DNA of 64,000 nt. Origin: Massospora cicadina. Its lineage: Eukaryota; Entomophthoromycota; Entomophthoromycetes; Entomophthorales; Entomophthoraceae. A program made the translations under genes and the position numbers. This document shows positions 1 to 64,000 of this stretch, piece by piece. The DNA lies in the NCBI GenBank assembly GCA_022478985.1, contig JAKSZP010013558.1:1-64000 (forward strand), given 5' to 3'. The notes under the pieces were generated by a model that searched no databases, was not told the origin of the DNA, and saw only the letters and a list, made by a program, of their open reading frames with translations. Position 1 is the first letter of the stretch; each line of letters starts with the position of its first letter.

Positions 1-340
1 GGCAGAAGTCCCCAAGGTGTGAAGATTTTATCCGCTGGTGATTGGGTGCAATTTATCAGATTGTTACCACACAGGTTCATTCTGCCCCAAAATATTTTCC
101 CCCGTTCTGATAGGCTGAAGCCTATCCTTCCTAATTTGGATGACTAAGCTATTCGATACCATAGCCCTAAATTCCCATGACCCCAATATTTGAACTAGTT
201 TAAATATGAAATACTAGTATCAAATAGGGGATCTTTTATTGCTTGCCCCGCGCAACTAATAAAAAATCATAAAAAGTGCTTATTATACTTTTATATTAAA
301 GTAAAATTTTGTATATTTTTTGGAATATTTGTGGCATCTG
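1..340. repeat. Divergent LTR-like fragment at window edge
   Basis: No gene is visible. The order of short blocks (a GTCCC-AAGGTG-AAGAT-TTT start, GATGATTGG-like text, AATACT, AACTAATAAAA, then an A-rich tail) resembles the second half of the LTR of element D at about 44,090-44,420. It may therefore be the remnant of a related LTR into which LINE copy L3 inserted. The match is by eye and patchy, and the left end lies outside the window. Confidence 0.3.
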
Positions 341-344
341 TCAG

Positions 345-3068
345 CAGATCCCACACTTAGCATGGGCAAAGCAATTGCAGTGGACACCCCATCTGCAGTC
401 ATAGTGGAAGATATAACCCAAATACCACAAACTGCAATGCTCAATATTGATGGTCAATAAAGCCTGGCCAATTCCACGTTACTCTGGACAGCGCACCCTT
501 TATCTGCACCTTCGTCATGCTTTTGGCCATAAGGCCCACACCTGCCCCTCTAAATAGGTCATTACATAGAACGAAATCCTCCCCAATGCAATGGGAAGCG
601 CTGAATACCATTATGAACCAGCCATTGATACTGACGCCGCATTCCCTTGGGGTGCACAGGGATGTTATATACAGGTAAAACCTTTGTCTCCACAAGAACA
701 CAAAAAGTCCAAACAGGCCTTCAGAGCAGCAACCAAGGTAGAAGCTATGGCCACATCTGTAATACCGCCTTCTCAGGCCCAGGATTACTTTAACTATTTG
801 CAGCTGAAGCGGCTTGAGAATCTGCTCATCAATCAGATTGGGCCAACCAACCTGTGGCCCATATGGATGAGTCAAATCTACTAAAGCAAAATTACCAATC
901 ACCGATTAAAACCAAATTTACCACCCAATTTCCTCTCGGGTTTTTGTTGACCTCCAATGATGCACCTCAGTTACACAGCACCACAAAAAGTCAATCCAAA
1001 TCAGCAAAATCCAGATCTGAAAATAACATGAATGAAGGTCAAACTCAGGCCATTGTATAAAATACACAATACATGAGCCCAGAAAACTGCTGCTGAGAAA
1101 GTGGCAAAGGATGGGAAAGGGGGCCCTTCCCATAGCACCTAAGGTGCAATGAGGGGAGCCTTCACAATAGGGACGTTGAACATCTCTGGACTCAAGGCCT
1201 TGCCATCCCAGTCTAGGAATCTGAGTTTTTTAAAAAGAATTTACATGTTGACATCCTGGCCATTTTTGGATTCCCTCTGTCCAAACGGTGCCAAGGAAAC
1301 ATGGGAAACCATGCTCCTCCCCTCCCTTTCTTTTTGGTTGCCACACTGTAGGGTGCTTATACATGTGACCTATAGTTTTAAATTTATTTCTAAAAATTTG
1401 TACCTCAATGGCTGTGTGATCATAATGTCTTTTTCTTTGGATGATGAAGTACATTCTATTGTTAATATTTATGCCCCAATCTGTACATGGGCTTGCTAGG
1501 TTTTCCTCTCAGCCGTAACTTCCCTCCCACTTCCACCTGATCCATTTGCGGTGGGTGACCTGAACTTCTGGGCCAACCTGGTTAACAACTGCTGGCCTTC
1601 TTCGCCTACCCCCCACAGGTGCACGTCAAATTACGCGTTCTAAAAGCCACTTTGAGGCTTTTTGATACCCTCCCCATACATGCACCGCTGCTCCCAAACA
1701 TGTCCTGTCCCCATATGCACAATAGTCATCTGAGGTCTATGTCCTGCATTAGCCTTATTCTTTCCCCATTAAACTTTTGGTCATAGATTTCACATTTTAC
1801 AATGACTAAAGTCGATTTCTCTGACCACAGGATGGTGTCAATTTCCTTCACTATGTCAAGTCCAGTGGCACAGGCGCCAAAGTGGTGCAGACTTTGTCCA
1901 GTCGAGATCAAGTCACTCAGGTTTTCCTCATGGGTAGATACCAAAACTTTGGTACCAGAGTTCGCCATACTGATCTGTGCGGACCCACTTTCTACTTGGT
2001 CAACCTTCAAAGCAAACACCATCCATCAGGCACGCCACCTCTCATCACGTCGCTGATGGGCCACTTTGGCAGTCATTATGCACATGCTTGCAGAAATGGA
2101 CCACCTGGAGTCTAATGTCCCTGCTGTAGGCTACAGCCTAGCTTGGTATTGCAAGTGGGCAGAAGTGTCTGCTCATCTCAACACACTGGTAAGATAACAC
2201 AAACTTCTCGTTTGTGTTAAGTTCAAGGCAAAAAATACTACATCAGGTGTCACTTGCACCGCCTATTTTTATCCAAAAATTCTTCACACCGCAATAGAGT
2301 TTGTCCTGCACACTGGTGAGGTGGCCGGACCGCTCCATCATAGAAACTCCAGCTGAAGTGGATTTTTGAGTTCAAAGCTACTACCCCATATTGTATCAGT
2401 CTGATTCAAGCGTACTGGCCAAAATTGATGAGTATCTCAATGGAGCACATATCTGCACCATGTCCCATTACCTGGAGTTAAGGGATTTAATTACTTGGGA
2501 TGAACTCTGGTATGCTGTTAGAAGTGCAGCACACAGGATTTTCCTGGTCCAGATGGGATTCCATATGAGTTCTACAAGAGATATTTAAATTATTTCTCCT
2601 CTTTGGTGCTTGCCTCAATGAACCAATGTTTATTAGAAACGCGCCTCCTTCCAGGGGGCCAGAAGGCATACATGATAATGCTATATAAAAATGGGGTAAG
2701 CTGGTTTGGTCAACTGGCACTTCATATCATTTACTAATATAGATACTAAATTAATTATTAAGATTATGGAAAACTGCCTAGAGAATATGCCTTTGATGTA
2801 ATCTCCTCTGAGCAATTTGGTTTTATCCCCATGAGGTCAATATGGGACAGCATACACACTGTAGCCAACGTCTGCCAATCCAAGGCTACTGAGGCGCTTG
2901 TGTTCTTAGACCAGCAGAAAGCTTATGATATGGTCAACTGGGATCACCTCAATGCCTGCCTCCACAAGTTCCACCTCCCCCATAAGTTCATACTTGGGAG
3001 ATATTGCTTATGGAATCTACCACAATGGCTGTGCGTAGCCCTGGTTTCCTCACTGATATTTTCGCCCT
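345..3068 (+). mobile_element. LINE copy L3, 5' segment (truncated, broken)
   Basis: This is a decayed copy of the LINE family also seen at 16,762-22,030 and 28,720-33,998. It begins inside ORF1: about 470-560 matches the stretch before the ORF1 zinc knuckle, and 591-760 matches the following block with the EAFPWGAQGCY-like text. ORF2 starts near 1,149 with the GTLNISGLKA endonuclease start. A SDHRMVSI endonuclease motif lies near 1,825 and the reverse transcriptase block FLDQQKAYDMVNWDHL near 2,905. The copy stops abruptly at the GCCCT target of gypsy element B and resumes at 11,751. Many stops and frameshifts make it a pseudogene. The 5' truncation is typical of target-primed reverse transcription. 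Confidence 0.85.
1149..1990 (+). pseudogene. LINE ORF2 endonuclease domain remnant (L3)
   Basis: Remnant of the APE-type endonuclease that nicks the target DNA to start LINE insertion. The start MRGAFTIGTLNISGLKA aligns with MGETFTLGTLNIAGLKA in L1. The stretch around 1,430-1,490 (IVNIYAP), the GDLN block near 1,553 and the SDHR motif near 1,825 are the conserved endonuclease blocks in order, but in different frames. Where L1 and L2 have an in-frame TGA after the HCP residues, this copy reads CPNGAKETW (about 1,278-1,305). It therefore preserves a sense codon at that site. Confidence 0.7.
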
Positions 3069-3539
3069 TGTTGAATTTTTTTGGCGTAATGGTTTAATTC
3101 CGCTGAGCTGGATTACACAGGGTATTAGCCACTGAGCAACTGAATTAAACAATATATAGATCGCCAAATTTATTAAAAACCAATATATAAAATATATGGA
3201 GCAATTGCACCGATTGACACTTTATTATATTCTAATAAACACAGACTTGTCTGCCAATTACTAAGAATCTCTTCCTCTCATTCTTCCACTCAACTCTTAT
3301 CTTGGTATTCTAAGTCAGATGCATCCTCTACTAGTTAATCTCCTATTCGTTACCTTTTAGGAGTTTTTCATCTATACAAGATTTTGCATAATTCCCTTAA
3401 TTTGCCAAGCTATCATTACTTTGATCAATTTTCTTTAAATCCATATAACATTTTTGTTCAGTATCGAGGCTCATCTCGACCTAATTTCTGATCTGCCATA
3501 ATATATCCCTTATCCTCCAGTCATATCAACTTTTTGACA
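3069..3539 (-). repeat. 3' LTR of gypsy B
   Basis: Direct repeat of 11,286-11,750. Both copies share TTTAATTCCGCTGAGCTGG, the AGCCACTGAGCAACTGAATTAAA block and the final CAACTTTTTGACA. On the element strand it starts TGTCAAAAAG and ends TAACA-like (TCAACA here), i.e. 5'-TG...CA-3'. It is flanked on the internal side by the purine tract. Confidence 0.93.
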
Positions 3540-3560
3540 TTACCCCCCCCCTTTGACTGG
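3540..3560 (-). other. Polypurine tract of gypsy B
   Basis: A run of nine C on the plus strand flanked by CTTT reads on the element strand as AAAGGGGGGGGGTAA directly before the LTR start TGTCAAAAAG. This is the expected position of the plus-strand DNA primer and it fixes the minus-strand orientation of B. Confidence 0.8.
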
Positions 3561-3599
3561 ATGATACGCTCCTATTGCTTATATGCTCAAAGGAACTTT

Positions 3600-4774
3600 G
3601 AATGAACTTGATTGATAATCTGACCACTTGGATGTTCCTTAATGGCGTAGGCATCAGTACTAGTCTTCTCGTTATTTTAAACGGCCCAGCCCAGATGTAG
3701 AGAGCTTGTTCTTCCGCCCAAATCAATGTTGGTTGTGGAACAATACATGATCTCCTACAGCGAAATGTGTAAGTCCACTACGTCTCTTCTGGTCAGCTGC
3801 CTGATCACAAATCTTCTTAGCAAATGGTAGAATAAGCTTCCATTTGTAGTTTGATCATCGTCTCCATTAAATTTGTCAAATAACACTGTGGTTCCACACC
3901 GCCGGTGTCCTCTACACATGAGTAAAGTAGTGCAGGTTGAGCTAGATGTCTACCGTAGAGCGGTTAGATGGACTCTTGCCAGTGGACGAGTGATAACTGA
4001 TATTATATGCAAACACAGCTGTGAGTAGAAGAGTACTCCATTCCAAGGGTCTATCTTTCACCAACTTATGTAGTATGTTCACCAATGTTTCATTAACATG
4101 TTTCACCATTCCATTTGATTCTGAATGATAGGGTGTAGTCAAAACCCCGTGGATCTTCATTAATTCGCTCTACTTAGGCAAGAATTGTGAGGTGGAACTG
4201 GTTCTGTTGTCAATTAAGATGAACTGCGGGCAGCCATGTCACTGTATAACACACTTCATAATAAACTTGGTGGTAGTGACTGCTCCCAAGTCATTAATCG
4301 CCCTGGCTTCCACCCACCTCGTCAAATGATCAAATGCTACGATTATATACTTAGATCAGCTTGCACCAGTTGGTAGAGGCCCCACTAATCAACGGAAATG
4401 GTATGCCAGGCGAACTGAGGCTTAAACAGCTGGTATGTGGTTTTCTTGTGGAAAGGCTTTACCACTTGACACTGATGATAACAGCTTACCATTTCCAGCA
4501 CATCATAATGCGTGCTCTCCCAATAGTAGTAGGATCACAAAAACTCCAACGTTTTATGCAACCCCCCGTGTCCTACCACCCAATGTGCATCCATAATAAT
4601 TGTGGGTCTAGTGGAAGGTTTAGGGAAACTCAGCATCAAGTCCCCAATCCACTTATATAGTTCCCTACCGTGTAGGAAGGTATCTTTTTTAAGCCCATAT
4701 AGCACTTTGATCACTTGTGGCATCTCATCATGGTATTTGTCCACCACCATCTTCTCATACATAATGTCATACAA
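3600..4774 (-). pseudogene. Integrase region of gypsy B
   Basis: Integrase joins the cDNA copy to host DNA. Part of the HHCC zinc-binding module is visible near 4,535-4,610 (AHWVVGHGGLHKTL, two histidines). The C-terminal end of the catalytic core is at 3,942-4,160: TPYHSESNGMVKHVNETLVN, where the third acidic residue of the DDE triad would be expected, followed by WSTLLLTAVFAYN. The last part (3,526-3,726) is the C-terminal DNA-binding tail, with the WAGPFKI block. The domain is split into frames by stops, so no intact enzyme can be made. Confidence 0.8.
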
Positions 4775-5022
4775 ATCTGCTGTAATAGCGACTGTTGGTA
4801 GTCATGAAATGATAATCCACATTTTGATGTTTTTCTCCCAGATGGTGTAAAATCTCAAAGTCATATGCCTCAAGCTTCAACTCTTTTTCACACAAGCCAT
4901 CCTTCAGGTTCACAGAGATTTTGCAGCCAGCGCAAAGATGAGTGGTCTTTTACTACTTGGAATTTTACCCCATGGAGATATACTCTAAAATGTTTATATG
5001 CATAAATCACTACTAAGCACTC

Positions 5023-5900
5023 TCACTCAGTCACAGTGTAATTCCGTTCATAAAAGTTTAAGCTTTGGCTATAAAAGGCGACATGGTGCTCTACGCCATC
5101 ATCCTTCTGAGATAATTCTGCCCCTACAGTGGAAAGCAATGCATTCATTTGTACTATGAATTGTTTTTCAAAGTTGGGGTATTGCAAAATGGGTGCGCTT
5201 GCCAACGTGGTTCATAATACATCAAAAGCGTATTGGCATTGTTCCGTCCAGTCAGAAGTGATATTTTCTTTAATAACTCAAAGAGCGGTGCATCAATACA
5301 ACTGAAGTTAGTAATTATCTGCCAGTAGTAACTGACCATCCCCAAAAACACTTGGATATCATGGTTATTACCTAGCCAGGTCATCTTTCTTATTGCTTCC
5401 ACCTTTGCTGGCTGTGGTTTAAGCCCTTTTGAACCACTACAAACCCAAAGTATTCTAATCTCTCTTTAAAAGGTGACACTTCCAAGACTTGGTCTTGATA
5501 TTAGCATCAGCAAGTTGGTGAAACACTTGTTCCAGATGGTCAAGATGCTCTGTAAACATTTTCAAGAACATGTTGATATCATCAAGGTAAACTAAAACGC
5601 AAGACAGATTCAAATCACCCAAGATAATATCCATAGCATGCTGGAATGTAGGCGGGGCGTTGCACAAACCCTGTGGCATATGTGTAGGCTGAACTAATTC
5701 CTTTGAAGTGACTATAGTACATTTCTCACGTTCTGTTGATGGCAATTCGATCTGCCAGTACCCCAATATCAAATCATTAGTGGCTGAATAATTATCCCCT
5801 CCAAGTTGATCTAATGCCGTGTCAAAATTTCGGATTGGGGTAGGAATCTTTCTTTGTTACATGTTTAGCTTTCAATAGTCAATGACCATCCAGTTTGTGC
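5023..5900 (-). pseudogene. Reverse transcriptase and RNase H of gypsy B
   Basis: The palm block at 5,455-5,772 starts GYWQIELPSTEREKC, then MPQGLCNAPPTFQHAMD, and carries the catalytic VYLDDIN motif (YxDD-type). The connection block QVFLGMVSYYWQII is at 5,330-5,380. RNase H follows at 5,023-5,205 with APILQYPNFEKQFIVQMNA, in which the usual catalytic Asp of the MDA motif reads Asn, and FYERNYTVTE. Known gypsy elements have this RT then RNase H order. Stops between blocks show it is inactive. Confidence 0.88.
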
Positions 5901-6123
5901 CATCTTTTTTCTTTACAATAAGAACTGGCAATGCCCAAGGACTCTTTGACAGCCTTAGCTCCACATGTTTGATCAATTTATCTACCTCATCAGATACAAC
6001 CTCTTCCACCGCCTTTGAGTGCTGAATAGGCCGTGATCAAATGAGAGGGTGATCCCCCATATCTACCTGACGCACCACCCCATGGGCACACCCCAAATTG
6101 TGATCATCAGATGCAAAAATATC

Positions 6124-6453
6124 TCAGTATGTTTCAAATAGAGCTTTTGACTTATCTTTCTTATCCTCCAACAACCCAGTTAGAGCTTCCCATGAAACCA
6201 CTGCCATTAACCTAAAGATGGATTTGTCAGTAGGCTGAGTTCCTCCCATGAACCGATTTGTGAACTTAAGAACCTCATCAATAGAGGCCGATTGTATATA
6301 AGACGCCACTTGATTCCTTTGGATTGTCATTGACTCCTTCTGTAAACTCGCTAGCAATACTTTCACTTCCCCATTTCCTGAAAACAGTAGCCCTGGAGCC
6401 ACATGGGGTTCAAGCCATGTTTACAGGTAGGGCCCCACAATTTCCCTGTATAG
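6124..6453 (-). pseudogene. Gypsy B internal coding fragment, unassigned
   Basis: A 92-residue open frame (6,124-6,402) lies between the RT start and the solo LTR insertion. It contains LKFTNRFMGGTQPTDKS and looks like spacer sequence between protease and RT. No catalytic motif is visible. Its continuation on the other side of S1 begins at 7,815. Confidence 0.4.
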
Positions 6454-7814
6454 TGTAAGTCCCAGGGAACGTCCCTTGGCTCTTGATTGGGCCATCTTCC
6501 CATTCCCGAATAAAAAGACACTGAAGAGGATGGTGGTACCCCTCATTACTCAGGGCAATCTCGCTCACAGTAGATGAGCGATGGGTAACAGCTCTCCCAC
6601 TCTGGATCCCACCCCCAGTACCCACACTCACCTCAGCAGAACTGTTGCAGGGAATTAGCAAAATCTGCACTAAGATTGCTGAATTGAAATAGGTCAGATC
6701 TAATTTGAGTGGCAATCTGGCCGATGGCCAAATTTCAAATGGCTGTAAAGGCATGAAGAATGAGATATCAGTTAAATCGCCTGATGGCTTAATTTGATCA
6801 ATAAGCTGGTAGAACAAACATTGGGCATCATCAATAAGGGTTTGAAGCCCTTTGTTAATTTGGGTGTTGCGTCCAATGTGTTGCAATTGACCAAACAGAC
6901 AGTTTAGCGACCAAGCGTGGGTGGGTTGGGTGTCCCAAACCCGTTCCCAACCAAATGGACCCATCCCTATATGGGGTTGCCTTGGGGGATTCCTGTCACT
7001 CGTCAGCCAAATGCCATCATGCCAACCATCAGAAATGTAACTGAGCCCCGGTTTGGATGTTTGAGGTTAAACTGACAGTGACTCAGCCCACCACCAAATT
7101 TTGCGATGTCAGTTCTTAAGTAACAAACCCAACCATTCCTGAACAATTTGCAGGTTATGTTAAAATTGTGGGACCCAATCCCATCTTATCACTACCCTAA
7201 TTGACCACTATTTAATCAGTTGCACAAGCACTGAGAAAATTGTTGGTTAATTTTCTTACTTTCCTTCAAATAAAATTTTACCAAAAAAACTAAATTTATT
7301 TATTTTCTTTCGACCACATCCCTGATGGCATTCCCCTGGTGGCCCATCAGTCCAATTACCGGATGGGCTCTACCAGTATTTTTGGTCACTATGGCCCCCT
7401 CCGTTGTCAATTGGGTTCAGAGAGTCCGGTATTTTTAGCTCTATAACCCCATGATCATTAATTTCTGTCAGCAATATACAGGGATCTTGTGGCCATATGC
7501 CCAACAATTGCAATAGAGAATCCGCCTCATTGTCACCCTGGTTGAGATGGCACCATATGCTGAGGATCTTGTCAAGACTATCTCAGTGATCCCACCCCTG
7601 CAGCAAGGGCCCCTGGGTCAGGAGTGGGTTCAGTGTGGTTTGTTATTGGGATCATTCTCACCATGTTGCTACACCAATACTCCGTCGTCTCCCAATGCCA
7701 GCTTATACCAAGTTGTTCGATTGGCAATGCCTCTGGCATTCTGGCTTGCTTTTTGGGTGCTTATGCATCCTGACTGTCAGGCTGGTCTAAACTTCTTCTG
7801 CCATTTCCATGACA
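6454..7814. mobile_element. Solo LTR S1 (1,361 bp) in gypsy B
   Basis: Begins TGTAAGTCCCAGGGAACGT and ends CATTTCCATGACA, and is bounded by a perfect 5-bp duplication TATAG (6,449-6,453 and 7,815-7,819). A second copy of the same sequence sits at 38,120-39,551, with shared blocks such as GCCTTGGGGGATTCC, ACTGACAGTGACTC and ATCAGTTGCA. TG...CA ends, a 5-bp duplication and lack of internal genes are the signature of a solo LTR left by recombination. At about 1.4 kb it is longer than every other LTR here. Open frames inside (e.g. 6,410-6,964) have no recognisable domain and I treat them as chance. Confidence 0.85.
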
Positions 7815-8239
7815 TATAGCCCTTCAGGAACGTCTATTTTAAGCTCATTTTCTTAAAGCACTGGTGCCCAAAAGGTAGATTCAAAGCGCTCGCTGCTCAT
7901 AGTGGAATACCTTTATACTCATAGATCTTGTTAAGGAGGGCTCTGGTCCTCCGCTTCATTTGCCAATATAGGACAGGAATCACCCCTTCACTATACGCCA
8001 AATTGATCTGACTGGAGCGGAATGAATCCAATGGGATTCCGCTAGAGGTAAAGTAAATGGGAATCTGTTGTCCCAAAATACTAATGTTTTCTTATGCCAT
8101 ATTAACTATGGCTCCAAATCACCTCATGAATCTAGCACTAATCAGCATATCATAGTTACTATTTGGAAGAACCACTTCAGGAGTGGAAGCCCTAACCAAA
8201 CCAAATTGCAAAGGCAACGAGCTGTAAGCTCCTTCAGAC

Positions 8240-8370
8240 ATGGTGCTCTGTGTCCCCACTGTACCATAAATACTCTGTGATCCACATCCAGCTTCAGCGG
8301 AAGCCTAGCCATGAGCATGGTGGAAACTATATTAACTGGGGCACCAGTATCTATAATAGCTCAGATTTTT
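8240..8370 (-). pseudogene. Aspartic protease remnant of gypsy B
   Basis: On the minus strand near 8,353-8,290 the text reads AIIDTGAPVNIVSTMLMARL, the DTGA active-site loop of retroviral-type aspartic proteases that cut the gag-pol polyprotein. The active-site Asp-Thr-Gly is intact, but the flanking frame is interrupted within about 60 codons. Its position between gag and RT is the expected one. Confidence 0.75.
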
Positions 8371-8579
8371 GTGTTATGAACAAAGATATTATAGTAGGTG
8401 CACTCCTAATAAGAAGAACCATTCATGTTTATTATTTAAACGTCCAAAGGCTTTTTGTTACCAAGGAAGGAAGATATGCCCATACAGATATGAAGATAAT
8501 CCTGAGTGATTTTTTTCTACTGGAATAGCTACATTAATCTTTACTAGGGAGGCGACGTCTGGTGAGCGTCCCACGTTAC

Positions 8580-10904
8580 TTATACCGTTTTGTTCCAAGA
8601 TCTGCTGGGTGTACAGCTTCTGCACACTATGGCAGAACTCAGAGCTTGAAGGGGAATAATCGCTCTCTTGAATGGAGGCTGAGGTATCTGCCAGAAACTG
8701 TTAGTATAGCAAGTCGTTGGACTGGGTTCCAAGTTTAACGCAAAGAGACTCTTGAGAATTTTTAGGTACAATTGAATTTAATTAGCAAAGGTAGAGCGTC
8801 CTGTCACTACTCCGCTCAAGCTATTCCCTTTTCATTCATCCCTTCTGGCATGCATACACCTGCTGATTTCTTGAGAAATTAACCGCGTGATGACCTTTTT
8901 GTCTGCACTAGAAACAGGCATTCATAAAGGGCTCACATTATAATTTGCAGCAGAGGGACTGGATCAAAAATTAGCTGAAGTATTAAATTTATGTTTTGGA
9001 TGAGGCGGCTGAGCGTACATAGGGCGAAAACGATCCACTGACATATAAGGTGACCTATATGCCCCACCGGCTTATAACTTGATTTTGCTTACCATATCCT
9101 AAGGATTATGCTGTGGCAGTAGCAGGGGCCTTCTGCTCCACATTGGGAGCACTGAAAATGGTGATGAGACTACATAAAGTGTTCATGATTTGAATAAGCC
9201 CCACATCTACATAGTATGTGAGACATAGCAGTATGCAATTTGCAATATGGTTTGGCTGCTGCAGTCATCACTATGCCTACATCCTTAGTGGATAAAATGT
9301 TGGCTCCTATTAACACATGCACTTCTACCATGAATTGTTCAGCAAACTACAACAGGGACTCGTTTTGGTAGAACTGTATGGTCAAAAAGTCGGCCTTCCG
9401 CTGATCCATCTTAGCCACACCCACAAACAGTTGGAGAACAGTCGCTTTTACCTCCTGATAAGATAATGAACTATTTTGGAGGTAACAGGTGACTTGATCA
9501 GCACTCTCCACAACTAAAGCGGATGGCAACTGTTTTGCTTTCCACTGATCTGAGGCCCTTTCCATGGCAAATTCTAACTGTTTAAGATAACCATGCATAT
9601 TCATATCACTACTGAAGGGTTGTAATTTCTCAATCTGAAGAAATTAGCCTCATACCAGGCTCTGGCCACAAGGAACAGCCAAAATAGGTTTAAATGACTG
9701 GGGGAAACATTCCCTTGTGAACTAACATAGTGATAAGCAGATGGAGATTAATCTGTTAAAATGGACTTGGAAGAAGTTGGGTTGCAAGGAGGGACTGCCA
9801 CGCCCAAGAGGGATACTCACTGGCCAATCTGTAGCATTCCTCTCTTGGCTCACCGCTGACTGAACTTTTTCCCCTGTCCTGGCTTGTTCATCAAAATGTT
9901 CATCAATTATTCATTCAGCTTTAACTGATTACTCAAGACACCAGCCATATTGCACTTCCTGTTGAAGCACTTTATATCAATTTGTAACTCATGGCGGAAT
10001 TCTCACTTGGAGTCCATATTATGCTCCGCTGCCTGAAGCCGTAAGAGAAGTTCCTCCACTGTGCTTTGCATTCTTATGTGCTGCCGGCCAGTGTCATGCA
10101 CTTGTTGGTTGGCATCATCTACTTGATTGATGAGGGTGGCTCGCTCTCACACCAGCTCCTCGTTGGCCCATCAAAGGGTATCCAACTGCACTCACATATC
10201 TGCATACTCTACTGTCTCAATAAATGGAAGGGTAATTGCTTGGTTGCGATCCGCCTGACTAATAATTTCCAATTGTGTAACCTAACTAATCAACTGATGA
10301 TATTTGGGGGATGTCAATAAGGAGATGAGTGCATTGTCTGCCATCTGCTGACTACTCTATTTGATGCGCAATTGATTGAATTCAGCTGCCACGGAGTCAA
10401 AGTGAGCCATTATCTGCCGCTTTGTCAGGGCAATCCTATCTCTAATATGAGCTATTGCGGCTTCAAAAACTTCTGCCTATTCCGTCAGGTCCATCATAAA
10501 ACAATCATGTTTGCTTCCCAATGTGGTTACATCCCAAATCCATTCTACCAATAAACCACTCTGATACAACAGTTCCCCATCACTCAAGGTAATTCCTGAT
10601 TCAACTGTGGAACCAAAACGTCCAACTGACAGCAGACATCTTCAACACGGTGGTCCACCTGTACCAGAACCCCCTGAACCTCAAAAAAAGAGTGATCAAG
10701 GCAGTCAAGTAAAAGGTGAGTATCGTTCTGCTGCGCTTGAATGAACCTCAAGACGTCCCCAATCTCAATATTGTGGTGGGCCAGCACATGCAGTAGCTGG
10801 CGGATTGATGGCTGCACATACACTACTAGATATTCTTTGGTTTCATGGGTACTAAACCAGTGAGAAAAACCCATGATAGTCGCTTCAAGATAGTACATAT
10901 ACAA
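8580..10904 (-). pseudogene. Gag region of gypsy B
   Basis: Several open stretches on the minus strand (10,584-10,904; 9,347-9,604; 8,580-8,771) lie between the primer-binding site and the protease, where gag encodes the particle protein. The 9,347-9,604 part (FAMERASDQWKAKQL, then FLTIQFYQNESLLQFAEQF) looks like the helical retrotransposon gag core. The upstream part (QLLHVLAHHNIEIGDVL, LVQVDHRVEDVCCQL) may form a coiled coil. No intact zinc knuckle is visible. Frames are broken by stops. Confidence 0.6.
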
Positions 10905-11268
10905 CGTGTAGTGGGTTCCTTGGTCCCGTTGATTTTAAAATAAGCTCAGAGCATGCTCCCCCGCCTCATCTTCATAAAGTTGGTACCCCTGCAGAAGCCA
11001 TTCTATAATTCCCCGCAGCTGCTGGGGGGTCACATTCATAGAGTGACCTTGTTGATCAGCCACTAACTCATGGCAAGTTTTTAACTGCAGAGGAATTACA
11101 CCATTTTCATCACCCAGCTCTGTTACTCTAAAAAGTGCCAGTTCATCATTGCAGGCTACCCTATCTTCCTCGACATATAAAATTTGAAACCCTTACAGGG
11201 TTTGGTGTAACAAGTGAGGGCTTGCCATCTTTCCCTAATTCCAATAAGCTACAGTTGACCAGTTGTCC

Positions 11269-11284
11269 CCTGTAGTGAGTACCA
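11269..11284 (-). other. Primer-binding site of gypsy B
   Basis: Immediately inside the 5' LTR (one base after it) the element strand reads TGGTACTCACTACAGG. It starts with TGG, complementary to a tRNA 3' CCA end. Element D has TGTTGCTTACTACAGG at the same place (13 of 16 identical), so both probably use the same tRNA primer. Confidence 0.7.
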
Positions 11285-11285
11285 C

Positions 11286-11750
11286 TGTTAATTTTTAGTG
11301 TAACAGTTTAATTCCGCTGAGCTGGCTTACACAGGGTATTAGCCACTGAGCAACTGAATTAAATAATATATAGATCGCCAACTTTATTATAAACCAATAT
11401 ATAAAATATATGGAGCAATTGCACCAATTGACACTTTATTATATTCTAATAAACACAGACTTGTCTGCTAATTACTAAGAATCTCTTCCTCTCATTCTTC
11501 CACTCAACTCTTATCTTGGTATTCCAAGTCATATGCATCCTCTACTAAGTAATCTCCTATTCGTTATCTTTTAGGAGTTTTCATCTATCTCAAGATTTTG
11601 CAGAATTACCTTAATTTTCCAAGCTATCATTACTTTGATCAATTTTCTTTTTCCATATAACTTTTTTGTTCAATCTCGAGGCTAACCTTAACTCTAATTT
11701 CCAATCTGCCAGGGTATACCTTATTGTCCATTCAAATTAACTTTTTGACA
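11286..11750 (-). repeat. 5' LTR of gypsy B
   Basis: Partner of the LTR at 3,069-3,539. On the plus strand it starts TGTTAATTTTTAGTG and ends CTTTTTGACA, so it has TG...CA ends. Visible point differences and small indels between the two LTRs show the insertion is not recent. Downstream, LINE L3 resumes at ACCCTCAAAGGG. Confidence 0.93.
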
Positions 11751-13425
11751 ACCCTCAAAGGGTTCTCCACCAAGGGGACCCTTTAAGCCCACGCTTGTAC
11801 AACTTCATCCTCGACCCACTTTTACACAATGTGAATGCACGCCTTATTGGTTTCCATGTGCAAGGCCAAGCACCAGTTAAGATGCTGGCATTTGCTGATG
11901 ACTGTTTGGTTGGGGTGTCTAACAATCAAGATGCACACGCGCTGGAAGCAACTATCCAGGACTACTTATGGTCAGTAACGCCGCACTTAACTCTTCCATA
12001 ATTGAAATCATTCTCCTTGTCTGGTACCAGGCCTGCTGGTCACCAGCACCCTATTACCTACCTACTTCAACAGCTAACTCTCAGGTTTTCTTTCCCTGCC
12101 CTCCCCATACTGCCCCGCTTGTGCTCCCTTTTGTGCCAAGACTTACTGCTAGTCTGATGTGACATTTGGGTGTGCGTCTGGAGGCGGGAGGGTATGCCTC
12201 ATTGGTAATGGAGCACCACATCCTTGACAATGTCACAAAGTGCATCACAACCCTAAGAGCCCACCATACTACCCTCCCCAGACATGTTGTGCTTTCCAAC
12301 TCAATGCTCCTGTTCATTAAATGGTTTGTGGCCCGCGCTATCATCTTTTCTCCCTCTTTCTTACGCTTTTTGTACGCTCTCCTACAAGGGTGGCTTTGAT
12401 TAGGCCGCTTACCCCTGTGCGCCTGGATGTCATTTTTGGCCCACGCCATAGTGGTGGTATGGGCCTGCTCAACTTTGAGGTCCATGCCGTTAAAATACTT
12501 GGCACCTGGGTCGCTACAGTCACCAACCTCACACCCCTAGACCACCACTGGTCATGCGCGGCCCACTTCGATTTTTCCTGCGCCCTTGACCTCCGCAATA
12601 CTACCCACCCCCATTCACTGTTACACTATCTTGCCTCTCATTCCTCTGCCGCAGGCCCTCATGGGATACTGACCCACTTCAAACGTATTCTCCTTTCCAT
12701 GCAGAGTGCTGAGTGGAGAATAATCATCAGTGGACACACTACCAAGAGAGGTCGCCCTAGTCCCCATTTCAAACAAGAAGTCCATGGGAAAGTCGTTTTA
12801 AAAAACCTGGTACTCCAACATCCTCACATAATTGCCCATGTGGATTACCTTGACAATCTAGACATCCCATACTCTTTGGAGACCCAAAAGGGCATTTAGC
12901 AGTACACACACCATCCTCTTTTACAACCCCAAATCCGCGCCCATGTGTGGAGATGCCTGCGAAGGGTGTATCACATGGATGAGCATTCCAATGCCTCTCA
13001 ACCTTCATGCATTGTATGCAGTCAATATGGGTCATTTATCTATCACTTGGAAGAATGCCCACCATCACAGGCGATCTTGTGGGATGTTAAGCGCATCTTT
13101 TGCCAGTAACGTGAGCAAACTTTCAGCCTTTCTAAAAACATATTCATCTTTTCTGTGTCCTCCCCTATCCACCCTTCACTCCACGCCTTAATTGTTAAAA
13201 TAGCTCTATGGATGATCCAATCTATTGTCCTTGATGCACTATCTGCGCTACCCCTACTCTGCATTAATCTGTGCGTCGCTTCCATTCCCACCTCATGGAT
13301 CACTTTCAAGCTTAGTTGTTTGGCCACCTGACGTCCTTCCAACTCTGGTTGGTGTCATCCTGATTCCCCATCTGGTTCCTTACTTCAGAACCTGTCAAAA
13401 AACCTCTTTTCTGAACAGTAGGCGC
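11751..13425 (+). pseudogene. LINE copy L3, reverse transcriptase and C-terminal segment
   Basis: Continuation of L3 after the gypsy B insertion. Recognisable in order: YNFILDPLLHNVNARLIGF (from 11,798), the RT catalytic block MLAFADDCLVGVSNN (about 11,884) with FADD intact, the GGMGLLNF block (about 12,452), ILLSMQSAEWRIIISGHT (about 12,690) and the C-terminal cysteine region near 12,990-13,080. The match to L1 fades near 13,425, where an unrelated insert begins. Frames change several times. Confidence 0.85.
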
Positions 13426-14455
13426 CGCTAGTGTACCAGGCCAACCATTATGGAGACTTTCTAAACTTTTCTGTTTTGCCTTCATTGGCATACTAACCCC
13501 CTTTAAGTCTGCGTCCAATCTACCAACACAGCAAACCAATGACTTCGCCTTAGCCCCAGGGTCCTTGGTGTGCCCCAACGAGTCCTGACCCATCCTAGGT
13601 GGACAAGGCACTCCCATTCTGCATTAACCTCCTGACTCTTCACCAACCCATCTGGGCATGTGTTTATGAGTCCGTCCCCCATCCTGGGTGGCTATGACAC
13701 TCCCGCACTCCACCCCTCAGGGCTGACAGCCAGTTAGCACATCATCATTGGTGGCTGGTTGGTCAGGTTTCCGCCAGTTCCTCATAGGGAGGAGGAATAG
13801 GAGCTGGCAACGTTGGCCATTTCAGGCGCATCACCCCACGCCTAAGTTGGGGATCTCCAGTCCCATCTTCTCCTAATTTAGCAGACTAACTATTATTAGC
13901 TAAAATAAGATGAACGAAAGAGAGATCTTTATTTGGAAGGAAGAATGACTATTTATACTCTAGGCTACTGCGCCTATTAAACCCCTTGGCAATCCAAACC
14001 AGAACTTAAATAAGCTTTCAGTTATTCATGGTAGCTATTCCCTCTCAATCCACTCATCTGATTCACCACATAAAAAATTAGTTCGTCCTATCCTTGGCAC
14101 AAATCACCAGCGGATTGTGTATAAATTAAATAGTATAATTATATTTCTTTGAGCATACTTGGCATGAGTTGCCGGTGCTCCAAATTAGTCAGTTGAATCA
14201 TAGGCAAATGATTTATTAAAGAATTCATCAGCTTTCCATTATAATATTCCTACAATGACCCACAAATGGCAATTGGTGGTGAATGCAGATTTCACCAAAC
14301 CTAAACCAATTTATATTATTATCACATAAGAAATATTGAACTAGGCAATTAGCTGATAATTACACCAGACTAATTGACACCCTTAATTCTAATATTATTA
14401 GGAGGAATCCATCTGGTTAATTTCATGACAGACCATTTCCTTCAATCATGTTCAG
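13426..14455. mobile_element. Unclassified ~1 kb insert in the 3' end of LINE L3
   Basis: LINE L3 matches L1 up to about 13,425 and again from about 14,455 (TTTGGCCCAGGCCTCACCTGTCACTC against the L1 text near 21,850). The intervening kilobase has no LINE match and no coding potential. It includes a TATA-like TATTTATACTC at about 13,950 and AT-rich sequence. Size and lack of genes would fit a solo LTR, but I cannot place TG...CA ends with a convincing 5-bp duplication, so boundaries are approximate. Confidence 0.5.
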
Positions 14456-14655
14456 TTTTGGCCCAGGCCTCACCTGTCACTCCCCCTCTTCCTTCCCCTG
14501 GCAGTCCTGCTAGCAACATGAGGTAGCTTTGGCTCCTCTGGGGTGCCTCTCGTTTTACTTGGAGCTTGGTAGTTGGTAGTTGGTGTTTATCAGAAGTGGT
14601 CATCCCATGGTCAGCCTTCCCTAATTATATTAAAAATCTAAAAAAAACTAGTTAC
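14456..14655 (+). mobile_element. 3' end of LINE copy L3
   Basis: Matches the last 200 bases of L1 and L2, including CTCCTCTGGGGTGCC, AGAAGTGGTCATCCCATGG and the tail core TGGTCAGCCTTCC, followed by an A-rich end with runs of A. This is the untranslated tail the LINE reverse transcriptase is expected to recognise. Confidence 0.8.
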
Positions 14656-15526
14656 TTAGAAATAAATTTTTTATAATATAATTATTTTATCTGATCTAAC
14701 TTTTAATTATCCATTACAACTAAAAGCAATTAATACCATAATGTTACATGTCATAAAGTAGAACCAAGTTGCTCATACACATCAATATCATTTATTAATG
14801 GATGACTTTAATAAAAATTATGACATCAAATAGAAAAGTATGTTTGAAAATCACAGTTAATAGTTAGGTCTATTGTAAGATTAAAGTTGTAAGATTGCCT
14901 CTAATCATCACCTTTATTATGTTGCTTTTTTAGAAATAGCCCTTTAATTTTTTTCTTAATTTTACTATAATACATAATCACATACACTTTTATCTCCTTA
15001 CTCCTCATAAAGCTCTATAAGCTTAAGCTAATCCCTTACTTTAGTATATATTATAAGAAAATGATACTGTAATTAGGGATTATCTTACTATATTTGACCC
15101 TTAAGATTAGCTTCATTTATCACAGTCTGAGTTAAACTAAAGCTATTGTAAAAGAATGATTTATATTTTTACTTCTTTTCAAATCATTATAACAAGTTTC
15201 CAGTTAACTGTTAATTACTGCATTTAACTAAAACCATACTAATTTTAAGACTATATAAGTTATTACAATTCTAAAGTTTATTGAGAAATTGTATAGATGT
15301 AAGATCTTGTAACATGGCGGTGAATGGATATGTATGATCACATTAGTACTAGAATATGAGCCAAGTTGTAAATCATGGAGCATATTTGATATAATTTAAT
15401 CCTTATAGTGAAAGAGTTAATTTACTAATTGAATTATAAAATATTATGCTTAATTCATATCATTTTTGATTATATAATTATAAGGTTGGGTTTTATTCTA
15501 GTAAGACTTTTGATACCATAAGGGAA
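14656..15526. other. AT-rich spacer, no gene seen
   Basis: Strongly AT-rich sequence with stops in all frames. I see no RNA gene, no tandem repeat and no match to the other families in the window. Confidence 0.6.
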
Positions 15527-15542
15527 GATCTATCTTATATAA

Positions 15543-16059
15543 CTGAGGCAGCCAACCAGGGGATAGACAATACTGAGCTCTGAGAAGCAAAAATTATACT
15601 AAGCTAGAAATTCAATGAACAGAAAGAGATAAGCGCATCACTCAAACCAGATCAAAAATAAAAATAAAAAACTAAAATGAACCGACCAGGTCAGCTGCAG
15701 TAAACTGCTATGCATCCATGGTGGGGTGAGTCAGGATTAAAAGGCTCATCTTCATCCTCTGTGTCAGACAGTGATTGAAGAGCGCTGTGAGCATGGGAGT
15801 GGGTGCATCTGCAAAATGGGGCTTGAGATAGCAGAGTGGCTCAGGCGGCTCAAATTTAGCTATGAAGAGGGTTGTGATTTAAATAGATAAGGCTTTCTTA
15901 GCCTCAAGGCGAAGTTTGGGGTAGCATGGTAAAGTGGCGATGTTGTTGCTAGTAACGAAGGTCTTGGGCCAAATTTTGTGACCATTGCAACTTTTTGTAT
16001 TGCCCTGTGTGCAACTTGGTGTAATTGGAGAAATTCTTTTTTATGAACTTGTTGCATGG
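15543..16059 (-). mobile_element. Half-LINE X copy 1, 3' part
   Basis: Matches the left part of X copy 2 (57,942 onward): both run from ACCAGGGGAT near the outer end through GGTCTTGGGCCAAA/CTTGGGGGTGAGG-type blocks to GCATGG. It is the 3' portion of a minus-strand element. It is cut at 16,060 by gypsy A and resumes at 27,273. The element's sense-strand 3' end reads TATCCCCTGGTTGGCTGCC, resembling the LINE tail. A candidate target duplication is GATCTAT plus AT-rich text at about 15,527 and 28,672. Confidence 0.75.
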
Positions 16060-16761
16060 TGTCATGTGTAGATGACATCAAAGTGGGGACCAACCCCAAG
16101 GATAAGGCTGGGCGCCAGGAGGCCCAGAAGGTGAAGCTTCAGGCCCTCCCTGACCTCAGGCACACACTGGACCGACGCTGGGTACAAGCTAAATATTCCC
16201 AGGTTGATACTAGTGAGGTGCTAAACGCCCAGCCCCTTATGTCAGCCCAGGCGTTAAAATGAGTGGTTTATACAATAAACACATACAGTTCAGTCTGGTT
16301 AGTTGAGGAACGGGGTTTCAAGACTGTTCCATTTACAAGATCATAAGTTTGGGTTGAATCCAATCTCAATCAATTAAATGAGTAAAGTCAGTTTTAGCAT
16401 ACTCTACCAATCTAGATAGAAGTGTGTGCCTATTGGTGGGTCGGTGCTTGGGTCCACTTATGCAAACCCCTTATTCCCCTGTCATAGTTTAAATATGTTT
16501 TCCCTGACCAACATTCCTTGTTGGTTGACTTCCCATCAAACAATTATCCCGTTTAAACGTTTTATTATTAATTTTCCAACAATTTTGTGCACAAACCTCT
16601 TCAAGGAGGTCTCATGCTCCGTTATCCTTGCCATTTTGGACACAACAAGATTATCACCTCGTGCATTGTTGGTTCGCCCAGGTACCTCCAACCTGGGCCA
16701 TTTACCCCTTCTCTCAATGTGCACCGCAACGTTTTTGGCTGGTTACTTATTTCATTTCTTT
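16060..16761 (+). repeat. 5' LTR of gypsy A, first part
   Basis: Matches 26,434-27,134 almost throughout, e.g. GACCAACCCCAAGGATAAGG, GTCTGTGTTTATT-type AATAAACACA and CCTCGTGCA. It ends at TTATTTCATTTCTTT, which is the LINE L1 target duplication. Confidence 0.94.
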
Positions 16762-16959
16762 AGAACTTTTCTCTCTCGTTGCAATCACTTTTGCAACTTA
16801 TTCAATTCAAGTCTGATTCTAGTTTGATAATCTCACAGAGGAGAATATTCTGTGCCCATGTCGGGGAGCAGGTGGGTAAGTAAGGTAAGAGGAGCAGGTG
16901 GTAGGCCCGCGGCCTCAAACGTTCAAAAACGCCCTGGAGAAACTGGCGGATTGAAAAAA

Positions 16960-18260
16960 ATTTAAAAAAACTGGCGGTTACTATTTCCCCAGAAATCCTC
17001 ACTTGGCAAGCGCGATGCAACCAATACAACAACACGCTGCACTCCCAACCACTCTAATTGGTGGAATACGGAGTCCATGTGTTTCTGGACATCCAACAAA
17101 CAGCTCTATGGGAAAAAATTTGTGGGGATGTGTACACTTTTTTCCTGACTGCAGTGTATGTCGCACCTCACTCCATGTCATGCGGTTGGCTGGACCTCAG
17201 TTTCAAAAACAAGGAGGCAGCAGACAAAGCTGCTGCGGTGCGTGTGTTGATTGACCTCCCTGAAGGGCAACGGTTCATCAAAACCAAATGCACCAGATGG
17301 ACAAAATCCAACCAAATTTTCCTCACGTTTGACTTTTTGCCTACTACAGTAAAACGCGCCATTTTGGAGCAACACCTGAAAGATGGTCTCACCATTTACG
17401 GCGAAATACATTCTTTTATGATGCAACGCTTTACACTGATGCCACACCTGTGCACCGGCAAAGCTATCACAGTTCTGACCCCAACTGAGGAGATTGCGAA
17501 GGACCTAACCCAGATCACGCACTCCACATATATCAATATTGAAGGGCATACCACCCACCCTTTCCAGGTAACTGTGGACAGCGCGCCCCCATCTGCACCC
17601 ACTGTGACGCGTTCAGCCATAAGGCACATGCATGCCCCACCAAGGAGGGCATCACATTCCAAGAGCACCCCTTGCGGCCATGGCCAGCGGAGAGGCGCAC
17701 TATGAACCAATTGCAAGCATCAAAGAGGCTTTCCCATGGGGAGCACAAGGCTGCTACCTACTGGTAAAACCTATTTCCCTGCAAGAGTGGAAGAAGGCCA
17801 AGCAGGCCCGCAGGGCCGCGGCCAAGGAAGTGGCCAATTCACCACCACTATCCCACACTCCCAACGCCAGGAGGACATCAAAACCTTCGCGGTGGAAGCA
17901 ACTCAGGAATCCATCAATCAATCAGATTGGGAAGCCCATGCCAATTGGGCCACCCAATCTGAGGATCCGATGGGTGACTCAATTTCACCCAATCTTTGCA
18001 ACCAAGCTCTGGTTGAAACCGACTTGGTCTCCAACCTACCTGAAAAAAAATTTTCTAACCCACTTGATGGTGCACTGAACTCATCCACACCGCAAAAAAT
18101 TCTTTCGACGTCAGGGAAACAAAAAGCGAAGGCAAAAGCCAAAAAAATCTTTCTGCTAAAATCAACAAAACTAAAGATAGCATTGCTGCAAACACCCATG
18201 CTGCCATGAAGGCCCGTGGGGATCTAGAGGAGGCTAGTGGGCCTGGGTGCCCACCCCCTC
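16960..18260 (+). pseudogene. LINE L1 ORF1 protein (nucleic-acid-binding, CCHC)
   Basis: ORF1 proteins of L1/Tx1-type LINEs coat the element RNA. The frame can be followed from the text ISPEILTWQARCNQ (about 16,985) through VAPHSMSCGWLDL (17,158) and MQRFTLMPHLCTGKAI (17,420) to the knuckle CTHCDAFSHKAHAC (about 17,600; C-X2-C-X4-H-X4-C intact). After it comes a K/A-rich tail (EWKKAKQARRAAAKE, about 17,788). Defects: a TAA at about 17,056, and one C missing from the C-run near 17,588 (five here, six in L2), which throws the knuckle out of frame. No upstream ATG is clear, so the start is uncertain. Confidence 0.85.
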
Positions 18261-18275
18261 ACACCTAAGGTGTGA

Positions 18276-21200
18276 TGGGGGAAACCTTCACTTTAGGGAC
18301 GTTGAATATTGCTGGACTTAAAGCCTCATTGTCCTGGGCTAGGAAACAAAGTTTTCTACAAAAATATCTACCCATGGATATCCTGGCCATCCAGGAGTCC
18401 CACTGTCCGTGAGGTTCTGAGGATGCTTGGAAAACCATGCTCCTCCCATCCCTATCCTTTTGGTCAGAGCACTGTGAGGTGCTAGTTCAGAAAAACAATT
18501 TTTTCAAATTTTATTATTGGAATCCTTCCTCAAAGGCTGAGTCCTCATTGTCACTTTCTTGTGGGCTAACGTGGCACACGCTATCTTCAACATCTACGCC
18601 CCAACCTGTGCATGAGAATGTTGGGAATTTTTCTCATTGGTCAAATCCCTTCCAGTACCCTCAGACCCTTTTGTAGTTGGCGATATGAACTGTTGGCTAA
18701 ACACCAATGGACCATTGGCCTTCCTCCTCCCACGCCCCCAGGGTCACGTAGAACTCCACATTCTAAAGGCCACCCTTGGGTTAATGGATGCGCTGCCACG
18801 GCGAGCCCTGCTGCTTGAAACATGATGTGACCCCACATCCACAACGGCCAATTAGGTCCTTGACCCGCATAGACCTTATCCTTATGCTGGCGAAATTCCA
18901 ACCCCACATTTCCCACTTCAAAACAACAAAAATCAAATTTTCTGACCACTGGCTGGTCTTGATAACCTACCACCTACCTGTCACAGTGGCTAAGGCCCCA
19001 CATTGGTGCAAACTCCGCCCTCCTAAACTTGCATCGCCAGGATTTTCCACCTGGGTGGAATCAGCAACTTTGGAAAAAGAGTTTGTTACACCGTTTTGCG
19101 TGGACCCCATCTTCACATGGGCAGCCTTCAAATAGGATACCATCCGCCACTCTCGCCACCTCTCCTCCCAACGCTCATGAGCCACATTGGCCGTCATCTC
19201 ATGCGCTCTGGCAGAGTTGGCACACCTGGAGTCCAACATCCCAGCCACAGGATACAGCCCTGCATGGGGCTGGAAGTGGGCAGAGGCAGCTGCCCACCTC
19301 AACACACTCGAAAGGCAACACAAACATCGGGTTTATGTTCAGTACAGGGCCAAATGCATTACAGAGGTTGACAAGTGCACCGCATATTTTTTTAAAAAAA
19401 TTTTGCACCACGCCAGAGTGTGGCCTGCACACAGGTGTGAAGATTGGATGATTCCATCGCGGATAGACCAGCCAAAGTGACAATTGAAACACAAAAGTAT
19501 TACTCCTAGTTATACCAATCTGATCCAATTCAGCTGGCTGAAGTGGCAGAATTTCTCGACTGAACCCACATCTGCACCGTTTCCTAATACCCGAAACTAA
19601 TGGATTTGATTACTCTGAACGAATTATGGACAGCCATCCACAGTGCACCAAACTGACAAATGCCCAGGCCCATATGGCATTCCATATGAATTCTATAAAA
19701 AGTACTTCAAATATATATCCCCACTACTGCTTTCCTCACTTAACCAGAGCCTTCTGGAAACGCGCCTCCTACCAGGAGGACAAGAGGCCTTCACCGTCAC
19801 ACTCTTCAAGAAAGGGGACAAGCTAGACTTAGCCAACTGGCACCCCATTTCTTTAACTAACACGGATACAAAAATTTTAACAAAAATCATGGCTAACCTT
19901 TTAGGGATTGTAGCATCTGCCACCATCTCCCCAGAACAGTTCAGTTTCATACCCAGAAGGGCGATTTGGGACAACGTGCACTCTGTAACTAACGCATGCC
20001 ACTCCACAGCCTCTGGGGCACTTGTATTCTTGGACCAACAGAAGGCCTATGATAGAGTAAACTGGGAATACCTCAGGGCCTGCCTCCATCAATTCCGCTT
20101 ACCCCCTCGTTTCATCAACTGGGTGATGCTGCTTACAGAATCTGCAACAATGGCAGTACGTGGCCCTGGCTTCTTAACGGAAGTAGTCCGCCCTCAAAGG
20201 GGCTTGCGACAAGGGGACCCACTTAGCCCACTCTTATACAACTTCAGCCTTGACCCACTACTTCGAAATGTGAATGCCCAACTCACTGGGTTCCATGTGC
20301 CAGGCCAAGCCCCAGTTAATATGATGGCGTTTGCAGATGACTGTGTGGTTGGGGTGTCTAATAATAAAGATGCACGCGCACTTAAAGCTCTCATCCAGGA
20401 GTACTCCTGGGTAAGTAACGCTGCACTGAACGCTTCCAAAACCGAAATCATCCTCCTTGGTCGGTACCAAACCTGCTGGGCCCCAGCAACCAGTTCCCAG
20501 CCCGGCCCATCTGCTCGCACACGTGCTCGCCCTCCCTGCTCACCCCACACTGCCCCACTGGTGCTCCCCTTCATGCCACGCCCTACCATAGGGCTGGTCC
20601 ACCATCTGGGCGTGTGGGTGGAGGCAGGCGGGTACGCATCAGCAGTAATGGAGAGTCATATTCTAGACAACGTGACGAAGTGCATCGCCTCCCTCAGAGC
20701 CCACCCTACTTCCCTTACTGGCAGGGTTGTTTTAGCCAACTCTATGCTCCTCTTCAAAGTCTGGTTTGGAGCCCACGCCATCCCCTTCTCTCCAAGCTTT
20801 TTCAATTCCTTGTATGCCCTGCTGCAAGGATGGCTTTGTCAGGTCGCCCACCATCAGTATGGCTAGAGGTCATGTTTGGCCCTCATCATCATGGTGGCAT
20901 GGGCCTGCTTGACTTCAAAGCTCATGCTGCCAAGATCCTGGGCACCTGGATTGCAGCCATCACCGCCCCTATGCTCCCCTCCCAACACTGGTCCCAAGCA
21001 GCCTGCTCCAACTTCTTCCGCGCCTTGGGCCTCAACAATCCATCGAACCCTCACTCCCTGATGAAATACCTGGCTTCACATCCATCGACCACAGGTCCTC
21101 ATGGGACTAAAATTCACTACAAACGAATCCTCCTCTCCATGCGGAGCGCTGAGTGGAGAATTCTTATTAGTGGACACACAGCCCAGAGAGGCCGCCCCTC

Positions 21201-21900
21201 TCCTCAGTTCACACAAGAAGTACAGGGGCTACCCATCCAAGATGGCGTGATCCCCACACGGCCCCATGTCCTATCCAGGGTGGACCACCTTGACATGATG
21301 GACATCCCTTACTCCATTGAGACCCAGAAGACTATTTGGAAATACGCACACCACCCTCTGTTGCAGCCTCAAATTCGCTCCCATGTGTGGCGCTGCCTGA
21401 GGCGAGTGTACCATATGGCTGAGCGCTCTAACGCTTTACTTTCATCCTGCGTCATGTGTGGCCAGTATGGAACGCTGTTCCACCGCCTGGAGAAGTGTCC
21501 TACCTCTAAAGTGATATGGCGCGAAGTTCAACGTCTGCTGGGCCAGGATCAAGCACATCCCTTCAGTCTGTCAAGAGATATATTTGCTCTATCTATGGCC
21601 TCCCCCTTCCACCCTCCCTCCATGCTCTGGTGGTTGCAATCGCCATGTGGACTATCCATACGATTGTCTTGGATGCCATCGCAGGCTCCACCCCCACCCT
21701 CCCAGAAGCTGTCCACAGATTCTGGTCCCATTTGGTGGACCACTCTCAGGCGTGGATGTTTGGATACCTCCCACCGCGTCGCTGACAGCTGGTCTCCTCC
21801 TGGTTCCCAGTTTGGTTCATCAATCAGACCCTTTCCTCCACACGTTTTCACCTGTGGCTACGGCCCCTTCACACGTTCCCTCCCCCTCCCCATAAGTGGC
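18276..21900 (+). pseudogene. LINE L1 ORF2: endonuclease and reverse transcriptase
   Basis: Starts MGETFTLGTLNIAGLKA. Endonuclease blocks: AIQESHC (about 18,390), VVGDMNCW (18,680) and the SDHWLVL catalytic histidine region (18,945). RT from about 19,640: FLDQQKAYDRVNWEYL, QRGLRQGDPLSPLLYN and AFADDCVVG (FADD active site, about 20,330). The C-terminal part has GGMGLLDFKAHAAKILGTW and a cysteine motif CVMCGQYGTLFHRLEKC (about 21,450). Defects: TGA at about 18,411, shared with L2; frameshifts in the endonuclease; and a one-base G deletion near 20,838 (GGCTTTGTCAGG against GGCTTTGGTCAGG in L2) that splits the RT frame. No RNase H is seen. Confidence 0.93.
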
Positions 21901-21990
21901 GTTCCCGCTGGCAACAAGAGATAGCATCGCTTCTCTGGGGTGCCTTCCCTGTTACTAAGTTTCATTTCTTCTGGGTCATATTCAGAAGTG

Positions 21991-22030
21991 TCTGTCCCAT
22001 GGTCAGCCTTCCTTGCAATAAGTTTAAAAT
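21991..22030 (+). promoter_or_regulatory. LINE 3' tail (candidate RT recognition sequence)
   Basis: The tail GTCTGTCCCATGGTCAGCCT followed by TCCTTGCAATAAG is shared with L2 (28,720-28,765, reverse) and L3. A similar core, GTCCCAAGGTCA, lies at the 3' ends of both SINEs, and TCCCCTGGT-CA/TG-GCC at the 3' ends of both X copies. LINE enzymes of the stringent type recognise such tails. The role here is inferred. Confidence 0.65.
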
Positions 22031-22045
22031 TATTGCATTTCTTTG

Positions 22046-22180
22046 CTTGAGCTATTATTGCTCCAGCACCCTCTGCTGGGCACTAGTAGCTTTAGTATTA
22101 ACATCTAGTTTCCTTGCATTGGCTTTGTGCACCGTGCACCATCATGCTGAAAACAGAGAGTTATAGACACTCTCCTTACA
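22046..22180 (+). repeat. 5' LTR of gypsy A, second part
   Basis: Continues the LTR after the LINE: GCTTGAGCTATTATTGCTCC, then the CTTTGTGCACCGTG block, ending CTCCTTACA. It matches 27,136-27,272 nearly base for base, which proves the split. Confidence 0.94.
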
Positions 22181-22523
22181 TTAGTTGACCAACCTCTTAG
22201 ATTTATGTGCACAAACTTTTCTGTGTGGAACTTTTCCAAAGTGGAAACAGGGGGCGCCAGTTGTATGCTTCAGTGGTCATTAGCTGTACCACTGTTTCCT
22301 CTTTTTCCCAAAGGTTGGAGCAACTCAGCGTTCTTATTGTTGCTTCCAACTGGAAAGTATCCACCCTTCATGCTCGTACCTGGTGGATACAGATGCTTTG
22401 AGGTCCGACAGTCAGGATTCCCCAACTTTCCACCAAAATTATCAATTCTGAATTTAATAAACGAGTTTTTCTTTTACCGCGTGTTCAGCCAATGCTGGCG
22501 GAATCAGCGCAGATGGCCTGTGG

Positions 22524-23381
22524 GTGTTGGCCTTGGATAACATTGGGCATTTCATTGCTGTTCAAGGGATAGGGTTGTTTGCATCTGAAAATGCATTTTA
22601 TAATGAAAACCTGATCCCTACCTATGAACCATTTATTAGCTTATATGGCCTGGATGAGGACCCTATTCTGGTATATCAGATTACCACTGAGAACCCATGT
22701 TTGACCCCTACCATGATCTGGGGCACTCAGGAAGTGGAAAAGGAACTTTGTCTTAAATATAATCATGTTTATGCACCTGCAGAAGGTGTGGTAGGATATA
22801 TGGCCTCAGTAGTAAGAGTGACCCACTATCCCTCCCCCTTCTATGATTCCAAAACATACCCTGAAGGCTTTCTCGAGCCAGAGGAAGAATTTTCAGGTGA
22901 GGTGGTGGCGTTTTCTGCTTTTAATAAATCCCATTATGGATACTTTTTATTGACCGCTACCCTTACATCCCCTTTTGGGAAGTTCAGCACAACTATTTTA
23001 GTGGATACCAGGGCCACTAATAATTTTATTAAACAAGACCTTGCTGACTACCTTGAGTTGAGTTACTCACCAGGTGGTATGGTTAGAGGTGGAGCTTCTC
23101 AAGGTATCCCTGCGCTATACGTCATGGTGTTGGTGGACTATCAGGTGGGCGCCTATCTTCTGTATGACCGTTTTCAAGCTATCAGGAACCTCTTGTTTCC
23201 CATTATTTTGGGTGTAGAGTGGTGGAGAAAGTTTGACGTCAGGACTAATTTGAAAGAAAACACTCGATCTTTGTCTTTGTCCAATAATCACAAGTTGATT
23301 GTTCCTTTGTCGGAGGATAACGCCAAGGCATATTACCTAATTGGCCCAATATTCCCTCTTGTAATGTTGCCCCTTTGCTGA
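22524..23381 (+). pseudogene. Gypsy A protease region
   Basis: An 858-nt open frame. The C-terminal half is the aspartic protease: FSTTILVDTRATNNFIKQDL (about residues 153-172), where the active-site DTG reads DTR, a change expected to abolish activity. The flap-side block GVEWWRKFDVRTN follows. Upstream text (YGLDEDPILVYQITTENP) is not recognised and may be the tail of gag or a linker. No gag core or zinc knuckle is seen in the 340 bp between this frame and the LTR. Confidence 0.8.
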
Positions 23382-24080
23382 AGATCTCTGTGGAGGTTCC
23401 CCTAGTGTCCTGTTTGGAGGGGTTGGAATATTCTTTTGATGCAGCATCCGCTAACACACTTCCTGAGCACTCTGAATTTGACTGTGACTTCAAACTCACT
23501 GTGGATCTGGTGCATATATCTTCCCCCATTCACCCATTGACTGTGTGGGAGGAAGAGGCTTTGGATGTGTGGTTGAAGGAACAGTTAGCCAAAGGTGCGA
23601 TTTTTCGGCGTACCTCCCCTGTTTGCTCCCCACTTCTCTTTGTTGAGAAGGCTGATGGTAATCTACTTCCCTGCATATACTATGGGAACCTCAATAACGT
23701 TACTGTAACAGACCTCCATCCCATCCCTTTGGATTCAAAGATTGCACGCTATGTGGAGAAGGCGAAGGTCCTCTCCAAGCTGGATTGCATCAATGCGTTC
23801 AATCAGATCCGGATTAAAAAGGTAAAAGAGTGGTTAACTGCATTCTGTACCAGAAAAGGGATCTTCCAGTTTTTGGAATGCCCTTTGGGCTTAAGAATGC
23901 CCCTGCTATCTTTCATCGCCGCATTGATGCAGCGTTAGGGGACTTGTTAGGGGTATGCATGGTTGCCTACATGGACGACATTCTGGTGTTTCCCCCGACC
24001 ATGAGTCCCATGCAGTACACCTTCAGCAAGTGGTGGAGAGGTTAAAGGCAGCCAGACTTACACTGAAGATAAGCAAGTGT
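23375..24080 (+). pseudogene. Gypsy A reverse transcriptase
   Basis: Begins with the typical approach WLKEQLAKGAIFRRTSPVCS, then VLSKLDCINAFNQIRIK (catalytic Asp of motif A) and FGLKNAPAIFHRRIDAALGD (frame change near 23,880). The active site is VAYMDDILVF (YMDD, about 23,970) and the thumb text is LKISKCEFFKSQVTFLG. At least two frame changes break it. It makes cDNA from the element RNA in intact relatives. Confidence 0.9.
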
Positions 24081-24778
24081 GAGTTTTTCAAGTCCCAGGT
24101 CACTTTTCTGGGCAACGTCGTGTTTGACCAAGGACACATGATAATTCCAGACAAGGAGAAGGCGATTTGTGAGTGTCCCGCCCCCACCTCCGTCAAGGAT
24201 TTGAGAAGCTTTTTGGGGATATGTATGTTCCTCAAGAAGTTCACGCTTAATCTTTCCGAGGTGGCAGCTCCCTTATATAAGGCTAGTGATGCAAAGGTGC
24301 TTCAGTGGTCCTCCATTTTGGAGGACGCTTTCCAAGTAGTGAAGTGCACCCTGTTGTCCACGTCTGTCCTTCACCATGTTGACCCTTCCAAAGAGTTCAT
24401 TGTGTCTATGGATGCCTCCAACTTCGCCATAGCAGCTGCCTTGTTACAAGTGCGCGAAGATGGAATAGAGCATCCAGTTGGATATTTTTCTAGGAAAATG
24501 TCTTTGCCAGAGTTGAACTACGCGTTTATGATAAAAAGTTACTGGCAGTGGTGGAGGCGCTGACTTATTGGCGTCACCACTTTCATGGCTCATCCCAACC
24601 TTTCCTGGTATGTACAGACCACCGTGCCTTGCTGTACTACCGCGCTCCTCATGACCTAACCCCACAGCAGACCCTTTGGTATGAGACCCTTGCCCAATTT
24701 GCATTCATGTATGATTTCACCAAGGGCAAGGATAATGGTTTGGCGGATGCTTTGAGACGCAATTCTGCTTTAGCCTGA
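24081..24778 (+). pseudogene. Gypsy A RNase H domain
   Basis: Connection text SVKDLRSFLGICMFLKKF, then the RNase H start FIVSMDASNFAIAAALLQV with the first catalytic Asp, HPVGYFSRKMSLPELNYA, a break near 24,535, then VEALTYWRHHFHGSSQPFLV, VCTDHRALLYY (TDH) and NGLADALRRN (catalytic Asp of the ADALSR-type motif). Order and spacing fit Ty3/gypsy RNase H. Confidence 0.9.
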
Positions 24779-24794
24779 TCCCAAGGAGGTAGAA

Positions 24795-26000
24795 GTGCAT
24801 AACACACAGTTGATGATTCCGCCAAATAAAATTGTGTCCCAACTTCCCTCTCCCCTGGTCAGCGGGCTAGCGCTTGCCCCTCTTGAAAATGGGGAGGAAT
24901 ATAGCATGTACAGAAAGGTAGTCCTTTCTCAGCCGTTGGCAGCCAAATATTCTATGATCCTTGTTAAGAGCGCTTTGAATCAAGAGGATCTATCCAGGGG
25001 CTATCATGTGAAGGATGAGATGGTGTGGTTTCAGGGGCGTCTATGGGTTCCTGCTGGACCACTGCGCCTGGAAATCATCCAGGGCCATCATGATGTACTC
25101 ACCGTTGGTCATCCTGGTAAAGCAAAGACGTGGGTGTTAACATGACGCATGTACAATTGTAAGGGCTTGCCTGCCCAGGTGGGGCGGTATTGTAAAGAGT
25201 GCCTGATCTGCAATCAGATGAAACCCAATCAGCAACCTTTAGCGTGGTTGTTGGTACTAGTCCAAAAGGCTGAAGGTCCCTGGACTTCCCTATCGGTGGA
25301 TTTCATTGTGGAGTTACCTGTCTCTGATGGTTACAATGCCATCATGATGGTGGTGGACCGTTTTAGAAAGTTCTCCCGCTTCATTCCTTGCAGAACTACA
25401 ATAACTGCGGCTGAGATGGCCAGGCTCTTCGTCACGCATGTGTTTGCGCTCCATGGTGTTCCCCAAGAGATTATCAGTGACTGGGGACCCCAATTTACCT
25501 CAATCTTTTTATAAGGGTTGTGTCTGACTCTTCAGATTCGCCCCTTCTATTCAACTGCCTATCTCCCTCAATCAGAAGGGCAGACTGAACGAGTGAACCA
25601 GTGCTTGGAGCAGTTCTTGCGGTGTTACACCGCCGCGGATCATACAGATTGGGCTTCTCACCTTCCTATGGCCCAATTCAGCTACAACAACACTTTGCAT
25701 TTGTGTATCAGTTATTCCCCTTTTTCGCCAACCATGGCTTTAACCCCGCCTTTAACATGGAGCCCAGCTGTGATTCTAAGATTGAAGCGGTGGTGGACTT
25801 TGCCAAGACAATCAAGAAGGTCCACCAGGGGGTTTCCACAAGCTTGAAGGCGGCAATGCAAGTGTATAAGGAGAACGCTGATATGAAACGCTGAGTGGGT
25901 CCTGCATACAAGGAAGGGGATCTCGTGATGCTTGATGCTTGTAACATCCCTATCAAGCAGCCATGCAAGAAGCTGGGTCCAAAGAGGATGGGCCCCTACC
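24795..26000 (+). pseudogene. Gypsy A integrase
   Basis: The HHCC zinc module is visible: HHDVLTVGHPGKAKT (25,087-25,130), a TGA at 25,142, then CKECLICNQMKP (25,195-25,232). Core: LSVDFIVELP (first Asp), VVDRFRKFSRFIPC, then SDWGPQFTS (second Asp). The third acidic site is EGQTERVNQCLEQF (about 25,576), after a stop at 25,513. The last part (25,895-26,100) is the LGPKRMGPYRVVRKV block that precedes the chromodomain. Confidence 0.9.
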
Positions 26001-26139
26001 GCGTTGTTAGAAAGGTGAGCCATGCCTCATACCAGCTAGATCTTCCCCCTTCATTTCAGATCTTCTCTGTGCTTCATGAGAGCAAACTGACGTTGTTCAA
26101 GGGCCCCTCACCGGAGACTCCTGAGGCCTATTCCGTGGA

Positions 26140-26315
26140 TGGGCGCCAGAGTGGGAGTTGGAAGAAATAGTTGCCTCCCGCCGCGTTAAAAGAATACTGG
26201 AGTACCTGGTATCCTGGAAGGGCTTTGAAGCTGCAGAAAACATTTTTGTCCCAGTGCGCAACTGTTTGCATGCCTAAGATCTGATTGAAGCCTTCCATAA
26301 GCATTTCCCCCAGGA
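26140..26315 (+). pseudogene. Chromodomain of gypsy A integrase
   Basis: Text PEWELEEIVASRRVKRILEY, then LVSWKGFEAAENIFVP, is a chromodomain: aromatic W/Y/W cage positions with the WKG turn. The ending DLIEAFHKHFP is reached after a TAA at 26,276. Chromodomains at the integrase C terminus define chromoviruses and steer insertion to marked chromatin. It is out of frame with the upstream integrase text, so this copy is inactive. Confidence 0.88.
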
Positions 26316-26415
26316 TGCCAGATCTCAACCCAAACCGACTGTTTCTGCCATGAAGTTGGCCCCTGCCCACAAGAACTTTTCCCTTGCACAAGCCCTGGAG
26401 GGGGAGTTGAGCCCC

Positions 26416-26433
26416 GTCAGGAGGAGAGGGTAA
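26416..26433 (+). other. Polypurine tract of gypsy A
   Basis: GTCAGGAGGAGAGGGTAA lies directly before the 3' LTR start TGTCATG. The GGGTAATGT junction is shared with B (GGGTAATGTCA) and is similar in D (GGGGATAATGTTAG). Confidence 0.8.
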
Positions 26434-27272
26434 TGTCATGTGTAGATGACATTAAAGTGGGGACCAACCCCAAGGATAAGGCTGGGCGCCAGGAGGCCCA
26501 GAAGGTGAATCTTCAGGCCCTCCCTGACCTCAGGCACACACTAAACTAACGCTGGGTACAAGCTAAATATGCCTAAGTTTGTACTAGTGAGGTGCCAAAC
26601 GCCCAGCCCCTTATGTCAGCCCAAACGTTAAAATGAACGTTTTATATAATAAACACAGATGGTTCAGTTCAGTTAGTTGAGAAACAGGGTTTTGAAACCC
26701 ATTCCATTTATAAGATAACATGTTCAGGTCAAATCCAACTTCAATTGATTAAATGAGTGAAGTTAGTTTTAGCATACTCTACCAATCTAGATGGTAGTGT
26801 ATGCCTATTGGTGGGTCAGTGCTTGGGTCCACTTATGCAAACCCCTTATTCCCCTGTCATAGTTTAAATATGTTTTTCCTGACCAACATTCCTTGTTGGT
26901 TGACTTCCCACTAAACAATATCCCCGTTTTAATATTTTATTATGATTTTTTAACAATCCTGTGCACAAACCTCTTCAAGGAGGCCTCATGCTCCTTTAAC
27001 TTTGCCTTTTTGGACACAACAAGATTATCACCTCGTGCACTGTTGGTTCGCCCAGGTACCTTAAACCTGGGTCATTTACCCCTTCTCTCCGTGTGCACCG
27101 CAACGTTTTTGGATGGTTACTTATTGCATTTCTTTGCTTGAGCTATTATTGCTCCAGCACCCTCTGCTGGGCACTAGTATCTTTAGTATTAACAGCTAGT
27201 TTCCTTGCGTTGGCTTTGTGCACCGTGAACCACCACGCTGGAAACAGGAGAGTTATAGATACTCTCCTAACA
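26434..27272 (+). repeat. 3' LTR of gypsy A
   Basis: Uninterrupted 839-bp LTR, TGTCATG...CCTAACA. It contains AATAAACACA near 26,649 as a possible polyadenylation signal. Near 27,118 it preserves TTATTGCATTTCTTTGCTTG, the empty form of the site used by LINE L1 in the other LTR. Confidence 0.93.
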
Positions 27273-28671
27273 TGGGGGGAAGGACGGGGATGGGATTCCC
27301 TTGACCAATACTGTGACTGATTTCATTACAGCCTTTCAGAGGAGGCAAGAATAAGGGGATGTACATCTTCTTCAATTAGTTGGTGGTCACTTCAGAATTC
27401 ATCAGTATCAGAGCATAGAGCATAGTGCTGAGTTGAAATTGAAGTGCATAATCTGCATTTAAGTTACTTTAAGTCCTGGGGCCTTGACGAAGTCAGGGAT
27501 GTGATTTCCCAAATCATCAACCTAGTCCAAACTTACAGGGGTTTTGTTTAAAATAATAGGCTAATCAGCATATGGATGGGCTGGATTGGGTGGTTGAGTA
27601 GGTTTTTGTTTTCTGGGATCCATGCTGAATCCCAACTAGTTGAAGTAGGAGTAATGGTTTGACATGTAGGTTCCTTTTGTTGAGTCCATGGAAGTTTTAT
27701 CTACCATTTTGGGTGGAGGGGAGGGAGGATTGTTCCCCATTTGAAAAAGTTTTATGTTGGCAAGGGGAGCATTATTGGGGGAGTTGAGCGTGTGGGCTTC
27801 AGCTTGCTATGGTGGGGCAGCGCCACTTTGAGAGATCCAGGTCAAAACAAGTGGGGCAGATCGTGCTCCTTTATTTACTCTGGCCCAGAAAGGGCAGAGG
27901 GGGGCAGAGGGGACAACAATGCGATGGGGAATCAAAATGGTGATTTCAGTTAATGTTGGGCATATAGTTGCAAAGATGCAAGGACCCGCAAGTCATTTGG
28001 CTCCATTGGGAGCCAAAAATTGTAAAATGGGGTCAGCACCATATACTAACAAACCAGCTATTAGTTCATTGTATAAAGTTTCAGGTGGGAGGTGGGTGGG
28101 GAGGCCTGAAATTGAACCACAAGAGTGGTGTCATCAGGCAACCAGGTGCAAGTGGTTGAGATGGGGGTTCTCTGAAACACCAGGGGAATGTTGGCTGTGA
28201 TTTCAGCATCAGCTTCACAAGTGAATATGAGGTCAAAGTACCCCTTTTAGAGGCGGAAGTCAATCAAGCTTGCGGGCTGCATAAGAACCTGGGCTAATTC
28301 TATTATTTTGTTTGTCAATATAGGGATATAAGTTGCCATATTCAACCCAGAGGCCAAATTGCATCATGCTTTGGGGGAGCACAATGGGGCTATGAGGTAC
28401 CGTTTGGGAACATGCAAGGTGGAGGGCGGGATCCTTAGGGGGAACTTATAGACCTAAGGAAATGGGTGCTGGTCAACCTAGTTTGAAAGCATTTCCTTGC
28501 TGGGCAGAAGATGCTAGGGGTTTTGCCGCTGCCCCATTTTGGAGCAGCGGGCAGTAGGGCCAAGTACATTGGGGTTTTGCTGTGTGTTGGTTTTCTATAG
28601 CTGTTTAGTTCTGTAATTTTTAGTTTGCTAGAATATGTTGTCAAGCGGAATAAAAACTGGCCATAAGAGGT
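27273..28671 (-). mobile_element. Half-LINE X copy 1, 5' part (ORF1-like pseudogene)
   Basis: Continues X copy 1 beyond gypsy A. It matches 58,440-59,810, e.g. the GTTGAGYGTGTGGGCT block (27,783 and 58,972), GGGGCAGATCGTG and GGCCCAGAAAGG. On the minus strand the ORF1-like text includes LKSQPTFPWCFREPPSQPL (about 28,195) and ICPTCFDLDLSKWRC (about 27,866-27,824), a CCHC-like knuckle with His replaced by Leu. Both pieces together are about 1.92 kb, close to the 1.87 kb of copy 2. No RT or endonuclease sequence is present. Frames are broken. Confidence 0.75.
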
Positions 28672-28702
28672 GATCTATAATCTTTAATATTGTCTTACAA
28701 GA

Positions 28703-28719
28703 TCAAGCTTCTACATGTT
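28703..28719. repeat. Target-site duplication of LINE L2 (left)
   Basis: TCAAGCTTCTACATGTT, identical to 33,999-34,015. A perfect 17-bp duplication shows target-primed insertion and gives the exact limits of L2. Confidence 0.95.
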
Positions 28720-28929
28720 TTTAAATTTTTAAATTTATTGCGGGGAAGGCTGACCATGAGATGGACACTTCCGAATATGACTCAGACGAGACAAAACTTA
28801 GTACCAGGGGAGGCACCCCATAGAAGCGATGCTATCTCTTGTTGCCAGCGGGAACGCCACTTATGGGAAGGGGGAGGGAACGTGTGTAGGGGGCGTAGCC
28901 ACTATTGAGCACGTGTGGAGGAAGGGGTC

Positions 28930-31900
28930 TGATTTGATGAATCAGACTGGGAACCAGGAGGAGACCAGCTGTCAGCGACGTGGTGGGAGATATCCAAACA
29001 TCCACGCTTGAAAGTGATCCACCAAATGAGACTGGAATCTGTGGACAGCTTCAGGGAGGTGGGGATGGATCCAGCGATGGCATCCAAGACAATCGTGTGG
29101 ATAGTCCACATGGCGATTGCAACCACCAGAGCACAAAGGGAGGGGGGAGGGGGAGGCCATTGATGAAGCAAACATATATCTTGACAGACTGAAGGGATGT
29201 GTTTGATCCTGGCCTAGCAGACGTTGGACTTCGCGCCATATTACTTTAGAGGTGGGGCACTTCTCCAGTCGGTGAAACAGCGTTCCATACTGGCCACACA
29301 CGACACAGGATTAGTGTAAAGCATTAGAGCGCTCAGCTGTACGATACACCCGCCTCAGGCAGCGCCACACATGGGAGCGGAATTGAGGCTGCAACAGAGG
29401 ATGGTGTGCGTATTTCCAGATAGTCTTTTGGGTATCAGTGGAATAAGGGATGTCCATCATGTCCAGGTAGTCCACCCTGGATAGGACTTGAGGTCGAATG
29501 AGGATCACGCCATCATGGATGGGTAGCCCCTGTACCTCTTGTGTGAACTGAGGAGAGGGGCGGCCTCTTCAGGTTGTATGTCCACTAATACGAATTCTCC
29601 ACTCTGCGCTTCGCATGGAGAGTAGGATTCATTTGTAGTGGGTTTTGGTCCCGTGAGGACCTGTGGCTGATGTGTGTGATGCGAGGTATTTCATCAGGGA
29701 GTGGGGGTTTGATGGATTGTTGAGGCCCAAGGCTCGGGAGAAGTTGGAGCGGGCCGCGCAGGACCAGTGTTGGGATGGGAGTGTAGGAGCAGTGACGGCT
29801 GCAATCCAGGTGCCCAGGATCTTGGCGGCATGGGCTTTGAAGTCAAGTAGGCCCATGCCACCATGATGATGAGGGCCAAACATGACCTCTAGCCATACTG
29901 GTGGAGGGCGGCCTGACCAAAGCCAACCTTGTAGCAAAGCATACAGGGATTTGAAGAAGCTTGGGGAGAAGGGGATGGCGTGGGCTCCGAACCAGACTTT
30001 GGATAGGAGCATAGAGTTGGCAAGAACAACCCTGCCAGTGAGGGTAGTAGGGTGGGCTCTGAGAGAGGCGATTCGCTTCGTCACGTTGTCCAGTATATGG
30101 CACTCCATTACTGCTGACGCGTATCCACCTGCCTCCAACCACACGCTCAGATGGCGTACCGGTCCTATGGTAGGTCGTGGCACAAAGGGGAGCAACAGTG
30201 GAGCGGTGTATTTTGAGTTAATAAGGCGTGGACGTGGGTGAGCAGATGGGCCGGGTTGGGAACTACTTGCTGGGGCCCAGCAGTTCTGAAACCAACCAAG
30301 GAGGATGATTTTGGTTTTGGAGGCGTTCAGTGCCGCGTTGCTTACCCAGGAATATTCCTGGATGAGGGCTTTAAGCGCGCGTGCATCTTTGTTATTAGAC
30401 ACCCCCACCACGCAATCATCTGCAAATGCCATCATCTTGACTGGGGTTTGGTCTGGCACATGGACCCCAGTGAGTTGGGCATTCACATTTCGCATTAGTG
30501 GGTCAAGGATGAAGTTGTATAAGAGTGGGCTCAGGGGGTCCCCTTGTCGCAGGCCCCTTTGAGGACGGACTACTTCTGTTAGGAAACCTGGGCCGCGCAC
30601 TGCCATTGTTGCAGATTCCGTGAGCAGCATCACCCAGTTAATGAAGCGGGGAGGTAGGCGGAATTGTTGGAGGCAGGCCCTAAGGTATTCCCAGTTTACT
30701 CTATCATAGGCCTTTTGTTGGTCCAAGAATACAAGTGCCCCAGAGGCTGTGGACTGACACACATTAGCCACAGAGTGCACTTTATCCCAAATCGACCTTC
30801 TGGGGATGAAACCAAATTGTTCTGGAGAGATGGTGGCAGATGCTACAGTCCCTAAATGGTTAGCCATGATTTTTGTTATAATTTTGGTGTCTGTGTTTGT
30901 TAGAGAAATGGGGCGCCAGTTGGCTAAGTCTAGCCTATCCCCTTTCTTGAAGAGTGTGACCGTAAAGGCCTCATGTCCTCCTGGTAGGAGGCGCATTTCC
31001 AACAGGCTTTGGTTGAGTGAGGCTAGCAGCAATGGGGATATATATTTAAATATTTTTTGTAGAACTCATATGGAATGCCATCTGGGCCTGGGCATTTTCA
31101 GTTTGGCGTACCATGAATGGTAGTCCATAATTTGTTTGGAGTAATTAAATTCATTATTTCTGGGTATCAGAAAATGGTGCGGATATGAGCTCTGTCAAGA
31201 AATTCCGCCATTTCGGCCAGCTGAATTGGTTTGGCTCAGTATAACTTGGAGTAATATCTTTGCGTTTTGATTGCCACTTCAGCCGGTGTGTCCACAATAG
31301 AATTATCCGATCTTCGCACCTGTGTGCAGGCCATGCTCTGGCATGGTGCAAAAAAATTTTTGAAGAAGTATGCGGTGCACTTGTCACCTTTAGTGATGCG
31401 TGTGGCCCTGTATAGGACACAAACCCGATGTTTGTGTTGCCTTTCAAGTGCATTGAGGTGGGCGGCTGCCTCCGCCCACTTCTGGCCCCATGCAGGGCTA
31501 TATCCTGAGGCTGGAATGTTGGACTCCAAGTGGGCCAATTCTGCCAGCACGCGCAATATAACCGCCGATGTGGCTTGTGAGCGTCTGGATGAGAGATGGC
31601 GATAGTGGCGGATGGTGTCTTCTTTGAAAGTTGCCCATGTGGAAATGGGGTCCGCGCAAAACGGTGCAACAAACAATTTTGCCAAAGTTGCCTCTTCCAC
31701 CCACGTGGAAAATCCTGGCGACGCGAGCTCTGGGGGGCAGATTTTGCACCAATGTGGGGCCTTTGCAACTGTGACGGGTAAGTGGTATGTTATCGAGACC
31801 AGTCGGTGGTCGGAGAATTCCATTTTTGTTGTTTTGAAGTGGGAGATGTGGGGTTGGAATTTCGCTGGCGCTAGAATAAGGTCAATGCGGGTCATGGACC

Positions 31901-32484
31901 TTAATTGGCCGTTGTGGATGTGGGGATGCATCATGTTTTCAAGCAGTGGGGCATGTCGTGGCAGCGCATCCATTAACCCAAGGGTGGCTTTTAAAACGCG
32001 TAGTTCTACGTGACCCTGTGGGGCATGGGGTGAGGGCGGCCACCGGTCCATTGGTGAGGTTAGCCAACAGTTCATGTCACCAATTAGGAAATAATTGGGG
32101 GGTAGTGGGAGGGTTTGACCGATGAGAAAAATTCCAGACGCTCTTGTGCACTGTTTGGGGCATAAATGTTGACGATTGTGTGTGCAACATCACCCATGAG
32201 AAGGTGACAATGAGCACTTGGTCATTTAGGAATGTTTCTGAAGATGTAAATTTGAAAAAATTGTTTTTCTGAATTAGCGCCCCACAGTGCTTTGACCAAA
32301 AGGATAGGGATGGTAGGAGCATTGTTTTCCAAGCTTCTCTAGAACCTCATGGACAGTGGGTTTCCTGGATGGCCAGGATATCCATGGGTAAATTGTTTTG
32401 TAAAGAACTCAGTTTCCTAGCCCGGGGCAGGGAGGCCTTGAGTCCGGTGATATTCAGCATCCCTAGAGTGAAGGTTTCCCCCAT
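28930..32484 (-). pseudogene. LINE L2 ORF2: endonuclease and reverse transcriptase
   Basis: Starts MGETFTLGMLNITGLKA at 32,484. Endonuclease: AIQETHC (about 32,365) then a TGA at the same site as in L1, and FSDHRLVSITYHL (about 31,820). RT is open from 31,032 to 29,629: FLDQQKAYDRVNWEYL, QRGLRQGDPLSPLLYN, AFADDCVVG (FADD) and GGMGLLDFKAHAAKILGTW. It ends at THYK followed by TGA where L1 has CGA. The C-terminal text with SHVWRCLRRVY and CGQYGTLFHRLEKC continues to about 29,000. A frameshift lies near 32,180. The FADD site and palm are intact. Confidence 0.93.
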
Positions 32485-32499
32485 CGCATCTTAGGTGTG

Positions 32500-33850
32500 A
32501 GGGGGTGGGCCCCTGCCCACCTGCCTCTTCCAGGTCCCCACAGGCTTTCACAGCAGCGCGGGTGTTAGCAGCAATGCTATTGGGGTTCTTGTTAATTTTT
32601 GCGTAAAGAGTCACGTTGGCTTTGGCCTTCACTTTCTGTTTTCCCGACGTCGGACGAATTTTTTGCGGTGAGGATAAGTTCGGTGCACCGTCGAGTAGGG
32701 CAAAAAAAAATTTCAGTTGGAATAGGTCCCAAGTCAGTTTTGACAGGGGCTTGGGTGCAGCGATTGGGTGAGATTGAATCTCCCATCGGATCCTCAGATT
32801 GATTGGACTGTTCAGCATGGGCCTCCCAATCTGATTGGGTGATGGATTCCCGAGTTGCTTCCACCGCGAAGGTCTCCATGTCCTCCTGGTGTTGTGAGTG
32901 TGGGATGGTGGTGGTGACCTTGGCCGCTTCCTTGGCCGCAGTCCTATGGGCCTGCTTAGCCTTCTTCCACTCCTGCGGGGAGATGGGCTTTACCAATAGG
33001 TAGCAGCCTTGTGCTCCCCATGGGAAAGCCTCCTTGGTGCTTGCAATTGGTTGATAGTGCGCCTCTCCACTGGCCATGGCTGCCGAGGGGTGCTCTTGGA
33101 ATGTGACGCCCTCCTTGATGGGGCATGCATGCGCCTTATGGCCAAACGCGTCACAGTGGGTGCAAATGGGGGGCGCGCTGTCCACAGTTACCCAGAATGG
33201 GTGGGTGGTGTGCCCTGCAATGTCAATAAAGGTGGAGTGCAGGATCTGGGTTAGGTCCTTTGCGATCTCCTCAGTTGGGGTCAGAACTGTGATGGCTTTA
33301 CCAGTGCACAGGTGTGGCATCAATGTGAAACGTTGCATTTTGAAAGATTGTATTTCGCCGTATATGGTGAGACCATCTTTCAGGTGTTGCTCCAAAATGT
33401 CATGTTTTACTGTAGTAGGCAAAAAGTCAAACGTGAGTAAAATTTGGTTTTATTTTGTCCATCTGGTGCATTTAGTTTCGATGACCTGTTGCCCTTCAGG
33501 GAGGTTGACCACTATGCGCACCACTGCAGCCTCATCTGCTGCTATTTTTCTTTCAAAACCTAGGTCCAGCCAACCGCACGACATGGAGTGAGGTGCAACG
33601 TACACCGCAGTTGGGAAAATTTTGTGTACATCTTCACAAAATTTTTCCCATAGGGCCGTTTTTTGGATGTCCAGATACACACGGACTCCGAATTCCACCG
33701 ACAAAAGTGGCTGGGAATGTGGCGTGTTGATGTACTGGTTGCATCATGCTTGCCATGTGAGTATCTCCGGGGAAATTGTGACAGCTGGTTTTTTTTGATT
33801 TTTTTCTATTCCGCCAGATTCTCTGGGGCGTTTTCAAACGTTAGAGGCCG
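32500..33850 (-). pseudogene. LINE L2 ORF1 protein (CCHC)
   Basis: Homologue of L1 ORF1. Text: ISPEILTWQA followed by TGA where L1 has CGA; VEFGVRVYLDIQKTALWEKF (33,690); VAPHSMSCGWLDLGFE; a TAA at about 33,447 where L1 has TCC; then an open 276-codon frame (33,422-32,592) with MQRFTLMPHLCTGKAITVL, VDSAPPICTHC and the intact knuckle CTHCDAFGHKAHAC. The tail is rich in K, E and Q. It shows that L1's missing C in the C-run is a private deletion. Confidence 0.88.
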
Positions 33851-34015
33851 CGGGCCTTCCGCCTGCTCCTCTTGCCTTGCTTGCCCAACTGCTCCCAGAC
33901 TTGGGCGCAGACTAATCCCCTCTATGAGATTATCAAACTAGATTTAGTCTTAAATTGAATGGGTTGCAAAAGTGTTTGCAACGAGAAAGAAAAGTTTTTC
34001 AAGCTTCTACATGTT

Positions 34016-34330
34016 ATGTATAAGTAAATATTATGCTTTCTGACTCATAATTCAATGATAGATTACCCTGTTTATTTTACAAAAAATGTATTAAGATATA
34101 TATGGCATAGTTAGATATAATTTCATTTAAATTCTTTATATTAAAATATTTGAACTACAAATAGTCACTTGCCTAAAATGATTTAAGTAATTATCAATAG
34201 AATTATATAGCATATTTTAACAAATACATTTTAAAATTAGCAATCTAGAAAACTTTAAGATGCATTGAGTAGCTTCGTCTACTAACTTTATCTGCATATA
34301 AGATTTAGAGTTCATTAAAGTTAAGATTTT
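34016..34330. other. AT-rich spacer, no gene seen
   Basis: AT-rich sequence between LINE L2 and element C with no open frame of note and no repeat I can recognise. Confidence 0.6.
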
Positions 34331-34936
34331 TGTTATAATACAAAGCCAGGTCCTTTGAAGACTACACAATTATTAGTCTATAGCTCCAGCGGAATCTCTT
34401 AGTAGAATTTGCATCTCTTGGGAAAATCTCTTGGCGAAAAGATGTCTCCACCAAGGCCAATCTTTTCTAGAATGCAAGCAATGTCTTTGGCTAACGCTAG
34501 GCAATCTCTAGTAAAACTAGGCAAACATTGAGGTTATTTATGAGTATATCTTTATTGGTTATAATACATGGATAATTATAGCTTTTAGTAAAAGTTCAGG
34601 ATTATGCAGGATATATTTGGGTTGAAGTTCATAATCAAGTAGGCGACTACTAAATGACACAAATTCATGGATAATGCGGCATAATGTGGAGGCTTCCAAT
34701 GGACACAATCTTTCCTGATTGATCTATCATAATAAGGAGATCTCCAAATTGCAAGGTCTCTATCAGATAATCTGGTAGATTTAGAAGAAAAGTAGGATTT
34801 TAGTTGCTCTTTTATTCAATCATTGTTAGTAGTAGTTTTAGTAGTTTCTGAGGTGGTGGAACTCTCTTGTTCAAGTTCCATATTATCTCGTGTTCAAACT
34901 GCTTCCAATCTATCACAAATCCCATCATAACTGACA
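34331..34936 (-). repeat. 3' LTR of gypsy C
   Basis: Plus-strand ends TGTTATAATA and AACTGACA. It shares long blocks with 50,332-50,945: AATTATTAGT, AACGCTAGGCAAT, GAGTATATCTTTATT, TCAGATAATCTGGTAGATTT and AATCCCATCAT. Divergence between the pair is visibly higher than for the LTR pairs of A or D. Confidence 0.8.
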
Positions 34937-34999
34937 ATGCCTCCCTCAAGATCTTGGCGAGGAGGGACATGACTTTGGAGAAACTAGAAAGTACTCAAT

Positions 35000-36300
35000 T
35001 CACAATGGAGCCCAATTTGACTAAGTCAACTGAGTACTCTGGTCCTCGTCATTAGATAACTCATTAAGGTCTTGACTAAAAAATATCAATTTTTTGAATC
35101 TTCCCCATGGCCAGTGATGGTAGAAGAGGATCAGAACCCTTAGCTGGTACTCATGCAAAACTGGCTTTTGAGCATTGCTTTTATCCACTTCTCATTTACT
35201 TATAGTCTCCATAGACTTGGCATCTAAGGCTTGTAATCAAAAAACTCATTACCAGCCTTCCCATTGCTAACTTGGCTGTTTCAGGCGTGGAGCTTTCTAA
35301 TATGCGTTGAACACTCCTGAATAAGATTGGCTCTCAGCCATATAGAGCTTGAAAAGGTGACTTCTGGATAACTTGATGATGATCACATAATATGAAAATA
35401 GTATCACTGGAAGGTATTTATTCCACTTGGAAGGGTCAGATTAAAACATCTTGCGGAGGATGGCGATTAAATGTTCCATTTGCTCATTACACTGCTATGA
35501 TGGTAGTGGTAGATATGGGACACTACCACCAGAGAAGTGATAAGTTCCCATTAATAAATTAGTATCTGCAATCATTTGAGATATAATGTTGGTGCCATTA
35601 CCAGATAAAATTATCTTTGGCTACCTTGTGAGGTGAAGACCTGTTTATTTAAGAAAGAAGCGGTTGCTTTAGAAATGGACAAAGCAGATTAGATGGCCTC
35701 AACCCACTTTGAGAAGTGATTGACCGCTAGCATGATTTACTGATGGCTGTACATCTCTGTAGGTAGTGGACCAATAACATCAATACTGACAGTAGAAAAT
35801 GGGGCAGTAGGACCCACAATCTGGTTTTGATATGCTAGATTGGGAGGTTTCTGGATAATAAAAATAAGACAAGAATTGATGACGCCTTGGATTGACTTAA
35901 TCATCTTTTCCAAGTAACATCGCTCTTGAAGTCACAGATGGATTTTCTTTATGGCGCCATGGCCTACCATAGAATAGGCCTCTAAGGTAGTTTTGGCCAT
36001 TTATAATGGTTTAACATAAGGCATCCAGGAGGTTCTGACCTTTTATACAATAAATCCTCAATATGAGTCCACTTGGTAATTTTCTCCAATTGCTGTTGAA
36101 TCTCAGGACACTTTCTCTTCCTTCCCTCAGGTTTCCCACTAAGTTCATAAATTTGATCTTCCTAGAGGCGTAGGTAATCAATATGGGTAGTCAGGGTAAT
36201 ATGTTGGTAATTTGATGTATCATTACAGCACGTTGAACAATTGAAGTAGTAGCCTTGGAGTTCAGGTGCCCAGTTGGCCAGATGTCTCATCTGGACCCTT
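35000..36300 (-). pseudogene. Integrase and RNase H tail of gypsy C
   Basis: On the minus strand near 35,790 the text is DVIGPLPTEMYSHQ followed by MLAVNHFSKWVEAI. The first is the D-x-x-G-P core start of gypsy integrase; in the second the usual D of the DxFSKW motif has become N. Near 36,330-36,280 the text LVTDHDSLQWVQKMKGPDET is the RNase H TDH block. Stops interrupt throughout. Confidence 0.75.
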
Positions 36301-36669
36301 CATCTTTTGTACCCACTGCAGAGAGTCATGATCTGTAACTAATGTAAAATGCTTTCAATACAAGAAAGGACAGAAAGCTTGAAGGCAAGAAAGATAGCTA
36401 GGCATTTGCACTTGGTAACGCTATAATTTCTCTCAGCACAAATAAATACTGAAGTATGCTATAGGATAATCAAATTGATTGCATCAAGTTGTGCCATGGT
36501 ATAAATTTTATAGTCACCAGCCATCATAAAAAACCTAAATACTGCATAATCTGGAATGTCAAATCAATTTTTAGATTTCAACCACTTTGTCTGATAACAG
36601 CAAGATTCCTTCTCAGGTAACTTTATGCCCAAGGAATTCCAATTTGGTTTAAAGATGGCAATTGGCTGG

Positions 36670-37891
36670 TGTGATGGATGAGCCCACGAGTGGTGCTCAT
36701 GGTCAGTCCTCAACCAGTGAAATTAGTATAAACAACAACACCCAAACCAGTGGAGGTACTGGCGACCAGGTCACCACGGATGGGTTGAAAGAATCCCTTT
36801 TATAGGCACAGATGAGCTATGTAACTTTCAGTCATGTGGTGATGTTATGCGGAATTTAATTTGCCCTGCCGCCATAAAAGATTTGTTTAATGAGGATTAT
36901 GACGCCGTCCAAAATTCATATTAACTGAGACCCCCTTTATACCTTTGGGGGCCAAAATAATTTGAATTCTGCCAATGATACCCTAATAAGCGAACCTGAT
37001 TACACTGGAAAAAGTATCAGAAGTATGAACGAGCATATTACCAGATTTGGAAATCATCCAATCTCCAGAGCGACTAAAGCCACGATGCAAGGTGCATCAT
37101 AGGAGCACCAATGAACAAAACCAATGTTGAGATGCATATTGCAAAATTTGTTAATCTTCCCATTTTGACAACCAGTACAATGAGCCATATCACAGAAGCG
37201 GAACCTAGAACTAAGGCCTTGAACATCCAGGTTCAGGGTTAACACTGTGAGGCAAAGCTCACATATACAGGAATTGACACAAATGAGTGAAGAAGCTGAA
37301 GCAGCAATCAGACGCCATCTTACTAGAGGATACTGAAAATCCTCCTATTGAAACCCCTAAATTTCCTTATATTTTACAATATCACATTCACTTATATCTT
37401 GAATTTCCCGCCTGAAGTATATAAGACTTTGCTTTTTATTATAATTATAGACCTTTCCAGGAAATCATGAGTTTATCCTTTTTGCTTTATCTTATTTTAT
37501 ATTGAGTTAGTAATCGCCATTATCTAGTCTAGGATTGACCAATCTGAATAAATTGCCAGTAGCCATTCTGGAAATAACCTGTTTTGAAGAGGACAGTCTG
37601 TTGAGGATACATTTGGTGCTGATAACGCCAAGTAAGATGTTATAAAGGTTCATGTTGTGTCACAAAGGCCAGCCTTTATTAATAATGTCCAAGAGGGTCA
37701 AGTTTTCTAAAAGAGCGAACAAGTTAACCGAGCATTCAATGCACCAAGGGGTAGCATCTGAGGAGGGTTTGTTTAGTGAAAACTGTTGTAATGTTTGAAA
37801 AGGTTGTCTGGTGCCAAATCTGTTCAGATTAGATCCCCTGAGCAGCGAGTCAGCCTCTAAATCTAAGCGAGCTGAGGTCAGCATACTGACA
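36670..37891. mobile_element. Solo-LTR-like insert S3 (1,222 bp) in RT of gypsy C
   Basis: On the element strand the RT text LLKLKPS stops at 37,892. Its continuation (a degraded FLGHKVT-type stretch ending KESCCYQTKWLKSKN) begins below 36,669. The insert starts TGTGATGG and ends CTGACA, with GCTGG (36,665-36,669) and GATGG (37,892-37,896) as a 4-of-5 target duplication. It contains AAGTATATAAG (about 37,417) as a TATA-like site but no recognised gene. It is not the same family as S1/S2. Confidence 0.65.
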
Positions 37892-39900
37892 GATGGTTTT
37901 AGCTTCAACAAAGCAGATTGGAAGTTTTCAAATACTTCCTTCAAGTGAGCTTGGTGTAGGTTAAAAGTGTGAGAGAACAAAGTCACATCATTTAAATAAA
38001 CTAACACACCTGACATCTCCAAGTTCCCTAACAGGCCATCCATTGCATTTTTGAAAGTGTCTGGGGGCGTTGCACAATTCTTGGGGCACTTGAGTAAGTT
38101 TTAACAACCCCTCACTGTCTGTAAGTCCCAGGGAACGTCCCCTGTGCATAGATCGGGCCCTTTTCACGTTTCCAAGTAAGAAGGTACCAAAGAGGGTGGA
38201 AGTACCCCTCATCACCCAGGGTGACCTCGCCCATGTGGTAACTGAGCGTTGGGTAACAGCCCTTCCTCTTCAAATTCCTCCCCCGGTGCCCACCTTCACC
38301 TCAGCAGAACTAGTACATTTTATTGGGGAAATTTGCACCAAGATCGCTGAAATGAAGCTGTTCAGTCCTAAATCGAGTAGAAACATGCCCAATGATCCAA
38401 TCCCACATATTCAAAAAGGGACAAAGACTTGTTTATCAGTCAGAATTGCCAAAGGTTTTGATTCAGCTAACACCATTATCGCAAAAATTAACCCCTCCCA
38501 AAATCGTCATGGATGATCCCCTGATGTGCAGGTAGTAGCATCAGATACCATTGATGAGGGTTTGAAGCTCCCTGCTGGCAAATTGGGCATTGCAGATGAT
38601 GCAACACTTTTGACCTAATGAACATCCCAGCAACTGGCACATGCAGGTTGGGCATCCCAAATCCATTCCCAACCAATTAGGACCACGCCTACGTGGGGTG
38701 GCCTTGGGGGATTCCCACTGCTCGTCGGGCTAAATGCTGTCACACCAACTATCATAAACATAGTTGAGGCTCAGTTCAGGCGTTCAAGGTCAAACTGACA
38801 GTGACTCGGTCTGCCACCAAATCCTTTGATGTCAGTTCCCAGTGAGCTTATCTGCCCCCTATCCTGAATAATTCGCCAGTTAAGTCAAAATTGAGGTTCT
38901 CAATTTTGGCTTGTCCCCGCATCAATCAACCACTATTTAATCAGTTGCATCACACTGAGAAAATTGTTGGATGATTTTCTTACTTTCCTTTACAATTAAA
39001 TTTTGCCTCCAAAGACTATCAACTTTAAATTTATTGATATCCTTCTGGCTACATTCCCAATGACTTTTCTCTGGTGGCCCATCAGCCCATATACTGGATG
39101 AGCTCTACCAGTATTAATGGTCACTATGGCCCCTACCATTATAAACTGGATTCGGCGAGCTAGATACTTCTGGCAATTTAACCCTAACATTATGAACGTT
39201 CGCTGACAATATACTGGGATCTTGTGGCCGTACATCCAACATCTTCAGGCAAGGATCCGCCCCCTTGTCTCCCCAGTTGATTTTACCCCAACTACCGGTG
39301 ACCTTATCAAAACCATACATGTGGTGCCACCCCCTGTAGTAAGACCTTCAGTGTCTGAGGAGATCTCCATTTGGTTTGTTCTCAGGTTGCTATTCACTAT
39401 TGCACTGCACCAACGATTTACCTTTTCTAATGCCCAGCTCCATACAACGTCATATGTGCAGCAATGACTCTGGCATTCTGGCTTGCTTTTTGGGTGCTTA
39501 CGCATCCCAACTGGCAGGCCAGTCTAAACTTCTTCTGCCATTTCCACGACACTGGCTATAAGGAACATTTCTCCCATTCATCCAGGAAAAGCTCAATCTG
39601 CAGTTTCTAGCGAGATCCATTGCAGAGAAGAGTTGGGAACCAATTAAGAGCCATAGAAAATTATTGCTTTGTGGTAAGACTAACTTTTCTTTAAAGCAAT
39701 AGCATTCAACAGATGGTAATTCATTTTAATTTAATGCCCATCATCCTTTTTCATATAGGCAGCAATGCAGAACCCATGGACTTTGTGAGGGCTTAAGTAT
39801 CCAGCGTCCAGGAGCTGCTTTATATCATTCATCACTTGGGCTTCTTCAACTTTAGATTTCTGGTAGGGTCAAGCATGGATTGGAGAGGAGTCACCTGTAA
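37892..39900 (-). pseudogene. Reverse transcriptase of gypsy C, split by S2
   Basis: Above S2: KQLLDAGYLSPHKVHGFCIA (about 39,830) and FSAMDLARNC (about 39,625), the motif A approach. Below S2: LTQVPQELCNAPRHFQKC (about 38,090), then LVYLNDVTLFSHTFN (about 38,010), where the catalytic YLDD reads YLND. The two halves join in order once 38,120-39,551 is removed. Confidence 0.85.
38120..39551. mobile_element. Solo LTR S2 (1,432 bp) in RT of gypsy C
   Basis: Second copy of the S1 family: starts TGTAAGTCCCAGGGAACGT and ends CATTTCCACGACA. Flanks CTGTC (38,115-38,119) and CTGGC (39,552-39,556) form a 4-of-5 target duplication. Same orientation as S1. Internal homology runs end to end (e.g. TTTTGGGTGCTTA at 39,488 and 7,750), with scattered substitutions. 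Confidence 0.85.
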
Positions 39901-40426
39901 GCAATCTTAGCCGCACACCTTTCATCATCCAAAAGGCATCTGTACTTTTTGATGATATGTCAGCATACTCTTTTATCAAAGCATCTGCTTGACGCTGCTA
40001 CTCAGAGGTGAGAGTGTCACCTATCTTTACTTCTATGCAAGCGATGATAGTGTCCTCATAGATCCCTAAATACTGTAAATTTCCGCACCTGCAAATTGAT
40101 TCAACTTGCTTAGTGTTTAGAGCCTTAGCATATGCAAAAAGTTTTTTAAGATATTTTCATAAATTAATAAGTAAAATTGACCATTAAAATAGTTAGGGCC
40201 CAAGTAAGCAGGATCAAGAATTCTGGGTCAGTAAAAGGTTCTCAAATGGCTGGTTTAGAGTCTCTGAGAATTTCCAGAAAATGGTTTAGTGAAATGGCAA
40301 CTTAATTTCCTGTGTCCACCTGTATATGAGATTTAAGGGTATAACTAATTGGTTGTTAGAGTATGTGGGCATCCCTTCTTGAGCCTCAGCACTGGAAGGC
40401 TGCAGTTTGGTTTTTGACCCATCTAC

Positions 40427-40700
40427 TTAGTACTCTCGCTGCTCAACATAGTTTGAATCTTCCAGTAAACAACTCTTTTTTCTTTTCTCTTTAGGGGCTT
40501 CTTTAACAACCAGGAGAGCTTGATACCCTAAGATAGGAAAATATAAGTCATTATGACTAATTTTAGTGTTTATTTCAATAAGAAATTGTGTGCCTATGAG
40601 AAAGACAAAAAACTTATTCTCTATAACAACTTCCAGGGCTGACACAACCAGGATCCAAAAACGGTAAGGTTGAGTAGGCCCCAAGAGATCAGGCCCAATG
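40427..40700 (-). pseudogene. Protease-end fragment of gypsy C
   Basis: Text FLIGTQFLIEINTKISHNDL followed by FPILGYQALLVV matches the post-flap region of element D (DLIIGTQFMLDYEGIINL). It marks the C-terminal part of the aspartic protease. The active-site loop upstream is not recognisable. Confidence 0.6.
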
Positions 40701-41879
40701 AGGCCTCATGGTCCCATATAATCCAAAGTGTAGTTTTGAGCTAGTGTGAACTCTTTAGTTTCATCAATCGAGAGCAAATGACATTAACTGGCAATCCAGT
40801 ATAGATTATGGACAGAATTTTCACCTTATGGACAAAAGATTTCTCAGCATCTCTGTTAATGGGCCAAGCTGACAAGGATTAGTTGGATGCTTTCCTCAGG
40901 GCCTAAAGGACACAACGCTCTTAACCAGATTAACGCTGGTTAAGATGCCCAAGGGAACACTTTGTTCTTAAAATTTAAATAAAACATAAGAGTTTATATT
41001 TGTTATGTAAATAATAGTCCTATTTAAAGTACTAGAAGAAAACCAGGATTATGTTAAGTGATAGGCGATTAACACATATAAGGGTGGAAGTAGATTAAGT
41101 AATGTAGGAGGCGATGGCACAGTCCAGGTTCAGAGATGGGGTATATCAGGTTTTATTATTGAAGCTGGATTGAGATCAATAATGGTAACCCAGTCAAGTG
41201 GCATCCATTATTTGCCATAAGCATCATATAGAGAGTAAGGTATAATATGTGGCATAAGGTGGTTGACTATAGGAGATAAACTCTGAATAAAATCTTAGTT
41301 TAATATATGATGATATTACTTCAATTTAGATATTCTTCTCTATCTCATTGGCCAGGGGAGCACTAATAGGCGATTTATCCAGAATTTGTTAGGTTGTAAA
41401 CTCAGCGTTAATATGTTAAAGTCTTCAGTGCTTTAAAATATATTATTTTAAGTAATTTTAAGCTTTAGGCCCAATAAAATATAAATAGATAATTTGATAC
41501 TAAATGTAATATATAAACCAATGGTGACATTAATAATAGTTAAGTTGACAATGATTAAATCAAAACTGAATCATAACCCTAAAGTTGAGGCTTCACATAG
41601 ACTAGGGAAAAGCCTAACAAACTTCAACATGGGTAACTTATTTTAAAAAATAGGATTGAGTAACTTGAATTTTCTGGTGGAAGTGGTCCAAAACGAGCAG
41701 AGTAAGAGGGATTGAGACTTTTATTTGAAATTACTGAATCTGGGACATTCATTTCATAAGGCTTTGATAGGACATAACACTCAGAGAAAAAACCTTTAGA
41801 TGCAGGATGAGGACCAGAGACATTTCAGAAGGTGCCTCGCACCCTAAGCTGATTCTGATCTTTATGCCTAATCAGCCTT

Positions 41880-43752
41880 TTATTCTAACAGAAATCCTCC
41901 TAATGGCCAAAGATTCTGCAATAAGAACAAGGGTCACGTCAAAGTTTAGAACTCTGGAATCATCCTACTGCATGAATGTGAAGAAGGGTTCCCTTGTTAA
42001 GTGTTTGGTGCACTTCTGGCTCATGCAACACCATGATAGATTCCTTTACTATCAATAATTGTTTTTTACTTTTCTCAGCATTCTGGAAGTATAGTATGAG
42101 AGTCATACTGTGTTGAAACATATAGGGTGGTGGAGATGGCATCGTTTAATGTGATTTGATTGCAGGTGATGAGGGTCTGAGCTTCATGATAAAACTTCTC
42201 AGCAAACTTGATACATATTTATCCACATTTAAGGCGTATCTGCTTGAAATCCTGTTTCTGGGTATGAAGGGATATATCACTTCCAAATTTTTTTGAAAAG
42301 GACATCCTTTAGCTAATCCAAGTAGTCCACTTTCTGAAATATGGCATCATAATCTCTCAGGTCTTACTATAAAGACAGATTTGTATGTGCTGCACTTTTG
42401 GCAGTCTGTAGCAAGTTATATCGCATCTTCTTGAATATAGAGATAAGACTGAATGATTTTGGTACCAGGCACATACTTATCTTTAAGGTTGGGTTTAAAA
42501 ATCCAACAGGAGCTGAGAGAACATGGATAGAGGGAGAAAAATTAAGTTCTGATACAGTTGACTCAGAGGTTTCTAGGTCAGTTTGGGGAAAAGCATTATT
42601 GACTTGATGGCAGAATTCATGCATATCATTATGAAGAGTAGTAAAGCAGTCATTGACATGAACAATGAAACTTTTTTATCTAGAAGTCTGTTTACGGTTT
42701 TAGTCTTGGTGGACTAGATTTCTATTTTGGATGACAGGGTATCTTATTTAGCCTCAAATGATTGGAGTTTTGCGCTCATTTCCTCAAATTTATTATTTGC
42801 TTTAGTCTGATTGGTTTGCCGTAAGGTGATCAACTGAAGACAGGTTTAGTGTAGGGAAGTAATTTTGTTATGCAATGAGATTAGATTTAATTCCTCACTG
42901 ATAAATTCCCCTTTAATACTCATCCATGCTCCTCGATCCACCTTTAGCAGTTGTTGTTCCAAAATTTATAATTTGAGCTTCATGGTTTTCACCATAAGAG
43001 TGCCCAATAGGTGAAAAGATTTTGGGGGTCTGCAAGGACCTTCAGGCCCTAAGGGTCATTGCCCTTCTTCATGACCAATAGGATATGTAGCTCCAGGAGG
43101 TCTCCTTTTTAATACTCCTGAACAGGCAGCATGGCAGTCCTCTCACTCAAATTGCTAAATCTGATTGGCTAATGTGGCAATTTGGGAATCAGTATTTTTT
43201 GCAATTCTCATATATTTGGTTGGTAAGTTCAGTCAAACATGCTTTAATCATGATTTAAGTTGGCAAAGCATGGGCCATCCTGTGAGTAAGCTCATTATAT
43301 AGATATCATACAACTCTGTTGCCAATTTGATCTAGGTGGCGTTAAATCTTATTAATACCTCTAGTTATCCAAAAATAGCTTTTCAATTACCCTGACAAAA
43401 TTTGGAAGCAGCTTCTTACAATTTTAGAAGCTAATAGTGAAGTTTCTGTAAGAGTCCAAATTGCCATTGGATCTCCATGTGATGTAAACCTATTAATTGC
43501 ATCTGATGATGAATGGTGGGGTGAATGAATAGCCAGAGATAAGATTCAGTTCAAGATAACCCTACTTCATTATTAGAAAGATTGGATGAGATATATAGAT
43601 GTTACAAACTGGGAGAAATTATAGAGGAGAGAATGTGACTGGGTCTCCCCCCAGGGTGATGGTTTCATCCAGTAAAGCTGCTACAGTCTCAGCTACTTCA
43701 TCATCCTGGATTTGATAAAGAGATTCATAAGAAGCTGAGATAGTCAGGGTCA
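41880..43752 (-). pseudogene. Gag region of gypsy C
   Basis: Starts plausibly at 43,752 (MTLTISASYESLYQIQDDEV), about 195 nt after the 5' LTR once D is removed. Further on: HEFCHQVNNAFPQTD (42,620) and a zinc-knuckle-like text CSYCRIFGH-EDFC near 41,925-41,885 (C-X2-C-X4-H-X4-C, with one stop inside). Gag binds the element RNA and forms the particle. Several stops break the frame. Confidence 0.65.
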
Positions 43753-43813
43753 TTGTTGCTCTAAACTCAAGCTCTTGAGTACTCAGAAGGGGAATATTTT
43801 AGTTATTAGAAGT

Positions 43814-44542
43814 TGTCAGACAATTACATGTTTAGTATTGATAAGAGTGTCTTGGGGTTAAATAATTCTACTATCGCTTCAAAAACCCTGATTGATAGAT
43901 TGTGGAACCTGTTGAATTAGGATAATGTTATTTCACCCACTTCTCAGATGAATCGTTCAATTATTAGTGATAAGATTGTTCCAAACCCACAGCGAAATAC
44001 AGGAAGTCATGCTGAGGTTCCTGCCCTTTTACAGCTCAGTTTAAACACCTAAGTAGAGACCACCCCTTCTTATAGGCTTGGAGGGAGTCCCAAAAGGTGC
44101 AAGATATTTTCCCTTTGATGATTGGCTCAAAAATATTAAGTTTACGCCTCAAAGGTTTATCTTAACACTATCAACTCTACCTCAGTCATTAAAATAAAGC
44201 AAGGTAAGCCTCAAGAGATCCAATAGGTCAAAACCTCATATTCCTTAATTAGGTTTAAAGCTTCTAATAATTTCTTGTATCTCTCACTTTGAGCTGCAAA
44301 GCGATCAAAATACTAAAAAGAAAAATATTGAAAGGTTCAGTTTTGACCCAATTTCTGAAACTAATAAAATAAATTTAAAACACATCTTTTAATTATTTAG
44401 TGCAGGGTTTTATATCTAATTTGTAGTAAAAATCCCCCAAAAATAGTTACCCCTGCATTTGAGAATAGTCCTTCTCCTGCAATAAATTTATTGAAAACCA
44501 GGGCAAAGCACCTGCAAGCATAAAACCACCTGGATTCCAACA
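43814..44542 (+). repeat. 5' LTR of gypsy D
   Basis: Starts TGTCAGACAATTACATG and ends TGGATTCCAACA. It shares with the 3' LTR the blocks ATTGATAAGAGTGT, AGTCATGCTGAGGTTC, TTGAGAATAGTCCTTCTCC and AAGCATAAAACCACCTGGAT. Confidence 0.93.
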
Positions 44543-44544
44543 AG

Positions 44545-44560
44545 TGTTGCTTACTACAGG
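44545..44560 (+). other. Primer-binding site of gypsy D
   Basis: TGTTGCTTACTACAGG, two bases after the LTR, 13 of 16 identical to the site of element B (TGGTACTCACTACAGG). The third base of the expected TGG start is T here. Confidence 0.65.
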
Positions 44561-44599
44561 GGTCCTATACACCACAAATCTGCTAATAATGACAACTGA

Positions 44600-45980
44600 A
44601 TCCAACCCCAGGCTACTTGCTTTAAAACAGCAGCTACCAATGCTTTGTCTCACTTTAAAAGGCTCAAGGAGCACTCCATTCACAAAACCCCCTTCAAAGA
44701 TAAGTTTATCCCCGGTGAGGGCAGTATTGCCTCCTTCCTCTTCGTTTATAAATCATTTATGTAAGTGGCAACTTACAACAAAAATTTAAATACATCCTTC
44801 CCTGCTTAAATCGTGTGGCTCAGGAGATAATGGTTCCAGCCATGACCACCCTCAGCACCTGAGCGGAGGTTAAGAAAGCCCTCACTGATGAATTTGGCTC
44901 CACAAAAAGTTTTTAAAGAAAGAAACAGTCCTCTATGAGCCTTCAACTGTAAAAGTGAGAATTAATTGCATCGCTTTTGGAGTGATTTTATAGTGAAGTC
45001 CACCCTCTACTGCTTACAAAGATGCTCCCTTTATATGACGCAATTGCTGCTGTCATGGCTGGTTTGGCGGCCCATCTCTCTTTATCAATGCATATCTCTT
45101 CAGTCAAGCTTACCTTCTAAAATATACGGGATATCAGGGAGGCTCTGCTAGCAGTGACCAACTTCTATGAAGTTGACCTTACGCAAAGAGCTCTGAAGTA
45201 AGGATCAACTTTGACTCCTTTAGCCTCTCCCATAGCTGTTCCCCTTGGGCAACCTGTTCTCTTGGGGTTGTGGAAATTAGATGCATCTCCCCCTGTGAGG
45301 ACAGCCAGAGAATACTAACAGTAATGAGGCAGTTCTCCTCTCCATCTTCTGCTCCAAAAGTCAGCCAGTGAAGGCTGTCAACCCTTTGCCTTTCTCTTCA
45401 CTTCCTCCAGAGCGGCTTTCTCAAGTGGGTCAACCATTACGTCCCACCAAAACGCTACCTCTATCTCCCTTTATCTCTCCTCTGGCCCTCTCTAGTCCAA
45501 AACCTGCTACTTCAAAGGCAATAGGGCCATGACATATAAAGCGCCTCCTTCAAAAGTTAATAGTGCCTAGGAGTGACCCACATCCCTCTCCAATAGCAAG
45601 CAATGCATTGAACCTACTCCCCGTCCAATGGACTCCCTGATGTTCATTGAAAACCCTCCGATGATGAATCTGAAGGGGGTGGGGAAAATGTCAGCTACTG
45701 TATCTTGGGAGCTCCAGTTGAAGTAAAGGTATCTGAAAGGTAGAACCTAGAAAGAGTAGACACGGCTAGGGTACCTTGCCAAACTTAACTCCATCAAGTG
45801 CTGAAGGGGTTTGATGTTATTGAAATTGCTAGTGACGCTGACCATCTCATTGCCACACTTCAATTGATCCATTCAGTGCGTTCATACCCTGCAGTCTATT
45901 CAAGACAAATACTCTGAAACGGTTAAAATACTATATTCTACTCTCCATTTAAAGGAGGTCCTAACTCTTTTCCCCAACCT
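44600..45980 (+). pseudogene. Gag region of gypsy D
   Basis: Occupies the gag position between primer-binding site and protease. Only fragments are open (e.g. 44,544-44,789 and 44,966-45,151), with Ser/Pro-rich text near 45,350-45,500. No zinc knuckle is visible. The assignment rests on position. Confidence 0.45.
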
Positions 45981-45999
45981 GGGTGGAACATTAACCAAT

Positions 46000-46421
46000 G
46001 TGGAGGTCATTGTCAATGGAGTTCAGGTCACAGCTATCATCGATGCTGTATCCCTGGTGAACGTGGTATCATCAAAACTCATAAAAAGGATTAAGCTGGC
46101 CCCTGACCTTTACTACACCAAAGAGTTTGGAACTACTGGTCCCGCCAACACTTGTGCTATTGGTGCCTACTCATCTCTGTCCATCAAATGTGGAAAGTTC
46201 ATCTTGTCAGCCCCACAGTGGTCAAGGCTAACAATACCTATGATCTAATCATTGGTACCCAGTTTATGCTTGATTATGAAGGGATAATTAACTTGAAGCA
46301 GGTCTATCTCTCCCTGCTTAACTATGAGGTTCCCCTGATTCTGACCCACAATGAGCTTAATAAAAAGAATACACTTGCACAGTTGAGTATCCTTCCTCCG
46401 CTATATCCTTACACTACATGA
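46000..46421 (+). pseudogene. Protease of gypsy D
   Basis: Text VIVNGVQVTAIIDAVSLVNV aligns with the retropepsin active-site loop, but DTGA/S reads DAVS, so the catalytic Thr-Gly is lost. After a frame change, DLIIGTQFMLDYEGIINL gives the C-terminal hydrophobic block (46,240-46,300). Confidence 0.75.
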
Positions 46422-47019
46422 CGTCAGGACAAAATACAAAAATGTTGCCTCAATCAGTGGACGCTCTATTGGTAATCCCTTTCTATGCTTTCAAAGAGAT
46501 TATTTAAGGCGGGTGAACAAAAGGTGATTGACACTAAGATTATCTTGTAAATGCCGCCCAACTGTCCACTACACCTCATCAGCAGTGATGGAGTTAGACC
46601 TTTGGAGCCAAAAGTATTGCCAGGCATACTAGACCCTGATTATCAATGCCCTATTAATTTCCTGCTGAGGATCTCACTAAGAAGGACATGATTGTAAAAA
46701 AGAATCAAGAGATTGGATGAGGCCTTCTGATTCCCATTGAAGAAATTAAGCAGGTTCACTGTATCAGGTCTATGGTGGATATGGGCTTGTCTGTGGAATA
46801 ATCGTTATGTACTCTTCCCACTGTACATATTTCTGAAAAATCAACCCCCACTGAGCTTGACAAGTCCACACTTTACTGAAGACCTATAGCACATTTTCTT
46901 AAAATCTAATACTGACTATGGGCACATGAAGGGTTGAAATCACACCATCAATGTTGGGGAGGCTCGCACTATCTGATCCAAACCCTATCATAAATCAAAA
47001 GTTGAGGAGCTACAGATGC

Positions 47020-48230
47020 GGATGGAACTCAAGCAGTTTCTTGACGCTGGGCTGTTGGTGCCGTCCAAAAACCCTTAGTCATCCCCTTTTCAACTAATAA
47101 AGAAAAAAATGAAGGTCTTTGGGTAATTATGGACTACACCAACTGAACAAACCCACCAAGAAAGATAGGTACCCTATCACTTGTTATTGACAACGTGGTG
47201 GCCCAACCCTCTGGATCCAAGTTCTTTTCCGCTATGGACTTACCTAGTGAGTATTAGATAATGGACATATGCCCTCAAGACCAGGAAAATCCGCTCTTAT
47301 CCGCATTGAAAGCCTGTTCCAACCCACTAAGCTACCTCGGGATGTTGTGCAATGCACCTGCAACCTTTCAGTAGGCGATGGATCGCATTCTCCAGGATCT
47401 TAAACTGATTTGTATGATTGTCTATCTTGATGACATAACAGTTTTCTCCAAGTCTTTCAATGAGCACCTCATTTACCTAAAGGAAGTGTTCCAACGCTTG
47501 CAGGAATCTAACATTGAGCATAAGCCCACCAAATGTACATTCTTCCAGAAGAAGCTGGATGTTCTTGGGAACGCAATCTCTCAAAATGGGATTCAACCCC
47601 TCCAAGACAAGGTTAAAGCTATAGCCAAAATTCCTGCGCCCAAAACCCTTTGTGACACTCAGTTATTTTAGGGCATGATGGGGTTTTACCATCAATTCAT
47701 CCCCAAATTCGCCCATCTTAGTGAACCCCTCGTCAGCCTCTTGGTTAAAGAACTCCTCTTTATTGTGGTGCTGAATAATAAGCTGCATTTGCGACCCTGA
47801 AGGAGCTATTGCAACAAAGGCCCATCCTCCGCCACCCTGACTGTGGCAAGCTCTTATGCTGTTCATGGAAGCCTCTGATTATACCATTGGAGCTATCATG
47901 GCTCAGCTGGACAAGCATGAGGTTGATAATCCTGTTTCCTACTGCATCAATATGCTATCCAAAGATTAACGCAATTACAGCTTCACTGAGAAGGAGTGCC
48001 TTTCTGTCCTGCTCACTGTGAAGCACTGCCACCCCTTATTATATGAGACTTCCTTCAAAGTGGTTACCAACAATGCATCCTTAAAGTGGTTGCAGAATAT
48101 GAAGGACCCCACAGGATGGTTGGCTTGCTGGTCTTTGAAGCTCCATCATTACAACATGGAAATTAAGCATCAGGTGGAACTTGCCATATAAACGTTGATG
48201 GGTTGACGCGGCTGCCTGTTCTTCATTTAT
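47020..48230 (+). pseudogene. Reverse transcriptase and RNase H of gypsy D
   Basis: RT start near 47,030 (KQFLDAGLLVPSKNP), motif A FSAMDLP near 47,229, LCNAPATFQ near 47,348, catalytic IVYLDDITVFSKSFNEHL (YLDD, about 47,420), then KPTKCTFFQKKLDVLGNAIS. RNase H: QQRPILRHPDCGK (47,812), MEASDYTIGAIMAQL (frame-shifted, 47,867), NYSFTEKECL and VVTNNASLKWLQN, where the TDH-type motif is changed. Known order, several stops. Confidence 0.85.
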
Positions 48231-48299
48231 ATAATAGTGAAGATGAGAGGTTACATGACTTCCTAATGACTCCTGATGCGTTGGCTGATGAGAACAAAC

Positions 48300-49350
48300 C
48301 TGTGAAAAAGATGCTAGCTTGTCACTCCTGCAATACTAAAATGGTAAGTGGGAAGTTTTACAAAAAAAGATGTGAACTGGTTGCCCTATCTCCATCCATC
48401 AGAATGAGTACTAGTGGTTAGAGATTCTCACACTATCCTGGAGCATGGGGAGTATGAAAAACATATGAATGGATTATAGAATGCTACTATTAGGAGGGCA
48501 TCATGAAGACCATAACATAAGTTCTGGATGCCTGTTTAACCTGTAAAAAGCAGTCTAGCTTCAAGACTTTGTATTGATACCAACCTACCACCCCTCAACA
48601 GCCTTTCCACATGGTAAGTCTAGATGTGGTGGGACCTCTACCCCAGACTACTGGGGGAAATTAATATATCCTAGTAGGTATTGATAATTTTATCAAATGG
48701 GTCAAAGCTGTGACTCTTTCTGCTCATACTGCAAAGGCTACCACCACGTTTCTCCATCAGCATATTTTTACCCGCCATGGATGTCCTCAAATCCTTCTTT
48801 GAAACAATGGGAAGAACTTTACTTTGAGAATGATAAAGATCCTAGCTACCTCAATTGGGGCCCAACAGCTCTTTTCTGCCCCTAAAACCCTTCTACAAAT
48901 ATTACAGTAGAAAGAGTTAATGAACCCAGGTCTCAGTACTACAAAAGATGGCCATTTTAGATCCTCTTCATTAGAATCATTACTTACACAGTGCCCTCAT
49001 GGCCTACCATATTAGCTACCACTGGATCCTCAAAATGGCTCCTTTTTGAGTGATGTATGGTTGAAAACCTGGAATGCCAGTCTTGTTAGCCAAAGATATT
49101 TTCACTGCTAGAACTGAACCTGAGTAAGCCATGAAAAAGTTGGCTCAGAACCTAATCCAGTTACAATCAGAGGCTATGCCCAATTTGGAAAAGACTGTCA
49201 CTAAAGAGAGCCAAGCTAAAAATGAGCTCTGGGCCCCTCTTTACTCCTTCCAAGTATCAGACTTGGTGTTATATTACCACAATTGTATAACTCCTAGAAG
49301 TGAGAAGCTTGGGTCTATTTGGGAAGGCCCTTTTGTAGTCACTTATAAGT
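48300..49350 (+). pseudogene. Integrase of gypsy D
   Basis: CLTCKKQSSFKTLY (48,535) is the CC half of the zinc module. Core: HMVSLDVVGPLPQTTGGN (48,607, first Asp), VGIDNFIKWVKAVTLS (48,675), then degraded text. The C-terminal block is LYSFQVSDLVLYYH, then KLGSIWEGPFVV (49,235-49,340), the GPF-type DNA-binding tail. No chromodomain is seen before the 3' LTR, unlike element A. Confidence 0.8.
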
Positions 49351-49444
49351 GAAAAATGTGTACTCTATTAAGTCCCTAGCTACTGAAGTTACTGTCAAAG
49401 GATTCCATGGCCTGTTCTTGCACCATTATTCTCACCCTAACACC

Positions 49445-49457
49445 TTGAAGGGGATAA
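49445..49457 (+). other. Polypurine tract of gypsy D
   Basis: TTGAAGGGGATAA immediately before the 3' LTR start TGTTAG. Confidence 0.75.
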
Positions 49458-50196
49458 TGTTAGTTAATTACATGTTTGATATATTGATAAGAGTGTATTG
49501 GAGTTAAATAAGTCCAATATCGCCCCAAAAACCCTGATCAATTCTTGCTGGAAATACTTGAATTGGGGTGATGCTATTCCTGTCACTTCTCAGCCAAATT
49601 GTTTAATTATCAATAATAGGATTACACTTCACCTGCAGAGAAATATGAGAAGTCATGCTGAGGTTCTTCCTCAGCTCCTCTACAGCTCAGTTCAAACATC
49701 AAAGTGGAGACTACCATCTTTTATGGCTTAGAGGGGGTCCCACAAGATATAAATATTTTTCCCTGTGGTGATTGGCTTGAATACTAAGTCCCTTCCTCTC
49801 AGGTATATCTTTCCCGCTATCAACTCTCCTTCAGCCATTAAGTTGAAGCAAAAAGAACCTTGAGAGCTCCAATAGGTGAAACCCCATATTTCCTAATTAG
49901 GCTCAAAGTTAATAATAAATTCCTATATCCTATACTTTGAGCCTCAAAGTGATCTAAATACTAAGCAGTGAAATATTGAAAAGGTTTGTTTTTGATCATA
50001 TTGCCACAACTAATAAAACACATATAAACCCCCATCTTTCAAGTATTTAGTACAGATTTTCATATATTATTTGTGGTAAAAATCTCCCAAAATTAGGTTA
50101 CCCCTGCAGTTGAGAATAGTCCTTCTCCTGCAATAAAATTGTTACAATCCTGGGCTGAAAAGCACCCGCAAGCATAAAACCACCTGGATTCTAACA
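49458..50196 (+). repeat. 3' LTR of gypsy D
   Basis: TGTTAGTTAATTACATG to TGGATTCTAACA. Ends at the GAAGT duplication. Confidence 0.93.
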
Positions 50197-50331
50197 GAAG
50201 TGACACATCTGGTCAAGCTCATATAATCATCCATATTGGTAGGGCTGTTATTGCTAGGATCAATCATGTAAAGATACATCTTCACCAGGTAGCTTCAGAA
50301 AGGACCTGGCAGAGAGCACTTGTATTGAGTT

Positions 50332-50945
50332 TGTTATAAATTAAGGGCTGGATCCTCCAAAGGCTATATAATTATTAGTTGCTTTAACTTCAGCGGAATC
50401 TTCTATTAGGTTTTAGATCTCTAGAGAAAATCTCATGTTGGAAAAGATATCTTTTTAAGGCCAATCTCTGCTAGAATGCAGGTAATAACTCTATTCAACG
50501 CTAGGCAATATCTAAAACTAGGCAAAAAATTGAGGTTACAAATGAGTATATCTTTATTTGTTAAAATTTAGGGATATTTATAACTTTAGCAAAAGTTTGG
50601 GATCATGTAGTTTATACTTTAGTAGAAGCTTGGGATCAAGTAGGGCACACTAATTTCTAAATGACACATTCTTTCCTGAATGATGCAGTGGAATAGGGAG
50701 GCTTCCAATAGACATGACTTTCCTGCTCAATATGGCAGTTTTAAGAGATCTCCAAATGACAAGTTCTTTCTCAGATAATCTGGTAGATTTAAGAGGGATT
50801 TAGAATTTTAGTTGATCATTTAGGTAATCATTGTTAGTAGCAGTTTCAGTAGCATCTGTGGTGGTGGCACTCCAATGATTGAGTTTTGTATTATCTCATT
50901 TTTAAACTTTTTTCTGATCTAGTGTGAATCCCATCATTCCTAATA
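50332..50945 (-). repeat. 5' LTR of gypsy C
   Basis: Partner of 34,331-34,936. On the element strand it ends TTTATAACA at 50,332. The outer end (CTAATA, about 50,945) is decayed from the CTGACA of the other copy. No TGG primer-binding site follows it on the minus strand. Confidence 0.78.
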
Positions 50946-51937
50946 ATATATTTTTGCTACGGATAAAAAATACATCAAACTAATTAAATAATGAAGCATA
51001 TATTTTATTTAGCTTTGCTTAAGTTAGATAAATTGAGAAATATATTTTTACATAAAAATCGTAAATAAACAGATATGAAAGGCTTCTAATCATCAATTAT
51101 TGCAAAGGAGAAAGCAGAGATTAGGACGCTTTTTAAAGGCAGCACCAGCTCAAGCAATCCAGGCTAGCAATGATTGGGACTGGTGCATTGGCCAGGTAAG
51201 GCTTGAACTGGGCAATCAGGAGGCTTTTTGAAAATTGCGAGGATCTGCATTTTAAAAGTAGTCTAAAACTTAAGTAAAGAAACTTACTATCTGTAATATA
51301 TGCTCATATAAATGATCCTAATCTGTCTTTTTTGTTATCGTAATTTTATTATTTATAGGTAACTGAGTTAAGCCAACCTTGGGACAAATAAGTTTACGAA
51401 AGAGTTTCCATTAGCATGCATATAAAGGACAAGTTTCAGGGAGATTCAGACCCAGATGCATAGCGTGGTATTAGCATTGAGCCCTAACTAGCTTAACCAT
51501 CTTTCTTTTTGACATTTTGTCATGATAAAAAATAATTGTGGTTTTAGTAAAACATGGTTTTTGGGTGTAGATTTATACTGAACCATAAATTTTAAAAGCC
51601 TTTTAGAGTTAAAAGAATCTCATCCGTAATTTTAGTATTTATCATACTAAATAATAATGCAAATTAACTTTGTTTCCTAAACTATAAAATACTTATGAAA
51701 TCCTATTAAAATTAATTCTATTACCAGAAAGAATATTTTAAATGCGGTAAGCTATAAGGCAGAAATTGAAATTTTGATCTTTATAATAAGCAGCAAAAGC
51801 TTTTGCAACTCTAATCCATTTTGAAGAACTTTATAATTGCGGAATTTTTTTTAAAATAAACACCACTTGGCATACATGAAGAGCTGTTTCTTATAGTAAA
51901 GCAAATATATGCAGCAAAAAGATACTGTATCGCAAAC
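50946..51937. other. AT-rich flank downstream of the UCH gene
   Basis: No coding frame, no repeat match and no RNA gene recognised. This is the 3' flank of the minus-strand gene at 51,938. Confidence 0.6.
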
Positions 51938-52774
51938 CTAGTCGGACTTTTTTACTAATGCCATGATATTAAATTCTGATTCACCTTTCATATTTTCAAT
52001 CACGTTTTCAAGATATTTAGCGCTTGATGTCAAAAGTTCTAGTTTTGAAGGACAATCACCCACCGTTTTAGGGTACGGATGACGACCATCTAATTCAACA
52101 AGGTCACCATTGATGGAAACAAAAGTTGTAAAGTGAAGGTTTAGCTCAGACTCCTCTGAAACGGGGGCTGTTTGACCTTGCTCAGCAAATTCAGCGTGGC
52201 ACGTTGCTAAGCCTGAGTCTTGCTCTAGCTTCTTTGCCCGTTCCTCGGGACTTAACGATTCGAGTTCCCTGTATAGATTCCTCAAAATACCTTCACCTAA
52301 AACCGCAAAAGTAAAGACAAACCCCAAAAAGACATAAACAACTAACTCTAACTTTTAAATAATGTCATACCTAAATCTATGCAGTCGAGATTGTTTAAGA
52401 CAGCATAAAACCGCCATTGTTCCACAAGCATTTTTTATCGTTTGTTTGATAAAAAATGCATCTTTTTTGTCGAGAGAAGAATCATATGGTGCTTCTAAAA
52501 GCTTTTTTCGTTCATATTCATGCTAAAGGAAAAGTTGAAACTCCAAATGTGGATCAAGAAGTACCTGAGGCGTCAAAGGGAAAAGGAATATAACGGCAAC
52601 GCATGGCTGGGGTATAAAGGTAAGAAACTCCTCGTCCAAAGAAAAAACATCAACTAATTGAAATTCTTCTGGTACACCAAGGCTAGCCATATATTTACTA
52701 AGAGCTTCTGAATTTGATTCAAGTGGCTTCCAAGCAATTTTTTCTTCGTGTTTGGTCTCCATTAAATTATACAT
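51938..52774 (-). CDS. Ubiquitin C-terminal hydrolase, UCH (peptidase C12)
   Basis: UCH enzymes cut small adducts from the C terminus of ubiquitin. Exon 1 (52,774-52,565) gives AWKPLESNSEAL and FQLVDVFSLDEE, the family N terminus. Intron 1 (52,564-52,523, 42 nt) is GTACTT...CTTTAG. Exon 2 (52,522-52,371) gives FIKQTIKNACGTMAVL: the oxyanion Gln and catalytic Cys. Exon 3 (about 52,296-51,938) gives SLSPEERAKKLEQ, ELNLHFTTF (catalytic His) and VELDGRHPYP (catalytic Asp), and ends with a stop at 51,938. Length (about 240 aa) and the Cys-His spacing (about 72) fit UCHL3/Yuh1-type enzymes. The obvious intron 2 (52,370-52,297, GTATGA...TTTTAG) does not keep frame (exons total 721 nt), so either another junction is used or the gene is damaged. 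A second ATG at 52,762 is possible. The TATA-like TTTATATAAT is at about 52,790. Confidence 0.88.
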
Positions 52775-52799
52775 AAGATCTATTATATAAAAGTTAAGT

Positions 52800-53385
52800 G
52801 ACCAGCTTTTAAACCAAGAAGCTCATTTAAAGTAAATGAAACTAAAAAAACTAATATAATCTACTCTTTAAAACTTCTTTAATTGTAAAAAACATCAAAC
52901 AAACATAACTACGTCTCTATATTCAGCTTTAGATGTTATTTGCAACTGAAATAGTTCTGTTAAAAAATTACCGCTAATCTATACCACTTTATTGAGAAAA
53001 ATCACGTTGGATCGTTGGATCGTTGGATTAACTTTTAATATATGAACTTTAGTTTTAGAACTAAAAAGATAAGAAAGCTATTTTTATGAAGTTAACTTAG
53101 AATATTCAAAACCCTCGTAGAGAGACAATATTTCAGGAATAACTGAAACAAAAGTTGAAAACCTTAAAAATTATATATAATATTGAGACTTTTATAAAAC
53201 TTTTTGTTGCAATACCTGATTTAAATTTAGAAGATGAACAAATTAGTTATTAAATAAAAACCGAGCGTTTAAGCTAATTGAATTTTTTAGGCTTCCAAGT
53301 CACATTTATATAAATTAAATAAAAATTGATTATCAGTCTTCTAACTATAAGCCAATACAAATTAAATTAGTCTTATGTTCGGTGA
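52800..53385. other. AT-rich upstream region of the UCH gene
   Basis: No gene seen. It contains a short direct repeat, GTTGGATC three times in a row near 53,007-53,030. Confidence 0.55.
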
Positions 53386-53390
53386 ATTAA

Positions 53391-53499
53391 GGGTTTAACA
53401 CGTTCGTCGCCACGTCACCCAAATAAGGTGACAGATATCTTTCCGTGGGGCCCTGTCACCCCCATATTTGGATGATGGGGCGACGAATGTGTTGAACGA
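53391..53499. repeat. ~105-bp imperfect palindrome (hairpin)
   Basis: Left arm 53,394-53,440 and right arm 53,451-53,496 are complementary: AACACGTTCGTCGCC pairs with GGCGACGAATGTGTT, and an inner GGTGACAG pairs with CTGTCACC. TTAA (53,387-53,390) precedes it. Long arms with GTCACC text resemble termini of cut-and-paste transposons that target TTAA, but no transposase is present. A related end, GAACGTGTTGAAA, lies at 54,079-54,091. Confidence 0.8.
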
Positions 53500-53630
53500 T
53501 TCGTAGGTTTAGCATCGCTAATAGCATTTTTAAATGTGATGTCATTAATTAAAAATAGTGGTAAAAACCCTACCCAAAACACCATCGGAGCTCAGAAGGT
53601 GTACTAAGTGAAAGATATACAAAACGAAGT

Positions 53631-53827
53631 TCCTAGCTGCATGGGTAGAGGACGATCCTAGCTGCATGGGTAGAGGACGATCCTAGCTGCATGGGTAGAG
53701 GACGATCCTAGCTGCATGGGTAGAGGACGATCCTAGCTGCATGGGTAGAGGACGATCCTAGCTGCATGGGTAGAGGATGATCCTAGCTGCATGGGTAGAG
53801 GACGATCCTAGATGCGTGGGTAGAGGA
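53631..53827. repeat. 25-bp minisatellite, 8 copies
   Basis: Unit TCCTAGCTGCATGGGTAGAG plus GACGA, starting at 53,631, 53,656, 53,681, 53,706, 53,731, 53,756, 53,781 and 53,806. Six units are essentially identical; the sixth ends in GATGA and the last has GATGCGTGGG. There are no unique spacers. Confidence 0.95.
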
Positions 53828-54109
53828 TATAAATAAAAATATTAGAAATATCCATATTATACTATACTTTTTAAATATTTATATTTATGATAAAATATTA
53901 TATTATATTATGGTGTATTATGGTATTCGTTAACAGTCCAAACATATTTGTGGTGATTTTAGATAATTGGGGTAATAGGTTGATTTTTTTATATTTTTTC
54001 TTGCTTCGTGGCATTTGACAATTTGTCAACAGTCACCTTTGGGCCCCGTAAGAAACTCAACTGAATCACGCTGGGCAATGAACGTGTTGAAATCTATCTA
54101 AACACAAGC

Positions 54110-54960
54110 GGAGTTACCCGGCGTTGCTCGGGTTTATTTATGAGCTCACATTAACAGTCTAATGGTTGTGCCAGCACTACGCTTGAGCCACTCGTACTAA
54201 CAGCTCCGCTGTTGCCCTCGTGGCTGGTGAGCTGGTTATCCTAATCTACTTAAGCTATAATAATCTACCTAAACCTTTAACGTTGATTTTTATTTAGTTT
54301 CGGGTGAGCAATTTGGGGAAATATTAATAATATTCACCAATTCTCACCCCTCGCTTAAATAGATTGAACTTATCAGCCTCAATTAGATTCAGTTGAGCAA
54401 TTTGATGAATTATTCGATATATTCACCAATTCTCACCTACTCACCCAAATAGATTGAATCTATCATACTCGATAGTTTTAGATTCGATCTTATTTGCCAA
54501 TTCTCACCTACTCACCCAAATTAGATTGAACCTATCAGACTCAAAGGTTTCAGATGTCAGTCAGTATGTCAACCAGTCAGAGAATGTATTATTAACCGAC
54601 TTTAAAACAAAGTTCTCAATTCGACCTGTATGTTTTTTCCATGTTTGTTCACGCATAGCTCTGAAAATACTGGACCAATTTGGATGATCATCTTCAAAAA
54701 TAAAGGATGCTCCATCTTAGGTCCCATTTTACTTTTGTAAGTATTGGTCCAGTATCTGACCATTAATCTATTAAGTATTTTAAAATGTATCAGAAGCGAT
54801 GGATAATTGTGGGACCAATACACCTTTGGATAAACTTAATTCTGGCATCAGTGAAGCGATAGCTTCAAAGCAACTTTTGATATGATATATGTCCTATGGC
54901 TGGGGTATGTTCAAAATCCAGGCAGTATGAGATCATAGCGGGATGAGGTTAAATCATTAT
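54110..54960. repeat. Repeat-like block with GTTACCCGGCGTTGCTCGGG and short tandem blocks
   Basis: A GC-rich motif GTTACCCGGCGTTGCTCGGG (about 54,114) sits in AT-rich DNA. It contains CCCGG/CCGGGT-type dyads. After it, CCAATTCTCACC recurs near 54,337, 54,425 and 54,498, each followed by ACTC or CGCT then AAATAGATTGAA and TATCA. The text CTCTGAAAATACTGGACCAATTTGGATGAT (54,658 onward) resembles high-copy repeats of other eukaryotes as far as I recall. I see no gene. Confidence 0.5.
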
Positions 54961-54976
54961 ATATGGATATCGTTTT

Positions 54977-55385
54977 GCATAATTTTGACCAATAAAATCA
55001 ACTAAATTTGATAAACTGATTTATTTTAGATGGCGAACAGTAAATTTAGCATAAATTGACCAATAAAATAACTAAATTTAATAAAATTAATTACTGTAGA
55101 TGACGATCAGTAAAGTTAGCATATGTTGACTAATAAAATCACCTAAATTTATTAAAATGAATTATTGTAGATGACGAACAGTAAATTTAGCATATGTTGA
55201 CTAATAAAATCACCTAAATTTATTAAAATGAATTATTGTAGATGGCGAACAGTAAATTTAGCCTATGTTTACCAATAAAATTAACTAAATTTAATAAAAT
55301 TAATTACTGTAGATAGCAATTAGTAAAGTTAGCATATGTTGAATAATAAAATAAACTAAATTTGATAAAATGAATAATTAGTATA
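54977..55385. repeat. 71-bp satellite-like tandem repeat, ~5.7 copies
   Basis: The unit contains GCATATGTTGACTAATAAAA, ACCTAAATTTATTAAAATGA and GATGGCGAACAGTAAATTTA. Unit starts at about 54,977, 55,049, 55,119, 55,190, 55,261 and 55,332 give a period of 70-72. The third and fourth units are nearly identical and the outer ones more diverged. Confidence 0.9.
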
Positions 55386-55554
55386 TTTGTTTGTAAGATA
55401 CTAAGTATAATATATATACAATGAGTTTTATTTTTATAGAGAAATAGTAAGGGGTCAAAAAGGATATATATGGATAGTAGTTTTTAATAAAAGTAGGAAA
55501 AAGAGCCACTTAAAAAATGCACTAATTTTTTGGGGGGAAAGAACTGGGGGCAAA

Positions 55555-55904
55555 GTTTTTTTGGGAAAAAAGAACCTCCTTTAAAAAGCTCTAAAAAGTA
55601 TGAAATAATCGAGAAATTATGAATCCTCAATAAAACCCTTTCTGAAGTTGGCACCATCTTCCAACCTAACTTATAGAATTTTTCTCACAAATACAAATTA
55701 AAGCTTATATTGGATTGGGTCCAAGTGTAAACTATAAGTAACTTAGAATATACAGTGCTGAGTATATATATTATAAATGCCTATTATAAGTCAGTTCAAA
55801 ATATGGTGGCAGCTTCAAAAAGGATTTTATTGAGGATTCATAATACCTCTATTATTTTATACTTTTTAGAGCTTTTTTAAAGGAGGTTCTTTTTTCCCAA
55901 AAAA
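55555..55904. mobile_element. 350-bp fold-back (MITE-like) element
   Basis: Ends are inverted repeats: TTTTTTGGGAAAAAAGAACC on the left and its complement on the right. The arms extend over about 100 bp (AAAAAGCTCTAAAAAGTATG, ATGAATCCTCAATAAAA pair with the text at 55,830-55,880). The loop holds ATATTGGATTGGGTCCAAGT. No coding potential. A partial relative lies at 57,690-57,880. Confidence 0.8.
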
Positions 55905-57689
55905 TTATTAAGTAGATAGCTCATCATGACTAACTGAATCATCACAATACCGTAAAACCCTCAGAAGCTAATACTCTAACACTATATAGTCTTTTTTGTT
56001 CATAAGTGCTCACTAAGAACCATTTAAAAGGTTTTAACTTTTTATATGCAACTTTTTTATTCCAAAGTTATTACCTTGATAAATTCTATTTGATTAAAAA
56101 AGTTTGTGATTTATCTTTTTTGGAATCTAAACTGTTCCATTTTTGTATACTCCATAAAATTAATTTAATTTAAATAATTTAGAGAACAAAAGGCTATTAG
56201 ATCGGTGTATCTGCCTTTAGATTGGGACCATCTAGTGTTAAAAAAGAGAACAAAAGGCTATTCTGGGCCTTTTAGCCTTGCATTTTTGAAATTTTTTCGG
56301 CTTACACCTTTAACACTGTGATATTTCTTGAAGTTGACACACCTTAACAAACTATCAAATTAGCCAATCACTTACTACTTACTAAAACGATTAACTTGAT
56401 AATTAACCAAATGACCACCAACCGTTGGTAAACCCATTTAAACTATCGAATCACCCAATATCAAACTCCTCAGCCATAGCAATAAACTGATTACCATTGA
56501 AAAAATATAACAATTTTACTCCTGGCATATAAAACTTTTTATTTTACTATGAAAATTTTAATATGGTAGAATATTGTATTATCATCTGATCTTAGTAACT
56601 GTGCAATATTTCATTAATAGGTTATGCCAGGAAGTGTGTTAAATGAAGGATAAAAGTTTTCAAGATAAACAGGATTGTGAGTTAAAGTAAAGCAAGTAAC
56701 AACAATAAATGGGAATGAAGGAAGTGGAAATCTCAACTGAATCTAACCTGTCCATTGATGGGAATGCCATATAAATCAATAAATTCTAAAAATGAAGTTT
56801 ATTATTTTACTATTCTAATTAATAGATTTGTGATTGATTTCAAGTTTATCTATCTATAATGATAAAAGAAAGTGTTTGTGTGTGTGCACAATGCCCAGAC
56901 AAAACTAAAGCATGTAGTTTTAAAAAATTTTAACAATGGTGGCCTGGAGGAGATCCATGTGCACCTCTAAGCCAGATTTTTAATTTTCATAGTAAACTAA
57001 AAAGGTTTATATGTAAGAAGTGAAAATTGTATATGTTTTTAATGGTAATTTGTATATTGTTATAGCTGAGCAGTTAGTATTTGGTTGAAATAGATTAAAT
57101 GGGTTTTCAAAGTATTGGAAATTTTGGTTAATCTCTGTCTCTATATAAACATAAATCATTGTGTGTATGTGTATATGTATGTATATATGAGACATATTGT
57201 TTCATTAACAAATGAGAGAATATTACCAAACTTGTCACAATTACTCTATAAATTTTTTGAATGGTAATAAGTATTTCTTAAAAAAGGATTATAGTAATTT
57301 TAGTAAAAGTTAAATAAGATCTAAAAATATAAGATTGTAATAGTTCATCATATTTCATTTCAGCTGAGCGCTTTAATGTTAATGATTTAATTTGTTGGAT
57401 AAATAGGTTTTGATAAGCAGTTGGTAGTTTTTTATTTTATAAGTTCAAAAATTCGTTTTGGCTAAGAGTTTGGTGGTTTTTGGTTGATTTGATGGGCTCA
57501 ATGGTTTTAGGCAAATGGTTTATATTTTTTTGTTAGTTTAATATTTCAATTAGTTTTGGCTATATAGTTAAATTTAGTTAATTCAATAAGTTAAATTGAT
57601 TTTGGCCTAGTGGTTGGTGGTTGAATAATTCAATAGGTTTGTACATTTCTAAACTTATTGATAGCTATCTACATATATATATAAATTGA
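55905..57689. other. AT-rich region, no gene seen
   Basis: Long AT-rich stretch with simple-sequence patches (TGTGTGTGTG near 56,875, TATGTATGTATATATG near 57,174). I find no domain-bearing frame, RNA gene or clear transposon. Confidence 0.6.
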
Positions 57690-57885
57690 AAAAAAGAACT
57701 AACTTCATAAAATGCACTAAAAAGTATGAAAAATTGATAAAAAGTATAAATAATCAATAAAAACCTTTTAAAGTCAGCACCATATTTCAAAATGGCTTAT
57801 AATTTTTTTCATAAATACAAATTAGTTCTTATATTGGATTGGGTCCAAGTGTAAACTGTAAGCAACTAAGGACACACATTGCTGA
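57690..57885. mobile_element. Partial relative of the fold-back element
   Basis: Shares with 55,510-55,760 the blocks AAATGCACTAA, CTAAAAAGTATGAAA, GTCAGCACCAT/GTTGGCACCAT, CATAAATACAAATTA and ATATTGGATTGGGTCCAAGTG. It lacks the right inverted arm. Confidence 0.75.
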
Positions 57886-57941
57886 GTACATAAAATAAAT
57901 GGCTATATATATCTTATATATAAAAGTTAAAATTTAATCAA

Positions 57942-59810
57942 GGCACATTGACCAGGGGATGGACATTGCCAAGCACTAACAAAAGAAAACCACACCAAAA
58001 GTTGAAACAACATGGCTGAAGCCCTGCAAATGATGTGAAAAACCAAACGCTAAACTCCAACCAAGTCAGATGTGAAAACTGCTAACCAACCATGGTGGAG
58101 GGAGAGGGGGGACCAGGAGGCTAAGTGAGCTCAACTGGGGCCAATAGGCAGTGGCACAAAGCAGAGAGCAAGGGCATAGGCGCATCTTGGAAGTGGGGGT
58201 CCAGTGAGGGGAGTGGCGCTGGCCAAGGGATACCTTTTTTGAGGCAATTAGACAGGTAAATGGCAAGGGTCTTCTCACATTTAAGGCAGATGTCACGCAA
58301 GGAAGAAGCCATGTCTACAACCTTGGGGGTGAGGCAGGTTTTTGGGCTAAACTTAGCTTGTTGCGCCAAGAATTTGATATTATTGCTGGCAAAAGAGAAT
58401 TGGTGGAGAAATTATTGTTGTTGTGGGAGGGTCAGCATGGGGTCCATGAGAGGGGGGACAATGCCTTTGGATAAAAACTCAATGGACAAACTTGCGGCAG
58501 ACCAGAGCAATATATCATGTAGGGAGGCAATTACCTCTCTAAATAACTGATGATTGGATTGGAATATGGGGGCACCTGGGTGAGGCAAATAGTAGTGAGG
58601 GGGGAACTGTACCACATAGTAGGCATTGATGAACTTTTCAAAGCAAGAAGGGCTGATCAATTTGGAGACAGGATCACCCAATTCATAGACTTTGTCCAAA
58701 TAATTCCAGAGATTTTGGTTGACAATAATTAATTCAGGAGAATGCGTTGGCATGGGGGAGCATGGCTTGGGATTATAGCAAGTGTGGCTTAGAATTGACT
58801 GGAGTCCAGTCAGACCCCTGATTAGTTGATTGAGGAGAAGGGGCTTGAGGACACTGCTCCTGATTGGCTGGGGCTGGCACAGCTGCAGATTCCAGCTTTT
58901 TGATAGGAGGGGGAGGAAGGTGCCCCAGGGGAAGAAAGTAACCAGGTTAGCAATTGGGTCATTGTGTGAACAGTTGAGTGTGTGGGCTGCAGCTTGGGTG
59001 TTGGAGGGGCAGCACCGTTTTTAATGGTCTAGTTTGAAACAGGTAGGGCAGATGGTGCGCCCTCCATCCACGCTGGCCCAGAAAGGATGGTCTGGGGCAG
59101 AGAGAATGATGGTGCAAGGGAGAATCTAGAAGACAACCTTCGAGGAAGTGGGATGTATGGTTGTGAAGGCATGAGGGCCTGCAAGTCAAGAGGCTCCAAT
59201 GAGAACTACAAATTGGAGGATGGGGTCTTAACTGTATGCTGACAAACTGGCCAACAGTTAATTGTATAAAATTTTTTTGGGGGGGGGAGGTGGGTAGGGA
59301 GGCCTGCAAACTGAACCATTAGAGTGGTATCAGTGGGCAACTGGGTTCTAGTGGTAGGGAGGGGTAACCTCTGGAACACCAGGGGAATGGTAGCTGCAAC
59401 TGCTGCATCAGCTTCACACAGGAAGCCAAGGTCAAAATACCCCTTGAAGGGGCAGAAGTTGAAGCCAGCAAGATGCAAAAGATCCTGGGCAAGTTTGATG
59501 ATAAGGCAGTCAGAATATGGGAACAACTTGCCATATTTGACCCAAAGGCCAAAGTGCATGGTGCTCCGAGGGAGTACTATGGGGCAATGGGGCACTGCCT
59601 GAGTGCAGGCGAGGTGTAAAGCTAGGTCCTTAGGCGGAATGAAGCGAATGTTGAGTTGGGAGGGCTAGTAGAACCAGCCCAGGCGCATTTTGGCAGAGGC
59701 TGAAAAACATTAGTAGGGGGCGCCCCCTGCCCCACAAGGGGGCAGCGGGCGTTGAGCTCATCAACATAGGGGACTGGAGAGGGCCAATGATGAGTGGAGT
59801 TTGTTTTTTT
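57942..59810 (-). mobile_element. Half-LINE X copy 2 (ORF1-only retroelement)
   Basis: A 1.87-kb element flanked by AAATTTAATCAA (57,930-57,941) and AAATTAATCAA (59,811-59,821), a likely target duplication. On the minus strand it encodes a broken ORF1-like protein: FGLWVKYGKLFPYSDCLIIK (about 59,540), IPLVFQRLPLPTTRTQLPTD, then VDGGRTICPTCFKLDH and KRCC (about 59,065-59,010). The last is a C-X2-C-X4-H-X4-C knuckle in the same setting as the LINE's VDSAPPICTHCDAFGHKAHAC. The remaining kilobase has no endonuclease or RT motif. The sense 3' end reads CCATCCCCTGGTCAATGTGCC, close to the LINE tail. It matches X copy 1 over its whole length. Confidence 0.75.
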
Positions 59811-59890
59811 AAATTAATCAATCAGGATTTAACCAAAAAGTGGGTGAATCAAAAGAAAAGGTTATATATATATTAAAGTGTAATTTGTAA

Positions 59891-60033
59891 GGGGGTTGGC
59901 CTGGCAGGGTAATTCCTGCTTCCACTCTAGTGCAGGTTTTGTTTAACACATGTTCAAATCCTGTACTGGCTAGAAAAAATCTTGATGTGTCATATTTGTC
60001 CCAAGGTCAACCCACCTTAATTACTTTAAGTCA
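59891..60033 (+). mobile_element. Short tRNA-derived SINE A
   Basis: Flanked by AATTTGTAA at 59,882-59,890 and 60,034-60,042. A B-box-like GTTCAAATCC is at about 59,952. The 3' tail is TTTGTCCCAAGGTCAACCCA. Only 143 bp: the tRNA-like head and the tail are present, with most of the body seen in SINE B missing. The A box is poor. Confidence 0.7.
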
Positions 60034-60042
60034 AATTTGTAA

Positions 60043-61088
60043 TTTTCAATTATAAAAATCAATGTGACAGTCAAACTCATTATTAAATTGCTCAAATTAT
60101 GTCAATTTGTTGATGGAATAGTATAATTTTATATAACCCTTTGCAGGCCTCAAGTGTAATCTTTTATGGCTAAGTTGCAGGCAGTTTTCAGTAATTAATT
60201 TGAATTTATATTATCAATTTATGAAACACATTCAGGCTGGCTGCTAATATACACCTCAGCAGAGACCAGTTTATGCAGTCTTTTGAACACACACTATCAC
60301 ACACTCACCAATATACAGACTCATACATGCACCACCAGAGATAAGAGCATCCATGTATTGAACTATTATATAAGATATTACATTTAAAGCAATCACAAGC
60401 AACAAACAATACTGAACAAAAACTGAGATATCAACAACCAGTACACTAAGAGATTGCGCTGAACTGAGATCCACTCATTATGATATCTAAACCACGTTGT
60501 ATAAAGATATAGAAACACAATTACTACATAATGATAGTATACATTTGTACATGTATATATCACAAGACAGTAAATATATAATGGTGAGCAAATATTGTAC
60601 TTCACAGAACATATAAAATAATCATTTCTACAATAAAGCATTAAATATACATACTTGATGAAAGCTCAGATGTAACTTAACTTAAGGTTAAATTTAAATT
60701 GCAGATTTATCAAAATTCTACCATAACAAAATATTTAATTTATAAGACTAACAATGATACAGATTATTGACCAATAATTTAAGTTTTCATTGAAGAACTT
60801 TGTCAAAATTTGAGAATAGCTCAGTTGATTAATTAAATCCTGAATGGTAAATTGGCTAAAGTTCAGCTGGTGGATCCTCAATTTAGCCAGTTGCTTACGG
60901 TTTTATAACTGTTTGGAAATGCACTAAGCATACAAAAATGGCTCCAACTTCTGTCTGAGTTTGGGTTTGATTTTACCTTCATAATTAGGAACTTCAGCTG
61001 AGGCAGGCAAAGTTGCAAGCTGGGTATCCTGAGATTGCAGCTTGCCAACACTCTCCAAAAGTGACTTTAGATAAAAATTAAAGAAAGA
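60043..61088. other. AT-rich spacer, no gene seen
   Basis: No coding domain, repeat or RNA gene recognised. Confidence 0.6.
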
Positions 61089-61102
61089 TATAATAAAATA
61101 GA

Positions 61103-61427
61103 CTTAGGGGGTGTGGCATAGTCAAGAGGGCGTCCCACTACCCCTCACATCGTGGGTTCAAATCCTGTCATGGCAGAAATTGCATTAATTGCATTTCTGT
61201 ACCAAGAGGATATCTGAACATGTGGATTTGTGCACCATGCCTTGGTCCAACCAAGAGAATCAGTGAAGTTAAATTCATGTAATCCTGACCTATCAGAACA
61301 TGCGCAGAAAGGGTTTACCCCCAGTAATTGGGTTTTGTCCTCCACTCCTATATTGTTGCTCCCTACTCCCTATCCTCTCTATCAGTGTGGTATATTTGTC
61401 CCAAGGTCAGACAACCTCAAATAAAAT
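61103..61427 (+). mobile_element. tRNA-derived SINE B (325 bp)
   Basis: Flanked by TATAATAAAATAGA at 61,089-61,102 and 61,428-61,441 (14 of 14). The head looks like a tRNA gene: A-box-like TGGCATAGTCAAGAGGGC at about 61,114 and a canonical B box GGTTCAAATCC at 61,155-61,165. RNA polymerase III would use these. A unique body of about 200 bp follows, then the tail TTTGTCCCAAGGTCAGACAA and an AT-rich end CTCAAATAAAAT. It is not a functional tRNA: no matching acceptor stem follows the T arm. Confidence 0.88.
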
Positions 61428-61441
61428 TATAATAAAATAGA

Positions 61442-62300
61442 TTTTATTTAAGACTAGATTATTTGATGATCAGTTATTAGGTCAGGCACTGGTATTTATA
61501 CCTCTAGGGCATCTCCTGGCCACACCAGAATACAAAATTTCAACATAAATTAGCACTTCAGTTTGGCCCTGAACTGATATTACTGAAACCTTTTTTTATG
61601 TTTACTGGTAACAAAATACTCTCAAAATCAGGAGTATTTTAGGTACAAAATTGTGATAAAAGCATGCAAAATTGTCCTAGAATCTTCTTGATTTGAGTTT
61701 TGTCATACTGCTGACAAAATACCCCTTCTGTGAAATTCTTGCCTCATTTTAAGTAGATGACATACCTCTAATCAGGAAGTTGGCAGGCCTTTCCCTTAAT
61801 AGCAATAAATACTCCCTTTTGGATGGTCCATGTGCAAGTGCTATCATGTTGATTACATGAATTGACATACAAATTTCACCCTAGGGTGGAAAATTGATTA
61901 CGTTGTTCATTTGTTTGATTGTCCATTAAACTTTTAAATGTTAACTTTGGGTCTTCTCTGAATAATTTTGCATATAAATTTCTTAATATTGGTCCTGATT
62001 AATCAGGACTAGTTGCCAAGGATTGGGGCAGAGATAATTGGCCCAACTGTGCAAATGTATTTGGCCCAAGCTGCCAATAATATAATTAATAAAATTGCCA
62101 TTAAGTTGATCAACCCAGCTGAGTAGTTGCAGAGAAGGTTAACCTAAATGTGTGGGGATATTCAGTCTGAGCTTTAATAATATAATTAAATCCATTGTCC
62201 AATGGATATATAATTCCGTTCTAATCCATTTGACTAATAATTCCACGTTTATAGAATATTCACATTTATCCTAATTTCACTTAATTCTCCTAGAATACTT
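61442..62300. other. AT-rich region, probably including the LTR of element E
   Basis: No gene. The right part probably belongs to the 5' LTR of element E, whose left end I cannot place. GGTCCTGATTAATCAGGACTAG near 61,992 contains a perfect short palindrome (GTCCTGATTAATCAGGAC). Confidence 0.5.
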
Positions 62301-62319
62301 TAGGCACTGTAAAGACCCT

Positions 62320-62562
62320 AGAATCAGGTATAAATACTTGCAGTCCTTAAAACAATAAATCTTCAGATTCCAAAGTTTAATTTCTTGTTATGATTCTTAT
62401 CTTCCAGTTCTAAGAAATATCCTTCCCTGGGCGTTTTAAGTTATAAACACCCAGGATGACTGATGACAATCGCTAAAGTGACCATCCTGAAAACCTTGAG
62501 AATTACGCTCCACCACCTGCCACCTGTTGGGGAATACACCATAATCCCTTAGTTTCCTGACA
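62320..62562 (+). repeat. 3' part of the 5' LTR of element E
   Basis: Contains AGGTATAAATACTTGCAG (TATA-like, about 62,327) and AACAATAAATC (polyadenylation-like, about 62,351), and ends TTTCCTGACA just before the primer-binding site. The partner LTR lies beyond the window. Confidence 0.6.
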
Positions 62563-62565
62563 AAT

Positions 62566-62581
62566 TGGTGATCCTACCAGG
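62566..62581 (+). other. Primer-binding site of element E
   Basis: TGGTGATCCTACCAGG, starting TGG, three bases after the LTR end CA. It differs from the site shared by B and D, so another tRNA primer is implied. Confidence 0.6.
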
Positions 62582-62589
62582 GTACCTGT

Positions 62590-64000
62590 AAATGCCTTCC
62601 AAGGCCAGGCTTCTACCCTGACGTTAATGAAACTCTACACCAGGCAAATCCTAGAGAAATTTGAAAACAGTCTGATAGATGAATAGTTGGAAGCCTATAA
62701 CTCTAGGGGGGATGACTATGACGTGAGTGAGCGCCAACGACTCTGTGAGGTACCCAGCCTTCTAAAGGTGTGGCAAGGCGGTGGCATAGTGCCAACCTCC
62801 CATTCAACACCTGGGGTGAATGGCAGGAGTGTGCCCATGCCAAGTTTCAGATATCTACCACACAACTATGAGAGAAGTTCCAGCGCATGCACCTGAAGGA
62901 TTACAATAACCTCAACTATTTTATGGATAAATTTGAGGACTTACTTGGACAATGGCACCAGTCTAGCAACTGACGCTGTGAAGATATGGACCAACAGTTA
63001 TTGGAAGGGTCACTGATGCCTTAGAAGAACTATACCTAAATGCTGTTCTGGTTTCCCAACCTTCATGTGCTGACCATGCCATTGAAGTCTGCTGCCAATA
63101 TGCTCTTCTAGACAGCCGTTAATCTACAAAATCAAACACCAGGAAGGCTGGAGCTAGAGGAGGAAGAACATGAGGGTGAGTTTACCAAAAAGTTCCAACA
63201 TATCAATCCACCCTCTGAGTTTACCACACAGATGAATGCCCTTTAAGAGCAAGTACAACAGCTCACTATGCTAGTACAAGGACACCCTCCACGAAACAAC
63301 CTTTTTTACCACAATTGTAATGAGCCTGGGCATCATTTTAGACAGTGCCAAAACCCCTGCTGGCGGTGCAAAGTGGTTCATTTAGATGGAAGGTGTCCTG
63401 CCAGAGCTAATTGAAGAAATCATGTTGCACCTCTAGCTCCTGGGCAGGCAAAATTTGCTCAGTCTGTACCACATCAGTACCCTAATCTGCCACCAATGCC
63501 TTATGGGGGAGCGCCAGTGGGACTTTAACTCGCCATATCCCTATTCTTATACAACCCCACCATCAAATGAATGCTATGGAATGGGGACAATGCCTTACCA
63601 GCACCCCTATGTTGGACCACCACCAGGACAGCCTCAGACCCCCCTCCAACAGATTGAATACTCATCAGCAAAGCCTGAAACAGAACAAGCCTGAAAACTC
63701 CTGCTGGCAGAAATATATGCTGCTTAAAAACGGAAGCAAGAAGACTTAGCCAGCCACAATATATATGACCCAACAAAAAATGAGAATTTATGACATTTTG
63801 AACCCAGAGCAGAAAGAACCTAATGAACCACATGAAGTACCTATGAAAGAATATTATGAACCCAGAATTAAAACAAGATGATGCGTCTCTCCAATTAACT
63901 GAATTTGCCAAGCAGGCTTTGGGAAACCTGCAGCCTCAACACTACTCAAGTAATACAGCAGTTGTCCCTACAGAAACCCATCAAGTAGTGATGAGAACAA
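62590..64000 (+). pseudogene. Gag of LTR element E, running off the right edge
   Basis: Text of the gag core: LMKLYTRQILEKFENSLID, LEAYNSRGDDYDVSER, then a frame-shifted WQECAHAKFQ and FQRMHLKDYNNLNYFMDKFED (about 62,880-62,940). Two zinc knuckles follow: YHNCNEPGHHFRQC (about 63,309; first Cys is Tyr) and CWRCKVVHLDGRC (about 63,360; C-X2-C-X3-H-X4-C). A Pro/Gln-rich tail (about 63,420-63,690) comes next. Gag packages the element RNA. Several stops are present. Pol would lie beyond 64,000. Confidence 0.75.

Follow-up and report, generated by a model that had tools for sequence, protein, structure and literature searches.

Retroelements in the window

The window, that is, the whole stretch of 64,000 nucleotides analysed here (positions 1 to 64,000 of contig JAKSZP010013558.1 of Massospora cicadina), contains three LINE copies (L1, L2 and L3), two SINEs that we call SINE A and SINE B, and members of a group of elements with an ORF1 and no ORF2 that we call X (Table 1). 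LINE copy L1 is an insertion, since a paralogue of its surroundings at 26434-27273 has an empty site in place of the LINE. Its reverse transcriptase (RT) matches RVT_1 with an E value of 9.5e-33 and human L1 ORF2p with 3e-29, compared with 2.8e-18 for R2; judged by these matches, the RT is of L1 type. The closest named relative is a protein of M. cicadina itself (60% over 46% of the query), which shares 176 of 276 positions, gaps included, with copy L2, in long nearly identical blocks. For an APE-type endonuclease, no Pfam or PDB match was obtained with 31236-32189 of the decayed copy L2. A putative zinc knuckle of the LINE ORF1 reached an E value of 0.0012 with zf-CCHC_6, short of the cut-off of that model.

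The LTR element at 3078-11750 splits copy L3; its LTRs (3078-3539 and 11292-11750) are 90.5% alike, and it contains an ORF at 6410-7066, with related stretches at 38120-39551. Open frames at 22461-24563 resemble, by eye, a broken Ty3-type polyprotein. Furthermore, there are tandem arrays at 53631-53827 and 54973-55379 with 25-nt and 71-nt units, and two repeat pairs of 73-76% identity (43814-44542 with 49458-50196, and 34329-34928 with 50330-50937).

Table 1. Retroelements of the window, their tails and the evidence for each.
Feature	Position	Strand	Evidence or remark
LINE copy L1, RT of L1 type	16762..22029	+	target duplications, empty site, RT matches
L1 target duplication, 5' copy	16747..16761	+	
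L1 target duplication, 3' copy	22030..22044	+	
Paralogous empty site of the L1 insertion	27121..27135	+	
L1 tail hairpin (21991-22030 in the original prediction)	21977..22023	+	covariance model from 40 other copies, E 5e-15
LINE copy L2, 85% identity to L1	28720..33998	-	target duplications 28703-28719 / 33999-34015
L2 tail hairpin	28733..28779	-	covariance model, E 5.9e-15
LINE copy L3, 5' part	1119-3056		split from the 3' part by the LTR element
LINE copy L3, 3' part	11752..14631	+	~67-69% identity to L1/L2 in aligned parts
L3 tail hairpin	14585..14631	+	covariance model, E 2e-7
X copy, ORF1-only element	57931..59639 (5' limit approximate)	-	ORF; relatives genome-wide
X tail hairpin	57931..57977	-	covariance model, E 1.7e-6
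Second X-group copy, 3' part	15536..15977	-	X protein match 33%, E 1.4e-7
Second X-group tail	15536-15581	-	covariance model, E 2.2e-6
X-group fragment	27717..28444	-	69% identity to 58905-59639
SINE A	59891..60033	+	tail core from 59999; target duplications 59882-59890 / 60034-60042
SINE B	61103..61427	+	tail core from 61399; target duplications 61089-61102 / 61428-61441

The tail motif across the genome

The original prediction quoted tail strings for the LINE, both SINEs and X, all of which are found at sense 3' ends on the strands it gave, and the target duplications that it placed next to the tails of L1, L2, SINE A and SINE B were confirmed with coordinates. The motif sits about 25-40 nt upstream of the true 3' end, and LINE copies continue past it as CAATAAATTTAAAA. 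We searched the assembly of this one genome (1,469,884,898 bases or 1.47 Gb, in 16,968 contigs) and found 30,961 matches to the 19-nt tail core TGTCYRTCCCMTGGTYRGC and none to its reversed control. A first look yielded 2603 candidates for the LINE1 3' end, 3212 for SINE A, 1747 for SINE B and 706 for X, with the two SINEs forming separate families. The exact SINE tail pattern has 3737 matches (control 0).

For LINE1, we fetched 20 further copies at the position where the 5' end was expected, and all 18 copies with a detectable 5' end are flanked by target duplications of 11-24 nt. Diverged LINE loci were found with a distant RT protein (P0001), and 901 nt were read on the 3' side of eight of them. 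The tail is present in seven: three are of LINE1 type, two have the stem arms UAA/UUA, one has AUG/CAU, and one has AAG/CUU within a different 3' UTR. Judged from their 3' ends alone, the diverged loci appear to be separate families. The eighth locus (L164, on contig C12595), likewise found via the distant RT protein, has no tail within the 901 nt read; it may represent a different lineage or a copy that is truncated or interrupted.

A tail pattern out of the known contexts gave 27 matches (control 0). The 20 loci fetched from these comprise five tail-only inserts, one LINE1-like locus (L137) and 14 loci with other 3' UTRs. An X-type ORF match lies at most 1.9 kb upstream of the tail in all 14, and a LINE ORF match in none. 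X is thus a diverse ORF1-only group with many subfamilies. The subfamilies from this pattern mostly have no full outer stem, a property for which the pattern itself selects.

Terminal direct repeats with a score of at least 8 flank 27 of 30 SINE A copies (raw scores, with no null run), and SINE B target duplications inside ATT repeats were excluded as evidence, as the score means little there. Box-like patterns occur in the heads of 29/29 and 25/29 SINE B copies and of 27/29 and 22/29 SINE A copies, counts that stand with no control. ARAGORN reports no tRNA in the heads by default, and reports one at relaxed thresholds that also yield chance matches. Many SINE B copies are embedded in ATT repeats or have them at their end, and some follow immediately after another SINE tail (L029-L058). 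Two SINE B copies are found side by side on each of contigs C1886 and C2338, and at locus L178 a 5'-truncated SINE A tail follows directly behind an X-type tail. The SINE core has five matches outside a SINE context, four of them LINE1-like by the matched letters; the fifth (L163) matches neither X nor LINE and is taken as chance. The SINE tail with an odd upstream sequence has 43 matches.

Tail likeness against chance

We compared the last 55 nt of the family consensus sequences with dinucleotide shuffles. The consensus copies are those nearest to the window copies and thus a non-random sample (28 LINE, 30 SINE B, 30 SINE A and 20 X copies, and a single L3). The LINE-X score was reached by 0/2000 shuffles, LINE-SINE B by 1/2000, LINE-SINE A by 9/2000, SINE A-SINE B by 0/2000 and SINE B-X by 14/2000. 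SINE A and X are not significantly alike in their tails (550/2000). The 60 nt upstream of the tail are unalike between LINE and SINE B (380/2000), LINE and SINE A (689/2000), LINE and X (1800/2000) and SINE A and SINE B (242/2000), so the likeness is limited to the tail. This does not apply to LINE-L3, a pair of related LINEs alike both in the tail and upstream of it (0/2000 each).

Single window copies also resemble the LINE consensus: SINE A was matched by 0/5000 shuffles, X at 57962 by 2/5000 and X at 15566 by 8/5000; for the SINE B consensus, 0/5000 were counted. Against 45 LINE and X tails, the best score of SINE B was 39, reached by 1/1500 shuffles, and its mean score was reached by none; for SINE A the best score was reached by 18/1500 and the mean by 30/1500. 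The best partner of SINE B is a LINE1 copy (L189), aligned over 33 columns with one gap. With moderate confidence, the SINEs appear to carry a 3' tail in common with a LINE of the same genome, more weakly so for SINE A by itself.

A covarying hairpin

With decayed CpG written as YR, the consensus tails are YRGAAGTGTCYGTCCCATGGTCAGCCTTCCTYGCAATAAA for the LINE, YRGCAATGTCYRTCCCCTGGTYRGYRTGCCTYRATTAAA for X, YRGTGYGGTATATTTGTCCCAAGGTYRGCCCACCTCRAATAAA for SINE B and TGGTGTGGTATATTTGTCCCAAGGTYRACCCACCTYRATTAC for SINE A. Outside the core, the arms form the stem GG-N1N2N3 ... N3'N2'N1'-CC. In LINE and X the apical UCCCMUGGU is constant, and the outer stem covaries, with the arms AAG/CUU, UAA/UUA and AUG/CAU among LINE loci; one of the three N pairs is missing in X. 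Five hand-chosen tail types have 13/15 N pairs, a count reached by 1/120 permutations. Copy by copy, the outer stem pairs at 123/140 positions in LINE1 (at most 107 in slid arms) and at 72/100 in X (at most 59). The same count is no better than the slid controls for SINE B (94/150, up to 90 slid) and SINE A (107/150, up to 108 slid).

So as not to hand-pick tails, we took the first 40 listed core matches, 39 of which are on one contig. The full N stem is present in 38 of these 40 core-selected copies, and 118 of 120 N cells pair (shuffles: mean 81.8, maximum 100, 0/5000). Related sequences can exceed shuffles, and AAG/CUU alone accounts for 19/40 copies, so the test that counts each arm type once is safer; there, 25/27 pair (shuffles: mean 16.2, maximum 24, 0/5000). 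Cells changed on both sides number 48 compared with 24.4 in shuffles (0/500), and the covariation score is 0.315 compared with 0.137 (0/500), both far above the slid versions. Pairs with a double change (5 vs 4.7) and pair types (13 vs 11.7) are not above shuffles. For the inner part, 86.8% of all cells are paired under a stem model CYR/YRG with CC/GG. RNAalifold agreed on the outer stem and proposed a different inner pairing, UG-CYR[UCCCM]UGG-YR, with 95.0% of cells paired.

A covariance model for which these 40 copies were the sole input detected the tails of four of the five diverged LINE loci given to it (E 7.5e-17 to 3.1e-7) in addition to the LINE and X tails of the window (Table 1). In the window it also matched the SINE B tail at 61391-61427 (E 0.67) and missed the SINE A tail; a further match at 44454-44487 (E 0.36) is probably chance. 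Elsewhere, with 10 of the 30 loci per SINE family given to the model, 8/10 SINE B tails were matched at E 0.68-2.1 and 0/10 SINE A tails. Single-sequence folding is weak evidence for the hairpin: two typed LINE tails of 50 nt have z values of -2.72 and -3.01, whereas the window tails have -0.28 (L1, 73 nt), -1.43 (L2) and 0.88 (L3). X has -1.59, the second X 0.88, the SINE tails -1.07 and -0.86 and their window copies 0.14 and 1.50. The Rfam search returned nothing usable.

There is thus a conserved stem-loop near the 3' end of the LINE, as in stringent-type LINEs. Several LINE types carry the hairpin, as do the X group and, in modified form, the two SINEs; with its covarying RNA stem, the common tail is wider than first described. 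The original prediction called the link to the SINEs fairly clear and that to X weaker, an order that the consensus shuffles and the E values of the covariance model reverse: the LINE-X link is firmly strong, the LINE-SINE link moderate. The tails of LINE-X and LINE-SINE B are above chance, and the idea of a common 3' tail holds genome-wide for the LINE and X and, less securely, for the two SINEs. Of the proposed three-member system, the tail common to the families stands, but the membership is larger than one LINE and two partners, since the hairpin is found in several types of LINE and in many subfamilies of X.

Tail-only inserts and ages

The five tail-only inserts among the 20 loci (L135, L141, L144, L145 and L147) consist of 28-43 nt with only the hairpin region and the A/T end. 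Direct repeats of 15-28 nt flank them, and 0/200 shuffles reach the score of each repeat. The other 15 loci have no comparable repeat in the stretch tested. The off-context pattern favours truncation at that point, so that 5/20 is no measure of frequency. The inserts are consistent with an RT that begins copying at the tail and halts within the hairpin.

Mean divergence from the consensus is 0.027 for LINE1, 0.051 for SINE A, 0.064 for SINE B and 0.120 for X. Changes are in excess at CpG, TpG and CpA sites (loci L001-L108), with 0.120 vs 0.031 elsewhere in SINE B and 0.200 vs 0.062 in X, a pattern that cytosine methylation or a process like RIP would leave. Among the sampled copies, the LINE1 burst is more recent than the SINEs and X, which may therefore have been moved by an older LINE from the tail group of LINE1.

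How the tail may work

We put the probability at roughly 70% that the hairpin, together with the A/T-rich end, is how the L1-type RTs of this fungus choose their RNA. The tail would consist of a ~30-nt RNA hairpin and, behind it, an A/T-rich end of AATAAA type. The LINE protein would read the fixed loop and need the stem as a shape, and target-primed reverse transcription would begin just behind the hairpin. RNAs of X and the SINEs would be copied in trans by the LINE enzyme. Target duplications of full-length LINE1 and of most SINE A copies are of similar size. That the loop would be read and the stem be exchangeable is taken from assays of zebrafish L2 proteins, in which, in the available parts of the report, the loop of the tail was read and a swapped stem tolerated (PMC4176376). 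At even odds, we would go further and see the hairpin as a self-sufficient, portable mobility handle. Its ~30 nt would integrate alone and the enzymes would take any RNA that ends in it, hence its spread over LINE types, the ORF1-only group, SINEs and bare inserts, with stems drifting by compensation and the loop locked to the enzyme.

Common descent alone might also explain the tail, if X and the LINE types inherited it from one ancestral LINE, with no role in RNA choice and with a SINE likeness that is partly chance or an old capture. The distant likeness between the ORF1s of X and the LINE (one comparison, 27% over 74 aa, E 1e-5) would suit such a history, as would the resemblance of L1 to L3 in the sequence before the tail and the fact that covarying stems arise in other conserved RNAs too. 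However, the stem changes are compensatory while the 3' UTRs of LINE1 and X are otherwise unalike, so that selection on structure is needed; moreover, the SINEs have only the tail in common, and the tail-only inserts also speak against descent alone, which we consider unlikely.

It is possible, if doubtful, that the SINEs depend on an unsampled LINE with an exactly matching tail, the LINE1 tail being only a cousin. The SINE-specific GTGTGGTATATTTGTCCCAAGG is in no sampled LINE, SINE A and SINE B are closer to each other than to any LINE, and the sampled SINEs are older than the sampled LINE1 copies. Yet genome-wide searches by tail patterns found neither a LINE with the exact SINE tail nor, as the original prediction had allowed for, another LINE much closer to it. 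The mostly LINE1-like character of the out-of-context SINE-core matches argues against such a LINE, as do the SINE tails with odd upstream sequences: the eight that were fetched all proved to be variants of the SINEs or fragments made up of a SINE tail only. An unsampled LINE would probably still belong to the same tail group. Finally, the tail could be a host RNA 3'-end signal (AATAAA plus hairpin), of which the LINE enzyme sees only the resulting A-rich end, and CAATAAA or a similar string does follow the hairpin in most tails. We regard this as highly improbable: SINEs with putative Pol III-like heads would not be expected to need such a signal, loop and stem are in a fixed, gapless register, and SINE A ends in AATTACTTT instead of AATAAA.

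Relation to known systems

Mammalian L1 is thought to need little beyond poly(A) in its template. The HAL1 half-LINEs of mammals have only ORF1 and would need ORF2 protein from elsewhere. X likewise has ORF1 without ORF2; it differs in sharing a specific tail hairpin and in an ORF1 that is only distantly like that of LINE1. For the stringent eel and zebrafish L2, RTE and CR1 LINEs, the available parts of two reports (PMC3747384, PMC4176376) describe a hairpin that is likewise short, close to the 3' end and conserved in its loop, together with non-autonomous sharers and target-site duplications. In contrast to these, the system described here has an L1-type RT, a fungal host, many stem variants and an ORF1-only main partner, and its recognition by the enzyme is proposed from sequence. 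The L1-clade pairs of maize/sorghum and Chlamydomonas are similar in clade, covarying stem, fixed loop bases and SINE sharing, but belong to plants and algae, and in the sections available no ORF1-only partner or tail-only inserts were seen (PMC3747384). AfuSINE2-1a and LINE I-1_AF of Aspergillus fumigatus are another case of a fungal SINE with a LINE-like 3' end. They differ in being of the Tad clade with a longer plain similarity (positions 210-335), and no covarying hairpin was seen in the portion of the article available (PMC5063351). Neither for the Entomophthorales nor with an ORF1-only partner was such a system among the matches listed, which cover titles and abstract starts of part of the literature and are not proof of absence.

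According to the available text of its genome paper, 6.3% of M. cicadina consists of L1 LINEs, which is unusual among its relatives, and no word beginning with 'SINE' occurs in the main text (PMC11105155). Whether the L1 clade recognised specific tails from the start is argued for plants in the sections of that study available (PMC3747384). A fungal L1-type group in which many families carry a covarying hairpin opens this question to testing, with naturally occurring stem and loop variants set against designed swaps in an assay. The finding also offers a possible mechanism behind part of the repeat load in Entomophthorales genomes.
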